DNA of 64,000 bases from Candidatus Limnocylindrales bacterium (GTDB lineage: Bacteria; Desulfobacterota; Binatia; UBA1149; CAITLU01). Below the pieces are notes generated by a model. That model was given only the letters and a program-made list of their open reading frames with translations. It made no database searches and was not told the origin of the DNA. The stretch is from positions 1-64,000 of the forward strand of contig DATNBU010000032.1 of the NCBI GenBank assembly GCA_035571835.1, read 5' to 3'. Both the position numbers and the translations under genes were made by a program. Below, in pieces: positions 1 through 64,000 of this stretch; the stretch's first letter is position 1, and each line of letters begins with the position of its first letter.

Positions 1-1587
1 CTCGAAGCACGGACGATTCGAGATCTCGCAGACGCCGCCGTCGTTGTCCTGGCACGTCGTGCTGCCCGCCGCGCAGTTCAGGTACGGCTTGGTCGAACAC
101 TCGCCCTGGGTCGTCGTCGCGCAGGCCTCTTCGACGCGCTCGCCGTTCACGACGCTGCCGCCGCAGATGTTCTTATCCTTGCTGCAGTCGTTCGGCTTCT
201 GCTGCGCGAAGTTCTGCGACTGCTCGCCGCCGGTGCCGACCTTGCAGGTCTGGCCGCTTGGGCAGTCGCCGTTCTCGAAGCACGGCAGATCGGGGTTGTC
301 GTTGCAGAAGCCGCAATTGCACCAGTAGCCGCAGGTGATCGGCTGGTCCGGCGCTTCGGCGCACGTTCCCTTGCCGGTGCACTGCGTGTTGCTCGTGCAG
401 GCCGTCGCCGGATCGAGCGTGCAGCGCTTGCAGTCGGCGTTGGTCGCGCAGACCGGGTCGCCGGCTGCGACCTTGTCGATGCACTTCGGAGTGCTGCCCG
501 GAGTGAGGGGGTTGTTCGGCTTGAAGCTCGAGTTGCCGCACGGCAGCTGCGCGGTCTTGCTCGACGTTCCGGTGGTGACTTCTGCGAACCGGATTGCGAG
601 ACCTGCGCCGGACACGTTGTCACCGATAGACGGGGGGCAGTCGAATGACGTGCCGCCGAAGACCGGGCTGACGCCGTTGGTCGTGCAGGGCTGACCGTCG
701 TTCGGTCCGCCGCCGCACGTGAACTGGGCGCCGACTGTCGGCCCGTCATCGACGGTGCCACAGGTCGGACATGGCTTGTCGAGCTGAATGCCGAGGTACA
801 CGCGCGAACGGAGGTTCGCCGACGTGTTGGCTTCGCCGGTCGACGAATCGGCTGTTCCAGTCAGTGCGCTCGCGAACGTGCTGATGACGCACACGGGTGT
901 GCCGCCGGACGACAGAGGAAGCGGCGGGCCGAACATGAATACACACGGCTGTCCCGACGGGCAGTCCGCGTTCACCGTGCACGAGCTCAGGCTGTTGAAA
1001 CAGTTCTTCGGCTGCGTCGGGCCGGTGATCTCGCAGCTCGTATCGCTGTTGCAGTCGCAGGTGGGTACGCAGTCGTTGCCGCTGCCACAGTCTGCATCGA
1101 CCTCGCAAACGGCATGCTCGCCGTTCGAACAGCGCCGCACCGTATCGAAAGTGATCGAGGCGCCCAGGATGAGGTCGGAGTTATGTGCAACGCCGGTCCA
1201 TCCGGAATCGAGATCGGATCCGGTGCGCGACTGGAACTCGCCGGAGGTACACGCTGGGCCTGTCGGCGTGTTGAAACATGCAGGGGGGCAATTCAGCGTC
1301 ACCGGCTGGCCGACGGCTTTTTTCAGGATGATCAGCGCGTCAGCAGTGGTCGTGCCGCCGGCGTTGTTCACGTCGCAGGCGCACTCTTTGGTGTCGCAAT
1401 TGGTCGGTTGGCCGACAGCGGACTTCAAAACGAGCAGCGCGTCCCCGGTGGTGGGATTGGCGCCGGTCGACAGCGGCTGTCCGCACTTTGTAATTGTAAT
1501 TTGGGCCGTCGCGGCTGCGGGCGCGAGCATCACGAGGCTGCTGATCAGAAGACTGGTGACAACACTTGAAATCGATGGTTTGGTCAT
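1..1587 (-). CDS. Cys-rich secreted protein with dockerin-like repeats (3' end outside window)
   Basis: The frame is open for 529 codons from the ATG at 1587 to the window edge without a stop, so the C-terminus is missing. A signal peptide covers about residues 1-28 (hydrophobic LLISSLVMLAPAAATA). Two dockerin-like repeats follow at about 40-60 and 70-93: the second has the spacing DVNNAGGTTTAD followed by ALIILKKAVG, the first is degenerate. The rest is Cys-rich and shares four blocks with the genes at 4721-8230 and 8518-10830: a GW-x-G-x-A-HN block, PLPLSSGGTPVC, KPCPTCG, and DCPPSIG followed by SGAGLAI. The part after the core has C-x2-GKG-x-C type disulfide motifs. I saw no CxxCH heme motif. 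The start is supported by GAGAGG seven bases upstream. Function unknown; probably exported and disulfide-stabilised. It is the only one of the three paralogs in which I see dockerin-like repeats. Confidence 0.85.
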   Translation of the reverse strand, partial: MTKPSISSVVTSLLISSLVMLAPAAATAQITITKCGQPLSTGANPTTGDALLVLKSAVGQPTNCDTKECACDVNNAGGTTTADALIILKKAVGQPVTLNCPPACFNTPTGPACTSGEFQSRTGSDLDSGWTGVAHNSDLILGASITFDTVRRCSNGEHAVCEVDADCGSGNDCVPTCDCNSDTSCEITGPTQPKNCFNSLSSCTVNADCPSGQPCVFMFGPPLPLSSGGTPVCVISTFASALTGTADSSTGEANTSANLRSRVYLGIQLDKPCPTCGTVDDGPTVGAQFTCGGGPNDGQPCTTNGVSPVFGGTSFDCPPSIGDNVSGAGLAIRFAEVTTGTSSKTAQLPCGNSSFKPNNPLTPGSTPKCIDKVAAGDPVCATNADCKRCTLDPATACTSNTQCTGKGTCAEAPDQPITCGYWCNCGFCNDNPDLPCFENGDCPSGQTCKVGTGGEQSQNFAQQKPNDCSKDKNICGGSVVNGERVEEACATTTQGECSTKPYLNCAAGSTTCQDNDGGVCEISNRPCFE

Positions 1588-1614
1588 TTTTTTCCTCTCG
1601 GTCTGAATCTAGTC

Positions 1615-1637
1615 AAAAAACCAGACGCGAGTCTAGG
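1615..1637 (-). terminator. short hairpin plus T-run just upstream of the Cys-rich gene
   Basis: Read on the minus strand, an AGAC/GTCT stem with flanking C-G pairs and a TCGC loop is followed directly by TTTTTT. The stem is short, so this is a weak terminator or a leader attenuator. It lies only about 28 bases before the start codon at 1587. Confidence 0.45.
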
Positions 1638-1645
1638 TGAAATAG

Positions 1646-1680
1646 AAAAAGGGGGAGTCCGTGAGTGGACTCCCCCTCGT
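1646..1680 (-). terminator. intrinsic terminator of the two-domain cohesin-like lipoprotein gene
   Basis: A 10-bp perfect stem (GGGGGAGTCC at 1651-1660 with GGACTCCCCC at 1667-1676) is followed on the minus strand by TTTTTC. It lies about 40 bases beyond the stop codon at 1716. Confidence 0.85.
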
Positions 1681-1715
1681 TCTTGCCTGGGTCGTGCCGT
1701 GAACCCTTTGCGGGT

Positions 1716-3197
1716 TTACGGAATGGCCGTCACACTTGTCACCGAGATCGCAGCGTCGATCGGTGCCCCATCCGGGTCGGTCGCATCGTCGATCACGACC
1801 GGGAAGTCGGCCGGCACCGGAGTGCCACCTTCTGCGTTGAACGTGCAGCGCACGAGATCGATCGGTGCGGTCACCGGGCTCAGCGAAATGATGCCGAGGT
1901 TCAGTGTCGTGGTTGCCTCGATGTCGTTCGGGGCAAACAGCGCGCCGCTGACCAGACTCGTGCAGTTCACTGCAGCTCCTGCTCCAGCGAAACCGCCCGG
2001 CGCAGCCGAGTAGTCCGTGTGGAACTGGAGTGCGCCCGCCGCGGCACTTGCCGAAGTGAGACGGAACAGCACGCTGAAGTTCGTCGAACCGACAATCGTC
2101 GTGGTGACACCCGGCTCCGTCGTGGTCGTCTGACCTTCGACGGTCGTGGTCGTCACGGGATTACCTTCGCACTCGATCGGCGAAACGATGACCACATCCG
2201 GCGTCGGCTCGACCGGATTCAGATCCGGATCCGAAGCTTCGGTAACCGCGATCGTGAAGTCGGCAGGCGTCGGCTGCACGCTCGCAGTGAACGTACAATC
2301 GGCAACGTTCACCGGTCCGGTGAAGCCGTCGAGGCTGATGATGCCTGCCGTCAGCGTCTCTTCCGCATCCTTGTCGTTGAAGGATGCGAGCGAGCCCTGG
2401 ATCAGCGACGCGCACTCGACGTTGCCGCCCGTGCCAAGGAAGCTGCCCGGTGCGTCGCCGTAATCGACGTCGAACTGCAGAGATCCCAGCGTGGCGTCGT
2501 CCGCGAGGCGGAGGAACACGTGGCAGGTCAGACCGCCTCCAATCAGCGTCGTGGTCGTGGTCGACCCCGTCGTGCTGGTCGTGTTCGTCGTCGAAGTCGA
2601 AGTCGACGAGATCGTGTTCGACGTCGTGCTGGTCGTCGTCTCCGGCCCGCAGATCGGGTCGTTGGAGCAGTTCGGATCGTCGCAGTCGATGAGACCGTTG
2701 TCGTCATCGTCGACGCCGTTGTCGCAATCTTCGCACGAGGTCGGATCGGCGTTCCTGCTGATGCAGACCGGAGGCGTATTGTCGCAGCCCGGTGCATTCG
2801 TGCAGGCGCACTGACCTTCGGCCGTCTGCTGCAGCTCGGAGATGTCGACATCTTCGAAGAGGCAGCTGAAGAGATTGGACACACCGTTGATCGTGCAGCC
2901 GGAAACCGTGACGCGGAGAACGCCGCCGCCCGGCTCCGAGAAAGAAATGTTACATCCCGCCGCATCGAGGGCGGAGGCAAGCTCACACTGGAGATTGCCA
3001 TCGTTGTCGCGCTCGATGACCGCATCGGCGTCGGCAAGATTGACTTCGACCACTACGCTGTTGCAGCTCCCGCCCCCGTTGATGCCGAAGAACAACTTGA
3101 TCAGGTCGGACCCGCTTCCGTTGTTACAGCCGCCCAACACGCCGGCGAGCGTCAGGGCCACAGCGCCCATCCCGATTTTACGAAACCACGTATTCAT
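1716..3197 (-). CDS. scaffold-like lipoprotein with two cohesin-like domains on Thr-rich linkers
   Basis: 493 aa. The lipoprotein signal ends in LGGC, with Cys24 as the predicted lipidation site. Residues about 45-120 form a small Cys-containing domain that may be a divergent copy of the later ones. Residues 158-183 carry an Asp-rich MopE-like motif (NGVDDDDNGLIDC). A Ser/Thr linker at 184-218 leads to domain A (about 223-343). A second Thr-rich linker (347-372) leads to domain B (about 373-493). A and B align with each other (GSLQFDVDYGDAPG against GALQFHTDYSAAPG; CTFTA against CTFNA) and with the lipoprotein at 43252-43734. The beta-strand pattern and linker layout resemble cohesin modules of scaffoldins; that name is a family-level inference. 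GGAG lies eight bases before the ATG. It has its own promoter and terminator, so it is probably monocistronic and anchored on the outer membrane. Confidence 0.8.
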   Translation of the reverse strand: MNTWFRKIGMGAVALTLAGVLGGCNNGSGSDLIKLFFGINGGGSCNSVVVEVNLADADAVIERDNDGNLQCELASALDAAGCNISFSEPGGGVLRVTVSGCTINGVSNLFSCLFEDVDISELQQTAEGQCACTNAPGCDNTPPVCISRNADPTSCEDCDNGVDDDDNGLIDCDDPNCSNDPICGPETTTSTTSNTISSTSTSTTNTTSTTGSTTTTTLIGGGLTCHVFLRLADDATLGSLQFDVDYGDAPGSFLGTGGNVECASLIQGSLASFNDKDAEETLTAGIISLDGFTGPVNVADCTFTASVQPTPADFTIAVTEASDPDLNPVEPTPDVVIVSPIECEGNPVTTTTVEGQTTTTEPGVTTTIVGSTNFSVLFRLTSASAAAGALQFHTDYSAAPGGFAGAGAAVNCTSLVSGALFAPNDIEATTTLNLGIISLSPVTAPIDLVRCTFNAEGGTPVPADFPVVIDDATDPDGAPIDAAISVTSVTAIP

Positions 3198-3301
3198 TAC
3201 AGGAACTCCTTCTTTGAGAATCGAGCGGACGTAGCGCCTGAGCGACGCCGGAATGACCTCTCCCGCGCCGACTAACCAGATAAAAAAGGCTACGGCGCTA
3301 T

Positions 3302-3331
3302 GCTTTAGCCGGGGCGCTCGTCTGTTGTCAA
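3302..3331 (-). promoter_or_regulatory. sigma70-like promoter of the cohesin-like lipoprotein gene
   Basis: On the minus strand TTGACA (3331-3326) is followed after 18 bases by TAAAGC (3307-3302). The ATG is at 3197, giving a leader of about 100 bases. The same TTGAC-N18-TA layout precedes the genes starting at 8230 and 10830. Confidence 0.5.
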
Positions 3332-3368
3332 GCTAGCCGGCCCGCATCAAAGAGCAGTTGAGGCCAAG

Positions 3369-3398
3369 TTGCATAACGTGAAAAACACCGCATATGAC
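3369..3398 (+). promoter_or_regulatory. possible promoter of the PDZ-like exported protein
   Basis: TTGCAT at 3369-3374, an 18-base spacer and TATGAC at 3393-3398 lie about 90 bases before the ATG at 3488. Both hexamers are only partial matches to consensus. Confidence 0.3.
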
Positions 3399-3487
3399 CA
3401 ATCACCCTTTTCCGGGTTCGTACGGGCATTCCCTTCCGGGCGGGCCCGCGGAAAAGGCCCCCTTCAATTCTGTCCCGAGGAGAAACC

Positions 3488-4609
3488 ATGTTGTTTCCTG
3501 CTGCATTCTTAACAATTGAAGCATCCCATCGGCCCTCAGCAGCCGGCGCGAATCGACGAATCGCGCTCGGCGCTCTGGCAATCACCCTTCTCACATCGAG
3601 CCCTGCCCCGGCCTTCTTCCAGCAAACGAAGCTCGAGGGTCCGATCGGAACGGACATCGGGGGGGTTTGGGTGTCCGTGCAGAACGTGATGCCGGAGTTC
3701 CGGATCAGCTATCCCAAGCCGGCAAACGGAAAGGCGGTCCCGTTCACAGTCGAGCCGATCCCCGAGGAACTGGCTGCGGTCATGGGGCCGAAGCTGGCCG
3801 GCGTGTCGGTGGTCAGCTGCGACCACAGCACCTTCTGTGCCGAAAACGGCATCGTGACCGGGGATGTAGTGATCCGGATCAATTCCGCCGATATCACCGA
3901 TGTGGCGAGCTTCGAGAAGGCCGTCGAGAATCTGCCCCCGCAGATTCTGCTGTCGATAAGGCGTCCGGCGCTCCGGATGGTCACCGCGCGGCTGCTGAAG
4001 ATCAAGTACACGAATCAGGGCAAGGAAACCCAGGAGGGGAGCGAACAGCAGGAAGACCTCGACGTGCAGGTCCTGGACGTTGCATTGCCGTTCGACGCTG
4101 CCATCGAAAGCAGCCGCCAGAAGCACACGCCGTTCGAGCCATCGGCGGCCGACCTGGAGACGATCAAGGCGAAGTGGTCCAGCTTCCCTCTGTCCAACCC
4201 GCTCCGCTACATGACCGGCGAGCATCGGTTCGTGGCGAAATCCAACTTCGACCAGTCGCTCGAGGCCGACAAGCTGCTCGCCAATGCGAAGTACGCGCTG
4301 ATCATGAGCATGGAAGGCAATCCGGTGCAGGGCGGCGGAAAGGTGATCGACGTGTACGGGATCGAATCGCTCAGTGAGAAGTCGATGGAAGGTGCCTATG
4401 TGTCGGTCACGATGGCGAGCGCGCCGTTTCCCATCAACATCGAGTTCAAAGGTCGATTCAAGATGCAGCGCCTGGCCGACTGGTCGGACGAGGACGACAA
4501 GCTCCGCATGAAGAATGCGGCCAACCGGAAGCCGGCCGAGGACCTCAGCAAGTTCAAGCTGGATCCGGATGTTCCGCCGTCGGCGAAGAAGCCTGCCGAT
4601 GCGAAATAG
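3488..4609 (+). CDS. exported PDZ-like domain protein
   Basis: 373 aa. The N-terminus has basic residues (ANRR) and a hydrophobic stretch (IALGALAITLLTSS) ending at APA, so it is probably exported by Sec. Residues about 75-170 look like a PDZ fold: a loop GVSVVSCDHSTF, then GIVTGDVVIRINSADITD and a closing strand with LSIRRPALRMVTARL. This would normally bind a C-terminal peptide or organise a complex. The C-terminal 200 residues match nothing I recognise. The tail is Lys/Pro-rich. There is no protease domain, so it is not an HtrA. The start is well supported by GAGGAG six bases before the ATG. The gene ends at a strong bidirectional terminator shared with the convergent Cys-rich gene. Confidence 0.8.
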   Translation: MLFPAAFLTIEASHRPSAAGANRRIALGALAITLLTSSPAPAFFQQTKLEGPIGTDIGGVWVSVQNVMPEFRISYPKPANGKAVPFTVEPIPEELAAVMGPKLAGVSVVSCDHSTFCAENGIVTGDVVIRINSADITDVASFEKAVENLPPQILLSIRRPALRMVTARLLKIKYTNQGKETQEGSEQQEDLDVQVLDVALPFDAAIESSRQKHTPFEPSAADLETIKAKWSSFPLSNPLRYMTGEHRFVAKSNFDQSLEADKLLANAKYALIMSMEGNPVQGGGKVIDVYGIESLSEKSMEGAYVSVTMASAPFPINIEFKGRFKMQRLADWSDEDDKLRMKNAANRKPAEDLSKFKLDPDVPPSAKKPADAK

Positions 4610-4656
4610 TTAACGGCCCGAATCGCTGCTGCGCAATCATCCGCGGTGCGCAGCAA

Positions 4657-4698
4657 CGAAAAAGCCCGCGCCTCCTTTCGGAGACGCGGGCTTTTTGT
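4657..4698. terminator. bidirectional intrinsic terminator
   Basis: AAAAAGCCCGCG and CGCGGGCTTTTT form a long stem around a CCTCCTTTCGGAGA region that pairs further. A and T runs on both sides let it terminate both the PDZ gene (stop 4609) and the convergent Cys-rich gene (stop 4721). Confidence 0.92.
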
Positions 4699-4720
4699 TG
4701 CGCTCGATGCGCCTGCAGCT

Positions 4721-7700
4721 TTACGGGAGCGGCAGGTGATCGAAGTTGGTGGTCACGTATCCCGGCTGGCGGATGCGTCCCGGGCCCGGCAGTCCGGCGG
4801 TGCTGTTGACCGCGTCGTTGTCACTCGCCGGGATGCAGAAGGATGCCACCGACAACGTATTGGTGGGGTCACCCTTTCCGTTGAAGATGTCGCCACCTTC
4901 GGTTGCGCCATCGTTGATGAAGCAGTTCAGGATGTCGGCGCGGCAGAATCCGGCTCCGGGGTTGGCCGGATTTCCATTGATGTCCGTCGCGCAGTCCTTC
5001 TGCGTGTTCACGTTGCCCGGGGCGCAGTTCTTGAACGTCCAGCCCGGTCCGTCGCAGTGGTAGAAGTTGCCCTGCGCGCACGCGCCTTCTTCCGGATCGT
5101 CCGGCACGCACGTGCCGCCGCCGATGCACTTCTCGTCGATGCCGCAGCGCTGGCCGTCGCGGTCGCCGCCGTTGCAGGTACCTCTCGGCACGCACATCGG
5201 CGTGCAGAGGCCGGCCGGACATGCATCGTCACATGTCGCTCCGCCGCTGCAGGTGGCCGACGTTATACAACTGGCCGGTTTGCAGAGACCCTCGCTGCAC
5301 GGCGCTCCGCCGACGGTGCACGACGCAGCAGCCGGGCAGTCGGCGCCAGGCCCGAAGCAGGCCGAATCCTGCGTGCAGATCGCGCCGGCATTGGTTCCGC
5401 CCGTGCAGCGACGGATGCTGCACGATCCCGTGCTTCCATTGCCGCAGACGCGCGGATTGTGGCCGCAGTTTCCGCTGTTGCAGTCACTGTCTTCGTCGCA
5501 CGCGCGTCCTCCGCCATGGTTGCCGCCCGGGCAGGTTCCGCCACCCGTGCAATCGGCATTCGATGTACAGTCGGCGCCCGGATTGGTTCCGAGCACGCAG
5601 GCGTCGATGCACTGGGTCTGGAACTCGCACGCCTTGCCGTAGTACGCCGGATCCGGATCGTTGCAGGCCGCGTCGCAGCCGTTCGGCTTGTTGCGCGTGT
5701 TGCCTCCGCCGCGCACGCAGTTGCAGTCGTAGTTCTGGAAACCCTGCGCGTCACACGCGCCCGGCTCCTCGTTCTGGACCGGCTCGCTGGTCAGCGGTGT
5801 CCAGCTGATTGCCAGGCCGGTGCCGGAAATGTTCGATCCGCTGTACGGGCAGTCCGACGACGTGGTGCCGAAGTCGGTGTACGCTTCGATGCGGCAGCTT
5901 TGGTTCGGCTTGGTTCCGCCGCCGCACTGGAGCGAGAGCACGCAGGCGTGCGTGTCTCCGTGGGTCGCGCACTCCGGAGAATCGGCTCCGCTGCACACCC
6001 CGGTCGAACAGTCGTCGTCGAAGCGGCAAGCCTTGCCGGTGCAGAGCTCGCCGAGACAATCGGTGTTCGACGTGCACGAGTTGCCGGCGTTCTTGCCGAA
6101 CCGGCATTCGAGCGCCGGATCGGTGGTGCAGGTGCCGTTGCACAGGAAGCTCGAAGGCTGCGAACCGGTATCCGTGATGTCGCCGTCGCAGAACCCGCCG
6201 CAAACCGGACACGGCCGCGAGTTCAGCTCATGGCCGCCCGCAAGGAAGATCACCGAACGCAGCTCGTAGTTGATCGCGTGCTCGCCGGTGATGATGTTGC
6301 GGGTTCCCGTGATGTTCGTGAAGAACTGGCTGTCGATGCACACCGACGTGCCGTTCGCCGAAAGCGGCAGCGGCGCGCCGTTACGGAGCACGACGCAGTC
6401 GTCGCTCTTGTCGCAGATTCCGCGGCAACGCTCGCCTTCGGCGCAGTCGGACTGCTTTGCGCAGGTTCCGTTCGCCTGGAGCGGGTCGGTGCTTCCTTCC
6501 GGATAGCACCGTGCCGAGCAATCGGTGGTCGTCGCGCAGCGGCCGCCGCCCGTGCAGTCGGCATTGTTGTCGCAGACGGTTTCGTCGTTGCTGCCGTTGA
6601 TGCAGACCAGCTTGGAACATGCGCCGCCGGCGCCGCATCCCGCATCGGCGGTGCAGCCGATCCCGGGGGTGGGCCCACCGAGGCACGCGCCGCTTCCGCT
6701 GCATGAGCCGCCCGGGCAGTCGTCGGCGTCGTTGCAGCGATCGCCATCATTGAGGCCTTCCATGCAGCGCCGCATACTTCCGGTGCAGAAATCGCCTGCG
6801 TTGACCGTGAACTGATCACAGGTAGCGCAGTCGGCATCGGAGTGAGCGTTGTCGTTGTTACCGACCTCGTCGCAGGTGGTGTGGTCGCCAATGCGGCGGC
6901 CGCAGCGCGGCGCAGTCTCGGAGGACACGTTGCAGACCGGATCCGTGCTGTGACCAGCGACGCACGTCGCCTTGTCCACGGTGTCGAACTGGTCGCAGTC
7001 GCAGTTGGTCACTTCGCTGACGAAGCCCGCAAGATCGGTGACCTTGTTGTTGTGCGACTTGCCGGACCAGCCGTTGTCGAGGTCAGCCGCGAAACCGTCG
7101 GCATAGCCGTGAGCGCGGGCGATCGTCGCACATGTGCACTCGAAGACGTCGCCCGGCGGAAGGCAGGCGCCCGGACAGGCGCTGTCGTCGGTGCCGTCGC
7201 ACTCTTCGCCGTTCAGGGCGAACGGGTTCGCCTTCTGGTTGACGACGTTGTCGCCGCACCCGGCAAGCGATGCGCCCGGATAGGCAGCGTTGATCACGCT
7301 AACCGGCGCGTAGGTGCGGGTGCCCGGCGGATCGATCGAGTAGGACGCTTCACCGACCATCTGCGAGAGGCAGTCCTGGGCCCCGGCAACGGTCGTGACG
7401 CCGCCGCCGCAAACGTCGAGCTCGGCGATGTCGCCATCGGTGCACTTCGACGCGATGCCGTCACGGAACTTGGTGATCGTCGATGCGATCGAGTCTGCGG
7501 TTTTCTCGTCGTCGGTCGCGCACCGGTTGACGAGGATCGTCGCGTTGTCCGCGGTGAGCTGCGACAGGCGGCACTTCGAGAGCGTCCCTGCGAGCTTCGT
7601 GATCGTCTTCGGCACCGACTTCTCGAGCGACTCGAGACAGGCCGTTGCCGTCGCGGAAAGCGCGGGCGCTCCATCCAGCGTTCCGAAAAGGTTCGTCACC

Positions 7701-8230
7701 ACGTCCTCGGCGACGACTTCGGCAGCACCGGAATCCGGAGTCACCATGCATGCACTGAAGTCTTCGGGCTCGAACATGTCGTGGCCGAGGATCGACGGGC
7801 AGAGCGGCCCGGGAAAGCCCATGTTCGGGTATTCGAACTCGCCATCGCCGGTGCAGAGCTCGGGAATCGAGCCGTTCGGCGGGCAAACCGTTGTCGCGAT
7901 GCACGACAGTGCGGTGGGGCCTGAGCATGAGCTCTGGCATTTCTTTGCAATGCCCTTCGTCGCGCTGTCCCGCGATTTCTGGATCGCGTCGGTCATCTCC
8001 TGATCAGGGCACGACACGGTCTCGTTGTCGTAGAGTCTCTCCGTGCAGGCAGCCGTCGCCTTGGTGATGTTGGCGATGTGCTTGCTGATCGACTTCGTCA
8101 TCGTCTTGAAGCAGTTGCCCTCGAGCTTCGAGTTGACAGCAGCTCCCCACGAATTGCCCGAGCCTGCTGCGATCAGCAGGACCGTGGCCAGCGCGAGCGT
8201 CGCTCCTCTGGCCGTGTTCCCTGATTTCAT
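4721..8230 (-). CDS. large Cys-rich secreted protein of the four-block paralog family
   Basis: 1169 aa from the ATG at 8230, preceded by GGAGGAGGAG; an upstream in-frame start at 8296 has no comparable site. A signal peptide ends near SWGAA. The N-terminal third is helical with paired Cys (FKTMTKSISKHIANITKATAA; KKCQSSC). Around 325-368 is a Myxococcus-type disulfide repeat (CGDN...GEECDG...CPGAC). Four core blocks follow: GWSGKSHN near 387, PLPLSANGTSVC near 620, RPCPVCG near 672, and DCPYSGSNISGTGLAI near 793. Between and after them lie many repeats of the form C-x-GG-x-NAG-x-x-C-x5-C-x-GG-x-C. The paralogs are at 1-1587 and 8518-10830. I see no catalytic motif or heme site. It is probably a surface or extracellular disulfide-rich structural or binding protein. 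Own promoter (8379-8408) and terminator. Confidence 0.85.
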   Translation of the reverse strand: MKSGNTARGATLALATVLLIAAGSGNSWGAAVNSKLEGNCFKTMTKSISKHIANITKATAACTERLYDNETVSCPDQEMTDAIQKSRDSATKGIAKKCQSSCSGPTALSCIATTVCPPNGSIPELCTGDGEFEYPNMGFPGPLCPSILGHDMFEPEDFSACMVTPDSGAAEVVAEDVVTNLFGTLDGAPALSATATACLESLEKSVPKTITKLAGTLSKCRLSQLTADNATILVNRCATDDEKTADSIASTITKFRDGIASKCTDGDIAELDVCGGGVTTVAGAQDCLSQMVGEASYSIDPPGTRTYAPVSVINAAYPGASLAGCGDNVVNQKANPFALNGEECDGTDDSACPGACLPPGDVFECTCATIARAHGYADGFAADLDNGWSGKSHNNKVTDLAGFVSEVTNCDCDQFDTVDKATCVAGHSTDPVCNVSSETAPRCGRRIGDHTTCDEVGNNDNAHSDADCATCDQFTVNAGDFCTGSMRRCMEGLNDGDRCNDADDCPGGSCSGSGACLGGPTPGIGCTADAGCGAGGACSKLVCINGSNDETVCDNNADCTGGGRCATTTDCSARCYPEGSTDPLQANGTCAKQSDCAEGERCRGICDKSDDCVVLRNGAPLPLSANGTSVCIDSQFFTNITGTRNIITGEHAINYELRSVIFLAGGHELNSRPCPVCGGFCDGDITDTGSQPSSFLCNGTCTTDPALECRFGKNAGNSCTSNTDCLGELCTGKACRFDDDCSTGVCSGADSPECATHGDTHACVLSLQCGGGTKPNQSCRIEAYTDFGTTSSDCPYSGSNISGTGLAISWTPLTSEPVQNEEPGACDAQGFQNYDCNCVRGGGNTRNKPNGCDAACNDPDPAYYGKACEFQTQCIDACVLGTNPGADCTSNADCTGGGTCPGGNHGGGRACDEDSDCNSGNCGHNPRVCGNGSTGSCSIRRCTGGTNAGAICTQDSACFGPGADCPAAASCTVGGAPCSEGLCKPASCITSATCSGGATCDDACPAGLCTPMCVPRGTCNGGDRDGQRCGIDEKCIGGGTCVPDDPEEGACAQGNFYHCDGPGWTFKNCAPGNVNTQKDCATDINGNPANPGAGFCRADILNCFINDGATEGGDIFNGKGDPTNTLSVASFCIPASDNDAVNSTAGLPGPGRIRQPGYVTTNFDHLPLP

Positions 8231-8378
8231 GATTCTCCTCCTCCTGGTTCTTCTGATGCTGGGCGAACTTTCGATAGATCGGGTGCGCGCGGCCACTGTG
8301 TCTCCCCTCGAGTCCGCCGGGCAGTTGCCTGCGCGAATAGGTCGGTGGTGAGGCGAACGGCGCCTTACTGCGGGGGCT

Positions 8379-8408
8379 AACCTACGGACCCGGACCGCTT
8401 TAAGTCAA
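8379..8408 (-). promoter_or_regulatory. sigma70-like promoter of the 1169-aa Cys-rich gene
   Basis: Minus-strand TTGACT (8408-8403), an 18-base spacer and TAGGTT (8384-8379) lie about 150 bases upstream of the ATG at 8230. It is nearly identical in layout to the promoter of the paralog at 10830. Confidence 0.55.
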
Positions 8409-8448
8409 GGTGGTAACTCAGTGGCCGCGCTCACCGCTGATACGACAA

Positions 8449-8477
8449 GGCCCCGGATGCTTGAGACATCCGGGGCC
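8449..8477 (-). terminator. strong GC-rich hairpin after the 770-aa Cys-rich gene
   Basis: A perfect 11-bp stem, GGCCCCGGATG (8449-8459) with CATCCGGGGCC (8467-8477), surrounds a 7-base loop, 41 bases past the stop at 8518. The following minus-strand sequence is only TTGTCGT, so termination may be Rho-assisted or the hairpin may protect the mRNA end. Confidence 0.6.
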
Positions 8478-8517
8478 CTCCCGTTCGTGACGCGGTGCGC
8501 TGCGTCGCTTGTTGCTG

Positions 8518-10830
8518 TTAGTACCGCTTCTCGACCACCGAGTCGGTCTGAACGACCGCCGGTCCCGGCGAGCCGGTCGTATCGTTCACGCTGCCGTTGC
8601 CAGAGGGCGGCAGGCAGAACGTTCCGACGAGGATCGGCCGTTCGGTATCCGGCGTACCCGTGAGCGCGATCGTATTGAGGAAGCAGCTGCGCACGACCTG
8701 GATCGAGCAGTTTCCGCAGTCGTTCCCCTCGCAGACCCAGTCATCGGGGTTGATCGAATCGGAAATCTGCACGTCGCAGCTCGCATCGTTGGCACACTTG
8801 ATGATGCCTCTGCCGTCGGCCGTGAGTGCGCCGTCGCAGTACTTCTCGTAGTCGGGCGTGCCCGAGCACAGTCCGCGGTCGGTCTGGCCGCCGGTCGGCA
8901 CGCAGATGCCGTCCGAGCAGTTGTTCGGCAACCGGGGTGCGCCCGGAGCCGCCGCCGCACAGTCATCTGAACCGTTGATCGTATCGTCGTCGGCCAGATC
9001 GCAGTCGCTGTCCGTGTCGCACGAGTCCGTTCCGATGCCCGAACCGCACACGCCGCAGAAGCAGTCGAGAGACTGGTTCGGCGATTCGCACGGATCCTGG
9101 GCGGTCTTCGACACGGATCCCGTCGACAGCGGCAGGTTGATCTTGAGCGAGCCGATCGCCTTGCCCGGATCGGGCGGGCAATCGAGGCTGTTGCCCTCGG
9201 TCGGGTCGCTCGGATCGAGGCTGAGCCTGGCGTACGTCAGGTCGAAGCCCTGTACGTCGCACGCGCCGCCGTCATTCAGGCCGCCGAGGCACGTGCCGTC
9301 CCGTTTGTCGTCCTGGGCTTTGATGTCGAAGCGGCAGATCGGGCACGGACGCGTGAGGTTGTCGCCGAAGTGAACGTCCGTGTTCAGTTTGACCGACAGG
9401 AAGCTCGTTCCCGCGTCCGGGTCGACGGTGCCGGAGACGTCCTGCGCGAGCGTGTTCATCGAGCAGGTCGGCGTTCCGCCGGCGGACACGGCCAGCGGTG
9501 GTCCGAGGAAGTATGCGCACTCGTTGTTCGAGGCCTGCGAGTCCGCGTTGGTCGAACACAAAGTGTCCGTGCCGAACACGTTCGTACAAGGGATGTGCGA
9601 GTCCGTGCGGCAGCGCGTGAACGCCTGGTACTGCGGATTGTCGTAGCTGATGCCGTCCACCGTGCAGGCCGTCTGGCACGTATTGCCGTTGCTGCAGTCG
9701 GTATTGTCCGTGCACGCGCCGCCCGGGCTGGTGCCGCCCGCACAGATCGGCGTGGCGCATGCTCCCATCGGTCCGCCGCAGGTGATGTCGCCGGACAGCG
9801 TGTAGCTGTCGACGATGTCGACGTTATGGGCCAGGCCCTTCCAGCCGACCGACAGCGTCGTTCCGGACTTGTTTCCGAGAACCGAGCAGGTCCCGCCGCC
9901 GGTTTCACCGACGCTGCATCCGCCGAGAATCGTCGTGCGGATCGCGCGCGGGCAGATGTCGATCGTGAACTCGTAGGTCGAGTCGTACGCGTCGTCCTCG
10001 CTGTCGGCCCACGCGGTGTCGTTGCAGGACTTGAGCGTGGCCAGGTCGGCTCCGCAGCTGTCGAGCGCGGCGAAATTGACGCCCGTGCAGCTGTCCGTCA
10101 GGGCCTGTTCGGCCTTGGCGAGTGCGCTTGCGACTTTGCCCTTCGAATCCGGGCCGTCCTGGCATGCGGCGACCTCGTTGTCGGCCGGGTCATCCGCTAG
10201 CTCGTCGGCGGCACTCTGGCAGGCGGTATCGTCCTTGATCGCGGTCAGGAAATACTTCGAGTAGTTCTTCGCGATCGCTGAGTGGCAGGCCTGGTCGGCG
10301 TCGTTCAGCGTGTTTTGCGGGGGATCCCCGAGCGTGGCAGTTCCGAGGTCGCTGACTATGTCCGTAAGCATGCAGTTCTGGCAGGCCGCGACGTCACCCA
10401 TCGTGACGATCGGATCTGCGACCGCGGTGTTGTCGGGTCGCAGGCAGCCCGGGATCGGGCACGAGACGTACCACTCCTTCCCCGTCGTGCTCGCGGCCGT
10501 CAGCTCGTTTGCGCCGGTCTTGCACTTCTTGGCCAGGCCGTCGACCGCTTTCGCCTTGGCCGACGCGAACTTGCCCTTCGTGTCGGCGGCCACCGGATCG
10601 TTGCAGTCCACGGCCGTCAGCGCGGGATCGCCGGCATCCTTCGCCTTGTGACAGTCGGAAATCGTCTTCAAGGCGGTCTTCATTACCTTCTGATAGCTTT
10701 TGGCTGTCGCGTTCCGGCATTTCACGCCGGCCGCGGACAGTGGCGCAGAGACCTGCGCGGATGCCAGCGAGGCAGACAGCAGCAAAGCCAGAGCTGCCAC
10801 GGAGCTCGCCGTAGTTTTCCGAATGTTCAT
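8518..10830 (-). CDS. Cys-rich secreted protein of the four-block paralog family
   Basis: 770 aa from the ATG at 10830, preceded by AGGAGGAGGAGA. A signal peptide ends at ASAQ near residue 26. The N-terminal half has helical segments bounded by Cys (VKCRNATAKSYQKVMKTAL; DSKGKVASALAKAEQALTDSC), as in the 1169-aa paralog. The core blocks are in the same order: VGWKGLAHN, GPPLAVSAGGTPTC, RPCPICR, and DCPPDPGKAIGSL. There are fewer Cys-rich insertions than in the 1169-aa protein; one carries CAGGTSPGGACTDNTDC. The protein ends near a NCSIQVVRSCFLN segment, which matches the paralog's DILNCFIND end. I see no enzyme signature. It stands alone between its own promoter (10938-10967) and a hairpin. 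Extracellular location is inferred from the signal peptide and Cys content. Confidence 0.85.
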   Translation of the reverse strand: MNIRKTTASSVAALALLLSASLASAQVSAPLSAAGVKCRNATAKSYQKVMKTALKTISDCHKAKDAGDPALTAVDCNDPVAADTKGKFASAKAKAVDGLAKKCKTGANELTAASTTGKEWYVSCPIPGCLRPDNTAVADPIVTMGDVAACQNCMLTDIVSDLGTATLGDPPQNTLNDADQACHSAIAKNYSKYFLTAIKDDTACQSAADELADDPADNEVAACQDGPDSKGKVASALAKAEQALTDSCTGVNFAALDSCGADLATLKSCNDTAWADSEDDAYDSTYEFTIDICPRAIRTTILGGCSVGETGGGTCSVLGNKSGTTLSVGWKGLAHNVDIVDSYTLSGDITCGGPMGACATPICAGGTSPGGACTDNTDCSNGNTCQTACTVDGISYDNPQYQAFTRCRTDSHIPCTNVFGTDTLCSTNADSQASNNECAYFLGPPLAVSAGGTPTCSMNTLAQDVSGTVDPDAGTSFLSVKLNTDVHFGDNLTRPCPICRFDIKAQDDKRDGTCLGGLNDGGACDVQGFDLTYARLSLDPSDPTEGNSLDCPPDPGKAIGSLKINLPLSTGSVSKTAQDPCESPNQSLDCFCGVCGSGIGTDSCDTDSDCDLADDDTINGSDDCAAAAPGAPRLPNNCSDGICVPTGGQTDRGLCSGTPDYEKYCDGALTADGRGIIKCANDASCDVQISDSINPDDWVCEGNDCGNCSIQVVRSCFLNTIALTGTPDTERPILVGTFCLPPSGNGSVNDTTGSPGPAVVQTDSVVEKRY

Positions 10831-10937
10831 TCTCCTCCTCCTATTGAAAGCCAACTAACGTTCCTGGGCGGGTCAAAAAGACTGAACGAGGCTCCCTTCG
10901 TCCGTTGCGGAACGAAATCGACCCCGAGTCGGCGGGT

Positions 10938-10967
10938 ACCCTAACGGCCGCGCCCAAGTGGAGTCAA
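10938..10967 (-). promoter_or_regulatory. sigma70-like promoter of the 770-aa Cys-rich gene
   Basis: Minus-strand TTGACT (10967-10962), an 18-base spacer and TAGGGT (10943-10938) predict a leader of about 100 bases before the ATG at 10830. Confidence 0.55.
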
Positions 10968-11015
10968 GGGCAGAACCCCTGGCCACCCATGCATACGGGC
11001 GTGCAACTGCGACGA

Positions 11016-11043
11016 TTGACGCGCCCACGGGTTGGCCGACAAT
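11016..11043 (+). promoter_or_regulatory. possible promoter of the small Cys-rich exported protein
   Basis: TTGACG (11016-11021), a 16-base spacer and GACAAT (11038-11043) lie about 50 bases before the GTG start at 11092. Confidence 0.4.
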
Positions 11044-11091
11044 TCGTGACCACTACAACAACCGGGCGACCCCGGCATTCTGGAGGATCCT

Positions 11092-11562
11092 GTGCGACCG
11101 ATTCCAAAGCGATTTTTGAGCGCGACGACTGTTTCGATGTTCTCGATAGCTGCCGCAAGCCTGGTGCTTGCGAGTGCGCAACCCGCATTGGCGGCGCCGC
11201 AACTGACGTGTCGCAAGGTCGTCGCCGACATGACGAGCGGCGAAGGCAGCAACTCCGGGGCCGGGTCACGCGTAAAGTGCGCCTTGGGGGAGATGCTGAC
11301 GGGGGGCGTGTGTTATCCGGAGACGCGACCTGAGGCCGACGGGACGTGCCAGACGTCCGCGATGGGCATCATCCAGACGATCGTCGACCATCCCGGCACC
11401 ACGGAGGAAGCATTCTTCACGTGCCTGCAGACGGGTGGAAGCGAGTGTCCGGTGCAGGCGCGCACCAGGGCGATGGCCATCTGCTGCAAGATCAAGGACG
11501 ACGCTGCGCCGGCCGGCGCTCCCGCTGCGGGTCAGAACGAAGCACCGGCCGTCAAAAAGTAA
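11092..11562 (+). CDS. small Cys-containing exported protein
   Basis: 156 aa. The start is a GTG with GGAGG seven bases upstream. A signal peptide runs through FSIAAASLVLASAQPALAA. The mature part has eight Cys (LTCRKV, VKCALGEM, GGVCYPE, GTCQTS, FTCLQTGGSECPV, AICCKIK), consistent with a compact disulfide-bonded fold, and a short Ala/Pro tail. I do not recognise a family. It is divergent from the 770-aa Cys-rich gene and ends at a strong terminator, so it is monocistronic. Location and Cys content suggest it acts in the periplasm or outside the cell with the neighbouring proteins, but this is only contextual. Confidence 0.75.
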   Translation: MRPIPKRFLSATTVSMFSIAAASLVLASAQPALAAPQLTCRKVVADMTSGEGSNSGAGSRVKCALGEMLTGGVCYPETRPEADGTCQTSAMGIIQTIVDHPGTTEEAFFTCLQTGGSECPVQARTRAMAICCKIKDDAAPAGAPAAGQNEAPAVKK

Positions 11563-11582
11563 TCGGCGCTTCGCGGCTAAAG

Positions 11583-11617
11583 AAAAAGGGGCTGTCGCAT
11601 GGCGACAGCCCCTTTTT
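11583..11617. terminator. bidirectional intrinsic terminator
   Basis: AAAAAGGGGCTGTCGC pairs perfectly with GCGACAGCCCCTTTTT around a short ATG loop. It serves the small exported protein (stop 11562) and the convergent DUF1302 gene (stop 11645). Confidence 0.93.
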
Positions 11618-11644
11618 GTTTTCGTGCGTCTGACGCGTCGCGGG

Positions 11645-13708
11645 TCAGAACTGCCAGGTGAACTGGATGCTCGTCTCCGAGCGCCCGCGGCTTCCGCCGC
11701 CGAGGAACCACGGATCGAAGATCTGGCCGTTGTCGGGATCGTTCCTGTTCTTGTGCCCGTCGTACGGATCCCAGGGGGCGCCGACCCAGATCAGGCGCGT
11801 CGTCAGGTTGAACGCGAGATCCGGCGTGTAGAACCAGTCGAAGCCAAGCGCGATTTCCTGCGAGTAGCTGTTGACCGGATCGAGCAGGTAAATCAGCGCG
11901 GGCACGAGCGTGCCGCCGCGATAGAAACCGAGTGCGGCGAACGTCATCAGCATTTCCCACTGATGGATCGTGTCGCGGCCTTTGCCGCTCGGGTTCTGCA
12001 GCTTCGGAAGATCGAGCGGACCGACGAAGCCCGTCTGCTCGCCGGGGAACAGGAACTGCTGGTCCTGCGGATCGCCGACCGCGTTGCTGACGCCGCCGCA
12101 CTGTCCGCCGCGCGGATCGTTCGGATCGGACGTGTATCCGATGAAGTCCGGGTTCCTCGAGCCGTCGGCTTTGAACTCGGGCTGGTTGGCGATCGCGCAG
12201 CGCCGCCGTTCCATGTCGATGATGTAGTGCCAGAAGAGCTGGCCGGAAAGGAAGAACGTCGTCTTCTTGTTGAGCCAGCGGATCCACGTCGGGCGATCGA
12301 ACGCGAGCATGCCCTTCCACATGTTGCGCTTGGTGATGCCCGGCAGCAGCGTCGGGCCGTCCGGCGAGCGGCCGAACTCGGCAACCTGCTTGTCGCCGTC
12401 GTAGAACGGAAGGTCGAAGTCGATGATGGTCTCGACGCGCCACACGGTCTGCGTCCACTCGCCTTCGAACCAGTTGAACGAGAAGCCGACGGTGTGGATG
12501 TACGGTGCGAAGTACTCCGCGCAGAATTCGCTCTTTCCGAGATTGGAGAACAGCGGGTCACGGCCGGGAGCGGTGCCGACGAAACCGCAGTACTCTTCCG
12601 CGCTCAGCGTCGCCGGATTGCCGTTGTCGTCGTGCACCTTGAAGGTTTCGTCCGACGGAATGCCGCGGATGATCGCGGTCGGCGAACCGTCCGGAGCGAA
12701 GCGCTGGTACAGGTAGTTGACCGTCCATTCGGTCGAGCCCGCGAGGAAGTGGAAACGAACGCCGAACTGGCTGTTCTCGATCGGATCCTTCGCGTAGTTG
12801 CCCTGGTTGAAGAGCTTGGTGTCGTTGAGCAGGCCTGCGCAGGTCGCGTCCTCGCCGCTGTCGCTGACGGCGTTCGCGCAGAACGACTGGTGCGTCTGGA
12901 ACACGCCGCTGTTGTTCGCGTTGTAGAGAGGATCGAGCAGGCGTGCGCCCCAGGGGCGCGGCAGGAACGCGATCTTGCCCGGGTTCCAGTCGAAGCCCGG
13001 TGTCCAGTACGCCTCGAGGAAGGTCTGCGACAGCGGTCCGATCTGCTTGAAGTCCCACAGGCCCTTCACCATGAAGAACGGCTGGCGCAGCTCATCGAAT
13101 CCGAATCCCGGCGGCGGCAACTCCTGGAAGAAGTGCCAGCTCAGGTCGAGCGTATTGGCGCGGTCGAGCATTCGGAAGCCGTCGCTCTCTCCCCACACGA
13201 CCTGCTGCTTTCCGACTCGTAGCGTGAGCGGAAGGCTCTTGAAGTAGATGTCCATGTAGGCTTCGCGGATGAGGTTGTTGAACTTGTACTCATCGCGCTG
13301 GTCTTTCGGGATGCTCGACAGGCTGGCGTTGCGGGCGGCGGCCTGGTCGGTCAGGCCGATCTTGTCGCCGGAGATGTCGAAACGCTCGATTTGGCCAGGC
13401 GTCAGGTCGTAGACCGAGTCGTACACGCCGCGGTACAGCACGAACAGGTCGGAACGCTCGATGAACGGGATGTTGTACTTGCCGAACGCTTTGCCGCGCT
13501 GCAGCCACTTGTACTCCAGGCGGAGCTTGAGGCTGTTGCGCTGCATGATGAACGCCCATTTGTCGATGTCGGGATGACGGAAGATGTTCGTCGTCCGCAG
13601 ATGTCCGCCGAGGTCCACGCTCGCGCTGCGATAGATGGCGTGAGCGTACGACGGTGCGAGCACCGTCAAGCAGACCGCTACCTTCAGGAAGGTCGATAGC
13701 CTTTTCAT
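11645..13708 (-). CDS. DUF1302-family outer-membrane beta-barrel protein
   Basis: 687 aa. The signal peptide ends after SYAHA. The body has repeated amphipathic, aromatic-rich strands typical of porin-like barrels, and ends in Phe (SIQFTWQF), as outer-membrane proteins do. Features seen in DUF1302 proteins include RVGKQQVVWGESDGFRMLD, DPLYNANNSG and FNWFEGEWTQTVWRVET. Relatives are usually 550-700 aa and often sit beside DUF1329 and RND-type (MMPL) exporters in organisms handling hydrophobic substrates; none of those partners is present here. GAGAGGG precedes the ATG. It converges on the small exported protein with a shared terminator. A role in uptake or export of hydrophobic compounds is inference from the family. 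Confidence 0.85.
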   Translation of the reverse strand: MKRLSTFLKVAVCLTVLAPSYAHAIYRSASVDLGGHLRTTNIFRHPDIDKWAFIMQRNSLKLRLEYKWLQRGKAFGKYNIPFIERSDLFVLYRGVYDSVYDLTPGQIERFDISGDKIGLTDQAAARNASLSSIPKDQRDEYKFNNLIREAYMDIYFKSLPLTLRVGKQQVVWGESDGFRMLDRANTLDLSWHFFQELPPPGFGFDELRQPFFMVKGLWDFKQIGPLSQTFLEAYWTPGFDWNPGKIAFLPRPWGARLLDPLYNANNSGVFQTHQSFCANAVSDSGEDATCAGLLNDTKLFNQGNYAKDPIENSQFGVRFHFLAGSTEWTVNYLYQRFAPDGSPTAIIRGIPSDETFKVHDDNGNPATLSAEEYCGFVGTAPGRDPLFSNLGKSEFCAEYFAPYIHTVGFSFNWFEGEWTQTVWRVETIIDFDLPFYDGDKQVAEFGRSPDGPTLLPGITKRNMWKGMLAFDRPTWIRWLNKKTTFFLSGQLFWHYIIDMERRRCAIANQPEFKADGSRNPDFIGYTSDPNDPRGGQCGGVSNAVGDPQDQQFLFPGEQTGFVGPLDLPKLQNPSGKGRDTIHQWEMLMTFAALGFYRGGTLVPALIYLLDPVNSYSQEIALGFDWFYTPDLAFNLTTRLIWVGAPWDPYDGHKNRNDPDNGQIFDPWFLGGGSRGRSETSIQFTWQF

Positions 13709-13862
13709 TCCAAACCCTCTCTTTTTTCAGGTCTTTGAACTGCCGGGACCCTCATCCTCGGCGGTCATCTTCACTTGAAGTTCAGGCATTAGAACATCCC
13801 AGCCATTCTTGGGCAACCGAAACGAACCGTTCAAAAACGATGACTTGCGTAGGAGTGTGCAG

Positions 13863-13891
13863 TTGTCGCATCGGCAGGGTGCGTTTATGGA
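13863..13891 (+). promoter_or_regulatory. possible promoter of the selenocysteine tRNA
   Basis: TTGTCG (13863-13868), a 17-base spacer and TATGGA (13886-13891) place a transcription start about 20 bases before the mature tRNA 5' end. Confidence 0.35.
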
Positions 13892-13920
13892 GAGCATTGC
13901 GCGACGAGATCCATGCAGGA

Positions 13921-14016
13921 GGAGAGGGAACGGGTCCGGTGGCCCGGCCGGTCTTCAAAACCGTGATGTCGGTCTCAACGACCGGCGGAGGGTTCGACTC
14001 CCTCCCTTCTCCGCCA
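13921..14016 (+). tRNA. selC: tRNA-Sec (anticodon UCA)
   Basis: The 96-base gene folds with the marks of bacterial tRNA-Sec. The 8-bp acceptor stem pairs GGAGAGGG with CCTTCTCC (one G-U). The D stem has 6 bp (CGGGTC with GGCCCG) and a 4-base CGGT loop. The anticodon loop CTTCAAA carries TCA. The variable arm is long (GTCGGTC, TCAAC, GACCGGC). The T arm is GAGGG-TTCGACT-CCCTC, giving the 8+5 acceptor/T arrangement. GCCA is encoded at the 3' end. It delivers selenocysteine to in-frame UGA codons together with SelA, SelB and SelD, none of which is in the window. It overlaps in antisense the last 42 bp of the glycosyltransferase gene at 13975-15621. Confidence 0.95.
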
Positions 14017-15621
14017 CTTTCTTGCTGCTTTGATCTGCTCCGCAGGTCGGCCGCCGATGACGAGCACCTGGCCATCACCGGTCGTCCAGGCAACCGTCAT
14101 CCAGCTCGGCATCGGTTCGAGACCGAGCTCGCCTAAAAATTTCGATCGCGTCAGCAGTGCGGCATCGCTTCCCGCGAAAAGCTCCGGAACGGCAGACTCG
14201 GGATCGTCGGCACGGCGGATATACCTTCCCGCGTAGAACGCGAGCGCGTGCGGCGCCACGCGATAGCTCGTGATGACGCCGTAGGTAGGCAGGTACTCGC
14301 GCACGATGCCGGCCGCTTCGCGCTGGCTCTCGTTCGCATTGACCGCGTCGGCGGCGCTTCCGTACACCATCGCGACCAGCGCGAGAGAGGAGCCGACCAT
14401 CGCCGCAGGAACCGCCGGGGTTTCGCGCGCATGGCGATATGTCCAGAACGCGATCGCGACCGCGGGAATCGCAAGAATCGCGCTGTAGGAAGTCGAAGGG
14501 GCTTCGATGACGACCCATACCGCGCCGCCCACCGCGATTGCCGCAGCGAAAATCGTCCAGCCGACGGCAGCAAACTCGACGGCGCGCGGCAGCTCAACGC
14601 GTCGCGTTAGCCGATCGTCGACATACGCCGCAGTGATCGCGAGCAGCGGTGGAAACGCGCCGAGAACGTAGGTCGGGACCTTGGTCTGCGCGAAGCTGAA
14701 GAATCCGATGACGACGGTGGTCCACGCGAGCGCATGCCGCACACCGGCCGATGGAGTCTTCCATGCGGCCGCGAGCGCCGGTCCGAGAAGGATGCTCCAC
14801 GGCAGCAGCACGACCGGCATCGCGAGCAGATAGAAGAACCACGGCTGCTGGTGCGCGAGCGCGCCCGGCACGGCGTAGCGTGCAAAATTGTGCTGCCACA
14901 GGAACGTCCGGATGTAGGCCGGATCGGTTGCATAGGCGGCCGCGTACCAGGGTCCCGCGATCGCGGCGACGACGAGCGCGCCTCGAAACGGATGGAGCCG
15001 CAGCAGCAGCAGTGGACGCCGTTCGAACGCAGCGGCGACGACGGCGACTCCGCCGACCACCACGAGCGCGACCGGTCCCTTGGCCAGCACGCCAATGGCG
15101 ATGCACGCGTAAATCGGCCAGACGACGCGCCTGCGTTCCGGAGGATCGTTCAGCACGAGCCCGAGCCAGGCCAGCGCGCCGGTCAGCGAGGCCGTCAGCA
15201 GCATGTCGATGACGACGTAGCGGCCGACCGCGATGAAGAAGAGCGTGCTTCCCATCATCAGCGTCGTCCAGCGCGCCGCACCGGTACCCCACGCCGCCCG
15301 GACCCAGATCGACGTCATCACGGTCGAGAACAACGCTCCGGCAACCGAAGGGAGCCGCGCCGCCCACGAGCTCTGGCCGAACAGCCACAGCGACGCACCG
15401 GTCAGCCAGTAAAACAGCGCAGGCTTGTCGTAATACGGCTCGCCGTAGATCCGCGGAGCGAGCCAGTTGCCCTCGAGGAACATCTCGCGGGCGATCTCGG
15501 CGTGGCGTGCTTCATCGGGCGTCAGCAGGTCGACACGGCCGAGCCATGCAACGAGCGCGAACAGGACCACAAGCCACGGCAGGGCCCGGGCGAGTGGACC
15601 GTCATCGCGCGGCTGGAGCAC
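13975..15621 (-). CDS. ArnT/PMT-type (GT83-like) membrane glycosyltransferase
   Basis: 548 aa from a GTG at 15621 (GGAG about 11 bases upstream); no in-frame ATG precedes the conserved N-terminal motif. Signature features are LTPDEARHAEIAREM (the acidic first-loop motif of the PMT/ArnT fold), GEPYYDKPALFYWL, and then about eleven hydrophobic segments. Such enzymes transfer sugars from polyprenyl-phosphate donors on the periplasmic side, often to lipid A or proteins. The acceptor here is unknown. The C-terminal residues after about 534 are encoded on the antisense strand of tRNA-Sec, so the true protein end depends on a stop inside the tRNA gene. It follows the dockerin-bearing gene by about 60 bp on the same strand and is probably co-transcribed with it. 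Confidence 0.8.
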   Translation of the reverse strand: MLQPRDDGPLARALPWLVVLFALVAWLGRVDLLTPDEARHAEIAREMFLEGNWLAPRIYGEPYYDKPALFYWLTGASLWLFGQSSWAARLPSVAGALFSTVMTSIWVRAAWGTGAARWTTLMMGSTLFFIAVGRYVVIDMLLTASLTGALAWLGLVLNDPPERRRVVWPIYACIAIGVLAKGPVALVVVGGVAVVAAAFERRPLLLLRLHPFRGALVVAAIAGPWYAAAYATDPAYIRTFLWQHNFARYAVPGALAHQQPWFFYLLAMPVVLLPWSILLGPALAAAWKTPSAGVRHALAWTTVVIGFFSFAQTKVPTYVLGAFPPLLAITAAYVDDRLTRRVELPRAVEFAAVGWTIFAAAIAVGGAVWVVIEAPSTSYSAILAIPAVAIAFWTYRHARETPAVPAAMVGSSLALVAMVYGSAADAVNANESQREAAGIVREYLPTYGVITSYRVAPHALAFYAGRYIRRADDPESAVPELFAGSDAALLTRSKFLGELGLEPMPSWMTVAWTTGDGQVLVIGGRPAEQIKAARKWRRREGVEPSAGR

Positions 15622-15683
15622 AGGCGCGGATACTCCGCGCCGCGCGAGATCGCCAGTCGACGATCGGCACGTGTCCGGGAGCC

Positions 15684-17090
15684 TTACGGAACGAACGCGA
15701 GCGTGAACGGTGCCTGTCCGAGCGAAATCGGCCTGGCGGTGATCTCGGAGATGTCGCTCCCGCCGGCAACACGGAAGATGCGAATCCCGGAAGGATCGTC
15801 GTTGTCTTCGCCGCGATAGGCCACCCACAGCTCGCCGGTCTCGGTCATTTCGATGTCGCTGATCAGCGCTTGGCTCGACAGCAGCACCTTCTTGATCTTG
15901 CGCTGCACGAGATCGATCTCGACCACCGAGTTGGATTCCTGGTCGGCGATGATCGCGAACGCGCGGCCGGTGCCGACGATGACGAAGTCGAAGATGTTCG
16001 CATGGATGTCCGCGCCGGTGAGCAGGACGCCGGCGGACTGCATGGTCGACGGGTCGATGGCTTCGATTGCGCCGTCCTCGAGGTTGCTGCCGTCGCCCGT
16101 GTCGTCCGGAATTCGTCCCGGACCGCCGACAAAGATGCGATTCTGAAACTCGTCGTACGGAAGTCCCTTGGTGGCGGCGAACGGGTTCGCGAACGACAGT
16201 GCAATGCTTCCTTTCAGCGTGTCGGTGGCAGTGTCGATCACGGCGATGCGGCCCGCGCCATGCGTCGGTGCATGATTGTTGTCGAGCAGCTGCATGCTCA
16301 CGAACAGGTCCGTGCCGACCATCACCATCTGGTCCATCTCGGGAATGCCGTCGCCATCGAAGCCGGACAGGTCGATGTGGCCCTTGATCAGCGTTTTGCA
16401 CGCCGGGTCGACCTGCGAATGCAGCAGCACGTCCGGATCGATGACGAACAGACTGTCACCGCGGTATGGCGTGACGTAACCCTTGCTCCCCGACACCAGC
16501 AGCACATCCTGCGGATTCGCGCCGCCCTCGTCGCGGATTCCGCCATTGACGCTGCATTCCTTGACGTTCGGAAGCGACGGTTTGTCGACGTCGAGAAACT
16601 GAAGCGTATTCCAGGGCGTCCGGTTGATGACGATCGGAACTCCCGATGGCGCGCGAACGACGGCATCGGTGCTGAGCGCGCCGAGACGGACCGAGACGCT
16701 TCTCTTCGTGACGTCCTCGGGACCGAGCGCGACCACCGCAAGGCCGGCAGAGCTGAAATCGATCGGCGCGGTCGTCACCACGGCGCGAGTCGCCGTGGCG
16801 CCGAGGCACGACGGGATCACGCCCTCGACCGACTTGCGAAGAATGTCGAGCGCATCACTCGCCGTGAGCTTGCCGTCGCCTTGCGGCGAGGGCCATACGT
16901 CTCCGCGCCGGTCGTACTTCGAGGCGACGGCGTAGCGCAGCGTCTGCAGGCCGTCACTGGCCTTGAAGAAACCGTCGCCGGTGACGTCGCCGCAAAGCGC
17001 CGCGTGCGCAGGCGCGGCGCCGATGGCGAGCCAGCACCACAGCGCGGCAGCGCACGCACGCTCAGTGCGCATCATTCGAATGTTGCGCAT
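15684..17090 (-). CDS. exported repeat protein with two N-terminal dockerin-like repeats
   Basis: 468 aa from the ATG at 17090, which has AGAGG at good spacing; the in-frame ATG at 17099 lacks room for one. A signal peptide ends at PAHA (about residue 30). Two dockerin-like calcium-loop repeats follow: CGDVTGDGFFKASDGLQTL (33-51) and a second at about 64-88 with QGDGKLTASDALDIL. The first keeps Asp at loop positions 1, 5 and 12. The remaining 380 residues look like a beta-propeller of LVIVD/YVTN type (GYVTPYRGDSLFVIDPD; ALISDIEMTETGELWVAY). It overlaps the 3' end of the TonB receptor gene by 29 bp, so the two are co-translated. It may be a surface binding or sensing partner of that receptor; this is inferred from context. 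Confidence 0.8.
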   Translation of the reverse strand: MRNIRMMRTERACAAALWCWLAIGAAPAHAALCGDVTGDGFFKASDGLQTLRYAVASKYDRRGDVWPSPQGDGKLTASDALDILRKSVEGVIPSCLGATATRAVVTTAPIDFSSAGLAVVALGPEDVTKRSVSVRLGALSTDAVVRAPSGVPIVINRTPWNTLQFLDVDKPSLPNVKECSVNGGIRDEGGANPQDVLLVSGSKGYVTPYRGDSLFVIDPDVLLHSQVDPACKTLIKGHIDLSGFDGDGIPEMDQMVMVGTDLFVSMQLLDNNHAPTHGAGRIAVIDTATDTLKGSIALSFANPFAATKGLPYDEFQNRIFVGGPGRIPDDTGDGSNLEDGAIEAIDPSTMQSAGVLLTGADIHANIFDFVIVGTGRAFAIIADQESNSVVEIDLVQRKIKKVLLSSQALISDIEMTETGELWVAYRGEDNDDPSGIRIFRVAGGSDISEITARPISLGQAPFTLAFVP

Positions 17091-19167
17091 GGTGCACATC
17101 CTCTGCGGGAAGCTGCCCGGGAGCCGCGGACCAGCTCAGCGTCGCGTAGAAGGCGCGTCCGGGAAGCGGAAATCCGATCTGGTCCGGCACCAGCGAATCG
17201 GTGATGTTGTCGGCCTCCACCGTCAGGCGAAGGCCCTTCCAGAACGGCCCGTACACGACCGATACTCCCTGCACCGTGCGCGTGGAGATCGAATCGATGT
17301 TCTCGCTGTCGAGATAATGCTTGCCGGTCACGTCGATGTCGTATGCCAGCACGAACGGTCCATGGCTCCAGCTGACACGCGCCCAGCCTTCGTGCGGCGC
17401 GAGGCCGGCAAGGTCTTTGCCGTGGACGAACTCCCCGTCGGAACGGTTCTCGGCATCCTGGAACGTGTAGTTTGCGGATAACGCGAAGCCGGCCGGCCCG
17501 TGCCATTCTGCACGCAACTCGTGGCCGCGGATGTGCGCGTTCTGTTCGTTGAACGCCTTGGCCGTGCGATCGAACGTGAGCTTCACGAGGATCACGTCGT
17601 CGATGTTGCTGCCGAAGTACGCGTAGCCGATCGCGAGCTTTCCCAGCGGCTCGCGTTCGCCGGTCCACTCGAAGCCGGCGTCCCATGCGATGCCGGATTC
17701 CGGCTGGAGGCCGGGATTCCCGACCGTGAAACCGGTATTGCCATACAACTCGCCGAACGTGGGCGGACGAAAGTACGACGACACGTTCGACTTGATCGCA
17801 AGCCCCGCGACCGGTTCCCACCGCACGCCCGCATGCGGATCGGTGGAGTGATCCGAGTCGTGGCTGCCCGCTCCGCGGATCGACGAATCGAAGGAGTTCC
17901 ACAGCTGCTGGTGGCGAAGCTGAAACGTGACGGTCGTGTGGAGCGACGCGACCGTCCAGTCGTCGCCGGCGGCAATTGCCAGCGACGAGCGCGTTGCGTC
18001 CTGGTCGGTCGCTCCGTTCTGGTCGAACCCTTCCCAGCTGTATTCCGCGCTCCCGGCAAACCAGTGCGTTTTGCCGACGGGGCGTCCCCATTTTCCCGCG
18101 GTGGTCGAAGTGGTCGTCTCTGCGGTGTTGTCGAATGCGCGGAAGTCGGTGTCGGACAGCCTCTGCCGCTGCCAGTTCGCACTCTGTTCAATGTTCCAGC
18201 GACCGTCGGCGCCGCCGAGCGCGATCGCGCCGATTTCGCGCACGGTTTCCAGCTGCGTGTGCGAGCGAAATGCCGCCGCGAAGCCGGGCACGCCTTCGTC
18301 TTTGTAAAACACCTGGTTGCGCAGCTGCAGCCGCGCGCTGCCGACATCGCGCCGCCAGCGCAGCAGCGAGTCGATCGCATCGCTGTGGTTGTTGCGGCGC
18401 TTGCGGACTTCGTCGTCGTTCGGGTTGTTGACCGCGCCTTCATCCTTGAACTCGAAATCGCCGTCGGTCGTGCGGTACGCCGCGAACGCCGAGGCGTTTC
18501 CGCCGGCCAGCGGCCCTGCGCCGCCGGCGTTGACCTTGGCCGAACCGAACGAGCCGCCGCCCACGGCTGCGCTCGCTGTCGCGTGATCCGGATCGCGCGT
18601 GATCACATTCACCACGCCTGCGGCCGACGACGGCAACAGGCCCACCGGCGCGAACCCCCGGTAGACCTCGATGCGCTCGACCGTATCGAACGGCAGATCG
18701 GCCAGGTTCACGACACTGTCGGATGCGCGTCCGAGCGGCACGCCGTCGAGAAGGATGCGCAGCTGACCGGACGGCGCACCGCGGATCGACAATGTTGCGA
18801 AATCGTCGCGGCCGCCCTGCCGGCGAAGCTGCGCGCCGACGCTCTGGCCAAGCAGCTCTGCCGGAGACTGAAAGCTCCGCCATGTCGGCTCCGCGAAAAT
18901 CGTTTCGCCGAACGCGGCGACGTCGTCGGGCGTTTCGAAGCTGCGCTCGGGTAAGGCCGCGTCGCCCTGCTTGCCGGCATCGACGACGATCGGAGGCAGC
19001 TCGCTTGCCGGTGCATCGGAAACGTCGTCGGGCGGTGCTCCGCCTGTGTCGTCGGCTGCGATGCTTCCCGGGGTCGCATCGGCAGCGTTCGCCATCACAG
19101 GCGCTGCAAACAGAAACGCGAGCAGGACCACGACCGCGCGGCGAGCGGCGCGCCGCCATCGCGACAT
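17062..19167 (-). CDS. TonB-dependent outer-membrane receptor
   Basis: 701 aa from the ATG at 19167; a TTG at 19212 is the alternative and neither has a clear ribosome site. The signal peptide is RRAVVVLLAFLFAAPVMANA. A TonB-box-like LPPIVVDAG is followed by a plug domain (SIRGAPSGQLRILLDGVPLG; VERIEVYRGFAPVG; AGVVNVITRDP) and a 22-strand-type barrel of about 500 residues. The family imports iron chelates, cobalamin or other large ligands using TonB energy. The ligand cannot be told from sequence; the plug looks BtuB-like, but I see no cobalamin riboswitch in the roughly 140 bp upstream. The last residues (VHHAQHSND) are His-rich. It is the first gene of a three-gene minus-strand unit with the dockerin-bearing repeat protein and the glycosyltransferase. 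The signal-peptide end and dxr start are divergent. Confidence 0.88.
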   Translation of the reverse strand: MSRWRRAARRAVVVLLAFLFAAPVMANAADATPGSIAADDTGGAPPDDVSDAPASELPPIVVDAGKQGDAALPERSFETPDDVAAFGETIFAEPTWRSFQSPAELLGQSVGAQLRRQGGRDDFATLSIRGAPSGQLRILLDGVPLGRASDSVVNLADLPFDTVERIEVYRGFAPVGLLPSSAAGVVNVITRDPDHATASAAVGGGSFGSAKVNAGGAGPLAGGNASAFAAYRTTDGDFEFKDEGAVNNPNDDEVRKRRNNHSDAIDSLLRWRRDVGSARLQLRNQVFYKDEGVPGFAAAFRSHTQLETVREIGAIALGGADGRWNIEQSANWQRQRLSDTDFRAFDNTAETTTSTTAGKWGRPVGKTHWFAGSAEYSWEGFDQNGATDQDATRSSLAIAAGDDWTVASLHTTVTFQLRHQQLWNSFDSSIRGAGSHDSDHSTDPHAGVRWEPVAGLAIKSNVSSYFRPPTFGELYGNTGFTVGNPGLQPESGIAWDAGFEWTGEREPLGKLAIGYAYFGSNIDDVILVKLTFDRTAKAFNEQNAHIRGHELRAEWHGPAGFALSANYTFQDAENRSDGEFVHGKDLAGLAPHEGWARVSWSHGPFVLAYDIDVTGKHYLDSENIDSISTRTVQGVSVVYGPFWKGLRLTVEADNITDSLVPDQIGFPLPGRAFYATLSWSAAPGQLPAEDVHHAQHSNDAH

Positions 19168-19306
19168 CGGGATGGAGAAGTTGCTGTCGAAGGTTCGTGG
19201 TCGCGTACGCAAAGCCGGCGAACCGTAGGGATGCGGGGCAATGGAGTCAACAAGCGCGACGTGCCTCCGCTTTGACAGCCGTCAACCGGCAACCTAAGAG
19301 CCCGCC

Positions 19307-20500
19307 GTGGCTTCGATTGCCGGCAAGGGAATTTCCATCCTCGGCTCGACCGGCTCGATCGGCACCCAGACGATCTCCCTGCTCGAACGTTTCCCCGACC
19401 GCTTCCGCGTCGTTGCGCTTGCCGCCGGCCGCCGCGCTGCCGATCTCAAGGATCAGACGCTCCGCATGAAGCCTTCGGTGATCGCCGTTGCCGAAGCTTC
19501 GGACGCAGTCGAGCTCGAGCGCGCGCTGGGCAGCGAAATGGGCGCAGCGGCGCCCCGCGTTTTCTCCGGTCGCGAAGGACTCCTGCAGGTTGCCACGGCG
19601 CCGGGCACCGACGTTCTCGTCTCCGCTCTCGTCGGAGCGGCCGGCCTCGTGCCGACGCTCGCCGCGATCGACGCAGGAATCGACATCGCGCTTGCCAACA
19701 AGGAAGTGATGGTGGTCGCCGGCGAGCTCGTTCAGCGCCGCGCGCGAACATCCGGAAGCCGGCTGCTGCCGGTCGACAGCGAGCACAACGCGGTCTTCCA
19801 GGCACTGGCCGGTCGTGAACGCAGCCACGTGCGCAAGATCGTGCTGACGGCGTCCGGCGGACCGTTCCGCCAGCACACCGCCGATCAGCTTCGCAGCGTG
19901 ACGCGCGCCGAAGCGCTCCGGCATCCGACCTGGAACATGGGCGACAAAATCACGATCGATTCCGCCAGCCTGATGAACAAAGGACTGGAAGTGATCGAGG
20001 CGCGCTGGCTGTTCGACGTCGTGCCCGAAGACATCGAGGTACTCGTGCATCCGCAGAGCATCGTGCACGCGCTGGTGCGCTACCACGACGAATCGGTCAT
20101 CGCCGTGCTTGCTCTTCCCGACATGGCCATTCCGATCGCCTACGCGCTCGCATGGCCCGACGTGCTCGAGCTCGGCCATCTTCCGCGCCTCGATCTGGCC
20201 ACGACCGGCACGCTCACGTTCGCGGCGCCGGACCTCGAGCGCTTTCCGTGCCTCGGGCTTGCGTACCGCGCGCTCGCGGCGGGCGGCGCGATGCCGGCGG
20301 TGCTCAATGCGGCCAACGAAGTTGCGGTCTCGCGCTTTCTTGCCGGAGACATCGGATTTCCGGACATCGCCGCATCGGTGGCGTCGAGCATGGACGGCTT
20401 CGAAAGCGGCGACTGCGATTCCATCGATGCGCTTCTGTCGGCCGATGCGTGGGCGCGCAAGGCGGCGGCGGGATGGTGCCCGGTGCGCGCAGCCTCGTGA
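19307..20500 (+). CDS. dxr: 1-deoxy-D-xylulose 5-phosphate reductoisomerase
   Basis: 397 aa, GTG start. DXR converts DXP to 2-C-methyl-D-erythritol 4-phosphate with NADPH in the MEP isoprenoid pathway. The NADPH site ILGSTGSIG is at 11-19. The substrate and metal site includes DSEHNA, and the flexible region and core follow as TASGGPFR, HPTWNMGDKITIDSASLMNKGLEVIEA, with LNAANEVAV near the end. Length is normal for the family. ispG, a later MEP gene, is at 43737. Unusually, its stop TGA overlaps the GTG of the next gene (GTGA), making dxr the first gene of an eight-gene chain devoted largely to sugars and glycosyl transfer. In many bacteria dxr sits with cdsA, rseP or uppS instead. Confidence 0.96.
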   Translation: MASIAGKGISILGSTGSIGTQTISLLERFPDRFRVVALAAGRRAADLKDQTLRMKPSVIAVAEASDAVELERALGSEMGAAAPRVFSGREGLLQVATAPGTDVLVSALVGAAGLVPTLAAIDAGIDIALANKEVMVVAGELVQRRARTSGSRLLPVDSEHNAVFQALAGRERSHVRKIVLTASGGPFRQHTADQLRSVTRAEALRHPTWNMGDKITIDSASLMNKGLEVIEARWLFDVVPEDIEVLVHPQSIVHALVRYHDESVIAVLALPDMAIPIAYALAWPDVLELGHLPRLDLATTGTLTFAAPDLERFPCLGLAYRALAAGGAMPAVLNAANEVAVSRFLAGDIGFPDIAASVASSMDGFESGDCDSIDALLSADAWARKAAAGWCPVRAAS

Positions 20501-22554
20501 AGAAAATAACGCGAAAAGAAAGGCTCGCACGCGCGCCGCGCCCGGCGGACCCGGTTGTCGCTCGAACCGCCGCTGCGCCGGCCGTCCCTTCGCCGGCCGC
20601 GCCGCCGGACCGGCTCACGGCGATGCTGCCGGCGTTCGCGCTGGTCGTCGTCGCGGTCTTTGCGATCCGCCGCCTCGACGACTTCGACACGTGGTGGCAC
20701 CTCGCGTCCGGACGCTGGATCGTCCAGCATCACGCCATCCCGCACACCGACGTCCTTTCGTTCACGGTTCCGCAGAACGAATGGATCAACCTGCAGTGGC
20801 TTTACGACGTGCTGCTTTACGGCATGTGGAGTCTCGGCGGGGCAAGCGGCCTCGTGCTGCTGTCGGCGGCCTGCTTCATTGCCACGTTCGCGCTGCTGGC
20901 GCGCCACATTGCGCGCTACACCGGTCCGATCGCGACGACTCTTCTGCTGTGCTGGGTCGCCACCACCGTCAACGAGCGCTTCCTGATCCGCCCGGAGATG
21001 GCGACGTTTCCGCTGCTCGCGGCGGTCCAGCTCGTGCTTGCCGAAGGTCGCGAGCGGCCGTCGCGGCTTCGCTGGCTCGTGCCGCTGATGGTGCTGTGGG
21101 CGAACATGCACTCGCTGTTCATCCTCGGCGCCGGCGCGATCCTGTGTGCGATGGCCGGCGCGCTCGCCGCCGAGCTGCCGCTGATGCCGCCCGGCTGGCG
21201 CCGCGACAGCGCATGGCCCGCTGCCGCGCGCCGCGAGCTGTTCGTGTGGGGCGGCGTCGCGCTCGCCGCGACGCTCGTCAATCCGTATTTCCTGCGGGCT
21301 CTGACGTTTCCGTTCGAGCTGATCTCGCGCATCGACGGATCGAACGGCATCTACCAGGTCATCGGCGAATTCCGTCCTCCATTCTCCGGATACTTCCTGA
21401 CGTTCGCGCTCGGGTCGTACCAGGCGTTCGTCTATACCGCGGCCGCTCTTGCCGTCGTTGCCGGCGCGATGCGGGCGTTCGCAGGACCGCCGTCACGCGG
21501 CGACCGCACACCGCCGCTGCCGGGCGAACGCGCCGGGTTCGACGTCGCCGTCGTGGTTTTCGCAATCGCGCTGGGATGGCTCTCGCTGCTGGCGCGCAGG
21601 AACATCGGCGTATTCGCGGTCGGAGCCGTGCCGTTCGTGGCGGCCGCGTTCGCAATCATCCAGTCGAAGCTGCCCTCTGTGAGCCTGCGCTCGCAGGCTG
21701 CGAGTCGCGCGGCGACGGCCGCAGCGGTTGCCGGCATGCTCGCGATCTGCGCGCTCGTGATGACCAACCGCTGGTATGCGTCGACCGGGGAGACGCACGA
21801 GTTCGGTCTGGGAATCCTCGAGTCGAACTTCCAGCCGCGTGCCACCGAGTTCTTCCGCGAGACCAGGCTGCCGGGCCCGATGTACAACGACATGACGGCG
21901 GGCGGATATCTGACGTGGGACGACCCGACGGGAAAAGGCGTCTACGTCGACGGCCGTCTCGAAGTCTACGACACGCCGTTTTTCAGCGCGTACCTTTCGA
22001 ACATGGCCAACATTGACGCCTGGACGAAAGACGCCGATGCACGCGGGATCCAGAGCGTGATGCTCTTCCACCGCTGGGGAAACCGCCAGTCGCTGCTTCG
22101 CGCGCTGACGTCGACCCGTCACTGGATGCTCGTGTACTACGATGACACCGTTGCGACGCTGGTTCGGGCCGATGCCAACGAGGATGTCGTCGCCGCCGCA
22201 CGCACGGCGTTCTCGTCGACCTGGCGACCGAGGACCGAAGCGACGCTGTCGGGCCCCGAGATGACGTATTCGTGGCAGTGGAGCATCGCGCGCTATACGG
22301 GACAGCTTGCTTACGCGCGCCTGCTGGAGACGATCGGCGATCGCCGCAGCGCGCTCGAATGGTTCGAAAAGGCGATTGCGACCGGCATGCCCGTCGACTT
22401 CGAAGTCGACGCGCGCCACAGCGCCGCACAGCTCCTTGCGGCGTCCGGGCAGCTCGCACAGGCGCGCATGCATCTCGTAAGGGCCAACGAGCTCGATCCC
22501 TCCAACGAGTCCACGCGCGCGATGCTGACCAAGCTCGATGCCATCGCCCACTGA
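20497..22554 (+). CDS. PMT-like multi-pass membrane protein with C-terminal TPR
   Basis: 685 aa if the GTG overlapping the dxr stop is used; an ATG at 20473 inside dxr would add eight residues. A basic, Pro/Ala-rich cytoplasmic head (about 45 residues) leads to about ten membrane segments, with DDFDTWWHLASGRWI in the first periplasmic loop (acidic pair like GT-C enzymes). After the last segment, a periplasmic domain has GPMYNDMTAGGYLTWDD and VYVDGRLEVYDT. The end holds one or two TPR-like helices (ALEWFEKAIATG; AQARMHLVRANELDPSN). The fold matches GT-C membrane glycosyltransferases of unknown acceptor. It overlaps the downstream epimerase gene by 17 bp. Confidence 0.75.
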   Translation: MKKITRKERLARAPRPADPVVARTAAAPAVPSPAAPPDRLTAMLPAFALVVVAVFAIRRLDDFDTWWHLASGRWIVQHHAIPHTDVLSFTVPQNEWINLQWLYDVLLYGMWSLGGASGLVLLSAACFIATFALLARHIARYTGPIATTLLLCWVATTVNERFLIRPEMATFPLLAAVQLVLAEGRERPSRLRWLVPLMVLWANMHSLFILGAGAILCAMAGALAAELPLMPPGWRRDSAWPAAARRELFVWGGVALAATLVNPYFLRALTFPFELISRIDGSNGIYQVIGEFRPPFSGYFLTFALGSYQAFVYTAAALAVVAGAMRAFAGPPSRGDRTPPLPGERAGFDVAVVVFAIALGWLSLLARRNIGVFAVGAVPFVAAAFAIIQSKLPSVSLRSQAASRAATAAAVAGMLAICALVMTNRWYASTGETHEFGLGILESNFQPRATEFFRETRLPGPMYNDMTAGGYLTWDDPTGKGVYVDGRLEVYDTPFFSAYLSNMANIDAWTKDADARGIQSVMLFHRWGNRQSLLRALTSTRHWMLVYYDDTVATLVRADANEDVVAAARTAFSSTWRPRTEATLSGPEMTYSWQWSIARYTGQLAYARLLETIGDRRSALEWFEKAIATGMPVDFEVDARHSAAQLLAASGQLAQARMHLVRANELDPSNESTRAMLTKLDAIAH

Positions 22555-23557
22555 CAGGACGACGCCGGCCTTCTCGAGGCCGGTGCTGGTGACCGGCGCC
22601 GCCGGGTTTGTCGGCGCGAACCTTGTGCGGCACTACGCGGCGCGCGGCGCGCGAGTGGTTGCGGCCGGCCACGACGATTCTCCGGCATGGCGGCTCGAGG
22701 CCGTGCCGGAAAACGTCGAGAAGACCCACGTCGACGTGTGCTCGGCGGGCGAGGTCCGCCACCTTCTCGAAGAAGTCGCGCCGGAGGTGATCCTGCACTG
22801 CGCCGCATTCGGAGCGTATCCCGGCCAGACCGATGCGGAGCGGATTCATCACGTCAACTATGACGGCGTCCGCTACATGCTCGAGGAAGCGCGCCGGCTC
22901 GACGGGCTGCGTGCGTTCGTGCAGATGGGCACGTCGTCGGAATACGGCGCTAACTGCTCCGCACCGACGGAAGACGCACCGACGGCGCCCGACAGCGATT
23001 ACGCGGTATCAAAGGTGGCCGCGACGGCGCTGGTCCGGTTTCATGCGCTCAAGCACGGACTGCCGGCGTGGGTGCTTCGGCTGTACTCCATCTATGGTCC
23101 GTTCGAGGACGTCTCGCGCCTGGTCCCGCGTCTGATCGAAGAAGCCCGGCGCGGACGACTGCCGGCGCTGGTCGATCCGGGCATTTCGCGCGACTATCTG
23201 TACATGGGCGACGTCTGCGACGCGTGCGATGCGGTCATCGAGCGCGCCGGCAGCGGTCTCGCGCCCGGCGAGATCTTCAACATCGGCAGCGGGCGCAAGA
23301 CTACGCTGGAGGAGATCGTCGCGATCGTGCGCGGGCTGTTCGGGGTGAGTGTCGAGCCGCAGTGGGGCTCGATGCCCAACCGCCGATGGGATCACTCCGA
23401 CTGGTACGCGAATCCGGCCAAAGCGGACGAGCTGCTCGGCTGGAAGGCGACGACGGCGCTCGAGAACGGACTGCGTGCGACCTCCGAATGGATGGACCGC
23501 GAGCGGACGCTGCTCGAGCTCGCGCATCGGCACAGCGTCGAACAGGCACCTGCATGA
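22538..23557 (+). CDS. NAD-dependent nucleotide-sugar epimerase/dehydratase/reductase (extended SDR)
   Basis: 339 aa. A Rossmann fold starts at VLVTGAAGFVGANLV (GxxGxxG). The catalytic residues are TSSEYG (Ser/Thr) and YAVSK (Tyr-x3-Lys), followed by RLYSIYGPFED, RDYLYMGDVCDA and NIGSGRKTT, the usual order in extended SDRs acting on NDP-sugars (epimerases, 4,6-dehydratases or CDP-3,6-dideoxyhexose synthases). The exact reaction cannot be read off. It lies directly upstream of a split transketolase and a methyltransferase, which points to modification of a nucleotide-activated sugar. The next gene starts at an ATGA overlap. Confidence 0.88.
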   Translation: MPSPTDRTTPAFSRPVLVTGAAGFVGANLVRHYAARGARVVAAGHDDSPAWRLEAVPENVEKTHVDVCSAGEVRHLLEEVAPEVILHCAAFGAYPGQTDAERIHHVNYDGVRYMLEEARRLDGLRAFVQMGTSSEYGANCSAPTEDAPTAPDSDYAVSKVAATALVRFHALKHGLPAWVLRLYSIYGPFEDVSRLVPRLIEEARRGRLPALVDPGISRDYLYMGDVCDACDAVIERAGSGLAPGEIFNIGSGRKTTLEEIVAIVRGLFGVSVEPQWGSMPNRRWDHSDWYANPAKADELLGWKATTALENGLRATSEWMDRERTLLELAHRHSVEQAPA

Positions 23558-24435
23558 CGCCGCCGCCGCCGGAATCTCCTGCCGCCTTTCCGATCTCGCG
23601 CGGTTCGCTCGCCGGACTATCTGCAGATGCGATCGCGGTGCGGCGCCTGTTTCTGACGATGCACCACGGCGCGCGCGCCGGGCACATCGGCACGGGCCTT
23701 TCGTGCATCGATCTGCTGCTGTTCCTGTACAGGCGACATCTGGCCGTGGGCGACGTGTTCGTGCTCAGCAAAGGGCACGGAGTCTCTGCGCTTTACGCGA
23801 CCCTGCGTCATATCGGCCGTCTCTCCGGTGAAGAGCTGGCGACGTATTACAAGGATGGAACGGTGCTCGCCGCGCATCCCGTGGCGGGCGCGCTCGGGGA
23901 GATTCCGGCAGCCACCGGCTCGCTCGGACACGGCCTCCCGATGGCCTGCGGGGTGGCTCTTGCGCATCGCACGCAGCACCAGTCGCGCACGCGATGCGTC
24001 TGCCTGCTGTCCGACGGCGACTGCAACGAAGGATCCACCTGGGAGGCGGCCGCGTTCGCGTCCCATCATCACCTCGGCAACCTGACCGTCGTCGTCGACC
24101 GCAACGATCTGCAGGGATTCGGTGCGACCCGCGACGTGCTCGACATGGAACCGTTCGCCGACAAGTGGCGCGCGTTCGGCTTCGACGTGCGAACCATAGA
24201 CGGCCACGATTTTGCCCAGATGGACGCCGCGATGACTCGAGCAACCGATTCGGTTGCGCCGCTGTGCGTGATCGCGCAGACGAGGAAAGGCTGCGGGATC
24301 TCGTTCATGGAGAACCGTCTCGAGTGGCACTACCTGCCGATGAGCGACGAGCAGTTCCGCCTCGCTCTTGCCGAGCTCGACGAAGCCGAACGCCGGCTGC
24401 CGAACGCCGATGCGAGCTCCGGGAGCGCGCAGTGA
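23554..24435 (+). CDS. transketolase-like enzyme, N-terminal (TPP pyrophosphate-binding) half
   Basis: 293 aa. It corresponds to the PP domain of transketolase: MHHGARAGHIGTGLSC near the start, VLSKGHGVSALYA, TGSLGHGLPMACG, and the TPP/metal motif SDGDCNEGSTWEA followed about 20 residues later by VVDRNDLQG. Archaeal and actinobacterial transketolases are often split this way, and such pairs are frequent in polysaccharide clusters. It needs the next gene, which supplies the pyrimidine-binding half. The pair would transfer a two-carbon ketol group. Junctions ATGA (upstream) and GTGA (downstream) suggest equimolar translation. Because it lies between an NDP-sugar SDR and a methyltransferase, it may build a branched or chain-extended sugar rather than serve the pentose phosphate pathway. 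Confidence 0.88.
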   Translation: MTPPPPESPAAFPISRGSLAGLSADAIAVRRLFLTMHHGARAGHIGTGLSCIDLLLFLYRRHLAVGDVFVLSKGHGVSALYATLRHIGRLSGEELATYYKDGTVLAAHPVAGALGEIPAATGSLGHGLPMACGVALAHRTQHQSRTRCVCLLSDGDCNEGSTWEAAAFASHHHLGNLTVVVDRNDLQGFGATRDVLDMEPFADKWRAFGFDVRTIDGHDFAQMDAAMTRATDSVAPLCVIAQTRKGCGISFMENRLEWHYLPMSDEQFRLALAELDEAERRLPNADASSGSAQ

Positions 24436-25373
24436 GAGTCGCGTTCACCGAGGCCGTCGATTCGATACTGGTGCGCGATGCGCGCGCGATGTTTTTTTCC
24501 GGCGATCTCGGCTTCCAGGCGTTCGAAGGCCTGGCCGCGCACCTCGGGCCGCGCTTCATCAATGCCGGCGTTGCGGAGCAGAACATGATCGGCGTCGCCG
24601 CCGGCGTGGCGCTGACCGGGATTCCGGTCTGGGTGTATTCGATCGCACCGTTCGCGACGCTGCGCTGCCTCGAGCAGATCCGCAACGACGTCTGCCTGCA
24701 CGACCTCCCGGTGCGCATCGTCGGCAACGGCGGCGGTTACACCTACGGGATCATGGGCTCGACGCATCATGCGCTCGAGGACCTGGCCGTGCTCAAGGCG
24801 CTGCCGAACATGCAGCTGTTCTTCCCGTGCTCGAACAATCACGTGGCAGCCGCTGTCGAGACGATGCACGGCCTCGGCGGGCCGTCGTATCTGCGCCTGG
24901 CGATCTCCGGTTTCCCGAGCGATGCGCCGCCACTTTCGGAGAACTCGCAGACCCTGACGCGCGTATATCGCCGCCGTACCGCCGCCGGAGGAGTGACGAT
25001 CATCGGCGCGGGCCACGGCGTGCAGATCGCGCTGTCGGCGCTCGCGCTCGGCCTCGACGCCGTCAACGCCGACATCTTCGGGATTGCGCGTTTCCCGCTG
25101 CGCATGGATCTCGAAGAGGATCTGGTGCGCAGTGTTTCGGAAACCGGCCGCGTGCTCTTCATCGAGGAGCACTACGCCGCGGGCGGCATCGGCGAGTCCA
25201 TGCGGCTTGCTCTCGGCGCCCGCGCCCGCGAGTTCGTCCTCCTCGCGGCGGAATATTCGCGCGACCAGAAATACGGATCGGCGGCGTTTCACCTGCGCCA
25301 GTGCGGAATGACTCCCGAGCGCGTTGCGGAGCTCGCCGCCGTGCTCGCGAGCGGCTCGGGAGCCGTTGCATGA
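24432..25373 (+). CDS. transketolase-like enzyme, C-terminal (pyrimidine-binding) half
   Basis: 313 aa, GTG start inside the GTGA overlap. It matches the Pyr and C-terminal domains of transketolase: a catalytic-Glu region FINAGVAEQNMIGVAAG (Glu activates TPP), YSIAPFATLRCLEQIRND, GGGYTYGIMGSTHHALEDL and LPNMQLFFP, then a C-terminal domain with IIGAGHGVQIAL and FIEEHYAAGGIG. Total length with the preceding protein is 606 residues, close to a single-chain transketolase or DXP synthase. The residues resemble transketolase halves more than DXS. Its operon with dxr, whose substrate is made by the related enzyme DXS, is notable. It overlaps the next gene by ATGA. Confidence 0.88.
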   Translation: MRVAFTEAVDSILVRDARAMFFSGDLGFQAFEGLAAHLGPRFINAGVAEQNMIGVAAGVALTGIPVWVYSIAPFATLRCLEQIRNDVCLHDLPVRIVGNGGGYTYGIMGSTHHALEDLAVLKALPNMQLFFPCSNNHVAAAVETMHGLGGPSYLRLAISGFPSDAPPLSENSQTLTRVYRRRTAAGGVTIIGAGHGVQIALSALALGLDAVNADIFGIARFPLRMDLEEDLVRSVSETGRVLFIEEHYAAGGIGESMRLALGARAREFVLLAAEYSRDQKYGSAAFHLRQCGMTPERVAELAAVLASGSGAVA

Positions 25374-26308
25374 CGAGCCCCGAACAGAGGGAGGCGCTGC
25401 TCGAAGCCCGCTGGTGCACGCTGTGCGGGCCCGGCGCTGCAAAGAAAGAGCTTTATCCGGCCAGGTTCGCCGACGGGGATCTGAGCGCTCCGGTCTTTTC
25501 CGCGCGGCGCTCGCCGGACGGTTGCCACTTCCGCCTCGTCGAATGTGCCGGCTGCGGCATGATCTTCTCCGATCCGGCGTGTCCGCCGGAGACGCTCGGC
25601 GAGCTGTATGCTGCAAGCGATGTCACCTACGGCCCGCAGGAACAGCAGATCTACGACTCGTACGCACCGATTCTCGACCGCGCGGCGTCGCGACTTGCGC
25701 GGCGCGGGGCGTTCGTCGAGATCGGCGGCGGATCCGGTTTCATGCTGAAGTATGCCGCACCGGCCGGCTTTTCGTCTGCGCTCGAGATCGAACCGAGCGC
25801 CGACGCCGAACGGCGCTTCGTGGCGCCGTCGCCGCACGCCCGCTTCGTGCGCAGCATGATGACGGACGCGCTGCTGCCCGAATCGTCGGCGAGCCTGATA
25901 TGCTTCTTCCAGATGCTCGACCACCTGCCGGACCCTCTGGCGTTCCTCAAGGCCGTCTGGCGTGCACTCGAACCCGGCGGTGTCGCGGTCTGCGTCACGC
26001 ACGATACGTCGGGGCTCGCGACGCGCCTGCTCGGAGAATCGAGCCCGATCTTCGACATCGAGCACACGTACCTGTTCAACCACGACAACCTTTCGCGGCT
26101 GTTCTCGGCGGCCGGCTTCGATCGCATCGAAACCTTTGCCGTGGCCAACGACTATTCGATCCGTTACTGGCTCGGGCTCGCGCCGCTGCCGGCAGCGCCG
26201 AAGGGCGCGCTCCTGCGCACGCTCGAGCTTGCCGGAGTCGCCGACCGGCGGCTGCGCCTGAGGCTCGGCAACGTCGGCGCCATCGCCCGCAAACCACAAC
26301 ATGACTGA
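25370..26308 (+). CDS. Zn-ribbon class I SAM-dependent methyltransferase
   Basis: 312 aa. The N-terminus has two CxxC pairs (CTLCG and CAGCG) that could bind zinc, followed by MIFSDPACPPETL. This layout is shared with sugar C-methyltransferases such as TylCIII/NovU and with related uncharacterised enzymes in glycan clusters. The SAM site is AFVEIGGGSGFMLKYA, with SLICFFQMLDHLPDPLAFL as the post-motif region and ALEPGGVAVCVTHD as motif III. The canonical C-terminal domain of sugar C-methyltransferases is not clear here. Probable role: methylation of a nucleotide sugar or lipid-linked glycan; the site of methylation is unknown. It overlaps the next gene by 8 bp. Confidence 0.8.
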   Translation: MTSPEQREALLEARWCTLCGPGAAKKELYPARFADGDLSAPVFSARRSPDGCHFRLVECAGCGMIFSDPACPPETLGELYAASDVTYGPQEQQIYDSYAPILDRAASRLARRGAFVEIGGGSGFMLKYAAPAGFSSALEIEPSADAERRFVAPSPHARFVRSMMTDALLPESSASLICFFQMLDHLPDPLAFLKAVWRALEPGGVAVCVTHDTSGLATRLLGESSPIFDIEHTYLFNHDNLSRLFSAAGFDRIETFAVANDYSIRYWLGLAPLPAAPKGALLRTLELAGVADRRLRLRLGNVGAIARKPQHD

Positions 26309-27296
26309 ACCTTTCAAGCTGAGCGCGATCATCGCGTGTTACCGCGACGAGCAGGCAATCCCGGTGATGGCCGAGCGGCTCGAGGCCACGTTCGCGAAGA
26401 TCGGCTGCGACTACGAGATCATCTTCGTCAACGACGGCAGTCCCGACGATTCGCAGGCGGTCCTCGAGCGCCTCGCTTCCGCCAACCATCGCATCAAGGT
26501 GATCACGCACAGTCGCAACTTCGGCTCGCAGAATGCGTTCACGAGCGGCATGGCACGGGCGACCGGCGATGCGTGCGTGCTGCTCGACGGCGACCTGCAG
26601 GATCCGCCCGAGCTGATCGAAGACTTCGCACGAAAGTGGCGCGAAGGCTTCGACGTCGTCTACGGCGTCCGCACGCAGCGCGAAATGGCCTGGAGGAACG
26701 AGGTTCTCTACAAGGCGTTCTACCGGCTTTTCCAGCGCGTTGCGTACATCCGCGTGCCGGCCGATGCCGGCGACTTTTCGCTGATCGACCGCCGGGTGAT
26801 GAACATCCTGAACGACCTTCCCGAGCGCGACCGGTTCCTGCGCGGGCTGCGGGCATGGACCGGCTTCCGCCAGACCGGCATTCCGTACCTGCGTCCGGAG
26901 CGCATGTTCGGCCGCTCGACGAACAACTTGCTGGCGAATCTTCGCTGGGCGCGAAAAGGCATCTTCTCGTTCTCCTATCTCCCGCTCGAGCTGATCTCGT
27001 ACGCCGCTGCGCTCGTCGCCGTCCTGTCGGCCGTGGCGATCGTGCTGCAGATCATCGGACGGATTCTCGACCCGACGGTTCCTCGCGGCGTCAGCACGAT
27101 CATCGTCGTGTGCCTGTTCCTCGGCGCGATCCAGCTGATCAGTCTTGCGTTCATCGCCGAGTATCTGGGCCGCGTGTTCGAGGAGGTCAAAGGCCGCCCG
27201 CGCTACATCGTGGCGCGCACGCTCAATCTGGAAGACGGCGCGGGCGATGCACCGGGCTCGCGCGGCGCCGGTGATGCGCGGGTGCCGGCGAAGTGA
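26301..27296 (+). CDS. family 2 glycosyltransferase, DPMS/ArnC type, with two C-terminal membrane segments
   Basis: 331 aa. The GT2 domain begins at LSAIIACYRDEQAIPVM and has EIIFVNDGSPDDS, the metal/nucleotide motif LLDGDLQDPPELI, and ADAGDFSLIDRRVMNIL with the acceptor-side RFLRGLRAWTGF. Two hydrophobic helices lie at about 232-255 and 268-292. Enzymes of this form charge undecaprenyl phosphate with a sugar from an NDP-sugar on the cytoplasmic face. The donor is probably made by the preceding SDR, transketolase and methyltransferase genes, and the product would feed the GT-C proteins in the same operon. The tail is short and Ala/Gly-rich. A GTGA overlap joins it to the next gene. Confidence 0.9.
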   Translation: MTEPFKLSAIIACYRDEQAIPVMAERLEATFAKIGCDYEIIFVNDGSPDDSQAVLERLASANHRIKVITHSRNFGSQNAFTSGMARATGDACVLLDGDLQDPPELIEDFARKWREGFDVVYGVRTQREMAWRNEVLYKAFYRLFQRVAYIRVPADAGDFSLIDRRVMNILNDLPERDRFLRGLRAWTGFRQTGIPYLRPERMFGRSTNNLLANLRWARKGIFSFSYLPLELISYAAALVAVLSAVAIVLQIIGRILDPTVPRGVSTIIVVCLFLGAIQLISLAFIAEYLGRVFEEVKGRPRYIVARTLNLEDGAGDAPGSRGAGDARVPAK

Positions 27297-29149
27297 CGGC
27301 CGAAAAGCGACGTCGACGCGTGCCGAAGGCCGCTACTGCGCCCGCCAGGGAACAGGCCGCGCCAGTTGCTGCGCCGCCGCCGCCACGGCCGCGCGCGTCG
27401 ATCCTTCACGTCGTGGCCGGGCTCGCGCTGATGGCCGTGTTCGCCGTGCAGGCCATCGTGGCCTCGCACCGCGATTCGGTGACGATCGACGAGTTTGCGC
27501 ATCTGCCGGTCGGGCTGAACGCGCTGCTGCACGCCGACTTCCGCGTCGATCCGGTCAACGCGCATCTCGCCCGCATGTTCATTGCGCTTCCGCTGCTCGC
27601 CGATCCGCCGGCGTTCTCGCCCGAGCCCGGCATGAACGTGAACCAGCTCGGCTACCAGTTCATGGAGCTCAACGGGAAACGCTACCAGGAAATTTACGAG
27701 AAAGTCCGGCCGATGGTCGTGCTGCTCGCACTCTTCGCGGCGACCGTCATGGCGAAGTGGGCATACGACCTGTACGGCAGCCATGCGGCACTGGCCGCTG
27801 TCGGACTGTTCGCGTTCTCGCCGTCGCTGCTCGCGCACGGACACCTCGTCACCGTCGACGTTGCGGGCACGCTCGGGTTCCTGCTCGCTCTGTATGCGAA
27901 CTGGAAGTTCCTCGAGACTCCGACGGTGCGGCGGGCGGTATGGCTCGGCGTTGCCGCCGGCGGCGCGAACCTCTTCAAGCTGTCGGGCGCAGTGCTCCTG
28001 ATGATGATCGTTCCGACGTGGATCATCCGCATGACGCTCGCCCGTTACGCTCGCCTTCCGGCGCGCGAGTGGGCCAGGCTGATTGCCGTGGTCGGCGCCG
28101 TCGCGCTCGTGACGCTCAACGCGGGATATGCGTTCGACGGCACGTTTGGCCTGCTGCGCGATGCGACGCTCACGCCGGGTGGAAGGCTTGCGCGCGTCGC
28201 GGCCGCGATGCCGTGGCTGAGGCTTCCGCTGCCTCGTCCGTTTCTCGACGGGATCGACGTCGTGCTCGAGGTCGGCAAGGGCCATGACCCGTCGTATTTC
28301 CTGGCAGGAGAGCTGTCGGCGGACGGATGGTGGTACTATCACCTGGCTGCATTCTCGGCGAAGTGCCCGCTGCCGGTGCTCGCGGCGATCGTCTTCGCGA
28401 TGGTCGCGTGGCTCGTCGGCCGCGGCCGCAGCCGGAGCGATTACGCGGTGTTCGTTCCGGTGATCGTGCTGTTCGCGGCCAACTCGGCGTTCAACTCGCT
28501 ACAGATCGGAGAGCGTCACGTGCTGCCGGCGTATCCGCTGCTTTTCATCGGCGTCTCGCCGTGGCTCGCGTCGGCGCTGGCGAGCATGCCATGGCGCGCA
28601 TCGCGCGATGTCCGCGATGCGGCAGCCGCCGAAACGCCGCCGCCAAAACGAGATTCGACGACGCGAGATCCTGCCGCAGCCGGACCGGCTGCAATGATGC
28701 GAGCGTGGCTGCCGTTCGCAGCTGCGGCGGGTGTTTTCGTCTGGACGATCTGGGGCACGATCGCGGTCGCGCCGCGATATCTTCAGTTCTTCAATGAAGC
28801 TGCCGGCGGACCCGAGCGCGGGCACCGCGTACTGATCGATTCGAACATCGACTGGGGCCAGGACCTGATCCGCCTGCGCGAGTACATGGACGAGAAGCAT
28901 CTCGATCGCATCTCGCTCGCATACTTCGGCCGCGTCGATCCGCAGATCTACGGCATCCGCTTCAGTCCGCTCGAGCGCGGCATCTCGCACGGCCCGACCG
29001 CGATCTCGGCGTCGTTCCTGATGGGCCGGCCGTACTTCTGGATCCTTGGCGGCCGCATGCGCTGGGTGCCGTCGAGGACCTACGAGTGGCTGCAGGCTTA
29101 CAAGCCGGTCGCGCGCGTCGGCTCGATGTTCGTGTTCGATCTTCCGTAA
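27293..29149 (+). CDS. PMT/GT-C type membrane glycosyltransferase
   Basis: 618 aa, GTG start. A basic Ala/Pro-rich head (about 35 residues) precedes about ten membrane helices. The first periplasmic loop has the acidic motif SVTIDEFAHLPVG, matching the Asp-Glu pair of GT-C enzymes. Later come FKLSGAVLLMMI, GWWYYHLAAFSAKCPLPVL, SLQIGERHVLPAYPL and a periplasmic C-terminal domain with DSNIDWGQDLIRLREYM. This last block is typical of a widespread family of uncharacterised PMT-like proteins in environmental bacteria. It likely moves a sugar from a polyprenyl-phosphate carrier to a glycan or protein. It is the last gene of the dxr chain and converges on pabC two bases later. Confidence 0.82.
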   Translation: MTAEKRRRRVPKAATAPAREQAAPVAAPPPPRPRASILHVVAGLALMAVFAVQAIVASHRDSVTIDEFAHLPVGLNALLHADFRVDPVNAHLARMFIALPLLADPPAFSPEPGMNVNQLGYQFMELNGKRYQEIYEKVRPMVVLLALFAATVMAKWAYDLYGSHAALAAVGLFAFSPSLLAHGHLVTVDVAGTLGFLLALYANWKFLETPTVRRAVWLGVAAGGANLFKLSGAVLLMMIVPTWIIRMTLARYARLPAREWARLIAVVGAVALVTLNAGYAFDGTFGLLRDATLTPGGRLARVAAAMPWLRLPLPRPFLDGIDVVLEVGKGHDPSYFLAGELSADGWWYYHLAAFSAKCPLPVLAAIVFAMVAWLVGRGRSRSDYAVFVPVIVLFAANSAFNSLQIGERHVLPAYPLLFIGVSPWLASALASMPWRASRDVRDAAAAETPPPKRDSTTRDPAAAGPAAMMRAWLPFAAAAGVFVWTIWGTIAVAPRYLQFFNEAAGGPERGHRVLIDSNIDWGQDLIRLREYMDEKHLDRISLAYFGRVDPQIYGIRFSPLERGISHGPTAISASFLMGRPYFWILGGRMRWVPSRTYEWLQAYKPVARVGSMFVFDLP

Positions 29150-29151
29150 CT

Positions 29152-30057
29152 TCAGTCGCCGAGCTGGTCGACCTCGAGCCCGAGCGTGCGCGCGACTTCC
29201 TCGCGATAGCGCCGCTGGATCTCGAGCGTGACCGGTCCGGGACGGCCGCTCGCGATCTTGCGGCGGCCGACTCGGACCACCGGAAGAACTTCGATCGCCG
29301 ATCCGGTGATGAAGATTTCGTCGGCGCCCGCCAGATCCTCGACCGTGAAGCGCTCTTCCTTCGCTTTGGCGATTTTTTTTGCGATGCGGAGAACCTTGCT
29401 GCGCGTGACGCCGGGCAGCAGCCCGGCGGAAACGGGTGCCGTGCGCACCACGCCGCCACGGACGATGAAGACGTTGCTGGTCGTGCCTTCGAGCACGACG
29501 CTGCCGTGGCCGTTCATGCTGCCGTCGGTATGATAGATCGCCTCGTAGCAACCATGCTTGCGCGCTTCGGCGCGCGCCAGGATCGCCGGAAGGTAATTCA
29601 GCGACTTCACCTGGCGCTGGCGCTCGCAGACACCGGACCCGATGCTGAACGGATACACGGCGACTCCGTTCGCCTTCACCTCGCCGAGCTTCGGCTCGAG
29701 CGGCCGGTAGAGCATCAGCGTCGTCGGCTCGGCGGTGTCCTCGACGAGAAGGCTGACGGGGCCGTGGCCGCGCGTGATCGTCATGCGCACCGCGCCGTCG
29801 CTCTTCAGCATGCCGTTGAGACGTGCAAGCTCGGTGCAGCGCTTCTCCCATGGCTCGGAGGCGTCGAACGGGATGCCGATTTTTTTTGCGCTGCCCGCCA
29901 TGCGCTCCAGGTGAGCGGCGAGCCCGTACGGCCGGCCTCGATACGTGCGCCACGTCTCGAACAGTCCTTCCCCGAATAGAAATCCCCGGTCGAGAGGTGA
30001 GATCCTCGCTTTCGCCACATCCACGAACTTTCCGTTCAACCAGCAACTCGCCTTCAC
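29152..30057 (-). CDS. pabC: aminodeoxychorismate lyase / branched-chain aminotransferase-like PLP enzyme
   Basis: 301 aa from a GTG at 30057 with AGGAG about eight bases upstream. Fold-type IV PLP enzyme: SPLDRGFLFGEGLFETWRTYRG, the PLP-Lys segment RQVKSLNYLPAILARAEA, the Glu/Asn region EGTTSNVFIVRGG, and LPGVTRSKVL. Enzymes of this class include 4-amino-4-deoxychorismate lyase, branched-chain aminotransferase and D-alanine aminotransferase. The GTGA overlap with pabB immediately upstream argues for PabC, which releases 4-aminobenzoate and pyruvate for folate synthesis. Sequence alone would not exclude an aminotransferase. Confidence 0.85.
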   Translation of the reverse strand: MKASCWLNGKFVDVAKARISPLDRGFLFGEGLFETWRTYRGRPYGLAAHLERMAGSAKKIGIPFDASEPWEKRCTELARLNGMLKSDGAVRMTITRGHGPVSLLVEDTAEPTTLMLYRPLEPKLGEVKANGVAVYPFSIGSGVCERQRQVKSLNYLPAILARAEARKHGCYEAIYHTDGSMNGHGSVVLEGTTSNVFIVRGGVVRTAPVSAGLLPGVTRSKVLRIAKKIAKAKEERFTVEDLAGADEIFITGSAIEVLPVVRVGRRKIASGRPGPVTLEIQRRYREEVARTLGLEVDQLGD

Positions 30058-31526
30058 GATCGTTCTCCTGCCCTGCGCAGCGCCGGTCTTCCGGTGGCTG
30101 GCGGTTCGAATTCTGACGCGGTTCCGTCGCCCGCCGGGGATGCGTTCGTGCCGACGGCTTCCTGCTTGGCAGCTGTAAGCGTCCGTGCCGCGCCGCGGGC
30201 GGCAACGAGCGCGGCAAGCTTGACCTCGGTCTCGACCCACTCCCGATCGGGATCCGAATCGGCAACGATGCCGCCGCCAGTCGAATAGACGAGCCGGTCT
30301 CCGCTGGCGACCGCGGTACGGATCGCGATCGACAGCTCGAGCTGGTCGCCGCCGTTGAAACAGCCGATCGCGCCGGTGTAGGGCCCCCGTTCTGCTGCTT
30401 CGACCTCGCGCAGGATTTCCATCGCACGGATCTTCGGTGCGCCGGTGATTGATCCGCCAGGGAACGTCGCGCGCAACAGCGACGCAAGGCCGGTATCGGG
30501 ACGCAGCTTTGCGTGCACATCGGTAACCATGTGATGCACGGTAGCGTACGATTCGACATTTGCGAGATGGTTCACCTGAACAGAGCCCGTGCGCGCGACG
30601 CGGCCGAGATCATTTCGTTCGAGGTCGACGATCATCAGGTGTTCGGCCAACTCTTTCGGGTCCGATTGCAGGTCGTTTCGTGCAGACGCGTCATCGGCCG
30701 TGTTGTTGTGTCGTGGCCGCGTTCCTTTGATCGGCCGGGTCTCGACGTCGTCACCGCGTCGCGAAAGAAAGCATTCGGGGGAGTTCGACAGCAGCGCGAA
30801 GCCGCCGTAATCGAGAAACGCTCCCCAAGGCACCGGCTGCACTGCGCGCAGCGCGCCGTACGTCTGCGCTGCCGATCCGGCGAACGGAAACACCGCACGG
30901 CGCGAAAGATTCGCCTGATAGACTTCTCCCGCGGAGATCGCGCTGCGGATGCGATCGAAGCCGCGCCTGTAGTCGTCCCTCGTCGTTGCCGTCCATGCCG
31001 CGCTGACGACATCGGCGGGAAACGGCGGGCCGGCCGCGTCGACGGCCGGAGGCGTGACAGCGAACCGCACGTGCGCCGCCGACAGGGTACGCGGGTCCCA
31101 CGCATCGAATTCATCGTAGACAGACAGCACCGCAAGCGGGAGTCCCGAGGGGGCCTGGACGCGCTTGGCCATCGCGATCGCTGCGTGCCTGGGATGTCGT
31201 TCGGTCCATTCGCCGAGCTCGTATGCAAGATATCCGACGACTCGCGGCAGAACGTTTTGTGCAAGCCACGCGGGACCGGCGACGGCGTCGCTACGATTCT
31301 GCTCGACGAATCCGGCGATGCAGTCGACCGGATCACGCGCATCCGCACGCCATGAACCGCTGCGCCAGACGCGCGCTCTGCCGTCCCGTTCGATGACGAG
31401 CTGCTCGCGCGGCCGGCTGCCGGCGAACGACAGTCGACTGCCCACGGCCCGATCCAGGAAGAATGGAAACGGGCGGGACTCGTGCGCGGCAAAAACATGC
31501 CACGGCGCTGGCGCCGTCGAGGACAT
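30054..31526 (-). CDS. pabB: aminodeoxychorismate synthase component I
   Basis: 490 aa. It converts chorismate and ammonia to 4-amino-4-deoxychorismate for folate. The chorismate-binding half has GEVYQANLSRR, LSNSPECFLSRRGD, PIKGTRPR, DLERNDLGRVARTGSV and PGGSITGAPKIRAMEI. The Lys in PIKGT is the PabB-type residue, where anthranilate and isochorismate synthases have Ala, which supports PabB over TrpE. The N-terminal half is the usual TrpE-like beta-rich domain. The C-terminal 40 residues are an Ala-rich extension. The glutamine amidotransferase partner PabA is not in the window. Coupled to pabC by GTGA. Confidence 0.93.
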   Translation of the reverse strand: MSSTAPAPWHVFAAHESRPFPFFLDRAVGSRLSFAGSRPREQLVIERDGRARVWRSGSWRADARDPVDCIAGFVEQNRSDAVAGPAWLAQNVLPRVVGYLAYELGEWTERHPRHAAIAMAKRVQAPSGLPLAVLSVYDEFDAWDPRTLSAAHVRFAVTPPAVDAAGPPFPADVVSAAWTATTRDDYRRGFDRIRSAISAGEVYQANLSRRAVFPFAGSAAQTYGALRAVQPVPWGAFLDYGGFALLSNSPECFLSRRGDDVETRPIKGTRPRHNNTADDASARNDLQSDPKELAEHLMIVDLERNDLGRVARTGSVQVNHLANVESYATVHHMVTDVHAKLRPDTGLASLLRATFPGGSITGAPKIRAMEILREVEAAERGPYTGAIGCFNGGDQLELSIAIRTAVASGDRLVYSTGGGIVADSDPDREWVETEVKLAALVAARGAARTLTAAKQEAVGTNASPAGDGTASEFEPPATGRPALRRAGERS

Positions 31527-31574
31527 CGCCGCTTCCTATCAGGGCATCGCCCTGCGCGCGATGCGCGGCGGCAG

Positions 31575-31647
31575 ACGGCGCGCGATGCGTGGCCCGTTGG
31601 ACGGCGCGCGATGCGCGGGCCCGTTGGACGGCGCGCGATGCGCGCCT
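31575..31647. repeat. 26/27-bp GC-rich tandem repeat
   Basis: About 2.7 copies of a unit beginning ACGGCGCGCGATGCG and containing CCCGTTGG start at 31575, 31601 and 31628. A further partial match (GCGCGCGATGCGCGG) lies just before. It fills the gap between divergent pabB and the HtrA-like gene. Confidence 0.75.
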
Positions 31648-31659
31648 TAGGCTCCCGGC

Positions 31660-32562
31660 GTGGACGCGCACGTACGGTTGCTTCAGCAGGTGGCGGCTTC
31701 GACGGTGACCGTCGCGGCCGAGATTCCGCAGTCGCATCCGTCGGCAGCCGTTCTCGGCACGTCACGCGCTGGAACCGGTGCGGTCGTCGACATCGACGGC
31801 ACGATCGTGACCGTCAACTATGTGGTGCTCGGCGCCAATCGCGTCGCCGTGACCGATGTCGACGGAAAACGGCTTGCCGCGCGGGTGATCGCGCAGGATT
31901 TCGCGTCCGGCCTTGCGGTGCTCGGGGTGTCCGGTGCGGCGCTGGCGCCGGTCCGCCGCGGCAGCTCGCTCGACGTGAGCCCGGGCCAGGACGTCTTTCT
32001 GGTCTCGAGCGTCGGCGCCACCGAACGCCGCAGCGCGAGCGGCTTCGTGGTTTCCGACGATCCGTTCGATGCGTACTGGGAGTACTTCCTGCCGCGAGCG
32101 CTGTGGCTGAGCGCGATCAATCCCGGGCTTGGCGGCGCGCCGCTGTGCGATTCGCGAGGCCGCTTCGTCGGTGTGATCTCGCTAAATCTGGGCGCGATCG
32201 GCCGCGCAACGCTCGCGATCCCGTCCGAGAATTACTACGACCACGCCGAAGAGCTGCTGCGCGACGGCAAGCGCACGACGCGTCCGACACGGGCGTGGGT
32301 CGGCATGTTCTGCTACGCGTTGCCCGATCGTACCGTTGTCGCGGGCCTGATTCCGGGCGCGCCGGGAGAACGCAGCGGCCTTGCCGTAGGCGACATCCTC
32401 GTCCGCATCGACGAAGAACCGATCACCGGACGCCTGCAGCTGTACGAGGCGATCTGGCGCCGCAAGCCGGGCGACGTGATCGATCTCAAAGTGCTGCGCG
32501 AAGGGCACATCGAGAGCGTGGTCGTCACCAGCGGCGATGCGGAAGAATTCTTCTCGGTCTGA
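31660..32562 (+). CDS. HtrA-like pseudoprotease with PDZ domain
   Basis: 300 aa, GTG start. Residues 1-205 follow the trypsin-like DegP/HtrA fold (GTGAVVDIDGTIV; DFASGLAVLGV; INPGLGGAPL; ATLAIPSENY), and residues 215-300 are a PDZ domain (LIPGAPGERSGLAVGDILV). All three catalytic positions are replaced: the His of NNHVV is Tyr54 (VNYVVLGA), the Asp of the TDLAVL motif is Gly84 (SGLAVL), and the Ser of NPGNSGGPL is Gly158. I see no signal peptide, so it may be cytoplasmic. It cannot be a serine protease; a peptide-binding or scaffolding role is the likeliest. The reading frame is intact and the fold is well kept, so it is not an obvious pseudogene. It abuts the convergent MFS gene. Confidence 0.85.
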   Translation: MDAHVRLLQQVAASTVTVAAEIPQSHPSAAVLGTSRAGTGAVVDIDGTIVTVNYVVLGANRVAVTDVDGKRLAARVIAQDFASGLAVLGVSGAALAPVRRGSSLDVSPGQDVFLVSSVGATERRSASGFVVSDDPFDAYWEYFLPRALWLSAINPGLGGAPLCDSRGRFVGVISLNLGAIGRATLAIPSENYYDHAEELLRDGKRTTRPTRAWVGMFCYALPDRTVVAGLIPGAPGERSGLAVGDILVRIDEEPITGRLQLYEAIWRRKPGDVIDLKVLREGHIESVVVTSGDAEEFFSV

Positions 32563-33789
32563 TCAGAGATCGCCCGTCCCGACGGCTTCGTCGACGATCG
32601 GTTCGTCCATGGGATGGCCCGCCGGGTAACCCGCAGAATCCTCGGGCAGCTCCTTCGGTCCGGTCAGGAACACCATCAATCCGATCAGGGAGATCGCCGA
32701 CGCAGTCAGGAACATCGTCGGGTAGCCGTGGGTTTCGACGAGCGTGCCGAACAGGAATGCGCAGCCGGAAATGCCGAGGCTGTACGAGCCGCTGAACAGG
32801 CTCTGGGTACGCCCGATGTTGTTCGGATTGCTCCAGTCGGCAATCCACGCGTTCATGGTCGGATAGAGCATGCCGTGCCCCATGCCGAAGATCGCACCGA
32901 TCGAGACGATCATGGGCATCGTGCGCACCACCGACAGCAGCGCGACGGCCACCGTGAGCGCAATCATCGCCGGCACCAGCACCGTGCGGCGTCCGACGCG
33001 ATCCGACACGCGTCCGAGCGCGGCCCGGACGGTGACCGCGGCAAGACTCCACGCCGTGAAGAACGGGCCGACGTGCCCGATCTCGAATTGCGTGACCAGC
33101 AGCGGCACGAACGTCTGCGTCGCGCCGAATCCGACTCCGTAACAGAGCATGGCGAACGTCGCCGTTGCGACGGCGTGACGGGCTGCCTGTGGATCGATCT
33201 CGACATTGCGGGCGCGAGCCACGAACTCGGGCGGGCGCGGGACGAAGCACGACAGCACGAATGCCGATGCACCGAGCACCGCACCGACGCCGAACATCGT
33301 CTGGAAACCGTAGCGAAGGATGATCTGCTCGCCGATGATCGGGCTGATCGCATGCGTGAGAATCGTCGAGATTCCGAACCACCCGATCGCTTCGGCGCGC
33401 CGGTCGATCGGTGCGAACAGCACGGCGAGCGTCTGCGCGCCGGTGAACGCGCTGGTGAACGCGATGCCCTGGATCACGCGCGCGACGTACAAGGGCGGGC
33501 CGATCTCGTCGATGAACAGGAACGCGATCGAGCACAGGGTTCCGACACCGATTCCCGTGATCATGAAGCGCCTTCGTCCGAAGCGGTCGAGCAGGTAGCC
33601 GATCCACGGCAGCGCGGCGAGGCCGGCGAATCCGTTGATTGCACCGACACGGCCGGCAAGCTCGGGGCCGCCGCCTTTGGCGTGCACCCACAGCGGCATC
33701 AGGAAAAAGAACGCGAGGTTCAGGAAGGACAGAAAATTTGCCGCCGACACGATGAAGAATGCGCGCGGAATCGGCGTGCGGCCAGGCAT
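32563..33789 (-). CDS. MFS transporter
   Basis: 408 aa with about twelve hydrophobic segments in two halves. The loop 2-3 motif is GYLLDRFGRRRFM and the equivalent second-half motif is GRVSDRVGRRTVL, both diagnostic of the major facilitator superfamily. The C-terminal tail is acidic and cytoplasmic. The sequence looks like the drug/sugar efflux subgroup, but the substrate cannot be inferred. It stands alone, convergent with the pseudoprotease gene (stops adjoin) and divergent from gspA. Gene ends are well defined. Confidence 0.9.
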   Translation of the reverse strand: MPGRTPIPRAFFIVSAANFLSFLNLAFFFLMPLWVHAKGGGPELAGRVGAINGFAGLAALPWIGYLLDRFGRRRFMITGIGVGTLCSIAFLFIDEIGPPLYVARVIQGIAFTSAFTGAQTLAVLFAPIDRRAEAIGWFGISTILTHAISPIIGEQIILRYGFQTMFGVGAVLGASAFVLSCFVPRPPEFVARARNVEIDPQAARHAVATATFAMLCYGVGFGATQTFVPLLVTQFEIGHVGPFFTAWSLAAVTVRAALGRVSDRVGRRTVLVPAMIALTVAVALLSVVRTMPMIVSIGAIFGMGHGMLYPTMNAWIADWSNPNNIGRTQSLFSGSYSLGISGCAFLFGTLVETHGYPTMFLTASAISLIGLMVFLTGPKELPEDSAGYPAGHPMDEPIVDEAVGTGDL

Positions 33790-33957
33790 CGTGCGTGTCT
33801 ATCGAGGGCTCCGGCAACTGGCAATGCGATCGGAGCGCGGCGCGAGCGCCGTTGCGTGTGCTCGCAACGCGATGGCGTGCAGCGACGCGCCTGTACGCCG
33901 GTGCACGCTCGAGCCGGTTGAATTGCGCCGCCCGCCGGGCGATGCTGGCCGCTCTTC

Positions 33958-35820
33958 ATGTACGAAACATTCTTCGGGCTCACGGACCTTCCGTTCCGCC
34001 TTACGCCCGATCCCAGATACCTGTTCATGAGCGCGAAGCATCGCGAGGCCTTCGCGCATCTCGTCTACGGGATTCGCGAGGGCAGCGGATTCGTCGCGAT
34101 CACCGGCGAGGTCGGCGCGGGCAAGACGACGCTCATCCGCGCCCTGCTTGCCGAGCACGCCCAGGACGTCACCGTTGCTTCCATCGTCAACCCGGTGCTC
34201 ACGTCGACCGAGCTGCTGCAGACGATCAACGCCGAGCTCGGCATCCCGTCGCGCAGCACCAGCCGCAAGGAACTGATCGAGGAGCTCGCGGCCTTCCTCA
34301 AGAGCAACAATGCAGCCGGCAAGCGAACGGTCATCATCGTCGACGAGGCGCAGAACCTCGACCCGGTCGTGCTCGAGCAGCTCCGCCTGCTGACCAACCT
34401 CGAAACCGAGACCGAAAAGCTGCTGCAGGTGGTGCTGGTCGGCCAGCCCGAGCTGCACGGCATCCTGCAGCGGCACGACCTGCGCCAGCTCAACCAGCGC
34501 GTGACCGAGAGATGGCATCTCGACAAGCTCGACCGCGACGAAGCCATGGAATACGTGCGCCACCGGTTGCGCATCGCCGGCGCCCACACCGATCTCGTCG
34601 AGCCCAGAGCGCTCGAGCAGATCTACCGCTTCACCGACGGTGTGCCGCGCCTTCTCAACATTCTCAGCCATCGCGCGATGCTCGTGGCGTTTACGCGAAG
34701 CCGCGGCCGTGTCGGTGTCGAAGAGGTGCGCGGCGCGGCGCGCGAGCTCGGGTATGCGCCGCAGGTCGCGCCGCCACGACGTCCGGCGTGGGGACGCATC
34801 GTTGCAGGAATCGCGGCGGCCGGCGCCGCTGCGGCGGTTGCGTTTCTGCTTCTGTCACCGGTTTCGGGCGACAGCCCGCAGGCCGCCTCGGCGGTCGCGC
34901 GCAGCGAGCGCGCGCCGAAAGCGCGCGCCGCTTCGCCGGCATCGCGTCCAGCCGAACGCGCGCCTGCCGAGCCGGCTGCGGTTTCTTCGGGGGCTCCAGC
35001 GATCGAAGCGCCGGGCGCAGCGCCTGCCGCAGTGCCCGCGCCTGCTCGAACGGCTGAGACGGTTCCAGCGGTGGCACCGTCTGCCGCACCGGCCATCGCC
35101 GCTGTGGAACCAACGGCTTCTGCGCCGGCGCCGGCTGCAACTCCGACGCCGGACCAGGATGCGGCGACGCTCAAATCGCTCGCGAATGGATCGGTGTTCG
35201 ATGCGGCGGTCGCCGACTATTCACGACTGCTCCAGCTGTGGGGCGCCCAACCGGTCGCGACCTCCGATCTCGCGAGCGGATCGCTCAACCTGCAGTCGAT
35301 CGCCGAATCGCGCGGCCTTCGTTACTTCGCGGTCGAGGTCAACGAAGCCCTGTTGTCGCTGCTCGATCTTCCGGCCATCGTCGAGATGAAGATCGGAGAC
35401 GCCGGCGAAGTTCGCTACGTGCTTCTGCGCAAGCTCGATCATGCGGCGAACGTCGTGCGTCTCGGCAGCGGTCTTGCGATGGGAGTGCCGGGTTTCGTCC
35501 AGGCATGGAATGGCAAGGCGCACATCGTCTTCAAGGATCCCGAAGCGCTGCATTATGATCTTGCACCGGGCGGCGGCGGCCCGGCGGTTCGCAAGCTGCA
35601 GACGATGCTCGCTGCCGCGGGACTCCTCGATGCGGCACCGACCGGCACGTACGACGATCTCACGGAGAACGCCGTGCGTCGTTTCCAGGAAGCGCACCAC
35701 GTTACGATCGACGGTGTCGCCGGCCCGATCACGCAGGTCCTGCTTTACAACTCGCTAGGGCGCTTCGAGAGGCCTACACTCACGGCGCCCTCCGACCTCG
35801 AGGCCGGACGCGCACAGTAG
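33958..35820 (+). CDS. gspA: GspA/ExeA-like ATPase with peptidoglycan-binding domain
   Basis: 620 aa. The opening YETFFGLTDLPFRLTPDPRY is the usual ExeA start. Walker A is GEVGAGKTT (about 50-58) and Walker B VIIVDEAQNL (about 124-133), followed by AAA-type sensor residues. A single membrane helix follows near 280-300 (VAGIAAAGAAAAVAFLLL), then a long Ala/Pro-rich linker. The periplasmic part ends in a PG_binding_1 domain (VRKLQTMLAAAGLL; YDDLTENAVRRFQEAH). GspA with GspB uses ATP to help the type II secretion secretin cross or insert through peptidoglycan. The secretin and the other gsp genes are not in the window. gspB follows after three 28-bp repeats. Confidence 0.9.
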   Translation: MYETFFGLTDLPFRLTPDPRYLFMSAKHREAFAHLVYGIREGSGFVAITGEVGAGKTTLIRALLAEHAQDVTVASIVNPVLTSTELLQTINAELGIPSRSTSRKELIEELAAFLKSNNAAGKRTVIIVDEAQNLDPVVLEQLRLLTNLETETEKLLQVVLVGQPELHGILQRHDLRQLNQRVTERWHLDKLDRDEAMEYVRHRLRIAGAHTDLVEPRALEQIYRFTDGVPRLLNILSHRAMLVAFTRSRGRVGVEEVRGAARELGYAPQVAPPRRPAWGRIVAGIAAAGAAAAVAFLLLSPVSGDSPQAASAVARSERAPKARAASPASRPAERAPAEPAAVSSGAPAIEAPGAAPAAVPAPARTAETVPAVAPSAAPAIAAVEPTASAPAPAATPTPDQDAATLKSLANGSVFDAAVADYSRLLQLWGAQPVATSDLASGSLNLQSIAESRGLRYFAVEVNEALLSLLDLPAIVEMKIGDAGEVRYVLLRKLDHAANVVRLGSGLAMGVPGFVQAWNGKAHIVFKDPEALHYDLAPGGGGPAVRKLQTMLAAAGLLDAAPTGTYDDLTENAVRRFQEAHHVTIDGVAGPITQVLLYNSLGRFERPTLTAPSDLEAGRAQ

Positions 35821-35904
35821 TGAGGGCGCGAGCCCGAACATGCAGAAGTCAGGGCGCGAGCCCGAAGATGCAGAAGTGAGGGCGTGAGCCCGAACATGCA
35901 CCAG
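35821..35904 (+). repeat. three tandem 28-bp repeats with GNRA-loop hairpins
   Basis: Units start at 35821, 35849 and 35877. Each has a GGGC-GCGA-GCCC hairpin (GTGA loop in the third copy) followed by GAA(C/G)ATGCA. They fill the gspA-gspB gap, immediately after the gspA stop and just before the gspB ribosome site. Confidence 0.85.
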
Positions 35905-35915
35905 AAAGGAAGCAC

Positions 35916-37292
35916 GTGAGCAGCATACTCGACGCCGTCACCAGGGACGCTTCGCGCTCGGGCGCGATCCCCGGAACGCCCGCCTCGCCCGGCAGGCAGC
36001 CGTCGTCCGGTGGCGCCGGTCCGGGACGTTTTCGTTCGGCGCTGCTCGTGGTGGTCTTCGGCGTCGTGGCCGGTGCGCTGGCGGCGCGTCAGTTCGGCGG
36101 CGGCGGCGAGCCGCCGGCCGATGACATGCTGACCGAAAAATCGACGGGCCGCGTGGCGAGCGAAACCAAGGCCGACGTCGGGCGCGCTGCCAAGGCCGGC
36201 GGCAAAGGCCGGGCCGCCAAAGAACCTGCCGGCGATGCCCCGGCCATTGCGAAGGACGACAACGGACCGAAGCCGGGCAAGGGCAAGGGCCGGGACGAGG
36301 AAGCGCACGCGCGCGCCCTCGCGATCGAGAAGAAGAAAGAGGAGCTCGCCGCCAAGCTTGCGTCCAAGCCGCCGCCTCCTCCTGCGCCGCTCGTGATCCC
36401 GGCCCCCTTGTCGACGTCGAAAACCGAACCGGCACCGGGCGCCCCGCCGATGCCCGGTGAATCTGCTCCGCCAGCTGCGACGGTGCCCGCGGGATCTGCT
36501 GCGCCCGCTCCGATCGTCGTCGCGACGGCCGGCGCACCGAGTCCCGAGGCCGCAAAGCCGGCTGCACCGCCGGAACCGTCCGCAGCGGAAGGTTCAACGG
36601 TCGTTGCCGTGGTGCCGTCGCCATCACCGGCACCCGCTTCGCCGACCGTCGTTGCGGCCGTCCCACCGGCTCCGCCCGCGGGCCCGGCGCCCACACCGAT
36701 TGCAGCGCCTTCCGCGACTGCCACGGAAACCGTCGTGGTCGCCCCTTCCCCGGTGCCATCGCCTGCACCGGCGACTGAGCCGCCTGCTCCAACTGCGGCG
36801 GCGGGCGCTCCCAACGTTGCGGCGCCTCCTGCGGTCGTCGTTGCACGAGCCGCGCCTGCGGTTCCTCCGACGACGGCAATCACGACGTCGCCGAACCCGC
36901 CCGTCCATGAGGCGGCGCCGGCTACGCAAGTCGGAGGGCCGGGCGCGCCCCCAGCGGTAGTCGCCGGTTCACCACCGGCGGTCGTTACGGGTTCAACGGC
37001 TACTCCTGGTGCGGAGCCGCCGCCCGCGGCGGTCGACGCAGCAGCGCCACCGCCGCCGGATGTCGTTCTCGACTCGCCTCCGTCCGGCGCGCCGGAAGTC
37101 TCGATCATGTTCGTCGCATGGTCGCGCACGCCGGCCAGTCGCATCGCGTCGATGCGAGTCGGGGCCGGCGCGATCAACGTGGTGCACGAAGGCGAGTACG
37201 TCGAGGGGCTGCAGGTTTCGGCGATTCATCCCGAAGCCGTCGACTTCCAGTGGACCGGCCAGCATTTTCGCGTCCCCGTCCGCCCGTTCTGA
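35916..37292 (+). CDS. gspB: GspB-like type II secretion assembly protein
   Basis: 458 aa, GTG start with AAGGA about seven bases upstream. SSILDAVTRDA opens as GspB proteins do, then one membrane helix (SALLVVVFGVVAGALAA, about 34-51), then a very long Ala/Pro/Val-rich periplasmic segment (about 95-385). The C-terminal 60 residues form the conserved GspB domain (IMFVAWSRTPASRIASMRV; EYVEGLQVSAIHPEAVDF). The protein partners GspA at the cell wall for secretin assembly. The low-complexity linker is longer than usual. The ORF converges on the sulfatase gene with nine bases between the stops. Confidence 0.88.
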   Translation: MSSILDAVTRDASRSGAIPGTPASPGRQPSSGGAGPGRFRSALLVVVFGVVAGALAARQFGGGGEPPADDMLTEKSTGRVASETKADVGRAAKAGGKGRAAKEPAGDAPAIAKDDNGPKPGKGKGRDEEAHARALAIEKKKEELAAKLASKPPPPPAPLVIPAPLSTSKTEPAPGAPPMPGESAPPAATVPAGSAAPAPIVVATAGAPSPEAAKPAAPPEPSAAEGSTVVAVVPSPSPAPASPTVVAAVPPAPPAGPAPTPIAAPSATATETVVVAPSPVPSPAPATEPPAPTAAAGAPNVAAPPAVVVARAAPAVPPTTAITTSPNPPVHEAAPATQVGGPGAPPAVVAGSPPAVVTGSTATPGAEPPPAAVDAAAPPPPDVVLDSPPSGAPEVSIMFVAWSRTPASRIASMRVGAGAINVVHEGEYVEGLQVSAIHPEAVDFQWTGQHFRVPVRPF

Positions 37293-37301
37293 AAAACAGA
37301 T

Positions 37302-38762
37302 CTACTGCACGTAACCGAGGCTGCGCAGCGTCCGTTCGCTTTCGCGGCGTCGTCCGCGATGCGCGTGTGCCGTCGGCGCCGGCCTCACGGCGTTCATGGT
37401 TCGCAACCACTGTTCGAGCTCTCCCGTCAGACGCTGGCGCTGCTGCTCGAGACGCTCGTCCCGCGGTTGCACACGATCTGCTGCCGCGGGCGCGAGATTG
37501 GTGAGCTCGAGCGGATCGGCGGAGCGGTCGTAAAACTCCCACGCGACGGCCGATTTCGACGGAATGCGAACGAGCTTGAGCGGGCCCGAAACAGCCATGG
37601 TGGAGCGCCCGTCGAAGCCGGGAAGCTCGAGCCGCGCGTACGGCGTTCCGCGGCTGCGCGTCGTCGTGGCCGCAGCGAAAACCGTGCGCCCGGCCGGAAA
37701 CGAATCGAAGACATCCGAGCCGTCGAACGATTCGCTGCAGCCGAGCGATGCGAGCCGGCACAGGGTCGGCGCAACGTCGATCAGCGAAACGTTCTCGCTG
37801 CGCACCGAGGCATCGATGCCGGGACCGCGCATCGCAAGCGCAACGCGAACGAGCTCGTCGTAGACCGTATAGTCGTGCGCGAAGAACAGCCCGTGCTCGC
37901 CGAGCGCTTCGCCGTGATCCGACATCACGACGACGATCGTGTCGCGCGTGCGCCCGAGCCGTTCGAGCTCGCCCAGAAGCCGGCCGACTTCATGGTCGAC
38001 GTAGCGGACTTCGCCATCGTAGAGGCGCCGCGCATTTTCGATTTCGCCTGCCGAATAGCCCTGGCCCGCGTAGAGGTGGCGCAGATCGCGATCCTTCGCG
38101 CGAAAGTCGTCCATGATCCGGTTTTGCGGCTCGGCGCCGGCCGCGTCGGCGAACGGCTGCGGCGGCTCGTACGGCATGTGCGGGTCGAAGTAGTGCACCC
38201 AGACGAAGAAGCGCTCATCGCTGCGCTCGGACAGCACACGGATCGCTTCGTCGGTTACTGCGGTGGCGGAAATGTCCGCCGTCCCTTTCCCGGGAGCGTA
38301 GACGCGCGCGTAGGTTGAGAATCCGCGTTCGAATCCCGTGCCTTCGCGGACGAGCCAGGGGTTCGCGACGATTGCTGCGGTCACAAGGCCGGCGCGCTGC
38401 GCGGCCTCGGCGAGCGTCTGGCCTCTCCAGGGTGAAAGCGTCGTTCCCGGCTCGTGCTGCGCGACGCCGCACCGGTCGGGATAGACCCCGGTGAATGTCG
38501 CGGCCATGGCCGGCATCGTAAACGGCGCCGGGGTAGTTGCGTTCCGGAAGATCGCCGCCCCTGTCGCCCACTGATCGATCCGCGGCGTCGAGCCGGCGGC
38601 ACTTCCACCCGGTCGATTGCCTGTCCCGACGCGGTCGGCGCGAAGGGTATCGATCGCGATCAGGAGGATCGACGGGCTTCGGCCGGCATCGCATCCGCCG
38701 GACGCGAGAACTGCCATGAATGTCAGCAAAGCCGCCCGCAAGAATCCGCAGACGGCCGGCAT
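37302..38762 (-). CDS. sulfatase/alkaline-phosphatase-superfamily hydrolase, probably exported
   Basis: 486 aa from the ATG at 38762. The N-terminus (LRAALLTFMAVLASGGC) looks like a signal peptide ending in a Cys, though the lipobox is imperfect, so lipidation is uncertain. Metal and active-site motifs: LLIAIDTLRADRVG (first Asp pair), TTPAPFTMPAMAATFTGVYP, FFVWVHYFDPHMPYEPP, and VVVMSDHGEALGEHG. The position normally held by the Cys or Ser that becomes formylglycine is Thr or Ala here, so it may not be a true sulfatase; phosphotransferase or phosphodiesterase chemistry using Thr is possible. Substrate unknown. An upstream in-frame start at 38879 adds a poorly supported extension. Divergent from rpoD. 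Confidence 0.82.
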   Translation of the reverse strand: MPAVCGFLRAALLTFMAVLASGGCDAGRSPSILLIAIDTLRADRVGTGNRPGGSAAGSTPRIDQWATGAAIFRNATTPAPFTMPAMAATFTGVYPDRCGVAQHEPGTTLSPWRGQTLAEAAQRAGLVTAAIVANPWLVREGTGFERGFSTYARVYAPGKGTADISATAVTDEAIRVLSERSDERFFVWVHYFDPHMPYEPPQPFADAAGAEPQNRIMDDFRAKDRDLRHLYAGQGYSAGEIENARRLYDGEVRYVDHEVGRLLGELERLGRTRDTIVVVMSDHGEALGEHGLFFAHDYTVYDELVRVALAMRGPGIDASVRSENVSLIDVAPTLCRLASLGCSESFDGSDVFDSFPAGRTVFAAATTTRSRGTPYARLELPGFDGRSTMAVSGPLKLVRIPSKSAVAWEFYDRSADPLELTNLAPAAADRVQPRDERLEQQRQRLTGELEQWLRTMNAVRPAPTAHAHRGRRRESERTLRSLGYVQ

Positions 38763-39087
38763 AAGCCGGTCAGACCCCCCGATAGGGTGGTAATACCGAG
38801 CCGGACGCAGGCGCGTCAAAAGTCGGGAAATCAGGTCGCGGATCGACCCCAAGTACAGAATTTTACAGGGTGTTACCACAGCTTACCGAATCCCGGCCGG
38901 AGCCCGGCAGCCCTCTTTTCTTGACTGCCCGGACGTGCATGCGTACGGTCCCGCCTCGTCCGCGGTCCGGGTGCGTCGAACATTCCGGGCGCTTTCTCGA
39001 TCCGACGAACACAATTCGAATGCTGGTCGAGTCCGGTCGTCCCCCGGACTCCTGAAACGTGCGCTTCGCCGCACCCCGTTGGATTTC
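38763..39087. other. 325-bp divergent intergenic region, sulfatase/rpoD
   Basis: It holds the probable rpoD promoter (38921-38949) and presumably the sulfatase promoter. Apart from a minus-strand frame that could extend the sulfatase N-terminus, I see no gene, repeat or RNA here. Confidence 0.5.
38921..38949 (+). promoter_or_regulatory. sigma70-like promoter of rpoD
   Basis: TTGACT at 38921-38926, a 17-base spacer and TACGGT at 38944-38949. This predicts a leader of about 130 bases to the GTG at 39088. Confidence 0.45.
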
Positions 39088-40992
39088 GTGAAAGCAGCAA
39101 AGCACGCCACCGCCTCTCATCCCGCTTCCGACAAGGACATGACTGCCGCCGACAAGGCCGTGGTCCAGCTCATCGAGCTCGGCCGCGAGCAGGGGTATGT
39201 CACCTACGCCGACATCAACCGCCTGTTTCCGCCCGAGGACTCGTCGCCGGAAGATCTCAAGACCATCATCAACCTGCTGACCGAGAACGACGTCGAGATC
39301 CTGCAGGGGGCGGCCGAGGAAGAAGAGGCCGAGGTCGAAACCGCGGAAGAGGTGGACCCCGACACATTCTTCTCCGATGACGACGACTGGGTCCTCGATA
39401 CCACCGACGAGGACCAGGACCAGAAGGAGCCCGAGCCCGAGCCGACGCCTGCACTGCAGACCAAGGTTGCCGCCCCGGGCCGTGACTACAGCGCCGACAG
39501 CACCGACCCGGTGCGCATGTACCTGCAGGAGATGGGCAGCGTTCCGCTGCTGTCGCGCGAGCAGGAAGTCACGATCGCAAAGGAAATCGAGAGCGGCCTG
39601 CACGAGGTGCGCGACTGCGTCTACGGCCTGCCGATCGCATCGCTCTACGTGCTCGGGCTTGCCGACATGCTCAAGAACGGCGAGATCGAGCCGCGCGACA
39701 TCTTCGGCGACGACACCGACGAAGAGCGCGCCACGCCGGAGCGCGATGAAAAGCGCCTGAAGGCATTCCTCCACGACATCACGACGCTGCGGCGCCTGTA
39801 CAAGAATTACGAACAGTACGTTCCGTCGCGCCTGTCGCCGGCTCCCACGCTGAAGACGCCGCGCAAGCCCACCGCCAAGGAAGAAAAGTTCGCCGGCGCG
39901 CGCGAGAAAGTCTCGCAGCAGCTCATCTCGATGAACCTCGGCGAGAAGCACGTCAACAACATCGTCGCCAAGCTCAAGGAAGCCCGCGAGAAGGCCCGCG
40001 ACTACGAGCGCGTGATCCGTCGCGCGGAAAAACGCACCAAGCGCGACGCCAAGCAGATCCTCGAGGTCGTCCGCCAGGTCTCGACCGGCAACGCGAACGC
40101 CAAGCGGAAGGCCGCCGGCAACCTGCGCATGAGCGTGGACGCCGCGCAGGAGCTCGCCTCCGCCATCCGCGACTCGCGCCGCCACATCACGGAAATCGAA
40201 AAAGCCGTGCACATGGCGTTCGAGGACCTCGATTACTTCCTGCGCGTGATCCGCCGCGGCGAGGATCGCGCGATGCTCGGCAAGAAGGCGCTGATCGAGG
40301 CCAACCTCCGCCTCGTCGTCTCGATCGCCAAGCGCTACACGAACCGCGGTCTCGGTTTCCTCGACCTCATCCAGGAAGGGAACATCGGTCTCATGCGCGC
40401 GGTCGACAAATTCGAGTACCAGCGCGGGTACAAGTTCTCGACGTATGCCACGTGGTGGATCCGGCAGTCGGTCAGCCGTGCCATCGCCGACCAGGCGCGC
40501 ACGATCCGCATCCCGGTCCACATGATCGAGACGATCAACAAGGTTCTGCGCACGTCGCGCTACCTCGTCCAGCAGCTCGGCCGCGAACCTACGCCGGACG
40601 AAATTGCCGGCCAGATGGAAATGCCGGCCGACAAGATCCGCAAGGTCCTCAAGATCGTCAAGGAACCGGTGTCGCTCGAGACGCCGATCGGCGACGACGA
40701 GGAAAGCTCGCTCGGAGATTTCGTCGAGGACCGCCAGTCGGTTTCCCCGTCGGATGCCGCGGTTGCGCTCAGCCTCGAGGAGCAGACGCGCAAGGTGCTC
40801 GCCACTCTTACGCCACGCGAGGAGCAGATTCTCCGCATGCGCTTCGGGATCGGCGAGCGCACCGACTATACGCTCGAAGAGGTAGGGCAGAAGTTCGCGG
40901 TCACCCGCGAGCGCATCCGACAGATCGAGGCCAAGGCGCTCCGCAAACTCCGTAACCCGCAAAGGGCCCGTACACTGGAGAACTTCGGCTGA
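39088..40992 (+). CDS. rpoD: primary sigma factor RpoD (sigma70)
   Basis: 634 aa from a GTG at 39088; an ATG at 39139 would drop 17 residues, and starts further upstream lie in untranslatable-looking leader. Region 1.1 ([20 protein letters not shown]) leads to an acidic stretch, then region 1.2 ([22 protein letters not shown]). The non-conserved region is long. Region 2 begins at residue 404 ([18 protein letters not shown]; the -10 binding part [18 protein letters not shown]). Region 3 follows, and region 4.2 is [23 protein letters not shown] near 594-616. It directs RNA polymerase to housekeeping promoters such as those listed here. It is not in the common rpsU-dnaG-rpoD arrangement. Confidence 0.96.
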
Positions 40993-41013
40993 GACTGTAA
41001 GCTCCGCCGCAGG

Positions 41014-42234
41014 ATGAAAGACGATCGAGCCGCGATGCGGCGCCGGCCACAGCGGGCTACCGACAAACCCGCCCGTCTGCCGCAACCGACCGGCCAGCGC
41101 GCTCCGCTTCCCGCGGAGCCAAGCCTGGCCGAGGCGGACGCCGAAGCTGCCCGCGAAGTCTCGGAAATTGCCGCCGCCGCATCGTCTCCCGAAACTGCCC
41201 GATCCCAGGGCGCAAACTTCCGTCGCGGGGCGGCGATCGCTGTCGGCCTGCTCGTAGTTGCCTACACGGCGATGGGACAGTTCGCCGGCCACGGCCAGAT
41301 CGCGCAGGCGTGGGACCGGCTCGAGTGGCATTTCCTTACTCTTCCTCTTCTCGCGACGCTGCTCAGCTACGTGACGATGTCGCTCTCGTACGAGGGCATC
41401 GTACGCGCGGCCGGTGCGAACATCGGCTCGCGCGACATGATGCGCATTACGCTCGTCGCAAACACCGCCAACTACATCTTCCCGAGCGGCGGCCTTACCG
41501 GGTTTGCGCTTCGACTGGTGTTTTTCACCAAGCGCGGAATTTCGCCCGGCACGTCGGTCGCGATCTCGTTCACGCAGACGCTGCTGACCAACCTGATGCT
41601 CGTGCTGTTCGTCGTCTACGGCCTCGTCAGCCTGCTTGTCACCGGCCGGATCGAAGGCGCGAGCCTGGTCGCTGCCGCGCTGGCGACAGGTCTCCTCGTT
41701 GCGGGCTTCGGGCTGCTGCTGGTGATGATCTATTCGACGCCGATAAGGAGCCGGGTGCTCGCGTTCGGTGCGCACGCGGCCGACTCGTTTCTCGACCGCG
41801 TCGTCAAGCGGCCGCATCTCGGCAAGCGTGCGCGGCGCTTCTTCGTGCACATCGAAGAGGGAATGGCGCTGTTCGCCGGACGGCCCGGCGAGATGGTGCT
41901 GCCGAGCATCTGGATCTTCTTCGACTGGCTTTTCATGATGGGTGCGCTGTGGCTCGCGTTCCAGGCAACCGGTGCGCCGGTCAGCTTCAGCCTGATTGCG
42001 ATTGCGTTCTCGGTCTCCAGCGTAGCGTCGTTCGTCACGTTCGTGCCGGCCGGAGCTGGTGTGCTCGAAGGGGCGCTGGCGGGAACGCTCGCCGGCCTCG
42101 GCGTACCGGTCGGTGATTCGCTGCTTCCGATCTTCCTCTACCGCTTCTGCTACTTCATCGTTCCGACGCTGATCGCGTTCACGCTCGCGCACGGAGCGTT
42201 CACAGGCGAGAAGCCGGCCGAGGAAGTTCTGTGA
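41014..42234 (+). CDS. YbhN/LPG-synthase-TM family membrane protein
   Basis: 406 aa. A disordered, charged Ala/Pro-rich head of about 70 residues leads to about eight membrane helices. The conserved core includes YVTMSLSYEGIVRAAG, ANTANYIFPSGGLTG (the Pro-x-Gly-Gly loop), SFTQTLLTNLML, and SFVTFVPAGAGVLEGAL. The family comprises the flippase-like domain of MprF and the UPF0104 proteins; it moves or supports aminoacyl-phospholipids or other lipid-linked cargo across the inner membrane. The aminoacyl-transferase part of MprF is absent. The ribosome site before the ATG is weak (AGG very close). It overlaps the ROK kinase gene by GTGA. Confidence 0.82.
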   Translation: MKDDRAAMRRRPQRATDKPARLPQPTGQRAPLPAEPSLAEADAEAAREVSEIAAAASSPETARSQGANFRRGAAIAVGLLVVAYTAMGQFAGHGQIAQAWDRLEWHFLTLPLLATLLSYVTMSLSYEGIVRAAGANIGSRDMMRITLVANTANYIFPSGGLTGFALRLVFFTKRGISPGTSVAISFTQTLLTNLMLVLFVVYGLVSLLVTGRIEGASLVAAALATGLLVAGFGLLLVMIYSTPIRSRVLAFGAHAADSFLDRVVKRPHLGKRARRFFVHIEEGMALFAGRPGEMVLPSIWIFFDWLFMMGALWLAFQATGAPVSFSLIAIAFSVSSVASFVTFVPAGAGVLEGALAGTLAGLGVPVGDSLLPIFLYRFCYFIVPTLIAFTLAHGAFTGEKPAEEVL

Positions 42235-43202
42235 CGGCTGCTGCCGTTGGTCTCGACATCGGCGGACAGTTCGTCAAAGGCGTGCTGGTATCGGCCGAAG
42301 GCGCGGTGCTGGCCACGGATCGCGTGCCGACCGGGCCGGAAACGTCTATGGAGTCGCTTTCCGCCTCTCTGGCAGGTCTTCGCGACAAGCTGGTTGGCGA
42401 TACCGCAGCTGCTCGAGGCCTCGCGGTCGGAGTCGGCATCGCCGGCGTAATCGGCCGCGACGGAACGCTGCACGGCGGTCCGCATCTTCCGCTGCTCGTC
42501 GGCTCGCGCATAGCCGAAGAGCTTTCGAGGCGAATGAACGCGAACGTTGCCGTGCACAACGATGCCGATTGCGCGGCCATGGCCGAAGGCTGGCACGAAG
42601 GCGCAGCCGCCGGCCGCGACGATTTCCTGATGATCGCAATCGGCACGGGCGTCGGCTCGGGCCTCGTGCTCGGCGGCCGGCTGCGTGCAGGCATGAGCGG
42701 TTACGGATGCGAGCTCGGCCACATGACGATCGTCTACAACGGCCGGCGTTGCGGGTGCGGCAACCTCGGCTGCCTCGAGGCCTACATCTCGGAGACCGCC
42801 GCGCTCCATTTCGCCGAGGAAGCGTCGGCATCGCTGCGCGCCGCAGTCGCCGGCCGGCGCGCGACGGTCGGCGGAGGCGCGGCGCAGGCGCTGTTCGAGC
42901 TTGGCGCCGGCGGCAACGAGGAAGCCGAAGCGCTGGCCGGCGCAATGGTCGAAGTGCTCGGCGCGGCGATCGGGTCGGCCGTGAACGTGCTCGACCTTAC
43001 GACCATCGTGCTCGGCGGAGGCATCGCGCCCGGCGTGCTCGCGCGCGCCGGGCGCCTCGCACGAGCGGCCGATTCCACATTGTTCGCGAGGCCCGTCGCG
43101 AATCTCGAAATCGTCGCGGCCGCGCGCGGTCCGCTCGCGGGCGCCATCGGCGCGGCACGGCTCGGCATCATGCATGCCGGGGACCGGGCGTTGAGCGTGT
43201 GA
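42231..43202 (+). CDS. ROK-family sugar kinase (glucokinase-like)
   Basis: 323 aa, GTG start within the upstream stop. The phosphate-1 motif is VGLDIGGQFVKGVLV. The sugar-binding and catalytic region is VHNDADCAAMAEG (Asn-Asp), then AIGTGVGSGLVLGG. The ROK zinc motif is ELGHMTIVYNGRRCGCGNLGCLEAYIS, with His and three Cys. The adenine-side motif is TTIVLGGGIAPGVL. All expected residues are present, so it should be an active hexokinase using glucose or N-acetylmannosamine-type sugars; no DNA-binding domain, so it is not a NagC-type repressor. Coupled to the membrane protein before it and followed by the small cohesin-like lipoprotein 49 bp later. Confidence 0.9.
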   Translation: MTAAAVGLDIGGQFVKGVLVSAEGAVLATDRVPTGPETSMESLSASLAGLRDKLVGDTAAARGLAVGVGIAGVIGRDGTLHGGPHLPLLVGSRIAEELSRRMNANVAVHNDADCAAMAEGWHEGAAAGRDDFLMIAIGTGVGSGLVLGGRLRAGMSGYGCELGHMTIVYNGRRCGCGNLGCLEAYISETAALHFAEEASASLRAAVAGRRATVGGGAAQALFELGAGGNEEAEALAGAMVEVLGAAIGSAVNVLDLTTIVLGGGIAPGVLARAGRLARAADSTLFARPVANLEIVAAARGPLAGAIGAARLGIMHAGDRALSV

Positions 43203-43251
43203 TACGTTTCGGCCTAGAATCGCCGCTGTTCCCCTACGGAGGTCCTTTTTG

Positions 43252-43734
43252 ATGCATCGCAACCTTACGATTGCCGCGCTCGCCCTCGTTCCGCTCCTGT
43301 TGACGGGTTGCGAGAAGAAGACCGAGACCGCTACGGCTCCGGCGGCCATTCCCGCCCCACCGGCCACGCCTGCACCGGCATCTGCCGGCGCGCGAACCGT
43401 CGCATTCGAGCTCGAGAGCACGTCGGCCGTCGGCGCGCTCCAGATCGACATTGCATACACAGGTGACGGCCGTTTCGTCGGCGACGCAGACGCGGTTGCC
43501 TGCGAAACCAAGGTTCCCGAGGCGCTCAGCAGCTACAATCACATCACCGGTGACAAGCTGCTTCGCGCCGCGTTCGTTGCGGTCAAAGGGTTCACCGGTC
43601 CGGTCCGCTTCAGCGAGTGCAAGTTCCAGGGCAATCCGAAGCCGGCGGATTTCACCGTCACGATCAAGGATTCGTCGAGCCCCGACCTTGGCGAGCTCAA
43701 GCCTCCTCCGTCGATCAAGGTGGTCGTGAACTGA
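43252..43734 (+). CDS. single-domain cohesin-like lipoprotein
   Basis: 160 aa; the ATG at 43252 has GGAGG nine bases upstream (a TTG three bases before it is less likely). The lipobox is LLTGC with Cys20. A short Ala/Pro linker (about 25-45) leads to one domain (about 46-160) homologous to the two domains of the lipoprotein at 1716-3197: LQIDIAYTGDGRFVGD, GFTGPVRFSECKF and PKPADFTVTIKDSSSPDLG match LQFDVDYGDAPGSFLG, GFTGPVNVADCTF and PTPADFTIAVTEASDPDLN. It is probably an anchored single binding module on the cell surface. It lies between the ROK kinase and ispG, two bases from the latter, and is likely co-transcribed with them though functionally unrelated. Confidence 0.82.
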   Translation: MHRNLTIAALALVPLLLTGCEKKTETATAPAAIPAPPATPAPASAGARTVAFELESTSAVGALQIDIAYTGDGRFVGDADAVACETKVPEALSSYNHITGDKLLRAAFVAVKGFTGPVRFSECKFQGNPKPADFTVTIKDSSSPDLGELKPPPSIKVVVN

Positions 43735-43736
43735 AC

Positions 43737-44822
43737 ATGACCCCGAGGCGAAAAAGCCGGCAGATCATGGTCGGAAGCGTGCCGATCGGCGGCGATGCGC
43801 CGATTGCCGTGCAGTCGATGTGCACGACCAAGACCGAAGACGTCGTCGCCACGCTCGAAGAAATCCATCGGCTCGAAGAAGCCGGCTGCGAGATCATCCG
43901 CGTCGCGGTGCCGCGCGAGCGCGATGCCAGGGTGCTCGGAAAGATCCGCTCGCAGATGAAGGTGCCGCTGATCGCGGACATTCACTTCGACTACCGTCTC
44001 GCGCTGATGGCGCTCGACCAGGGCGTCGACTGCATACGCCTGAATCCGGGCAACATCGGCGCCAAAGAGCGCGTGCGAGAAGTGACGAGGGCGGCGCAGG
44101 CGCGAAAGGTTCCGATCCGCATCGGCGTCAACGCCGGCTCGCTCGAGGATGATCTGCTCGACCGGTACGGCTATCCGACAGCCGATGCGATGGTCGAGAG
44201 CGCAATGCGCCACGTGCGCATCCTCGAGGATCTCGATTTCTACGACATCAAGATTTCGATCAAGGCGTCGTCGGTGCCTCTGATGGTCGAGGCCTACCGC
44301 AAGCTCGCGGTCGCGTGCGACTACCCGCTGCACGTCGGCGTGACCGAAGCGGGCATGCCTCCGGGCGGCATCGTCAAGTCGTCGATCGGCATCGGCATGC
44401 TGCTCGCCGAGGGCATCGGCGATACGATTCGCGTATCGCTGACCGCCGATGTCGTCGAGGAAGTGCAGGCCGGGTTCGACATTCTTCGCACGCTCAACAT
44501 CCGTGCGAAGGGAGCACTGATCGTCGCGTGCCCGACCTGCGGGCGCATCGAGGTCGACCTGTTCAAGCTCGTCGACGAAGCCAAGGCGCGGCTCGCCCAC
44601 ATCGAGAAGCCGATCACGGTTTCGATCCTCGGCTGCGCGGTCAACGGACCGGGTGAGGCGCGCGAAGCCGACATCGGAATTGCAGGTGGCAAAAACGGCG
44701 GGCTGCTGATTCGCGGCGGCAAGACCGTAGGCAAGTTCAAGGAAGGCGAGCTCGTGGACGCGCTCGTGCGCGCCGTCGAGGAGCTCGTTGCGGAGGACGA
44801 CGCGGCCCAGCGCAGCGCCTGA
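43737..44822 (+). CDS. ispG: 4-hydroxy-3-methylbut-2-enyl diphosphate synthase
   Basis: 361 aa, ATG three bases after the lipoprotein stop. IspG reduces methylerythritol cyclodiphosphate to HMBPP with a [4Fe-4S] cluster. The TIM-barrel part has MVGSVPIGGDAPIAVQSMC, IADIHFDYRLAL and RLNPGNIG; the cluster ligands are CPTCGR and the SILGCAVNGPGEA segment, giving three Cys in the family positions; NGGLLIRGG ends the domain. Length is normal for the short bacterial form. With dxr at 19307 it shows the MEP route to isoprenoids. The next gene, proS, follows after 134 bp. Confidence 0.96.
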   Translation: MTPRRKSRQIMVGSVPIGGDAPIAVQSMCTTKTEDVVATLEEIHRLEEAGCEIIRVAVPRERDARVLGKIRSQMKVPLIADIHFDYRLALMALDQGVDCIRLNPGNIGAKERVREVTRAAQARKVPIRIGVNAGSLEDDLLDRYGYPTADAMVESAMRHVRILEDLDFYDIKISIKASSVPLMVEAYRKLAVACDYPLHVGVTEAGMPPGGIVKSSIGIGMLLAEGIGDTIRVSLTADVVEEVQAGFDILRTLNIRAKGALIVACPTCGRIEVDLFKLVDEAKARLAHIEKPITVSILGCAVNGPGEAREADIGIAGGKNGGLLIRGGKTVGKFKEGELVDALVRAVEELVAEDDAAQRSA

Positions 44823-44956
44823 GTCCGCGACTTCCTCCAATACCGGCTATGCCGGTTGGGCATGCCGGCATGCGATGCCGGCGCAAACGCGATCACGATC
44901 AGGAGCTGCGGCTACACCGGTCCTGCCGGACGGCCGAACGTCTCGAGACAGGACCA

Positions 44957-46687
44957 ATGCGATACTCGCGTCTACTCATTCCAACCCTGAAGGAAGATCC
45001 GGCCGAAGCCGAAATCGCGAGCCATCGCCTGATGATGCGCGCCGGCATGATCCGCCAGGTCGCGCGCGGCATCTACGACTTCCTGCCGCTCGGCAAGCGC
45101 TCGCTCAAGAAGGTCGAGCGCATCATCCGCGAAGAGCTCGACCGCGTCGGATGCCAAGAGGTGCAGCTTCCGATCGTCACGCCGGCCGAGCTCTGGCAGG
45201 AAAGCGGCCGCTGGGAGCTCTACGGCAAGGAGCTGCTGAGGCTGCGCGATCGCAACGACCGCGAGTTCTGCCTCGGACCCACGCACGAAGAAGTCATGAC
45301 CGACCTCGTACGCCGCGAGGTTCGCTCCTACCGCGCGCTGCCGCTCAATCTCTACCAGATCGCGATCAAGTTCCGCGATGAGATCCGTCCGCGCTTCGGC
45401 CTCATGCGCGGCCGCGAATTCCTGATGAAGGACGGCTACTCGTTCCACGCCGACTACGACGACACGATCCGCGAATACGGCGTGATGCGCGAAGCGTACT
45501 CGAAGATCTTCAAGCGCTGCGGCCTCCGGTTCCGCGCGGTCGAGGCCGATACCGGCAACATTGGCGGGAGCCTGAGCCACGAGTTCCAGGTGCTCGCGGA
45601 TTCCGGCGAAGACACGATCGTAAGCTGCAACCGCTGCGACTACGCCGCCAACGTCGAGAAGGCCGAAATCCGCACGGTCACGGCAGGCGGCGCGGCGCAG
45701 GCACACGAAGAAGCGCTCGCGGAAGTCGCCACACCCGGGGCGCGCACGATCGAGGAAGTCTCTGCGTTTCTGTCGCGCCCGCCCGAGCATTTCCTCAAAA
45801 CGTTGATCCTCGTTGCCGACGACAAGGGCATCGCGGTCGTGATCGTCGGTGACGACCAGCTGAGCGAAACCAAGCTGAAGGCCCTCGTCGGTGCGACCAC
45901 GCTGCGCATGGCCGAAGCAGACGAGATCGAGGCGTGGACCGGCGCGCCGCAGGGCTTTGCCGGGCCCGTCGGCATGAAACTGCCGCTTTACGCGGATCAC
46001 CGCGTCGCCGGTTCGAGCGCTATGGTCAGCGGTGCCAATCGCGCGGACACGCACGTCACCGGCGTGTCCCAGCAGCGCGACTTTCCGGATGTCGTGTTCG
46101 GAAGCCTGCGCACTGCCCGAGGCGGTGACGGCTGCGCGCGCTGCGCCGACGGCGTCTTCGAGCAGCATCGCGGCATCGAAGTCGGACACGTCTTCTATCT
46201 CGGCAAGAAATACTCCGAGAAGCTCGGTGCGACGTTCCTCGACGCCGAAGGCAACGAGAACGTGATGGAAATGGGCACGTACGGAATCGGCGTGTCGCGC
46301 ACGATGGCCGCTGCCGTCGAGCAGCACCACGACGACAAGGGAATCTGCTGGCCGATTTCGATCGCGCCGTTCGAAGTCATGATCGTTCCGCTCAAATGGG
46401 ACGACGAAGCGACGCAGGCCGTCGCGATCCGGCTCGAGCAGGAGCTCGAGCGCCTCGGCCTCGATGTGCTCGTCGACGACCGCAACGAACGCGCCGGCGT
46501 CAAGTTCAACGACGCTGATCTGCTCGGCATTCCGCTTCGCGTGACGATCGGCCCGCGCGGGCTCGCCGCGGGCAAGCTCGAGCTGAAACTGCGCACTGCC
46601 GCTGCGGCCGAGGAGATCGGGCTCGATGGCGCGTCCGAAGCGATTCGCGAACGTGTGCGCCAGGCCCACGAGGAGCTTCGAGCATGA
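44957..46687 (+). CDS. proS: prolyl-tRNA synthetase, bacterial type with editing domain
   Basis: 576 aa. The ATG at 44957 has AGGA close upstream; frames reaching further up enter a repeat-rich leader. Class II motifs: motif 1 region GCQEVQLPIVTPAELW, motif 2 LIAxx-type FRDEIRPRFGLMRGREFLMKDGYSF, and motif 3 near GTYGIGVSRTMAA. The YbaK-like INS editing domain lies between (about 230-390: HFLKTLILVADDKGIAVV; ADHRVAGSSAMVSGANRADTH), which removes mis-charged Ala from tRNA-Pro. The C-terminal anticodon domain has DVLVDDRNERAGVKFNDADLLG. It joins pyrF by an ATGA overlap. Confidence 0.95.
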   Translation: MRYSRLLIPTLKEDPAEAEIASHRLMMRAGMIRQVARGIYDFLPLGKRSLKKVERIIREELDRVGCQEVQLPIVTPAELWQESGRWELYGKELLRLRDRNDREFCLGPTHEEVMTDLVRREVRSYRALPLNLYQIAIKFRDEIRPRFGLMRGREFLMKDGYSFHADYDDTIREYGVMREAYSKIFKRCGLRFRAVEADTGNIGGSLSHEFQVLADSGEDTIVSCNRCDYAANVEKAEIRTVTAGGAAQAHEEALAEVATPGARTIEEVSAFLSRPPEHFLKTLILVADDKGIAVVIVGDDQLSETKLKALVGATTLRMAEADEIEAWTGAPQGFAGPVGMKLPLYADHRVAGSSAMVSGANRADTHVTGVSQQRDFPDVVFGSLRTARGGDGCARCADGVFEQHRGIEVGHVFYLGKKYSEKLGATFLDAEGNENVMEMGTYGIGVSRTMAAAVEQHHDDKGICWPISIAPFEVMIVPLKWDDEATQAVAIRLEQELERLGLDVLVDDRNERAGVKFNDADLLGIPLRVTIGPRGLAAGKLELKLRTAAAAEEIGLDGASEAIRERVRQAHEELRA

Positions 46688-47448
46688 CGGTGCGTTCAGC
46701 AGGGCTTCGCGAGCGTGCGCGCGAGCGCCTGATCTTCGCGCTCGACGTTTCGACCGCGCGCGAGGCGGGAGTTCTCGTCCGCCAGCTTCGCGACAGCGTC
46801 GGCATGTTCAAGGTCGGCAAGCAACTCTTCCTTCGCGAAGGCCCGCGCATCATCTCGTACATCCGCGAACGCGGCGCCGAGGTCTTCCTCGATCTCAAGT
46901 TCCACGACATCCCGCAGACCGTTGCACGCGCATCGGTCGAGGCCACGCGGCTCGGCGTCGCGATGTTCAACGTGCATGCGTCGGGCAGCACGCCGATGAT
47001 GCGCGAGGCCGTGCGCCAGGTTCGCCGCGCATGCCGCACCGAGCATCTGCGGCGGCCGCGCATGCTTGCCGTCACGGTGCTGACGAGCCTTTCGGCAACC
47101 GAGCTGACCAGCGTCGGCGTGTCCGCACCGGTCGAGGACCAGGTGCTCCGGCTCGCGCTGCTCGCGATGGAATCCGGGATGGACGGCGTGGTTGCGTCGC
47201 CGCACGAGATCCGCGTGATCCGCGAAGCGTGCGGCCCGCGCTTCCTGATCGTGACGCCGGGAATCCGCCGCACCGCCGACGACAAGGGCGACCAGACGCG
47301 CGTCAACGGCCCCGCCGAAGCCGTTGCCGCCGGCGCCGATTACGTCGTCGTCGGACGGCCGATTCGCGAAGCCAACGATCCGCGCATGGAAGCCGAGCTG
47401 ATCATCGACGAGATTGCCGAAGCGCTGCTGAATCGCAGACGCATCTGA
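46684..47448 (+). CDS. pyrF: orotidine 5'-phosphate decarboxylase
   Basis: 254 aa. It converts OMP to UMP in pyrimidine synthesis. The signature LIFALDVSTAREA opens the barrel; the catalytic motif VFLDLKFHDIPQTVARA carries the Asp-Lys-x-x-Asp set; TVLTSLSATEL and FLIVTPGIRRTADDKGDQTR bind phosphate, and GADYVVVGRPI closes. Length and order are typical of the short bacterial enzymes. It is translationally coupled to proS by ATGA. Other pyr genes are not in the window. Confidence 0.95.
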   Translation: MTVRSAGLRERARERLIFALDVSTAREAGVLVRQLRDSVGMFKVGKQLFLREGPRIISYIRERGAEVFLDLKFHDIPQTVARASVEATRLGVAMFNVHASGSTPMMREAVRQVRRACRTEHLRRPRMLAVTVLTSLSATELTSVGVSAPVEDQVLRLALLAMESGMDGVVASPHEIRVIREACGPRFLIVTPGIRRTADDKGDQTRVNGPAEAVAAGADYVVVGRPIREANDPRMEAELIIDEIAEALLNRRRI

Positions 47449-47480
47449 CGATCCTGGCGCGCGGACGATCCTGGTGCGCA
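47447..47480. repeat. short tandem duplication, 17 bp x 2
   Basis: GACGATCCTGG(C/T)GCGC(G/A) occurs at 47447-47463 and again at 47464-47480, straddling the pyrF stop codon. A third partial GACGCACC follows. Confidence 0.6.
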
Positions 47481-47569
47481 GACGCACCTGACAAAGCGTG
47501 CGTGCGACGCGCCGTTTCTTCGCGTACGCGCGCTCGCGCGAACGATTTGCTCCGGTAGCGTAGGCCCCG

Positions 47570-48334
47570 ATGTTTCGTGCCCTCAAGGAACGCCGCCGCC
47601 GCCGCTTGCGCGAAACTCCGCCTGACGCGGCATGGGAGGCAATGCTCGAACGCCGCCTCGTGCTGTACCGCCGGCTTCCGCCCGCCGATCGAAGCGAGCT
47701 TGCCGGGCACATGCACGTGCTGCTCGCCGAGAAAAATTTCGAGGGTTGCGGCGGATTCGAGATGACCGACGAGGCGAAGGCGCTGATCGTCGCGCAGGCC
47801 TCGCTCCTGCTGCTCCATCGCGAGAGCGACTACTACCCCGCGCTGCAGAGCGTGCTCGTCTATCCCGATGCGTACGTCGTGCCCGTGCAGTACGAAGCCG
47901 GCGGCGGCATGGTGGTCGAGGAACATGTCGATCACATCGGCGAGAGCTGGCAGACCGGCAGCCTGATCCTGTCGTGGAAAGACGTCCTTCTCGGCGCCGC
48001 CGGCCGCGACCGCGGCTGCAACGTCGTGCTGCACGAATTCGCGCACCAGATCGACGCGGAAACCGGCGACACCGACGGCACGCCGCCGATTGCCGATCCC
48101 GAGCTTGCTGCACGCTGGACGCAGGTGTTCGAGCGCGAGTACGAAAAACTCTGCGAGATGGCCGACCGCCGCCGCCGTACGTTCATCGACGAGTACGGCG
48201 CGACGCATCCGTCGGAATTCTTCGCGGTCGCGACGGAGCATTTCTTCATGGAGCCGGCTGCGTTCGCGAAGCGGCATGCGGAGCTGTACCGCGTGCTCAG
48301 CGCGTTCTGGCAGCAGGATCCGGCGCGGTGGTAG
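47570..48334 (+). CDS. mtfA: MtfA-type zinc peptidase
   Basis: 254 aa. The family member in Escherichia coli binds the repressor Mlc and affects PtsG; many members are zinc aminopeptidases. The metal site is VVLHEFAHQIDAETG (HExxH), with a downstream Glu in THPSEFFAVATEHFF. The upstream MTDEAKALIVAQASLLLLH and VLVYPDAYVVP are family hallmarks. No signal peptide, so cytoplasmic. The length matches MtfA (about 260 aa). The gene stands alone after pyrF. The symbol is given by family; the target in this organism is unknown. Confidence 0.88.
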   Translation: MFRALKERRRRRLRETPPDAAWEAMLERRLVLYRRLPPADRSELAGHMHVLLAEKNFEGCGGFEMTDEAKALIVAQASLLLLHRESDYYPALQSVLVYPDAYVVPVQYEAGGGMVVEEHVDHIGESWQTGSLILSWKDVLLGAAGRDRGCNVVLHEFAHQIDAETGDTDGTPPIADPELAARWTQVFEREYEKLCEMADRRRRTFIDEYGATHPSEFFAVATEHFFMEPAAFAKRHAELYRVLSAFWQQDPARW

Positions 48335-48572
48335 AGAAATCGCTCATTTCCGCCGAACGGCTGCGTCTCAGCAGGAAGATGACGGTCTCCCTGGTTGCGG
48401 TGGTGAACTCCCATTGCAGCTGAGCCGAAGAGCATTGCGCGCATATAGCTTCCGAGCGAGCGGTTGGATAACTTGCCACTCCAGCACCACATGCACTTGG
48501 GTTGGCAGAATCAATCCACACTTTCGTGATGCATTTCTTGTTACCATTCGCTCTCGGTATTCGAACAGATAG

Positions 48573-50657
48573 TCACCACAGCCGCACACGTTCTTCGGGC
48601 GACACGAAGAGCTTATCTCCCGGCTGAATATTGAACGCCTCATACCAACTGTCGATGTTGCGCAAAACCCCATTCACGCGATACTGCCGCGGCGAGTGCG
48701 GATCTGTCTTCACCTGATTTCTAAGGAATTCCTCGCTGACTTTTCCACGCCAGGCTTGAGCCCAGCCTAGAAAGACGCGCTGGTCACCGGTGAAGCCATC
48801 AAGCGTGGGAGGCGGTACACCGCCCAATGCGGCGTGATAGGCGTCGATTGCCAGTAGCACTCCGCCAAGATCCGCGATGTTTTCTCCGAGTGTCAGTTGC
48901 CCGTTCACGTGAATCCCTGGCAGCGGAACGAACTGCTCGTACTGTCGCCGCAGCTCAGTAGACCGCGTACGAAACGCCTCATCGTCGGCCTTAGACCACC
49001 AATTGCGCAGGCGCCCCTGGCTGTCGAGCTTTCGCCCTTGATCGTCAAAGCCGTGCGTCCACTCGTGTCCAATGTAGGCACCAATGGCACCGTAGTTGAC
49101 GGCTGCATCCGCTTGGGGATCGAACATCGGAGGTTGAAGTACGGCCGCTGGGATATCTATGTGGCGTCGATCGCCGTCGTTTGAGGCATTATTTGTCTGT
49201 GGAGTGAACCAGACCCATTCGTTCCGATCGACGCGGCGCTGCAACCTCTGCATCTCATGGGCCCACTGCGCCTCCGCTGCGCGTCGTACATTACCCACAA
49301 GATCATCATCGCGAATTGTCAGATCCGAGTAGTCGCGCCATTCGTCGGGATAGCCGACCTTTACGATATAAGCGTCGAGTTTCTCAATTGCGGCCGCCTT
49401 AGTATTCGTCGTCATCCAGTCGAGTTGTTCGATCCGTCGGCGCAGCGCCCCCCGGAGGTCGGCGATGATGGCCTCCACGCGAGCTTTCGACGTCGGTGGG
49501 AAGTACCGCTCGGCGTAGATTCGACCAACGGCCCACGCCATATCCCCGAACACCGGGCCCGACTCCAGATCGCCGGCAACTTGCCGCACACCTCGCTTCC
49601 AACGAGGCTCTTCTTCTTGCTGGCCATTGAGCGCATGACCATAGAGTTGGAATCTCGGTCCGTTGAAGTCTTGAGAGAGATACTTGGCCGCGCTGCTGGT
49701 GGCTTGAAATGCGAGCCACGCTTTCACGGTCGAGATCGGTGTCCGGGCGAAGATCGCCGCGATTTTCGGAAAGGCTGTTCTCTCCGCGACGATAACGCGG
49801 TCCACTTTCGCAAGTCCTGCTTCGTTCAGGAAACTCCTCCACGGGAAGTCCGGCGCAAAATTCTCGAGCATCGCGACAGTCATCGGGTTATAGGTTTTGT
49901 CGACCTCTCTCCTGTCGGCTGCGCTCCAACTGGCCGCCGCGATCGAACTCTCCAATTGAACGATGCGATCGGCCTCGGCTGGTGGGTCCGCCCAACGAAT
50001 CGCCCCAAGCATGTACTCGACGTATGCTTGGTACTGTCGTCGGATCTCTTTCGTTGCCGCATCGCCTTCCAGGTAGTATTCTCGACTCGGCAAACCCAGG
50101 CCGGATTGCTTTAGCTTCACGGCGTAGCTTGTTGGATCGCGTTGGTCGATCTCGATGGCGATCTCGAAAAAACTATTCACAAAATTAAAATTGGCGCGTC
50201 CCATCATTGTCCCCAGCTCCTCGTGACTTCGCGTTGAGCGAATTGCCGCCAAAAGAGGGTCAAGGGGCTTTTCCCGGAGTAACTCGATCCGTGACTCGTC
50301 CATGAAGGACTTGTAGAAGGCGCCTATTTTTCGATTGGTGTCACCTGGGTCGTGATCTACGCCATCTGCAGAAGCCTCTAGAATCTCGCGGATACGAGCT
50401 TGAGTCAGATCAGTCATTTGAGTGCGTAGGCTCACTTTCGGTTTGTCGACGGGTATGGGTGTCCTTGCGAGCCATCGGTCATTGGCATAACGAAAAAAAT
50501 CATCGCCAGGTCTGATTGCAGTATTTATTGACGACGTATCGATACCCCAGTTCCCGTAGTGCATCGGAGACTGAGACTGGTGCTTCGTCGTGGTGCACGC
50601 GACGGTCAAAATCCCAAGCATGGCAGCGCGCTGAAGAAGTCTGGTTCGAGCACTCAT
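48573..50657 (-). CDS. M13-family (neprilysin/PepO-like) zinc metallopeptidase, probably a lipoprotein
   Basis: 694 aa from the ATG at 50657, preceded by a strong GGAGGTG. The signal sequence RAAMLGILTVAC ends in a Cys near residue 21, so lipidation is possible though the lipobox is atypical. The mature start YGNWGIDTSSINTAIRPGDDFFRYAN is classic M13. The active site is IGHEWTHGFDDQG near residue 530 (HExxH), with the third zinc ligand in LGENIADLGG. The C-terminus ends in CxxW-like position as VRLW. M13 peptidases cut small peptides outside the cell. The gene's GC content (mid-50s by eye) is clearly below its surroundings, suggesting acquisition by transfer. No mobile element is seen next to it. 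Confidence 0.93.
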   Translation of the reverse strand: MSARTRLLQRAAMLGILTVACTTTKHQSQSPMHYGNWGIDTSSINTAIRPGDDFFRYANDRWLARTPIPVDKPKVSLRTQMTDLTQARIREILEASADGVDHDPGDTNRKIGAFYKSFMDESRIELLREKPLDPLLAAIRSTRSHEELGTMMGRANFNFVNSFFEIAIEIDQRDPTSYAVKLKQSGLGLPSREYYLEGDAATKEIRRQYQAYVEYMLGAIRWADPPAEADRIVQLESSIAAASWSAADRREVDKTYNPMTVAMLENFAPDFPWRSFLNEAGLAKVDRVIVAERTAFPKIAAIFARTPISTVKAWLAFQATSSAAKYLSQDFNGPRFQLYGHALNGQQEEEPRWKRGVRQVAGDLESGPVFGDMAWAVGRIYAERYFPPTSKARVEAIIADLRGALRRRIEQLDWMTTNTKAAAIEKLDAYIVKVGYPDEWRDYSDLTIRDDDLVGNVRRAAEAQWAHEMQRLQRRVDRNEWVWFTPQTNNASNDGDRRHIDIPAAVLQPPMFDPQADAAVNYGAIGAYIGHEWTHGFDDQGRKLDSQGRLRNWWSKADDEAFRTRSTELRRQYEQFVPLPGIHVNGQLTLGENIADLGGVLLAIDAYHAALGGVPPPTLDGFTGDQRVFLGWAQAWRGKVSEEFLRNQVKTDPHSPRQYRVNGVLRNIDSWYEAFNIQPGDKLFVSPEERVRLW

Positions 50658-50970
50658 CAAACACCTCCGTATGGACCACCATCGATCTCTGATCGAGCAA
50701 CGCATCGTCCAATGTCCGGATGGAAGGACCGAGAACTCCACGCGAAGTGAACAATGCGCGGGGCGAACTGAGGAAAGCGCACGAGTCTCGGTGGTAGATG
50801 CGAGGCGCCCAACGGTGAAACCCCGTGCCGCTTGTGTCAACTAAAAACTCGAGGGGCGATTCGGAAAGCTAATTGGCTCGTGATCGTCCTCACATCATCG
50901 CCTCTGATCGACAAATGGCGGATGGCCGTCGCCGCCACCTGGCGTTACGAACTTGGCCCGAGGCGCACCT
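50658..50970. other. 313-bp intergenic region between the M13 peptidase and histidine kinase genes
   Basis: The low-GC character of the M13 gene continues through about 50880. On the minus strand TTGACA at 50840-50835 is a perfect -35 box, but no convincing -10 box lies 16-18 bases on, so the M13 promoter is only suspected. I see no gene or RNA. Confidence 0.4.
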
Positions 50971-52692
50971 TCAGGACGGATTGACCGCCGCCGTATCCCC
51001 GAGCGTAAAGCGAAACACCGCCCCGCGATCGAGATGTCCCTCCGCCCAAACCTTGCCGCCGTGACGCCGTACGATGCGCGCTACGGTTGCAAGGCCGACG
51101 CCGGTGCCTTCGAACTCCTGGTTCGCGTGCAGACGCTGGAACGGCTGGAAGAGCTTGCCGACGAAACGCATGTCGAATCCGCAGCCGTTGTCCCGCACGG
51201 AGAACACCGATTCGCCCTCGTGAATCTCGCTGCCGATCGCGATCTGAGCGCTCCTGCGCCTGCCCGTGTATTTCCACGCGTTGCCGATGAGATTGGTCAG
51301 CACGATGCGCAGCAGCTGCGTGTCCGCATTGGCGAGCAGGCCGTCCTCGATTTCGAACGTGGCGTCCCGCTCCGGATTCGTTGCGTGAAAATCGGCGGCG
51401 ATCGCGCGCACCATCACGGTAACGTCGACGGGCTCGCGCCGGATCTCCACGCGGGATGCGCGCGACAGCATCAGCATGTCGTCGATGAGCTGCGCCATGC
51501 GCCGGCTCGCTCCGCGGATCCGCTCGAGCTTGGTCAGCGCGTCGTCGGACAGCTCGCTTCCGTGATCGTCGGCGAGCACGGCGGCAAATCCCTCGATGCT
51601 GCGAAGCGGCGTCCGCAGGTCGTGCGAGACCGAATACGCGAATGATTCGAGATCCTTGTTGGCCGCCTCGAGCAGCGCGGTTCGCTCGCGAACCTGGGCC
51701 TCCAGATCGAGGTTCATCCGCCGTACGGCTTCGGCTGCACGCCGGCGTTCGGTGATGTCGACGCCGACGCCTCCGACGCGCGTCCGCCCGCCCTGGTGAA
51801 TGGCCGTCAGGCTGATCTGGAACCAGCGCGGCTCGCCGATCGGCATGAAATACTCGGGAACATGCACCGAGCCTTCCTTCGCACAACGCACGATGAGCTC
51901 GCGGAGCCGCTCGACCTCGCCGTGCGAGAACCCGACCTCGCGGCCGGTGCGGCCGCGTACCTGTTCGACCGTCACACCGAATGCCGTGGCCAGAGTTTCG
52001 TTGACGTCGACGTAGACGAAGTCGTCGTCGGTCAGATCGAGCAGCGCGCTCTGCACGTTGGACGAGCGGAAAATGCCTTCGAAATCGGCGCGGCTCTCGG
52101 CCAGCGCACGGCTGGCCGCGCGCGCCCTGTATTCGGCGAGGGTGTCGCGCTCGACCTCGCGTGCAATGTAGATCGACATCAGGAACGCCAGCGACAATGC
52201 ACTCAGGTCGTACCAGATGTCGTGGTAGACCGACGACTCCACGAGCAGCGGTGCCGTCGCCATGAGGAATGCGGCGACAACCGCCACGGCCTGGGTCCGC
52301 GGGCCCCATGGGATGAAGCTCGACGTCGCGAGAATCGTGATCGCGAACAGCAGCGCATTGGTGTGGACGTTGCCGATGATCAGGCCGGTCGCGCCGGTGA
52401 CGAAGTTGCATGTGATCGATAGCACGAGCAGGCATGCGACGAGTGTCGCCCGCGTCGGATTGCGAGCCGAGATCCACATGCCGCCCACGGTGACGGCCGC
52501 CTGCAGGAACTTGAGGGCGAGGAGCAGGCCAAGGTGCTGCTCGTGAAGCCAGACGTGAAGACCGGCGAATGCAGCTGTTCCGGCGAGGATCGGCCAGCGG
52601 ATCAGGCGGAATCGGCGAAGCAGAAGCGGCGCGAGGATTTCCCGGCTGGGCTCACGCGCCGGATCGTGGTTGCTGAGCGCGTCGGGTGTCAT
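50971..52692 (-). CDS. membrane-bound PAS sensor histidine kinase
   Basis: 573 aa. An N-terminal membrane domain (about 30-178) has five or six hydrophobic segments (WPILAGTAAFAGLHVWL; ALLFAITILATSSF; WYDLSALSLAFLMSI). A PAS domain follows (about 200-315: FEGIFRSSNVQSALLDL; GGVGVDITERRRAAEAV). A short coiled coil leads to HisKA with the phosphorylated His357 (AYSVSHDLRTPLRSIEG), then HATPase_c (LTNLIGNAWKYTG; VRDNGCGFDM; GTGVGLATVARIV). All kinase boxes are present. The SHDLRTPLRSIEGF box is of the phytochrome-like group. No response regulator lies beside it, so its partner is unknown. Signal and output cannot be read from sequence. Confidence 0.92.
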   Translation of the reverse strand: MTPDALSNHDPAREPSREILAPLLLRRFRLIRWPILAGTAAFAGLHVWLHEQHLGLLLALKFLQAAVTVGGMWISARNPTRATLVACLLVLSITCNFVTGATGLIIGNVHTNALLFAITILATSSFIPWGPRTQAVAVVAAFLMATAPLLVESSVYHDIWYDLSALSLAFLMSIYIAREVERDTLAEYRARAASRALAESRADFEGIFRSSNVQSALLDLTDDDFVYVDVNETLATAFGVTVEQVRGRTGREVGFSHGEVERLRELIVRCAKEGSVHVPEYFMPIGEPRWFQISLTAIHQGGRTRVGGVGVDITERRRAAEAVRRMNLDLEAQVRERTALLEAANKDLESFAYSVSHDLRTPLRSIEGFAAVLADDHGSELSDDALTKLERIRGASRRMAQLIDDMLMLSRASRVEIRREPVDVTVMVRAIAADFHATNPERDATFEIEDGLLANADTQLLRIVLTNLIGNAWKYTGRRRSAQIAIGSEIHEGESVFSVRDNGCGFDMRFVGKLFQPFQRLHANQEFEGTGVGLATVARIVRRHGGKVWAEGHLDRGAVFRFTLGDTAAVNPS

Positions 52693-52823
52693 TCGGTCGC
52701 CGTTGTGCGAGCAGGACGCTCAGCATTAGCGGGCGATCGCGGCGAAGTCACGACGGCGCGACCTTGCCCCGGCACCGCAAAAAGAGCGTCGTTCGCCCGT
52801 GGCCGGCGGAAACGTGACCCGCG

Positions 52824-54710
52824 TTACTCGCTGAGCGTGCGCACTTCGTCGGTGAGGCGACGGACGCGGATGGAAAGACTGCGTGCGAAGTTCTCGAGCA
52901 GCTTCACCTTGAGATCGGGATGCGTGTTGGTCAGGTGCTCGAAGTCGGCGATCGGAAGCTCCCAGCATTCGACCGGCGTATCGGCGCGTACGACGGCCGA
53001 GCGCGGCTGGCGCTCGAGGATCGCCATCTCGCCGAAGATCATTCCCGGCGTGCAGGTGGTCAGCCGGCGCGTTCCTCCACCGGCGAGATCGATCGTCACA
53101 CTGACCTGTCCGCTGGCAAGAAAGAACATCGAATCGGCGGCGTCGCCGATGGCGACGATCTGTTCGCCGGCCTTGAAGCGGCGCGTCTTGAGGACGTTGC
53201 GCAGCACGTTGATGCTGACGTCGTCGAGCCCTTCGCAGATATCGAAATTCTCGAGAGAGACGGGGATTCCTCCCGGAGCCGAGACGCGAATGTCGTAGAG
53301 AAGCTGGTCTTCGCAGAGCTCGAGCGCCGTGTCGGCCTCTTCCATCGCGAGCAGCAGCGCCGCCGGCTTGCGCGCAAGCGCCGCCGAGAAGTACTGCTGC
53401 AGCCCGGCGTCGGCGTCGAGACCCGTCAGGATGACTTCGCGGAATCTCTGGCGGTTGCGCTCCCAGAACGACATCCACAGGTCGAGCGCCGGCCAGTCCG
53501 CCGTCGAGACGCGCTTGAAGTCGAAGACCAGCCAGTCGGAGTTGGGCGGCAGCGCGAGAATGTCGCGAATCACCCGCTCGATCGAAAACAGCGTGAGCTC
53601 ACCCTGGAGCTCGAAGACGACGATGCGCCGTCCGTGCTCGGAGAGCGCGCGCTGCTCGAGCGAGCGGCGCATGCGCTTGGAGCTGACCATCGACGCGTCG
53701 TAGCGGCGCCGCACGAGCGATTTGCCCGAGCGCGTTGCCTGGAACAGGTGCAGGCCGAAGTCTTCGGACAGATCGTGGAACACGCGCACGCCGCGCACGC
53801 TGTTGCCGCGCGTGTCGAGCGGCGGGGAGAAGACCGCGATGCCGACCTGCCCCGGCAGCACGCCGATCACGCCGCCGCCGATTCCGCTCTTGGATGGCAT
53901 GCCGGCACGGGCAACCCATTCGCCGGCGTAGTCGTACATCCCGCACGTCGCCATGACACCGAGGACGTTGGAGACGATCGCCTGATCGAGCACGCTTTCG
54001 TTGGTGGTCGGGCAGACTCCGCCTCCGGCGAGCGTTGCGGCCATGACGGCGAGGTCGCGGCAGGTGACCATCGTCGAACATTGCTGCGAATAGCACTCGA
54101 GCACCGGCTCGAGCACCGAGCCGACGATTCCCGAATTGCGAAGCAGATAATCGATTGCAAAGTTTCCGATGCCGCTGTGACGCTCGGAGGCGACCATCGC
54201 GTCGTCGATCTGGAGCGGTTTTCCGGCACACCGCGACATCACGTCGAGAATGCGGCGGACGCGCGGCCGGCCGGCTTCGTCGCGAACCAGACTGGTCGCG
54301 GCGATCGCGCCCGCGTTGATCATCGGATTGAACGGCCGCCCGCTTTCCTGGAACAGGCTGACGCGGTCGGTCCCGTTTCCGGTCGGCACCAGGCCGACTT
54401 TGTCGAGCACGCCCTCGAGACCGTTGTCCTGGAGCGCCAGCGCGTAGGCGAACGGCTTGGAGATCGACTGGATCGAGAACGGGGTTTCGCAGTCGCCGAC
54501 CGTGTAGACACGGCCGTCGGTGGTGGCGATGGCGATCCCGAATGCCGACGGGTCGGCCCGGGCCAGCTCGGGAATGTAGCTTGCCACCTCGCCGGCGGTG
54601 CAATCGACGTGTCGCGAGTAAAGCTCCTGCAGATACGTTGCGAGCGGATGCTCGGCGGCCGGATCGTCGGGGACAGGTGCGCTCGTTTTTTTCGAAAAGC
54701 TTTCGGACAC
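52824..54710 (-). CDS. glsA: glutaminase fused to STAS and cyclic-nucleotide-binding domains
   Basis: 628 aa, GTG start with GAGGGAG about ten bases upstream. Residues about 20-330 are a serine-dependent GlsA-type glutaminase: TPFSIQSISKPFAYAL holds the catalytic Ser-x-x-Lys, with FNPMINAGAIA, ERHSGIGNFAIDYLLRN and AGMPSKSGIGGGV. It would hydrolyse glutamine to glutamate. A STAS domain follows (about 360-460: IVVFELQGELTLFSIERVI; DWLVFDFKRVSTADW). The C-terminal part (about 480-615) is a cNMP-binding fold (GEQIVAIGDAADSMFFLASGQVSV; FGEMAILERQPRSAVVRA). The Glu and Arg of the phosphate-binding cassette are there. This implies glutaminase control by a small ligand or partner. Stand-alone glutaminases are about 310 aa. 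Confidence 0.93.
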   Translation of the reverse strand: MSESFSKKTSAPVPDDPAAEHPLATYLQELYSRHVDCTAGEVASYIPELARADPSAFGIAIATTDGRVYTVGDCETPFSIQSISKPFAYALALQDNGLEGVLDKVGLVPTGNGTDRVSLFQESGRPFNPMINAGAIAATSLVRDEAGRPRVRRILDVMSRCAGKPLQIDDAMVASERHSGIGNFAIDYLLRNSGIVGSVLEPVLECYSQQCSTMVTCRDLAVMAATLAGGGVCPTTNESVLDQAIVSNVLGVMATCGMYDYAGEWVARAGMPSKSGIGGGVIGVLPGQVGIAVFSPPLDTRGNSVRGVRVFHDLSEDFGLHLFQATRSGKSLVRRRYDASMVSSKRMRRSLEQRALSEHGRRIVVFELQGELTLFSIERVIRDILALPPNSDWLVFDFKRVSTADWPALDLWMSFWERNRQRFREVILTGLDADAGLQQYFSAALARKPAALLLAMEEADTALELCEDQLLYDIRVSAPGGIPVSLENFDICEGLDDVSINVLRNVLKTRRFKAGEQIVAIGDAADSMFFLASGQVSVTIDLAGGGTRRLTTCTPGMIFGEMAILERQPRSAVVRADTPVECWELPIADFEHLTNTHPDLKVKLLENFARSLSIRVRRLTDEVRTLSE

Positions 54711-54874
54711 GTGAGGACTCCCTCGGCTCGGAACAATGACAGTGTGGCGCTATCTCGCCAAGAGGATCGACGCCCGCCGGCCGCTTTTTGACAGGCGCGA
54801 TCGAAGCAGGTTCCGCGCCGACGGCAGCAGCGACGCCGGCCGCAGGCGCTGGAGTAACCGACCGGCTGCGCGCG

Positions 54875-57010
54875 TCAAGTCGCCGCCGGCCGATCCCGGA
54901 TCGCCTCGCAGCGGCGAAACTGCTCGGCAGGCGAAAGCTCCGCCGGCAGCGTTTCAATTTTGCGGCGTCGTAGAAGTCCTGCGGCGTTGAGGTCGCCGGG
55001 GCCGGTTTCGACCGGATACGACCTGTCCGGCAGCCGTTCGGCGCCGGGCACTCCGTTAGCCGGCTGCGCGCGAGAGAGTAGTGCACTTGCGGCCCTGCAG
55101 TCGCCCTGCAAGGCAAGCACGACGCCGCGCATCGCGACCGCATCGGCAAAACCCGGATCGAGTGACGCGCTGGCCGCCAGCTCTTCATCGGCGCGGCGCA
55201 GGGAATCAGACCTCGCCTGCCCGGCCGGCTCCCGGGAGGCTTCGATCAGATGCACGATGCCGAGGTTGTACGCGCTCTCCGGGATCGAACGGTCATAGCG
55301 ACGCGAACGTTCGAGCTCTTCGCGCGCCCCGTCGAGATCGCCGCCGGCGAAGTCGAACACCGCAATCGAGTTCGCGTACTCGGCCTGCGTCGACAGGATC
55401 GCCTCTTCGCGCTGCGCAGCCGTGCCCGTCGACTGGCCCGGTTGCCGGAGCGCGGCGGTTCGCAGGAAATACTGCGCGGCGTCGAGCTTGCCGCTTTCGA
55501 ACGCGAGCGCCGCCAGGTTCTCGTAGCCGAGGTGATGGCCGCGGGCGGCGGCCGCTTCGAACTTCTTCTGTGCGATCGCCCGGTCGCCGCCGGCATAGTG
55601 GAGCACGCCGTACATGTTCTGGACGATCGCGTTCTCGAAGCCTTCGACGAACCAGTCGTCGGGCATGAAACGCCCGTGCGCGAACACGATCGCGCTCGTG
55701 AGCGCAAGCGCGGCGCATGCCGAAGCTGCGGCGTGCTGCAGGCGGCGGCTGCGCGCGCCGACGAATACGAACCCGACGGCAAACATGTACGCGAACGCCG
55801 ATCCGACCAGCAGCAGGTACGTCGCCTTTACGGCCGCCTGTGTCGGCACGCTGCGTGTGCCGTGTACGACGACAGCCGCCATTGCCGCCAGCGTCGTCAG
55901 CATCGCTACCGCCGTGTCGTCCCACCCGCGACGCCACAGGTTTTGCAGCGAGACGGCGATGCCGAGCAGCATGATCGAGGTCGGCACCAGCGCGAGCAGC
56001 AGCAGCAGCTGTCCGGCGCGCCGGGACGCTTCGCTGTGCGTGACCGGCGTCAGCACGAACCCGCCGAATCCGTCGAACCAGGTGTTGGCGTAGATGCCGG
56101 TCGGAATCGATTCGCGCATCGCGCTGTACCCGCCGTACGGCGGGCGCGGCGAGTTGAGCGAAAGGCCGCGCGGCCACTGCGGCCGATAGATGATGCCCGG
56201 GTCGAACAGCAGATATTCGAGCAGCTCGCGGCGCCCCTGGAGCTGCGAGTCCTCGACCCTCTTCAGGAAAAGATGGGTACGGCTGAGCTGGAACGGCGTG
56301 CCGAACTCGCGAACGTTGCGCGCGTAGTAGCCGCCGCAGACCGCGAGCATGGCGACCACGACGATCGCGACGGTTCCCGCGGCACCGGCAAAATCCCGGC
56401 GCACGATGCCGCGAAGGGCAATCGTCGCGATCGAGCCCGCGACCACCACGATTGCCGTGAACTTGGTCAGCATGGCCAGCCCGAGCATCACCCCGAGCGT
56501 TGCGGCGTGGGCCGTCGTCTCTTCGCGCAACGTCCAGACCAGCGCGAGAAGCGCGAGGTTGCCGAGAATGGCCGTCAGGTTCTCGTTGCCGACGAACCCG
56601 GCGCTGTAGAGTTGCATCGGCAGGAACAGCATCGACCCGGCCGCCAGCAGCTGGACGAGCCGATCGGAGGGAAAGCGCAGCCGCACGATCACGAATGCCG
56701 TTGCCGCCGGAATCAGGCCGGCGAGCGCGATCAGCACCGTTCCGATCCGCAGCCGCACTTCGGCGTCGAGGGAGCCGGCCAGGCGCCAGATCAGAGCCAT
56801 CAGCTCGTAGTAGAGCGGCGGCTGGAAGAATTCCCAGCCCTGGTCGGCCAGCGGGATCCTTCCGGTGGTCGCGACGAACCAGATGTACGTAAAGTGTGCG
56901 AACGCGTCGTAGCCGCCGAGCACCGGAAACGACAGGGCGTTGTTGAGACGCACCGCCGCCGCCGCGACCGTCATCACCGAGGCAATGACGAGGAAGGTAG
57001 TGCGGCTCAT
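54875..57010 (-). CDS. PMT-like membrane protein with C-terminal TPR, paralog of the divergent gene
   Basis: 711 aa. About eleven membrane helices occupy residues 5-440. The first periplasmic loop holds FPVLGGYDAFAHFTYIWFVATTGRIP and the following loop WEFFQPPLYYELMAL. The Asp-x-x-x-His in GGYDAFAH occupies the position of the acidic GT-C motif. A GDxx-type periplasmic loop carries YANTWFDGFGGFVLTP. The C-terminal 250 residues are TPR-like (HYAGGDRAIAQKKFEAAAARGHH; YENLAALAFESGKLDAAQYFL). The divergent gene at 57105 is a paralog with the same order of motifs (SGYDAFGHFTYIWFVAR; YANTWFDGFGGWVLPP). Probably a glycosyltransferase or polymerase-like protein. Gene neighbours give no substrate clue. 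Confidence 0.82.
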   Translation of the reverse strand: MSRTTFLVIASVMTVAAAAVRLNNALSFPVLGGYDAFAHFTYIWFVATTGRIPLADQGWEFFQPPLYYELMALIWRLAGSLDAEVRLRIGTVLIALAGLIPAATAFVIVRLRFPSDRLVQLLAAGSMLFLPMQLYSAGFVGNENLTAILGNLALLALVWTLREETTAHAATLGVMLGLAMLTKFTAIVVVAGSIATIALRGIVRRDFAGAAGTVAIVVVAMLAVCGGYYARNVREFGTPFQLSRTHLFLKRVEDSQLQGRRELLEYLLFDPGIIYRPQWPRGLSLNSPRPPYGGYSAMRESIPTGIYANTWFDGFGGFVLTPVTHSEASRRAGQLLLLLALVPTSIMLLGIAVSLQNLWRRGWDDTAVAMLTTLAAMAAVVVHGTRSVPTQAAVKATYLLLVGSAFAYMFAVGFVFVGARSRRLQHAAASACAALALTSAIVFAHGRFMPDDWFVEGFENAIVQNMYGVLHYAGGDRAIAQKKFEAAAARGHHLGYENLAALAFESGKLDAAQYFLRTAALRQPGQSTGTAAQREEAILSTQAEYANSIAVFDFAGGDLDGAREELERSRRYDRSIPESAYNLGIVHLIEASREPAGQARSDSLRRADEELAASASLDPGFADAVAMRGVVLALQGDCRAASALLSRAQPANGVPGAERLPDRSYPVETGPGDLNAAGLLRRRKIETLPAELSPAEQFRRCEAIRDRPAAT

Positions 57011-57104
57011 CCAGAGGCAGGGTCGTCTTCAAGTGGCAAAAGGTCAATTGGGCGATTCGCTCTCCGAGCCGGTCGCCGCTTCGCTCGCTGAGCCGTGCGC
57101 CGCT

Positions 57105-59249
57105 ATGCTGCGCGCCGTGCAGGCGGAATCAGGCGCGGGTCGCGGCATCGTCGTAGTCGCGTCGATCGTCCTGCTGCTGGTGGCGGTCGCCGAGCGGCTG
57201 CACAACGCGTGGGCGGCACCGGTTCTTTCCGGCTACGACGCGTTCGGCCACTTCACCTACATCTGGTTCGTCGCGCGCACCTGGCATTTCCCGATGGCGA
57301 CGCACGGATGGTCGTTCTTCCATCCGCCGCTCTACTACGCGCTGATGGCCGGAATCTGGAACGCGCTCGACGGGCTCGACCCGTACGTCCGGCTGAAGAT
57401 CGGCAAGGTGCTGGTGGCAGCGCTCGGATCGGTGCAGGCGCCGATCGCATGGTACGTGGTGGGACGCGCGTTTCCGCAAAACCGCGCCGTCCGGGCAATG
57501 GCCGCGCTTCTCGTCCTCGTCGTTCCGGTGCAGCTCTACAGTGCGGGATTCCTCGGAAACGAAGGTCTTCACGCCGTCTTCGGTAGCCTGTCGCTGCTCG
57601 CGCTGCTTCATCTGCTGGACGCTCCGTCGCCGCGCCGCGCCGCTGTTCTCGGCCTCTGTCTCGGGGCGGCGATGGCTGCCAAGTTTTCGGCGCTCGCCAT
57701 CGTCGTCGCGTCGCTCGCGACGATTGCCGCTCGCGCACTCGCGCGCCGCCGCTACGGCGAAGGGGCCAGGCTCATCGCCGTCACCGCGGCAACGTCGCTG
57801 GTGATCTGCGGTCCGTGGATCGTGCGCAACATCGAAGCGTACGGAACTCCGTTCGAGCTCAGCCGCAGGACGTTCCCGGTCGCATACGTCGAGAACAACC
57901 AGCCGCAGGCGGCAAGAGGCTGGGCGGACTACCTGACGTTCGATCCGCTGATCTTCAGGCGGCCGGTGTGGCCGCGCGATTCGACGGCGTCGAGCGATCC
58001 GGCGCCGCACGATTTCGAGCGCGCGGTGCGCGAGTCGGTGTGGACCGGAATGTACGCGAACACGTGGTTCGACGGCTTCGGCGGCTGGGTTCTGCCGCCG
58101 GTGGTGGAAAGCGAAGGCTCACGCCGCGCCGGGCAGGCGCTGCTCATGCTCGGCCTGATCCCGACGCTGCTGATCGCGATCGGCATCGTGCGTGCGCTGG
58201 TCGCCCTCGCACGCCGTGGATGGGATGACACGTCGGTCGCATTCGCGTTCACGACCGCGGCGATGATCGTGCTGCTCGTGCAGGGGACGATCGAAGTACC
58301 GATCGCAGCCGCGGTCAAGGCCACGTACTTCACGCCGATCGCGGTCGTATTCGCGTTCTGGTTCGCGCACGGAGCGGTGTGGATCGACGAGCGGCTGCGC
58401 GCGCTGTCGTATCTCCTGCGCGCGGGCTTCCTCGTGCTTGCGGTGCTCAGCCTGGCCGTCTTCTGGCAGGGCTTTCTGTTCGATCCGACGACGATCACGA
58501 GCAACATCCCGCGCTTCGACGAAGGCAAGACCGTGCAGGACGGCATCGTCAAGTACGCCGGCGGGCGCGTCGACGAAGCGCGCGCGCTTTTCCGCAAGGC
58601 GGCGGCCACCGACTACCATCTGGCTTACGAGAATCTCGGCTTTCTGCTGATCGACGAGGGCAAGGTGCGCGCCGGCCTGTCGCAGCTTCGCCTCGCGTGG
58701 CGGATGCAGCATCGCCAGGTCGACGGTCCGATCGACGCCGACAGGTTCCTGCGCCTCGCAAAAGCCGAATACGGCCATTCGATTGCGGTCGTGATGCACG
58801 ACCACGGGCAGTCGAGACGCGCCACTCTGCTCTGGCGCCGCGCGCTGCGCCAGAATCCGCAACTTTCCGAGGCGCTCGCGGGCTTGTCGCTGACCAGGCT
58901 CGAAGACGTGCTGCACCTCGAGCCCGACGAAAAAGCGCGCCGCGCCGCGTTCGAAGAGGCCGCAAGTGATTTCGCGAGCGTGCGCGCGATCGATCCGGGC
59001 CTGGCCGACGGCTGGACGCTTGGCGCTGCCGTGTCGGCCGCGCGCGGCGACTGCGACGGCGCACGAGCAATCCTCGATGCATGGAAATCGCTTCCATGCT
59101 GGATCGAGCGTCAGTTCCCGGCCGAGACCGGTACGGGCGCCGGCCACTCGGCGTCGATCGGGCGGCGACGACTCGCCAGGCCGCGCACGCAGCGCTTCAA
59201 CCCCGATCTTGTCCTTCGCGCATGCGGCATCGAGTCGGGCTCGATATAG
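57105..59249 (+). CDS. PMT-like membrane protein with C-terminal TPR, paralog of the gene on the other strand
   Basis: 714 aa from the ATG at 57105; upstream in-frame starts exist but lie in a region shared with the divergent gene's leader. Same plan as 54875-57010: eleven or so membrane helices, SGYDAFGHFTYIWFVAR, FFHPPLYYALMAG, LYSAGFLGNEGLHAVFG, YANTWFDGFGGWVLPP, and a TPR-like tail (VKYAGGRVDEARALFRKAAATDYH; YENLGFLLIDEG). Identity with the sister is visible over the whole length. The two starts are 94 bp apart and divergent, so promoters must overlap. Its 3' end overlaps the convergent gene by 53 bp. Function as for the sister: probable glycosyl transfer on the periplasmic side. Confidence 0.82.
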   Translation: MLRAVQAESGAGRGIVVVASIVLLLVAVAERLHNAWAAPVLSGYDAFGHFTYIWFVARTWHFPMATHGWSFFHPPLYYALMAGIWNALDGLDPYVRLKIGKVLVAALGSVQAPIAWYVVGRAFPQNRAVRAMAALLVLVVPVQLYSAGFLGNEGLHAVFGSLSLLALLHLLDAPSPRRAAVLGLCLGAAMAAKFSALAIVVASLATIAARALARRRYGEGARLIAVTAATSLVICGPWIVRNIEAYGTPFELSRRTFPVAYVENNQPQAARGWADYLTFDPLIFRRPVWPRDSTASSDPAPHDFERAVRESVWTGMYANTWFDGFGGWVLPPVVESEGSRRAGQALLMLGLIPTLLIAIGIVRALVALARRGWDDTSVAFAFTTAAMIVLLVQGTIEVPIAAAVKATYFTPIAVVFAFWFAHGAVWIDERLRALSYLLRAGFLVLAVLSLAVFWQGFLFDPTTITSNIPRFDEGKTVQDGIVKYAGGRVDEARALFRKAAATDYHLAYENLGFLLIDEGKVRAGLSQLRLAWRMQHRQVDGPIDADRFLRLAKAEYGHSIAVVMHDHGQSRRATLLWRRALRQNPQLSEALAGLSLTRLEDVLHLEPDEKARRAAFEEAASDFASVRAIDPGLADGWTLGAAVSAARGDCDGARAILDAWKSLPCWIERQFPAETGTGAGHSASIGRRRLARPRTQRFNPDLVLRACGIESGSI

Positions 59250-60891
59250 CAACGTCGAGAAACGCCAGGCTGCCGAGCGATGGAGCTTCGCGCGGCGCGG
59301 CTTCGGCCTGATCGATCGCTGCGGCAAGCTCGTCGCGCCTCGGCGACGGAGGAAGCGGGGCGACCTGCTCGAGCCCTTCGCGGATCGCCGCGCGCGCGCC
59401 TTCGATTGCCGCCGCGCGGTACTCGGGATCGACCGACAGCAGCGCCTTGGTCAGGCCGGACGCCGACGCATCGCTGCGGCGCGTACCGAACAGATACGCA
59501 AAGCTGAATCCGACGCCGCGATATGCCCGGCCTCGAAGCTCGGGCGGCAGCGCATCGATGCGCGGGCCGAAGATCGGATCGGTTCCGTGCTTGAAGACGA
59601 CGAGGTGCCCATACGCTTCGGCGCCGGTCTCGCGAGCCTCCGATTCGGCGAGCGCGCGATGGCCGCTCCCGTCGTTCACGATCTGCAGCGTGCCGATTGC
59701 TCCGGCGGCCACGCATACCGACAGCGCGGCAACGCTGATCAGCCGCGGCGCACGCGCGACCGCCAGTGCAACCGCAAAGAACAGCGACGGGAGAGCCGGC
59801 ACGATGATCCGGAACGTGAACCAGCGGACCATTCCGTAGTCGTTGAACTCCTGGTTGCTGGCGGCAATCGTCGCGAGGAAAAGCGGGAAGACCACGAGGA
59901 TCGCGAGCTCCGGGCTCTGGCGCACGTGTGCGCCGAGCGTCGACGTCGAGCGCGCGATGCCCGACACGATCCGCAGCAGCCCTGCAGACGTCGCAGCGAT
60001 CCATGCGGCCGCGCAGACCGCGAGATACGGATAGGACAGGAGATCCCTCGAGACCTTGACGTCGCCCGGAACTCCGATGTTGCGGAAATAAAGCGCGACC
60101 GGAACGCCGTGGACCGTGACGTCGAAGAGTCTTGCCACGTAGCCGGCTCGCCCCGCGCCGCCGCGCGCGAAGGTTTCGCCGACGATGTCGAGCGCACCTC
60201 CGGCAATCGCGTAGCGAACGATCCACGGCGAAAAGCCTGCAGCAAAGCCTGCGGCGGCAAGCGGCCACGATCGGAGCGGAAGCGCTCCGGCCGCAAACGC
60301 GTACGCCAATCCGGCTGCGAACGTCAGCGCCGATGTGTAGCTGAACCAGATCGAAAGCCCGGCCGCCGCCATCCATGCGAACAGTCGGGCGCGAGCAATG
60401 GAGCGATCCGTCGAGCGAGCGACGTATCGATACATGAGCAGCCACTGCAGGCCGCTCAGCGTGACCGTGTCGCTGTGAAAGCCCTGGCCGACGACGTTGA
60501 ACACGGCAAAGACCGGCGGTGCCGCGAGCCACGCCAGGCCGAGCGCATTCGCGGTGCGTCTGCCGAACACGTTGTCGGCGACGAGCAGCCAGAGCCACAG
60601 GCCGAGCGCGCTCCACGCGAGCGCGACCGCCTTGAGCACGACGATCGACGGGCCGGTCACCGCGGTCACTAGCGCTGTGAGCCCGGCGAAAACGAGGCTT
60701 CCGCCGGCGTACGGATCGGCCTGCAGATCGTGGAAAGGAATTGCCCAGCCGCTTCGCAGCGCTTCGGCGATGAGCAGCCGGTAGGTCTCCTCCCAGAAGT
60801 ACACGCCGTCGAAGCCGAGCGCGATCAGGAGCGCGCGGTGCACGACGAACGCGGCAACCCACCACAGGAGCGCGACTCGCGAGCCGGTCAT
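59197..60891 (-). CDS. GT-C-like multi-pass membrane protein
   Basis: 564 aa, ATG overlapping the moeA stop by ATGA. About ten hydrophobic segments occupy residues 5-420. The first loop has GVYFWEETYRLLIAE, an acidic motif in the GT-C position; WFSYTSALTFAAGLAYAFAAG and FNDYGMVRWFTFRIIVPAL are later membrane and loop blocks. The last 130 residues are soluble (YGHLVVFKHGTDPIFGPRIDALPPELRG) and rich in Ala/Glu helices. I do not recognise a precise family. It converges on the PMT/TPR gene with the ends overlapping 53 bp. Its tight coupling to two moeA genes is puzzling and may only reflect gene packing. Confidence 0.72.
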   Translation of the reverse strand: MTGSRVALLWWVAAFVVHRALLIALGFDGVYFWEETYRLLIAEALRSGWAIPFHDLQADPYAGGSLVFAGLTALVTAVTGPSIVVLKAVALAWSALGLWLWLLVADNVFGRRTANALGLAWLAAPPVFAVFNVVGQGFHSDTVTLSGLQWLLMYRYVARSTDRSIARARLFAWMAAAGLSIWFSYTSALTFAAGLAYAFAAGALPLRSWPLAAAGFAAGFSPWIVRYAIAGGALDIVGETFARGGAGRAGYVARLFDVTVHGVPVALYFRNIGVPGDVKVSRDLLSYPYLAVCAAAWIAATSAGLLRIVSGIARSTSTLGAHVRQSPELAILVVFPLFLATIAASNQEFNDYGMVRWFTFRIIVPALPSLFFAVALAVARAPRLISVAALSVCVAAGAIGTLQIVNDGSGHRALAESEARETGAEAYGHLVVFKHGTDPIFGPRIDALPPELRGRAYRGVGFSFAYLFGTRRSDASASGLTKALLSVDPEYRAAAIEGARAAIREGLEQVAPLPPSPRRDELAAAIDQAEAAPREAPSLGSLAFLDVAISSPTRCRMREGQDRG

Positions 60892-62441
60892 CTGTGCGCG
60901 CGAAGCAGCCGCTCGAGCCGCTCGTCGCCCGCCGATCCCGTAGCGACGGCGACGGCTGCTCCGATCCGGTCGTCATTGCGCAGCCGCAGGCCGGGCGGCA
61001 GCCCGGCGTCGCCGCCGGCGCTCGTATCCTGCGCGACGATGGCCGCGTGAGCCTCGCCGCGGAGAACGGCATCGAGGCCGTCGTGCGCGCTCAGGCGAAG
61101 ATGGTGCACGCGCGCGCGCAGATCCTGCCGCCGCAGTGCCGCTTCCAGCGCTGCCGATGCTGCGCTCGGCTGCCCGGCAAGCACGAATGCGGCATCGATC
61201 TCGCCCGGTGCTGCGAGCAGCTCGACCTCGACGTTGCTGCCGGCGTCGATTCCTTCGACCGTCGCAGCGATCGCCAGCCAGCCGTGTGCCGTGCTGACCG
61301 TGCTGATCGAGCCCGCGCCCGACGGAAGAGCCGCGACGACGTCGAGACCGCCCGCCTGGCGCGTGATGACGACGCGGCGAAACTCGTCCACGCCGAGCCG
61401 GGAAGGAATGTTGCGGACGACGCGCGCCTGCATCACCGGACGCACCGGTTCGGCGGTACCGAGAAGCGCAGCGACGAGAGGCCGCAGCAGCCGCTCGCAG
61501 ACTACGATTGCCGCGACGGGATATCCGGGGATGGCAAGCACGGGGGTCGCGCGTGCGGCGCCGCCGGCAACGCGCGCGATCGCAACCGGGCGCCCGGGCG
61601 CAATGTCGACTCCGTGCACCAGCATCTCGCCGAGCGATGCGAGCACCGACGTGGTCAGGTCCTTGCGTCCGGCCGAGCTGCCGGCGATCACGCAGACCGC
61701 ATCGAATCGATTCGCCGCGTCGGCGACGACTTCCGACAGGCGCTTTTCGTCGTCGGCGACGATGCCGAGGCGATGCGCGCTTGCGCCCCACTCGTCGGCG
61801 AGCGCAGCGATCATCCGCGAATTGTAGTCGATGATCTGGCCGACGGTCGCGTGGCCGTCGGGCTCGACGACTTCGCTGCCGGTGGAGACGATGGCAATGC
61901 GCGGCCTTCTTCGAACCGAAACGTCGGTCGTTCCGGTAGCCAGCATCGCGCCAAGGTCCCATGCACGAATGCGCTGGCCGGCGCGCACCACGATGACGCC
62001 CCCGGCGATGTCCTCGCCGATCCGTCGCACGTCGCGTCCCGGAGCGACCGGCGCTGAAATGCGATAACCGCCGCGCTCTGGCGGCTCCGCATCGGACGCA
62101 ACGACTGCCGCGTCTTCGATCCGCACCACGGCGTCGGCCCAATCCGGAAGAGCCGAACCGGTATCGACCGGCAGGCAACCCGGGCCGGCGCCTGCCTGCA
62201 CGACATGCAGCACGACCGGGGAGGCCGCCGCGGCGGTGGTATCGGCCGAGCGCACCGCGATCCCGTCCATCGCCGACGCGCGGTAGTGCGGCGACGGATG
62301 CCGCGCGACGACGTCTTCGGCGGCGATGCGGCCGCTCGCGTCGCTTGCCGAGACGGATTCCGCGTCGACGGGCCGCACACCGGCAATCAGCAGCGCGCGC
62401 GCCTCGGGCAACGGCTTCCGCTGCAGGAAGGGGCCGGTCAT
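60888..62441 (-). CDS. MoeA-like molybdopterin molybdenumtransferase with C-terminal extension
   Basis: 517 aa. MoeA inserts molybdenum into adenylated molybdopterin. Family blocks: YRASAMDGIAVRSADT, PDWADAVVRIED, RRPRIAIVSTGSEVVEPDG, the Asp/Ser region IAGSSAGRKDLTTSVL and AIPGYPVAAIV. The usual SGGVSVGxxD motif is replaced by GSSAGRKDL, as in MoeA paralogs carrying a substrate-binding-like domain. After the core (about residue 400) there is a 115-residue tail (DAAFVLAGQPSAASAALEAAL; GLDAVLRGEAHAAIVAQD) that looks like a shortened periplasmic-binding-type domain. It overlaps the adjacent moeA and membrane-protein genes by ATGA. Moco synthesis or tungsten loading is the likely role. Confidence 0.88.
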   Translation of the reverse strand: MTGPFLQRKPLPEARALLIAGVRPVDAESVSASDASGRIAAEDVVARHPSPHYRASAMDGIAVRSADTTAAAASPVVLHVVQAGAGPGCLPVDTGSALPDWADAVVRIEDAAVVASDAEPPERGGYRISAPVAPGRDVRRIGEDIAGGVIVVRAGQRIRAWDLGAMLATGTTDVSVRRRPRIAIVSTGSEVVEPDGHATVGQIIDYNSRMIAALADEWGASAHRLGIVADDEKRLSEVVADAANRFDAVCVIAGSSAGRKDLTTSVLASLGEMLVHGVDIAPGRPVAIARVAGGAARATPVLAIPGYPVAAIVVCERLLRPLVAALLGTAEPVRPVMQARVVRNIPSRLGVDEFRRVVITRQAGGLDVVAALPSGAGSISTVSTAHGWLAIAATVEGIDAGSNVEVELLAAPGEIDAAFVLAGQPSAASAALEAALRRQDLRARVHHLRLSAHDGLDAVLRGEAHAAIVAQDTSAGGDAGLPPGLRLRNDDRIGAAVAVATGSAGDERLERLLRAHR

Positions 62442-63700
62442 TGGAAAAGCAGCACTTCGACCTCGGTGCCGGCGGCGAGGCCTTCGCTGGATCTGGGAAT
62501 GCGCAGCAGCCCGTCGGCCCTTGCGATCGTCGAGATCGCGACCGATTTCCCGCGAAGCGGAGTCGCAACCATCAGCGAGCCGTTCGCGAATGCTTCCGTG
62601 CCGGCGGAATCGTCCCCGAGCCGCACGCGCACGTAGTCCTCGCGGCCCGGAGTGGACGTCACGTCGCGCTCGAGCCGCGCACGCACGCGCGGCCGGGTTG
62701 CCAGGATCCGGCGCAGCGATTCGCCCTCGCGAACGCGGATCAGCACGCTCGCGAACAGCGCGAACACGACGGCCGCCGCAGCCGGATTTCCAGGCACGCC
62801 GAGGATCGACAACGCGCCGGCTTCGGCGAACATGGTCGGTTTGCCGGGAGCGATCGCGATGCCGTGGAACTTCACGTCCGCGCCCGGCACGCGCAGGATC
62901 GATCCCATGACGAAGTCTTTGGAGCCTTTGGAGCTGCCGCCCGACAGCAGCAGCACGTCGCATTCGCTGCCCGCACGCCGGAGCAGCTCGTCGAGCGCGC
63001 GCTCGTCGTCGCGGATCACGCCGTAATCGACGACGTATGCACCGAGCGATTTCGCCATCGAGCCGAGCAGGTACTGGTTGACGTTGCGGACGCGTCCGGG
63101 AGGAAGGGCTTCTTCCGGCTCGACGATCTCGTCGCCGGTTGCGGCAATGCCGACGCGCGGCGTGCGGTAGACCGTGATTTCGGCGCGGCCGACGCCGGTG
63201 ACGACGCCGACGTCGCTGCCGCGCAGGCGATGGCCGGCCTCGAGCACGACTTCGCCCGCGTGGAGATCCTCGGCGATTGCGATCGTGCTCGCGCCCGGCG
63301 CGACCGCGCGCCGCACGAAGATGCGGCCGCCGCGCTCCTCGGTGTGCTCGACGATCACAACGGCGTCCGCGCCGGCCGGCATCATCGCGCCGGTCGACAC
63401 GCGGATGGCCTGGCCTCCGGCGAGCGTGGCGGTTGCGTGCTCGCCCATCGCGACTTCTCCGGCGAGAACGAGCGCAATCGACGACTCGTCGCTCGCGCCG
63501 GTCGTATCGGCCGCGCGCACCGCGAAGCCATCCATGTTCGAACGGAAAAAGTGCGGGACGTCTTCGCGCGCAGTAACCGGCTTGGCCAGCACGCGGCCGA
63601 GCGCCGAGCGAGCGGGAACGACCTCGGTTCCCAGCGGCCGGCTGGAGGCCAGCTCGTCCCAGGCCTCTTCGGTCGTGCGCAGCCGCAGGAACGGTTTCAC
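62438..63700 (-). CDS. moeA: MoeA-type molybdopterin molybdenumtransferase
   Basis: 420 aa from a GTG at 63700 with GGAGA six bases upstream; the ORF runs upstream but into the nitrilase gene. Core blocks: FFRSNMDGFAVRAADT, RVSTGAMMPAGADAVVIVEH, PRVGIAATGDEIVEPEE, LLLSGGSSKGSKDFVMG and SILGVPGNPAAAAVVF. The SGGVSxGxxD box reads SGGSSKGSKDF, so the metal-binding Asp is kept. It lies directly upstream of a longer MoeA paralog (ATGA overlap); the two are clearly related but not close, and other Moco genes (moaA, mobA) are absent here. One may handle tungsten or a specialised step. Confidence 0.9.
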   Translation of the reverse strand: MKPFLRLRTTEEAWDELASSRPLGTEVVPARSALGRVLAKPVTAREDVPHFFRSNMDGFAVRAADTTGASDESSIALVLAGEVAMGEHATATLAGGQAIRVSTGAMMPAGADAVVIVEHTEERGGRIFVRRAVAPGASTIAIAEDLHAGEVVLEAGHRLRGSDVGVVTGVGRAEITVYRTPRVGIAATGDEIVEPEEALPPGRVRNVNQYLLGSMAKSLGAYVVDYGVIRDDERALDELLRRAGSECDVLLLSGGSSKGSKDFVMGSILRVPGADVKFHGIAIAPGKPTMFAEAGALSILGVPGNPAAAAVVFALFASVLIRVREGESLRRILATRPRVRARLERDVTSTPGREDYVRVRLGDDSAGTEAFANGSLMVATPLRGKSVAISTIARADGLLRIPRSSEGLAAGTEVEVLLFQ

Positions 63701-64000
63701 GCGAGTCTCCGGTGCTCGAGGCTTGGAAGCTCGCGACGGACGCGCTCGAGAACGGCAGCGTCCAGCGTCGCCGTCACGACCGCGGCTTCGTTGTCGGGCC
63801 CGCGCGCGACGACCTGTCCCCACGGATCGACGATCAGGGAGTTGCCATAATCTTCGAACCCGTGCGTGCTCACGCCGTACTGATTCGGCGCAACCACGAA
63901 GCACTGGTTCTCGATCGCCCGCGCGCGCAGCAACGGCTCCCAGTGCGCCTGTCCGGTCGGTTTCGTAAAAGCGGACGGCATCGCGATGACCTCGGCGCCG
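63697..64000 (-). CDS. nitrilase/carbon-nitrogen hydrolase, C-terminal part (gene runs off the window)
   Basis: Only the last 101 codons are in view. The block GAEVIAMPSAFTKPTGQAHW, LLRARAIENQCFVVAPNQ, FEDYGNSLIVDPWGQVVAR and LDAAVLERVRRELPSLEHRR is typical of Nit1/Nit2-type omega-amidases. The catalytic Cys and Glu-Lys lie outside. The stop overlaps the moeA GTG (GTGA), making it the upstream gene of the four-gene coupled unit. Confidence 0.88.
   Translation of the reverse strand, partial: GAEVIAMPSAFTKPTGQAHWEPLLRARAIENQCFVVAPNQYGVSTHGFEDYGNSLIVDPWGQVVARGPDNEAAVVTATLDAAVLERVRRELPSLEHRRLA

Follow-up and report, generated by a model that had tools for sequence, protein, structure and literature searches.

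Cysteine-Rich Secreted Paralogs and a Predicted Cohesin-Fold Lipoprotein at a Conserved Locus in an Uncultured Binatia Lineage

The cellulosome couples a scaffoldin carrying many cohesins to dockerin-bearing glycoside hydrolases. Cohesin modules are jelly rolls of nine strands and about 140 residues, and type I dockerin consists of two F-hand repeats with canonical calcium-binding loops (DxNxDGxxxxxD). Expanded non-cellulosomal cohesin-dockerin systems are described from ANME archaea (PMC9012536). The locus described here lies at the start of contig DATNBU010000032.1 (GenBank assembly GCA_035571835.1; GTDB class Binatia), of which positions 1 to 64,000 (64,000 nucleotides, hereafter the window) were analyzed, and combines three cysteine-rich secreted proteins (A, C, and D) with a predicted cohesin-fold lipoprotein (B).

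A preliminary description, drawn from the letters of this DNA, had reported four sequence blocks in the same order in three minus-strand proteins. Exact matches in that order were recovered in A (residues 129 to 319), C (409 to 818), and D (337 to 561), and 20,000 composition-preserving shuffles of each protein yielded no sequence with even the first two blocks. Pairwise BLASTP (E values, 6e-28 for A-D, 1e-17 for A-C, and 4e-6 for D-C) bore out the proposed paralog family. The blocks are real; rather than isolated elements, they are landmarks within a single continuous stretch (CORE) that spans about 400 residues, contains about 24 invariant cysteines, and is closed by a conserved C-terminal block (CFLDPI...FCxPPTSN...N...GLPGPG) that had been overlooked.

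Contigs were scanned with a closer set of six CORE sequences, an alignment of 16 rows having proved too diverse. The CORE profile scored 220 bits for A, 436 bits for D, and 40 plus 25 bits for C, the orthologs of which match more strongly, and reached a maximum of 497 bits, with a near-complete alignment of its 412 positions in many genomes. A nearby tRNA-Sec raised the question of selenocysteine readthrough in CORE genes; most matches crossed no stop, and the few exceptions apparently overran a shorter homolog. The earlier view that no named family matches the core agrees with our searches, in which CORE had no sequence match in Pfam, NCBIfam, or PDB, and none of A, C, and D passed the cut-offs of TIGR02232, PF13948, and TIGR04201 (Myxo_Cys_RPT; A, 18.1 bits versus a curated cut-off of 25 bits; C and D, unlisted).

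The inserts are as variable as first supposed, with CxGG-type motifs numbering two in D, one in A, five in C, and 1 to 10 among C orthologs. Cysteine counts were even in 32 of 32 intact relatives tested (range, 44 to 84), and the sequences suggest full disulfide pairing across the CORE family. In the AlphaFold model of D, the middle of CORE (residues ∼364 to 545 of mature D) was beta-rich (pLDDT mostly 60 to 90) and the C-terminal part was of low confidence, so the notion of one scaffold domain stands for the middle only. The Foldseek search with this model, dominated by its helical part, gave no match at an E value of ≤0.001. PhoU-like arrangements matched by the helical part (Z score, 8.6) were set aside, since a score of this size means little for a helical bundle.

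One of two N-terminal modules precedes CORE: paired helical Cys repeats in C and D, the two proteins for which a helical Cys-bounded N terminus had been noted, or a dockerin-like doublet in A. Protein D (8518 to 10854, minus strand; true start likely the ATG at 10830) carries the helical Cys-bounded module HEL (9961 to 10734, minus strand; two repeats, from HMM and AF2, with helices at pLDDT mostly about 90) and CORE (8524 to 9873, minus strand; from alignment and profile). Protein C (4721 to 8296, minus strand; true start likely an ATG near 8230) is a divergent CORE protein with 108 cysteines and many CxGG-type inserts, and its orthologs score for both HEL and CORE; neither C nor D has a dockerin module. 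Protein A (1 to 1587, minus strand) consists of a signal peptide, the doublet (1288 to 1485, minus strand), and CORE (1 to 1230, minus strand), which is incomplete. Its open reading frame (ORF) runs open at the contig start, where the window begins, and A therefore lacks its C terminus; full-length orthologs are L077, L080, L074, L075, and L083.

CORE was present in 13 of 13 genomes of the order and 29 of 148 genomes of the class, with none found outside the class in a 297-genome sample of the phylum and no relatives found on viral contigs. The present genome holds about 20 copies, with about 18 paralogs beyond the locus. By sequence, A, C, and D are a true family of paralogs that is secreted, Cys-rich, clade-restricted, and previously unnamed. 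The CORE-bearing lineage comprises uncultured soil and water bacteria.

The dockerin-like N terminus of A and the adjoining lipoprotein B, with its two cohesin-fold modules, had both been missed in the preliminary description. These modules suggest how A is held. A profile of the doublet (A6; 105 bits for A) had dockerins as its top PDB matches (E value, 3e-5); the second calcium loop is canonical (CDVNxxGxxxxxDAL), and the first is degenerate and Cys-bounded. PF00404 was not reported for A itself at its curated cut-off, and the module is therefore termed dockerin-like; across the genome, about 26 other sites did pass that cut-off. Dockerin-like matches numbered 138 genome-wide, and 55 of 101 copies sat at the extreme C terminus. 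The 50 Pfam families found on 86 dockerin proteins include beta-propellers, LamG, multihaem cytochromes, and Cys-rich repeats, none of the 25 commonest being a glycoside hydrolase.

Protein B (1716 to 3197, minus strand) has a lipobox (VLGGC; Cys 24), a Cys-rich N-terminal part, Thr-rich linkers, and two cohesin-fold modules, at 2181 to 2537 (module 1, minus strand; from AF2, Foldseek, and VIA-align) and 1728 to 2090 (module 2, minus strand; 156 bits with the same profile). The AF2 model of the B module was all beta (pLDDT 92.5), and this predicted structure has the cohesin fold: the best Foldseek matches were 3kcp_B and 2xdh (probability, 1.00), VIA-align gave Z scores of 11.1 to 2xdh (rmsd 2.2, 103 residues) and 9.8 to 10.1 to type I cohesins, and cohesins made up most of the best 50 PDB rows. 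PF00963 had no match in the whole genome, nor any among 12 B-type modules, and the unit is therefore called a cohesin-fold module and not a PF00963 member. Comparison of the B modules with three CipA cohesins by hhalign also gave no match, probably because the CipA-side profile held only three similar members. A second cohesin-fold lipoprotein of the window (43249 to 43731, plus strand; lipobox LLTGC) has one module (137 bits). Genome-wide, there were 35 cohesin-like matches, with at most two to three modules per ORF in the ORFs seen.

The two module types keep company. A dockerin lay within 1.5 kb at 14 of 25 cohesin loci, versus about 2 expected, 11 ORFs carried both cohesin-like and dockerin-like modules, and the B-A adjacency is kept in relatives, across families. 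When only genomes with a completeness of at least 90% were compared, the cohesin-like module was confined to the order and to family f9, and every genome bearing it also had the dockerin-like module.

Synteny of the D-C locus extends across the order, and a TonB-dependent receptor, a propeller-like dockerin protein, a PMT-type glycosyltransferase, and a DUF1302 gene lie beside it in relatives. In the window, a PDZ-like domain protein stands between C and B (3488 to 4609, plus strand; PDZ_2 E value of 0.001, below the curated cut-off; synteny). A small conserved secreted protein, divergently oriented from D (11092 to 11562, plus strand), occupies the same place in nine other loci, and a DUF1302 protein adjoins D (11645 to 13708, minus strand; PF06980, E value of 2.8e-26; synteny). 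Beyond them lie a secreted protein kept in relatives (15684 to 17099, minus strand), which has an N-terminal dockerin-like doublet (16806 to 16994) with both calcium loops near-canonical and a weak beta-propeller repeat match, and a TonB-dependent receptor (17062 to 19212, minus strand; PF00593, E value of 1.7e-30; PF07715; synteny), at which the conserved neighborhood ends.

We propose a non-cellulosomal cohesin-dockerin surface system in which A docks on B and the CORE proteins are disulfide-locked coat or binding subunits, a model to which we give an even chance; its module architecture is well supported. B would be anchored, probably in the outer membrane, presumably facing outward and offering two cohesin-fold sockets. 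A is predicted, from co-occurrence and adjacency, to plug into a B-type socket through its N-terminal doublet. In C and D, the helical module would replace the dockerin, with attachment or assembly by another route; docking would thus not cover the majority of CORE proteins. The CORE proteins would most likely form a rigid coat or serve as binding subunits (adhesion or ligand capture), their insert modules being gained or lost in even-cysteine steps. More broadly, and a little more tentatively, this uncultured lineage may run an extracellular plug-and-socket network, in which some 100 or more dockerin-bearing surface proteins (multihaem cytochromes, beta-propellers, and the CORE family) are held on cohesin-fold lipoproteins, unseen so far because its sockets are too divergent for Pfam to detect.

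Each part of this proposal can be read otherwise. We think it somewhat unlikely that both module types, dockerin-like and cohesin-fold, are relics or do something else (acting as a calcium-dependent stalk, as a tag for export or retention, or as a carbohydrate-binding jelly roll), with A not binding B and the CORE proteins being plain secreted Cys-rich proteins. A common fold proves no function, the B module goes unrecognized by PF00963, the first calcium loop of A is degenerate, and the C-terminal siting of so many dockerin-like copies would fit a tag too; however, both module types co-expand in the order, their proximity is far above expectation, they share ORFs, and the B-A pair persists across families. 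Recurrence of the receptor, propeller-like dockerin protein, glycosyltransferase, and DUF1302 gene beside D-C would also suit an uptake machine, in which the receptor, the DUF1302 protein, and the dockerin-bearing propeller-like protein import a ligand captured at the surface by A, C, and D. We regard this as unlikely, given that a conserved neighborhood differs from co-function and that most CORE paralogs sit elsewhere in the genome.

Many paralogs, secretion, a disulfide-rich build, and variable inserts are known from toxins, inhibitors, and effectors. The CORE proteins share all of these, and might be directed at other organisms (as toxins, protease inhibitors, or contact-dependent effectors) instead of serving as coat or binding subunits; this is improbable in our judgment, as no toxin or inhibitor family in Pfam or NCBIfam matched, no immunity-like partner gene was recognized, and order-wide D-C synteny is more in keeping with a housekeeping role in the envelope than with an arms race. 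That the four blocks are a chance or low-complexity likeness has next to no probability left. Cys-rich repeats do inflate similarity, and the D-C BLASTP output consisted largely of short Cys-rich matches, but the shuffles and the near-full-length profile alignments run against this explanation, which the profile searches refute.

If the surface-system model is right, cohesin-dockerin assembly is not mainly a Firmicutes cellulose-degradation trick with scattered relics, and a Gram-negative lineage uses such pairs for general surface display at cellulosome scale. CORE would add a fully disulfide-paired unit to the known building blocks, with even-cysteine growth that is directly testable, the socket and plug sequences would be orthogonal ones for protein engineering, and cohesin surveys by profile would undercount.

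Set against known systems, CORE resembles TIGR02232 (myxo_disulf_rpt), PF13948 (DUF4215), and TIGR04201 in having short disulfide repeats, and TIGR02232 itself closes one A ortholog and is present in some CORE paralogs; unlike these repeats, CORE extends over about 400 residues and has a conserved Cys pattern of its own. Cohesin-fold sockets and more than 100 dockerin-like plugs recall the cellulosome of the Acetivibrio (Clostridium) thermocellum type, from which the present system departs in having so few cohesin-like modules on any one protein, among the ORFs seen, and no glycoside hydrolase among those 25 commonest Pfam families. The closest structural match to the B module, by predicted structure, is the non-cellulosomal cohesin of Archaeoglobus fulgidus (PDB 2xdh). 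With that protein and the ANME systems (PMC9012536), the Binatia modules share the cohesin fold, some proteins with both modules, many dockerins on diverse partners, and no large scaffoldin seen. They differ from them in belonging to a Gram-negative class, in a cohesin sequence below Pfam detection, in cohesin modules that often sit on lipoproteins, and in the fusion of some dockerins to CORE.

The three minus-strand proteins of the window, A (1-1587), C (4721-8296) and D (8518-10854), lie where the preliminary description placed them, and D likely starts at the ATG at 10830, in agreement with the start given there. The assembly is 5.46 Mb in 46 contigs; A is truncated because the window, the first 64 kb of DATNBU010000032.1, begins at the contig end. 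The four blocks reported as shared were found by regular expression in the order claimed, with one match per protein (A, amino acids [aa] 129-319; C, 409-818; D, 337-561), and 20,000 shuffles per protein never produced the first two blocks. Similarity extends outside the blocks (A-D, 6e-28; A-C, 1e-17; D-C, 4e-6), so the proteins are homologous.

An alignment of 24 relatives and profile A1 (16 sequences, 412 positions) placed all four blocks inside one continuous Cys-rich region (CORE). It has ~24 invariant cysteines, and its end (CFLDPI...FCxPPTSN...GLPGPG), which the original block list lacks, is strongly conserved. As proposed, no named family fits: CORE had no match to any Pfam or NCBIfam family or PDB sequence. 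The inserts do vary, with 1 to 10 CxGG-type motifs across C orthologs. Cysteine number from domain start to end was even in 32/32 intact relatives whose domain start could be fixed (range, 44 to 84; one-sided P, ~2e-10 assuming independent members, which orthologs are not). This pattern suits an exported protein in which all cysteines are paired and inserts come and go in units with an even number of cysteines. Mature D was modeled with AlphaFold2 (16 sequences); the helical N-terminus was modeled well, mid-CORE was beta-rich (mature residues ~364 to 545; pLDDT mostly 60 to 90), and the C-terminal part of CORE was modeled poorly. In a 1,212-aa frame from family f11 of the class (G019:C11:40016-42553), partial CORE matches occur three times in a row (profile positions ~52 to 235), which suggests that the middle of CORE is a repeatable unit.

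All 13 genomes of the order carried CORE, as did six from family f9 of the same class and a scattering from three further families (class total, 29/148 genomes); in a 297-genome phylum sample, class members were the sole matches. Named contigs with CORE matches were mostly Deltaproteobacteria MAGs; two of the contigs were labeled "Candidatus Binatia." This genome had 40 CORE matches, fragments included (order-level search), and 21 distinct CORE open reading frames (ORFs) among the loci examined. Loci of this genome and relatives were scanned with HMMs for three modules: CORE, the helical Cys repeats (HEL) and the dockerin-like doublet (DOC). HEL precedes CORE in D and elsewhere (11 ORFs of the own-genome set) and, weakly, in C orthologs; DOC precedes CORE in A and paralogs in L062, L069, L070 and L137, and in L072 DOC is the last module. 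One A ortholog ends in a TIGR02232 repeat.

The gene order (TonB-dependent receptor, dockerin-bearing propeller-like protein, PMT-type glycosyltransferase, DUF1302 protein, small secreted protein, D, C, PDZ-like protein, B, A) is conserved, in full or in part, across syntenic loci examined from the order. A tRNA-Sec gene (13921-14016, plus strand) lies between the DUF1302 and glycosyltransferase genes; L076 and L079 have a 76%-identical stretch at the same position. B (1716-3197) is a lipoprotein (lipobox VLGGC, aa 20 to 24). It has Thr-rich linkers and a pair of related ~120-residue modules, neither of which had a match in Pfam. The first module alone was predicted as an all-beta domain (pLDDT, 92.5). 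Its best PDB matches in Foldseek were cohesins (3kcp_B, E = 0.011; 2xdh, E = 0.018; probability, 1.00), with no PDB match at E ≤ 0.001; VIA-align matched it to a non-cellulosomal cohesin of Archaeoglobus fulgidus (Z, 11.1; rmsd, 2.2; 103 residues), and most of its top 50 rows were cohesins. The window also encodes a small lipoprotein whose cohesin-fold module is single (43249-43731, plus strand); its gene lies immediately upstream of ispG (GcpE) and a prolyl-tRNA synthetase-like gene.

With the N-terminal doublet of A and its relatives as an alignment, PDB dockerins were the top matches (3e-5). Profile A6, for this doublet, gave 138 matches in this genome (109 of at least 150 bases), and the curated PF00404, independent of A6, matched 37 places (~26 above its cut-off). 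Profile A4, for the cohesin-like module of B, gave 35 matches in 25 loci; a dockerin-like match lay within 1.5 kb at 14 of the 25 (~2.2 expected at uniform density), and 11 ORFs held both modules. Just past the window, on the same contig, another ORF (G000:C32:66491-67321) combines a cohesin-fold module with a dockerin-like doublet. Of the 109 genomes of the class that are at least 90% complete, 13 had cohesin-like modules and 20 had dockerin-like ones, and the 20 included all 13. Pfam families in 86 dockerin ORFs included beta-propellers (RCC1, FG-GAP, BNR, PD40), LamG, DUF4215 and disintegrin-like Cys repeats, multihaem cytochromes (two MtrC/MtrF-like), Lcl_C, a secretin and a PETase-like hydrolase; none of the 25 commonest of the 50 families was a glycoside hydrolase. 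A secretin (PF00263; L121:439-1782, minus strand) has a dockerin-like doublet at its N-terminus. Neighboring genes L128:1378-3192 (plus strand) and L128:233-1303 (minus strand) encode dockerin-bearing multihaem cytochromes with 6 and 4 CXXCH motifs, which suggests docked electron-transfer proteins; one of the two is MtrC/MtrF-like and is truncated by the end of the locus.

The best-supported reading is a surface system of non-cellulosomal cohesin-dockerin type: A would dock onto a cohesin-fold lipoprotein such as B, which probably faces outward, and CORE proteins would serve as coat or binding subunits locked by disulfides. The data establish homology, the fold prediction, likeness to dockerins, synteny and linkage; docking, orientation, the pairing of cysteines and the role of CORE proteins are our inference. 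ANME archaea carry extensive sets of dockerin and cohesin proteins that are non-cellulosomal and whose role is unclear (PMC9012536). A cellulosome survey of 305,693 genomes relied on profiles from CDD and Pfam, counted a genome only if it had dockerin-glycoside hydrolases and excluded metagenome assemblies (PMC11557425), for which reasons it would miss the present system; our literature search found no paper connecting dockerins to Binatota or Binatia. Cohesin-dockerin assembly is already known; the system proposed here would add CORE, a protein family that we could match to nothing known.
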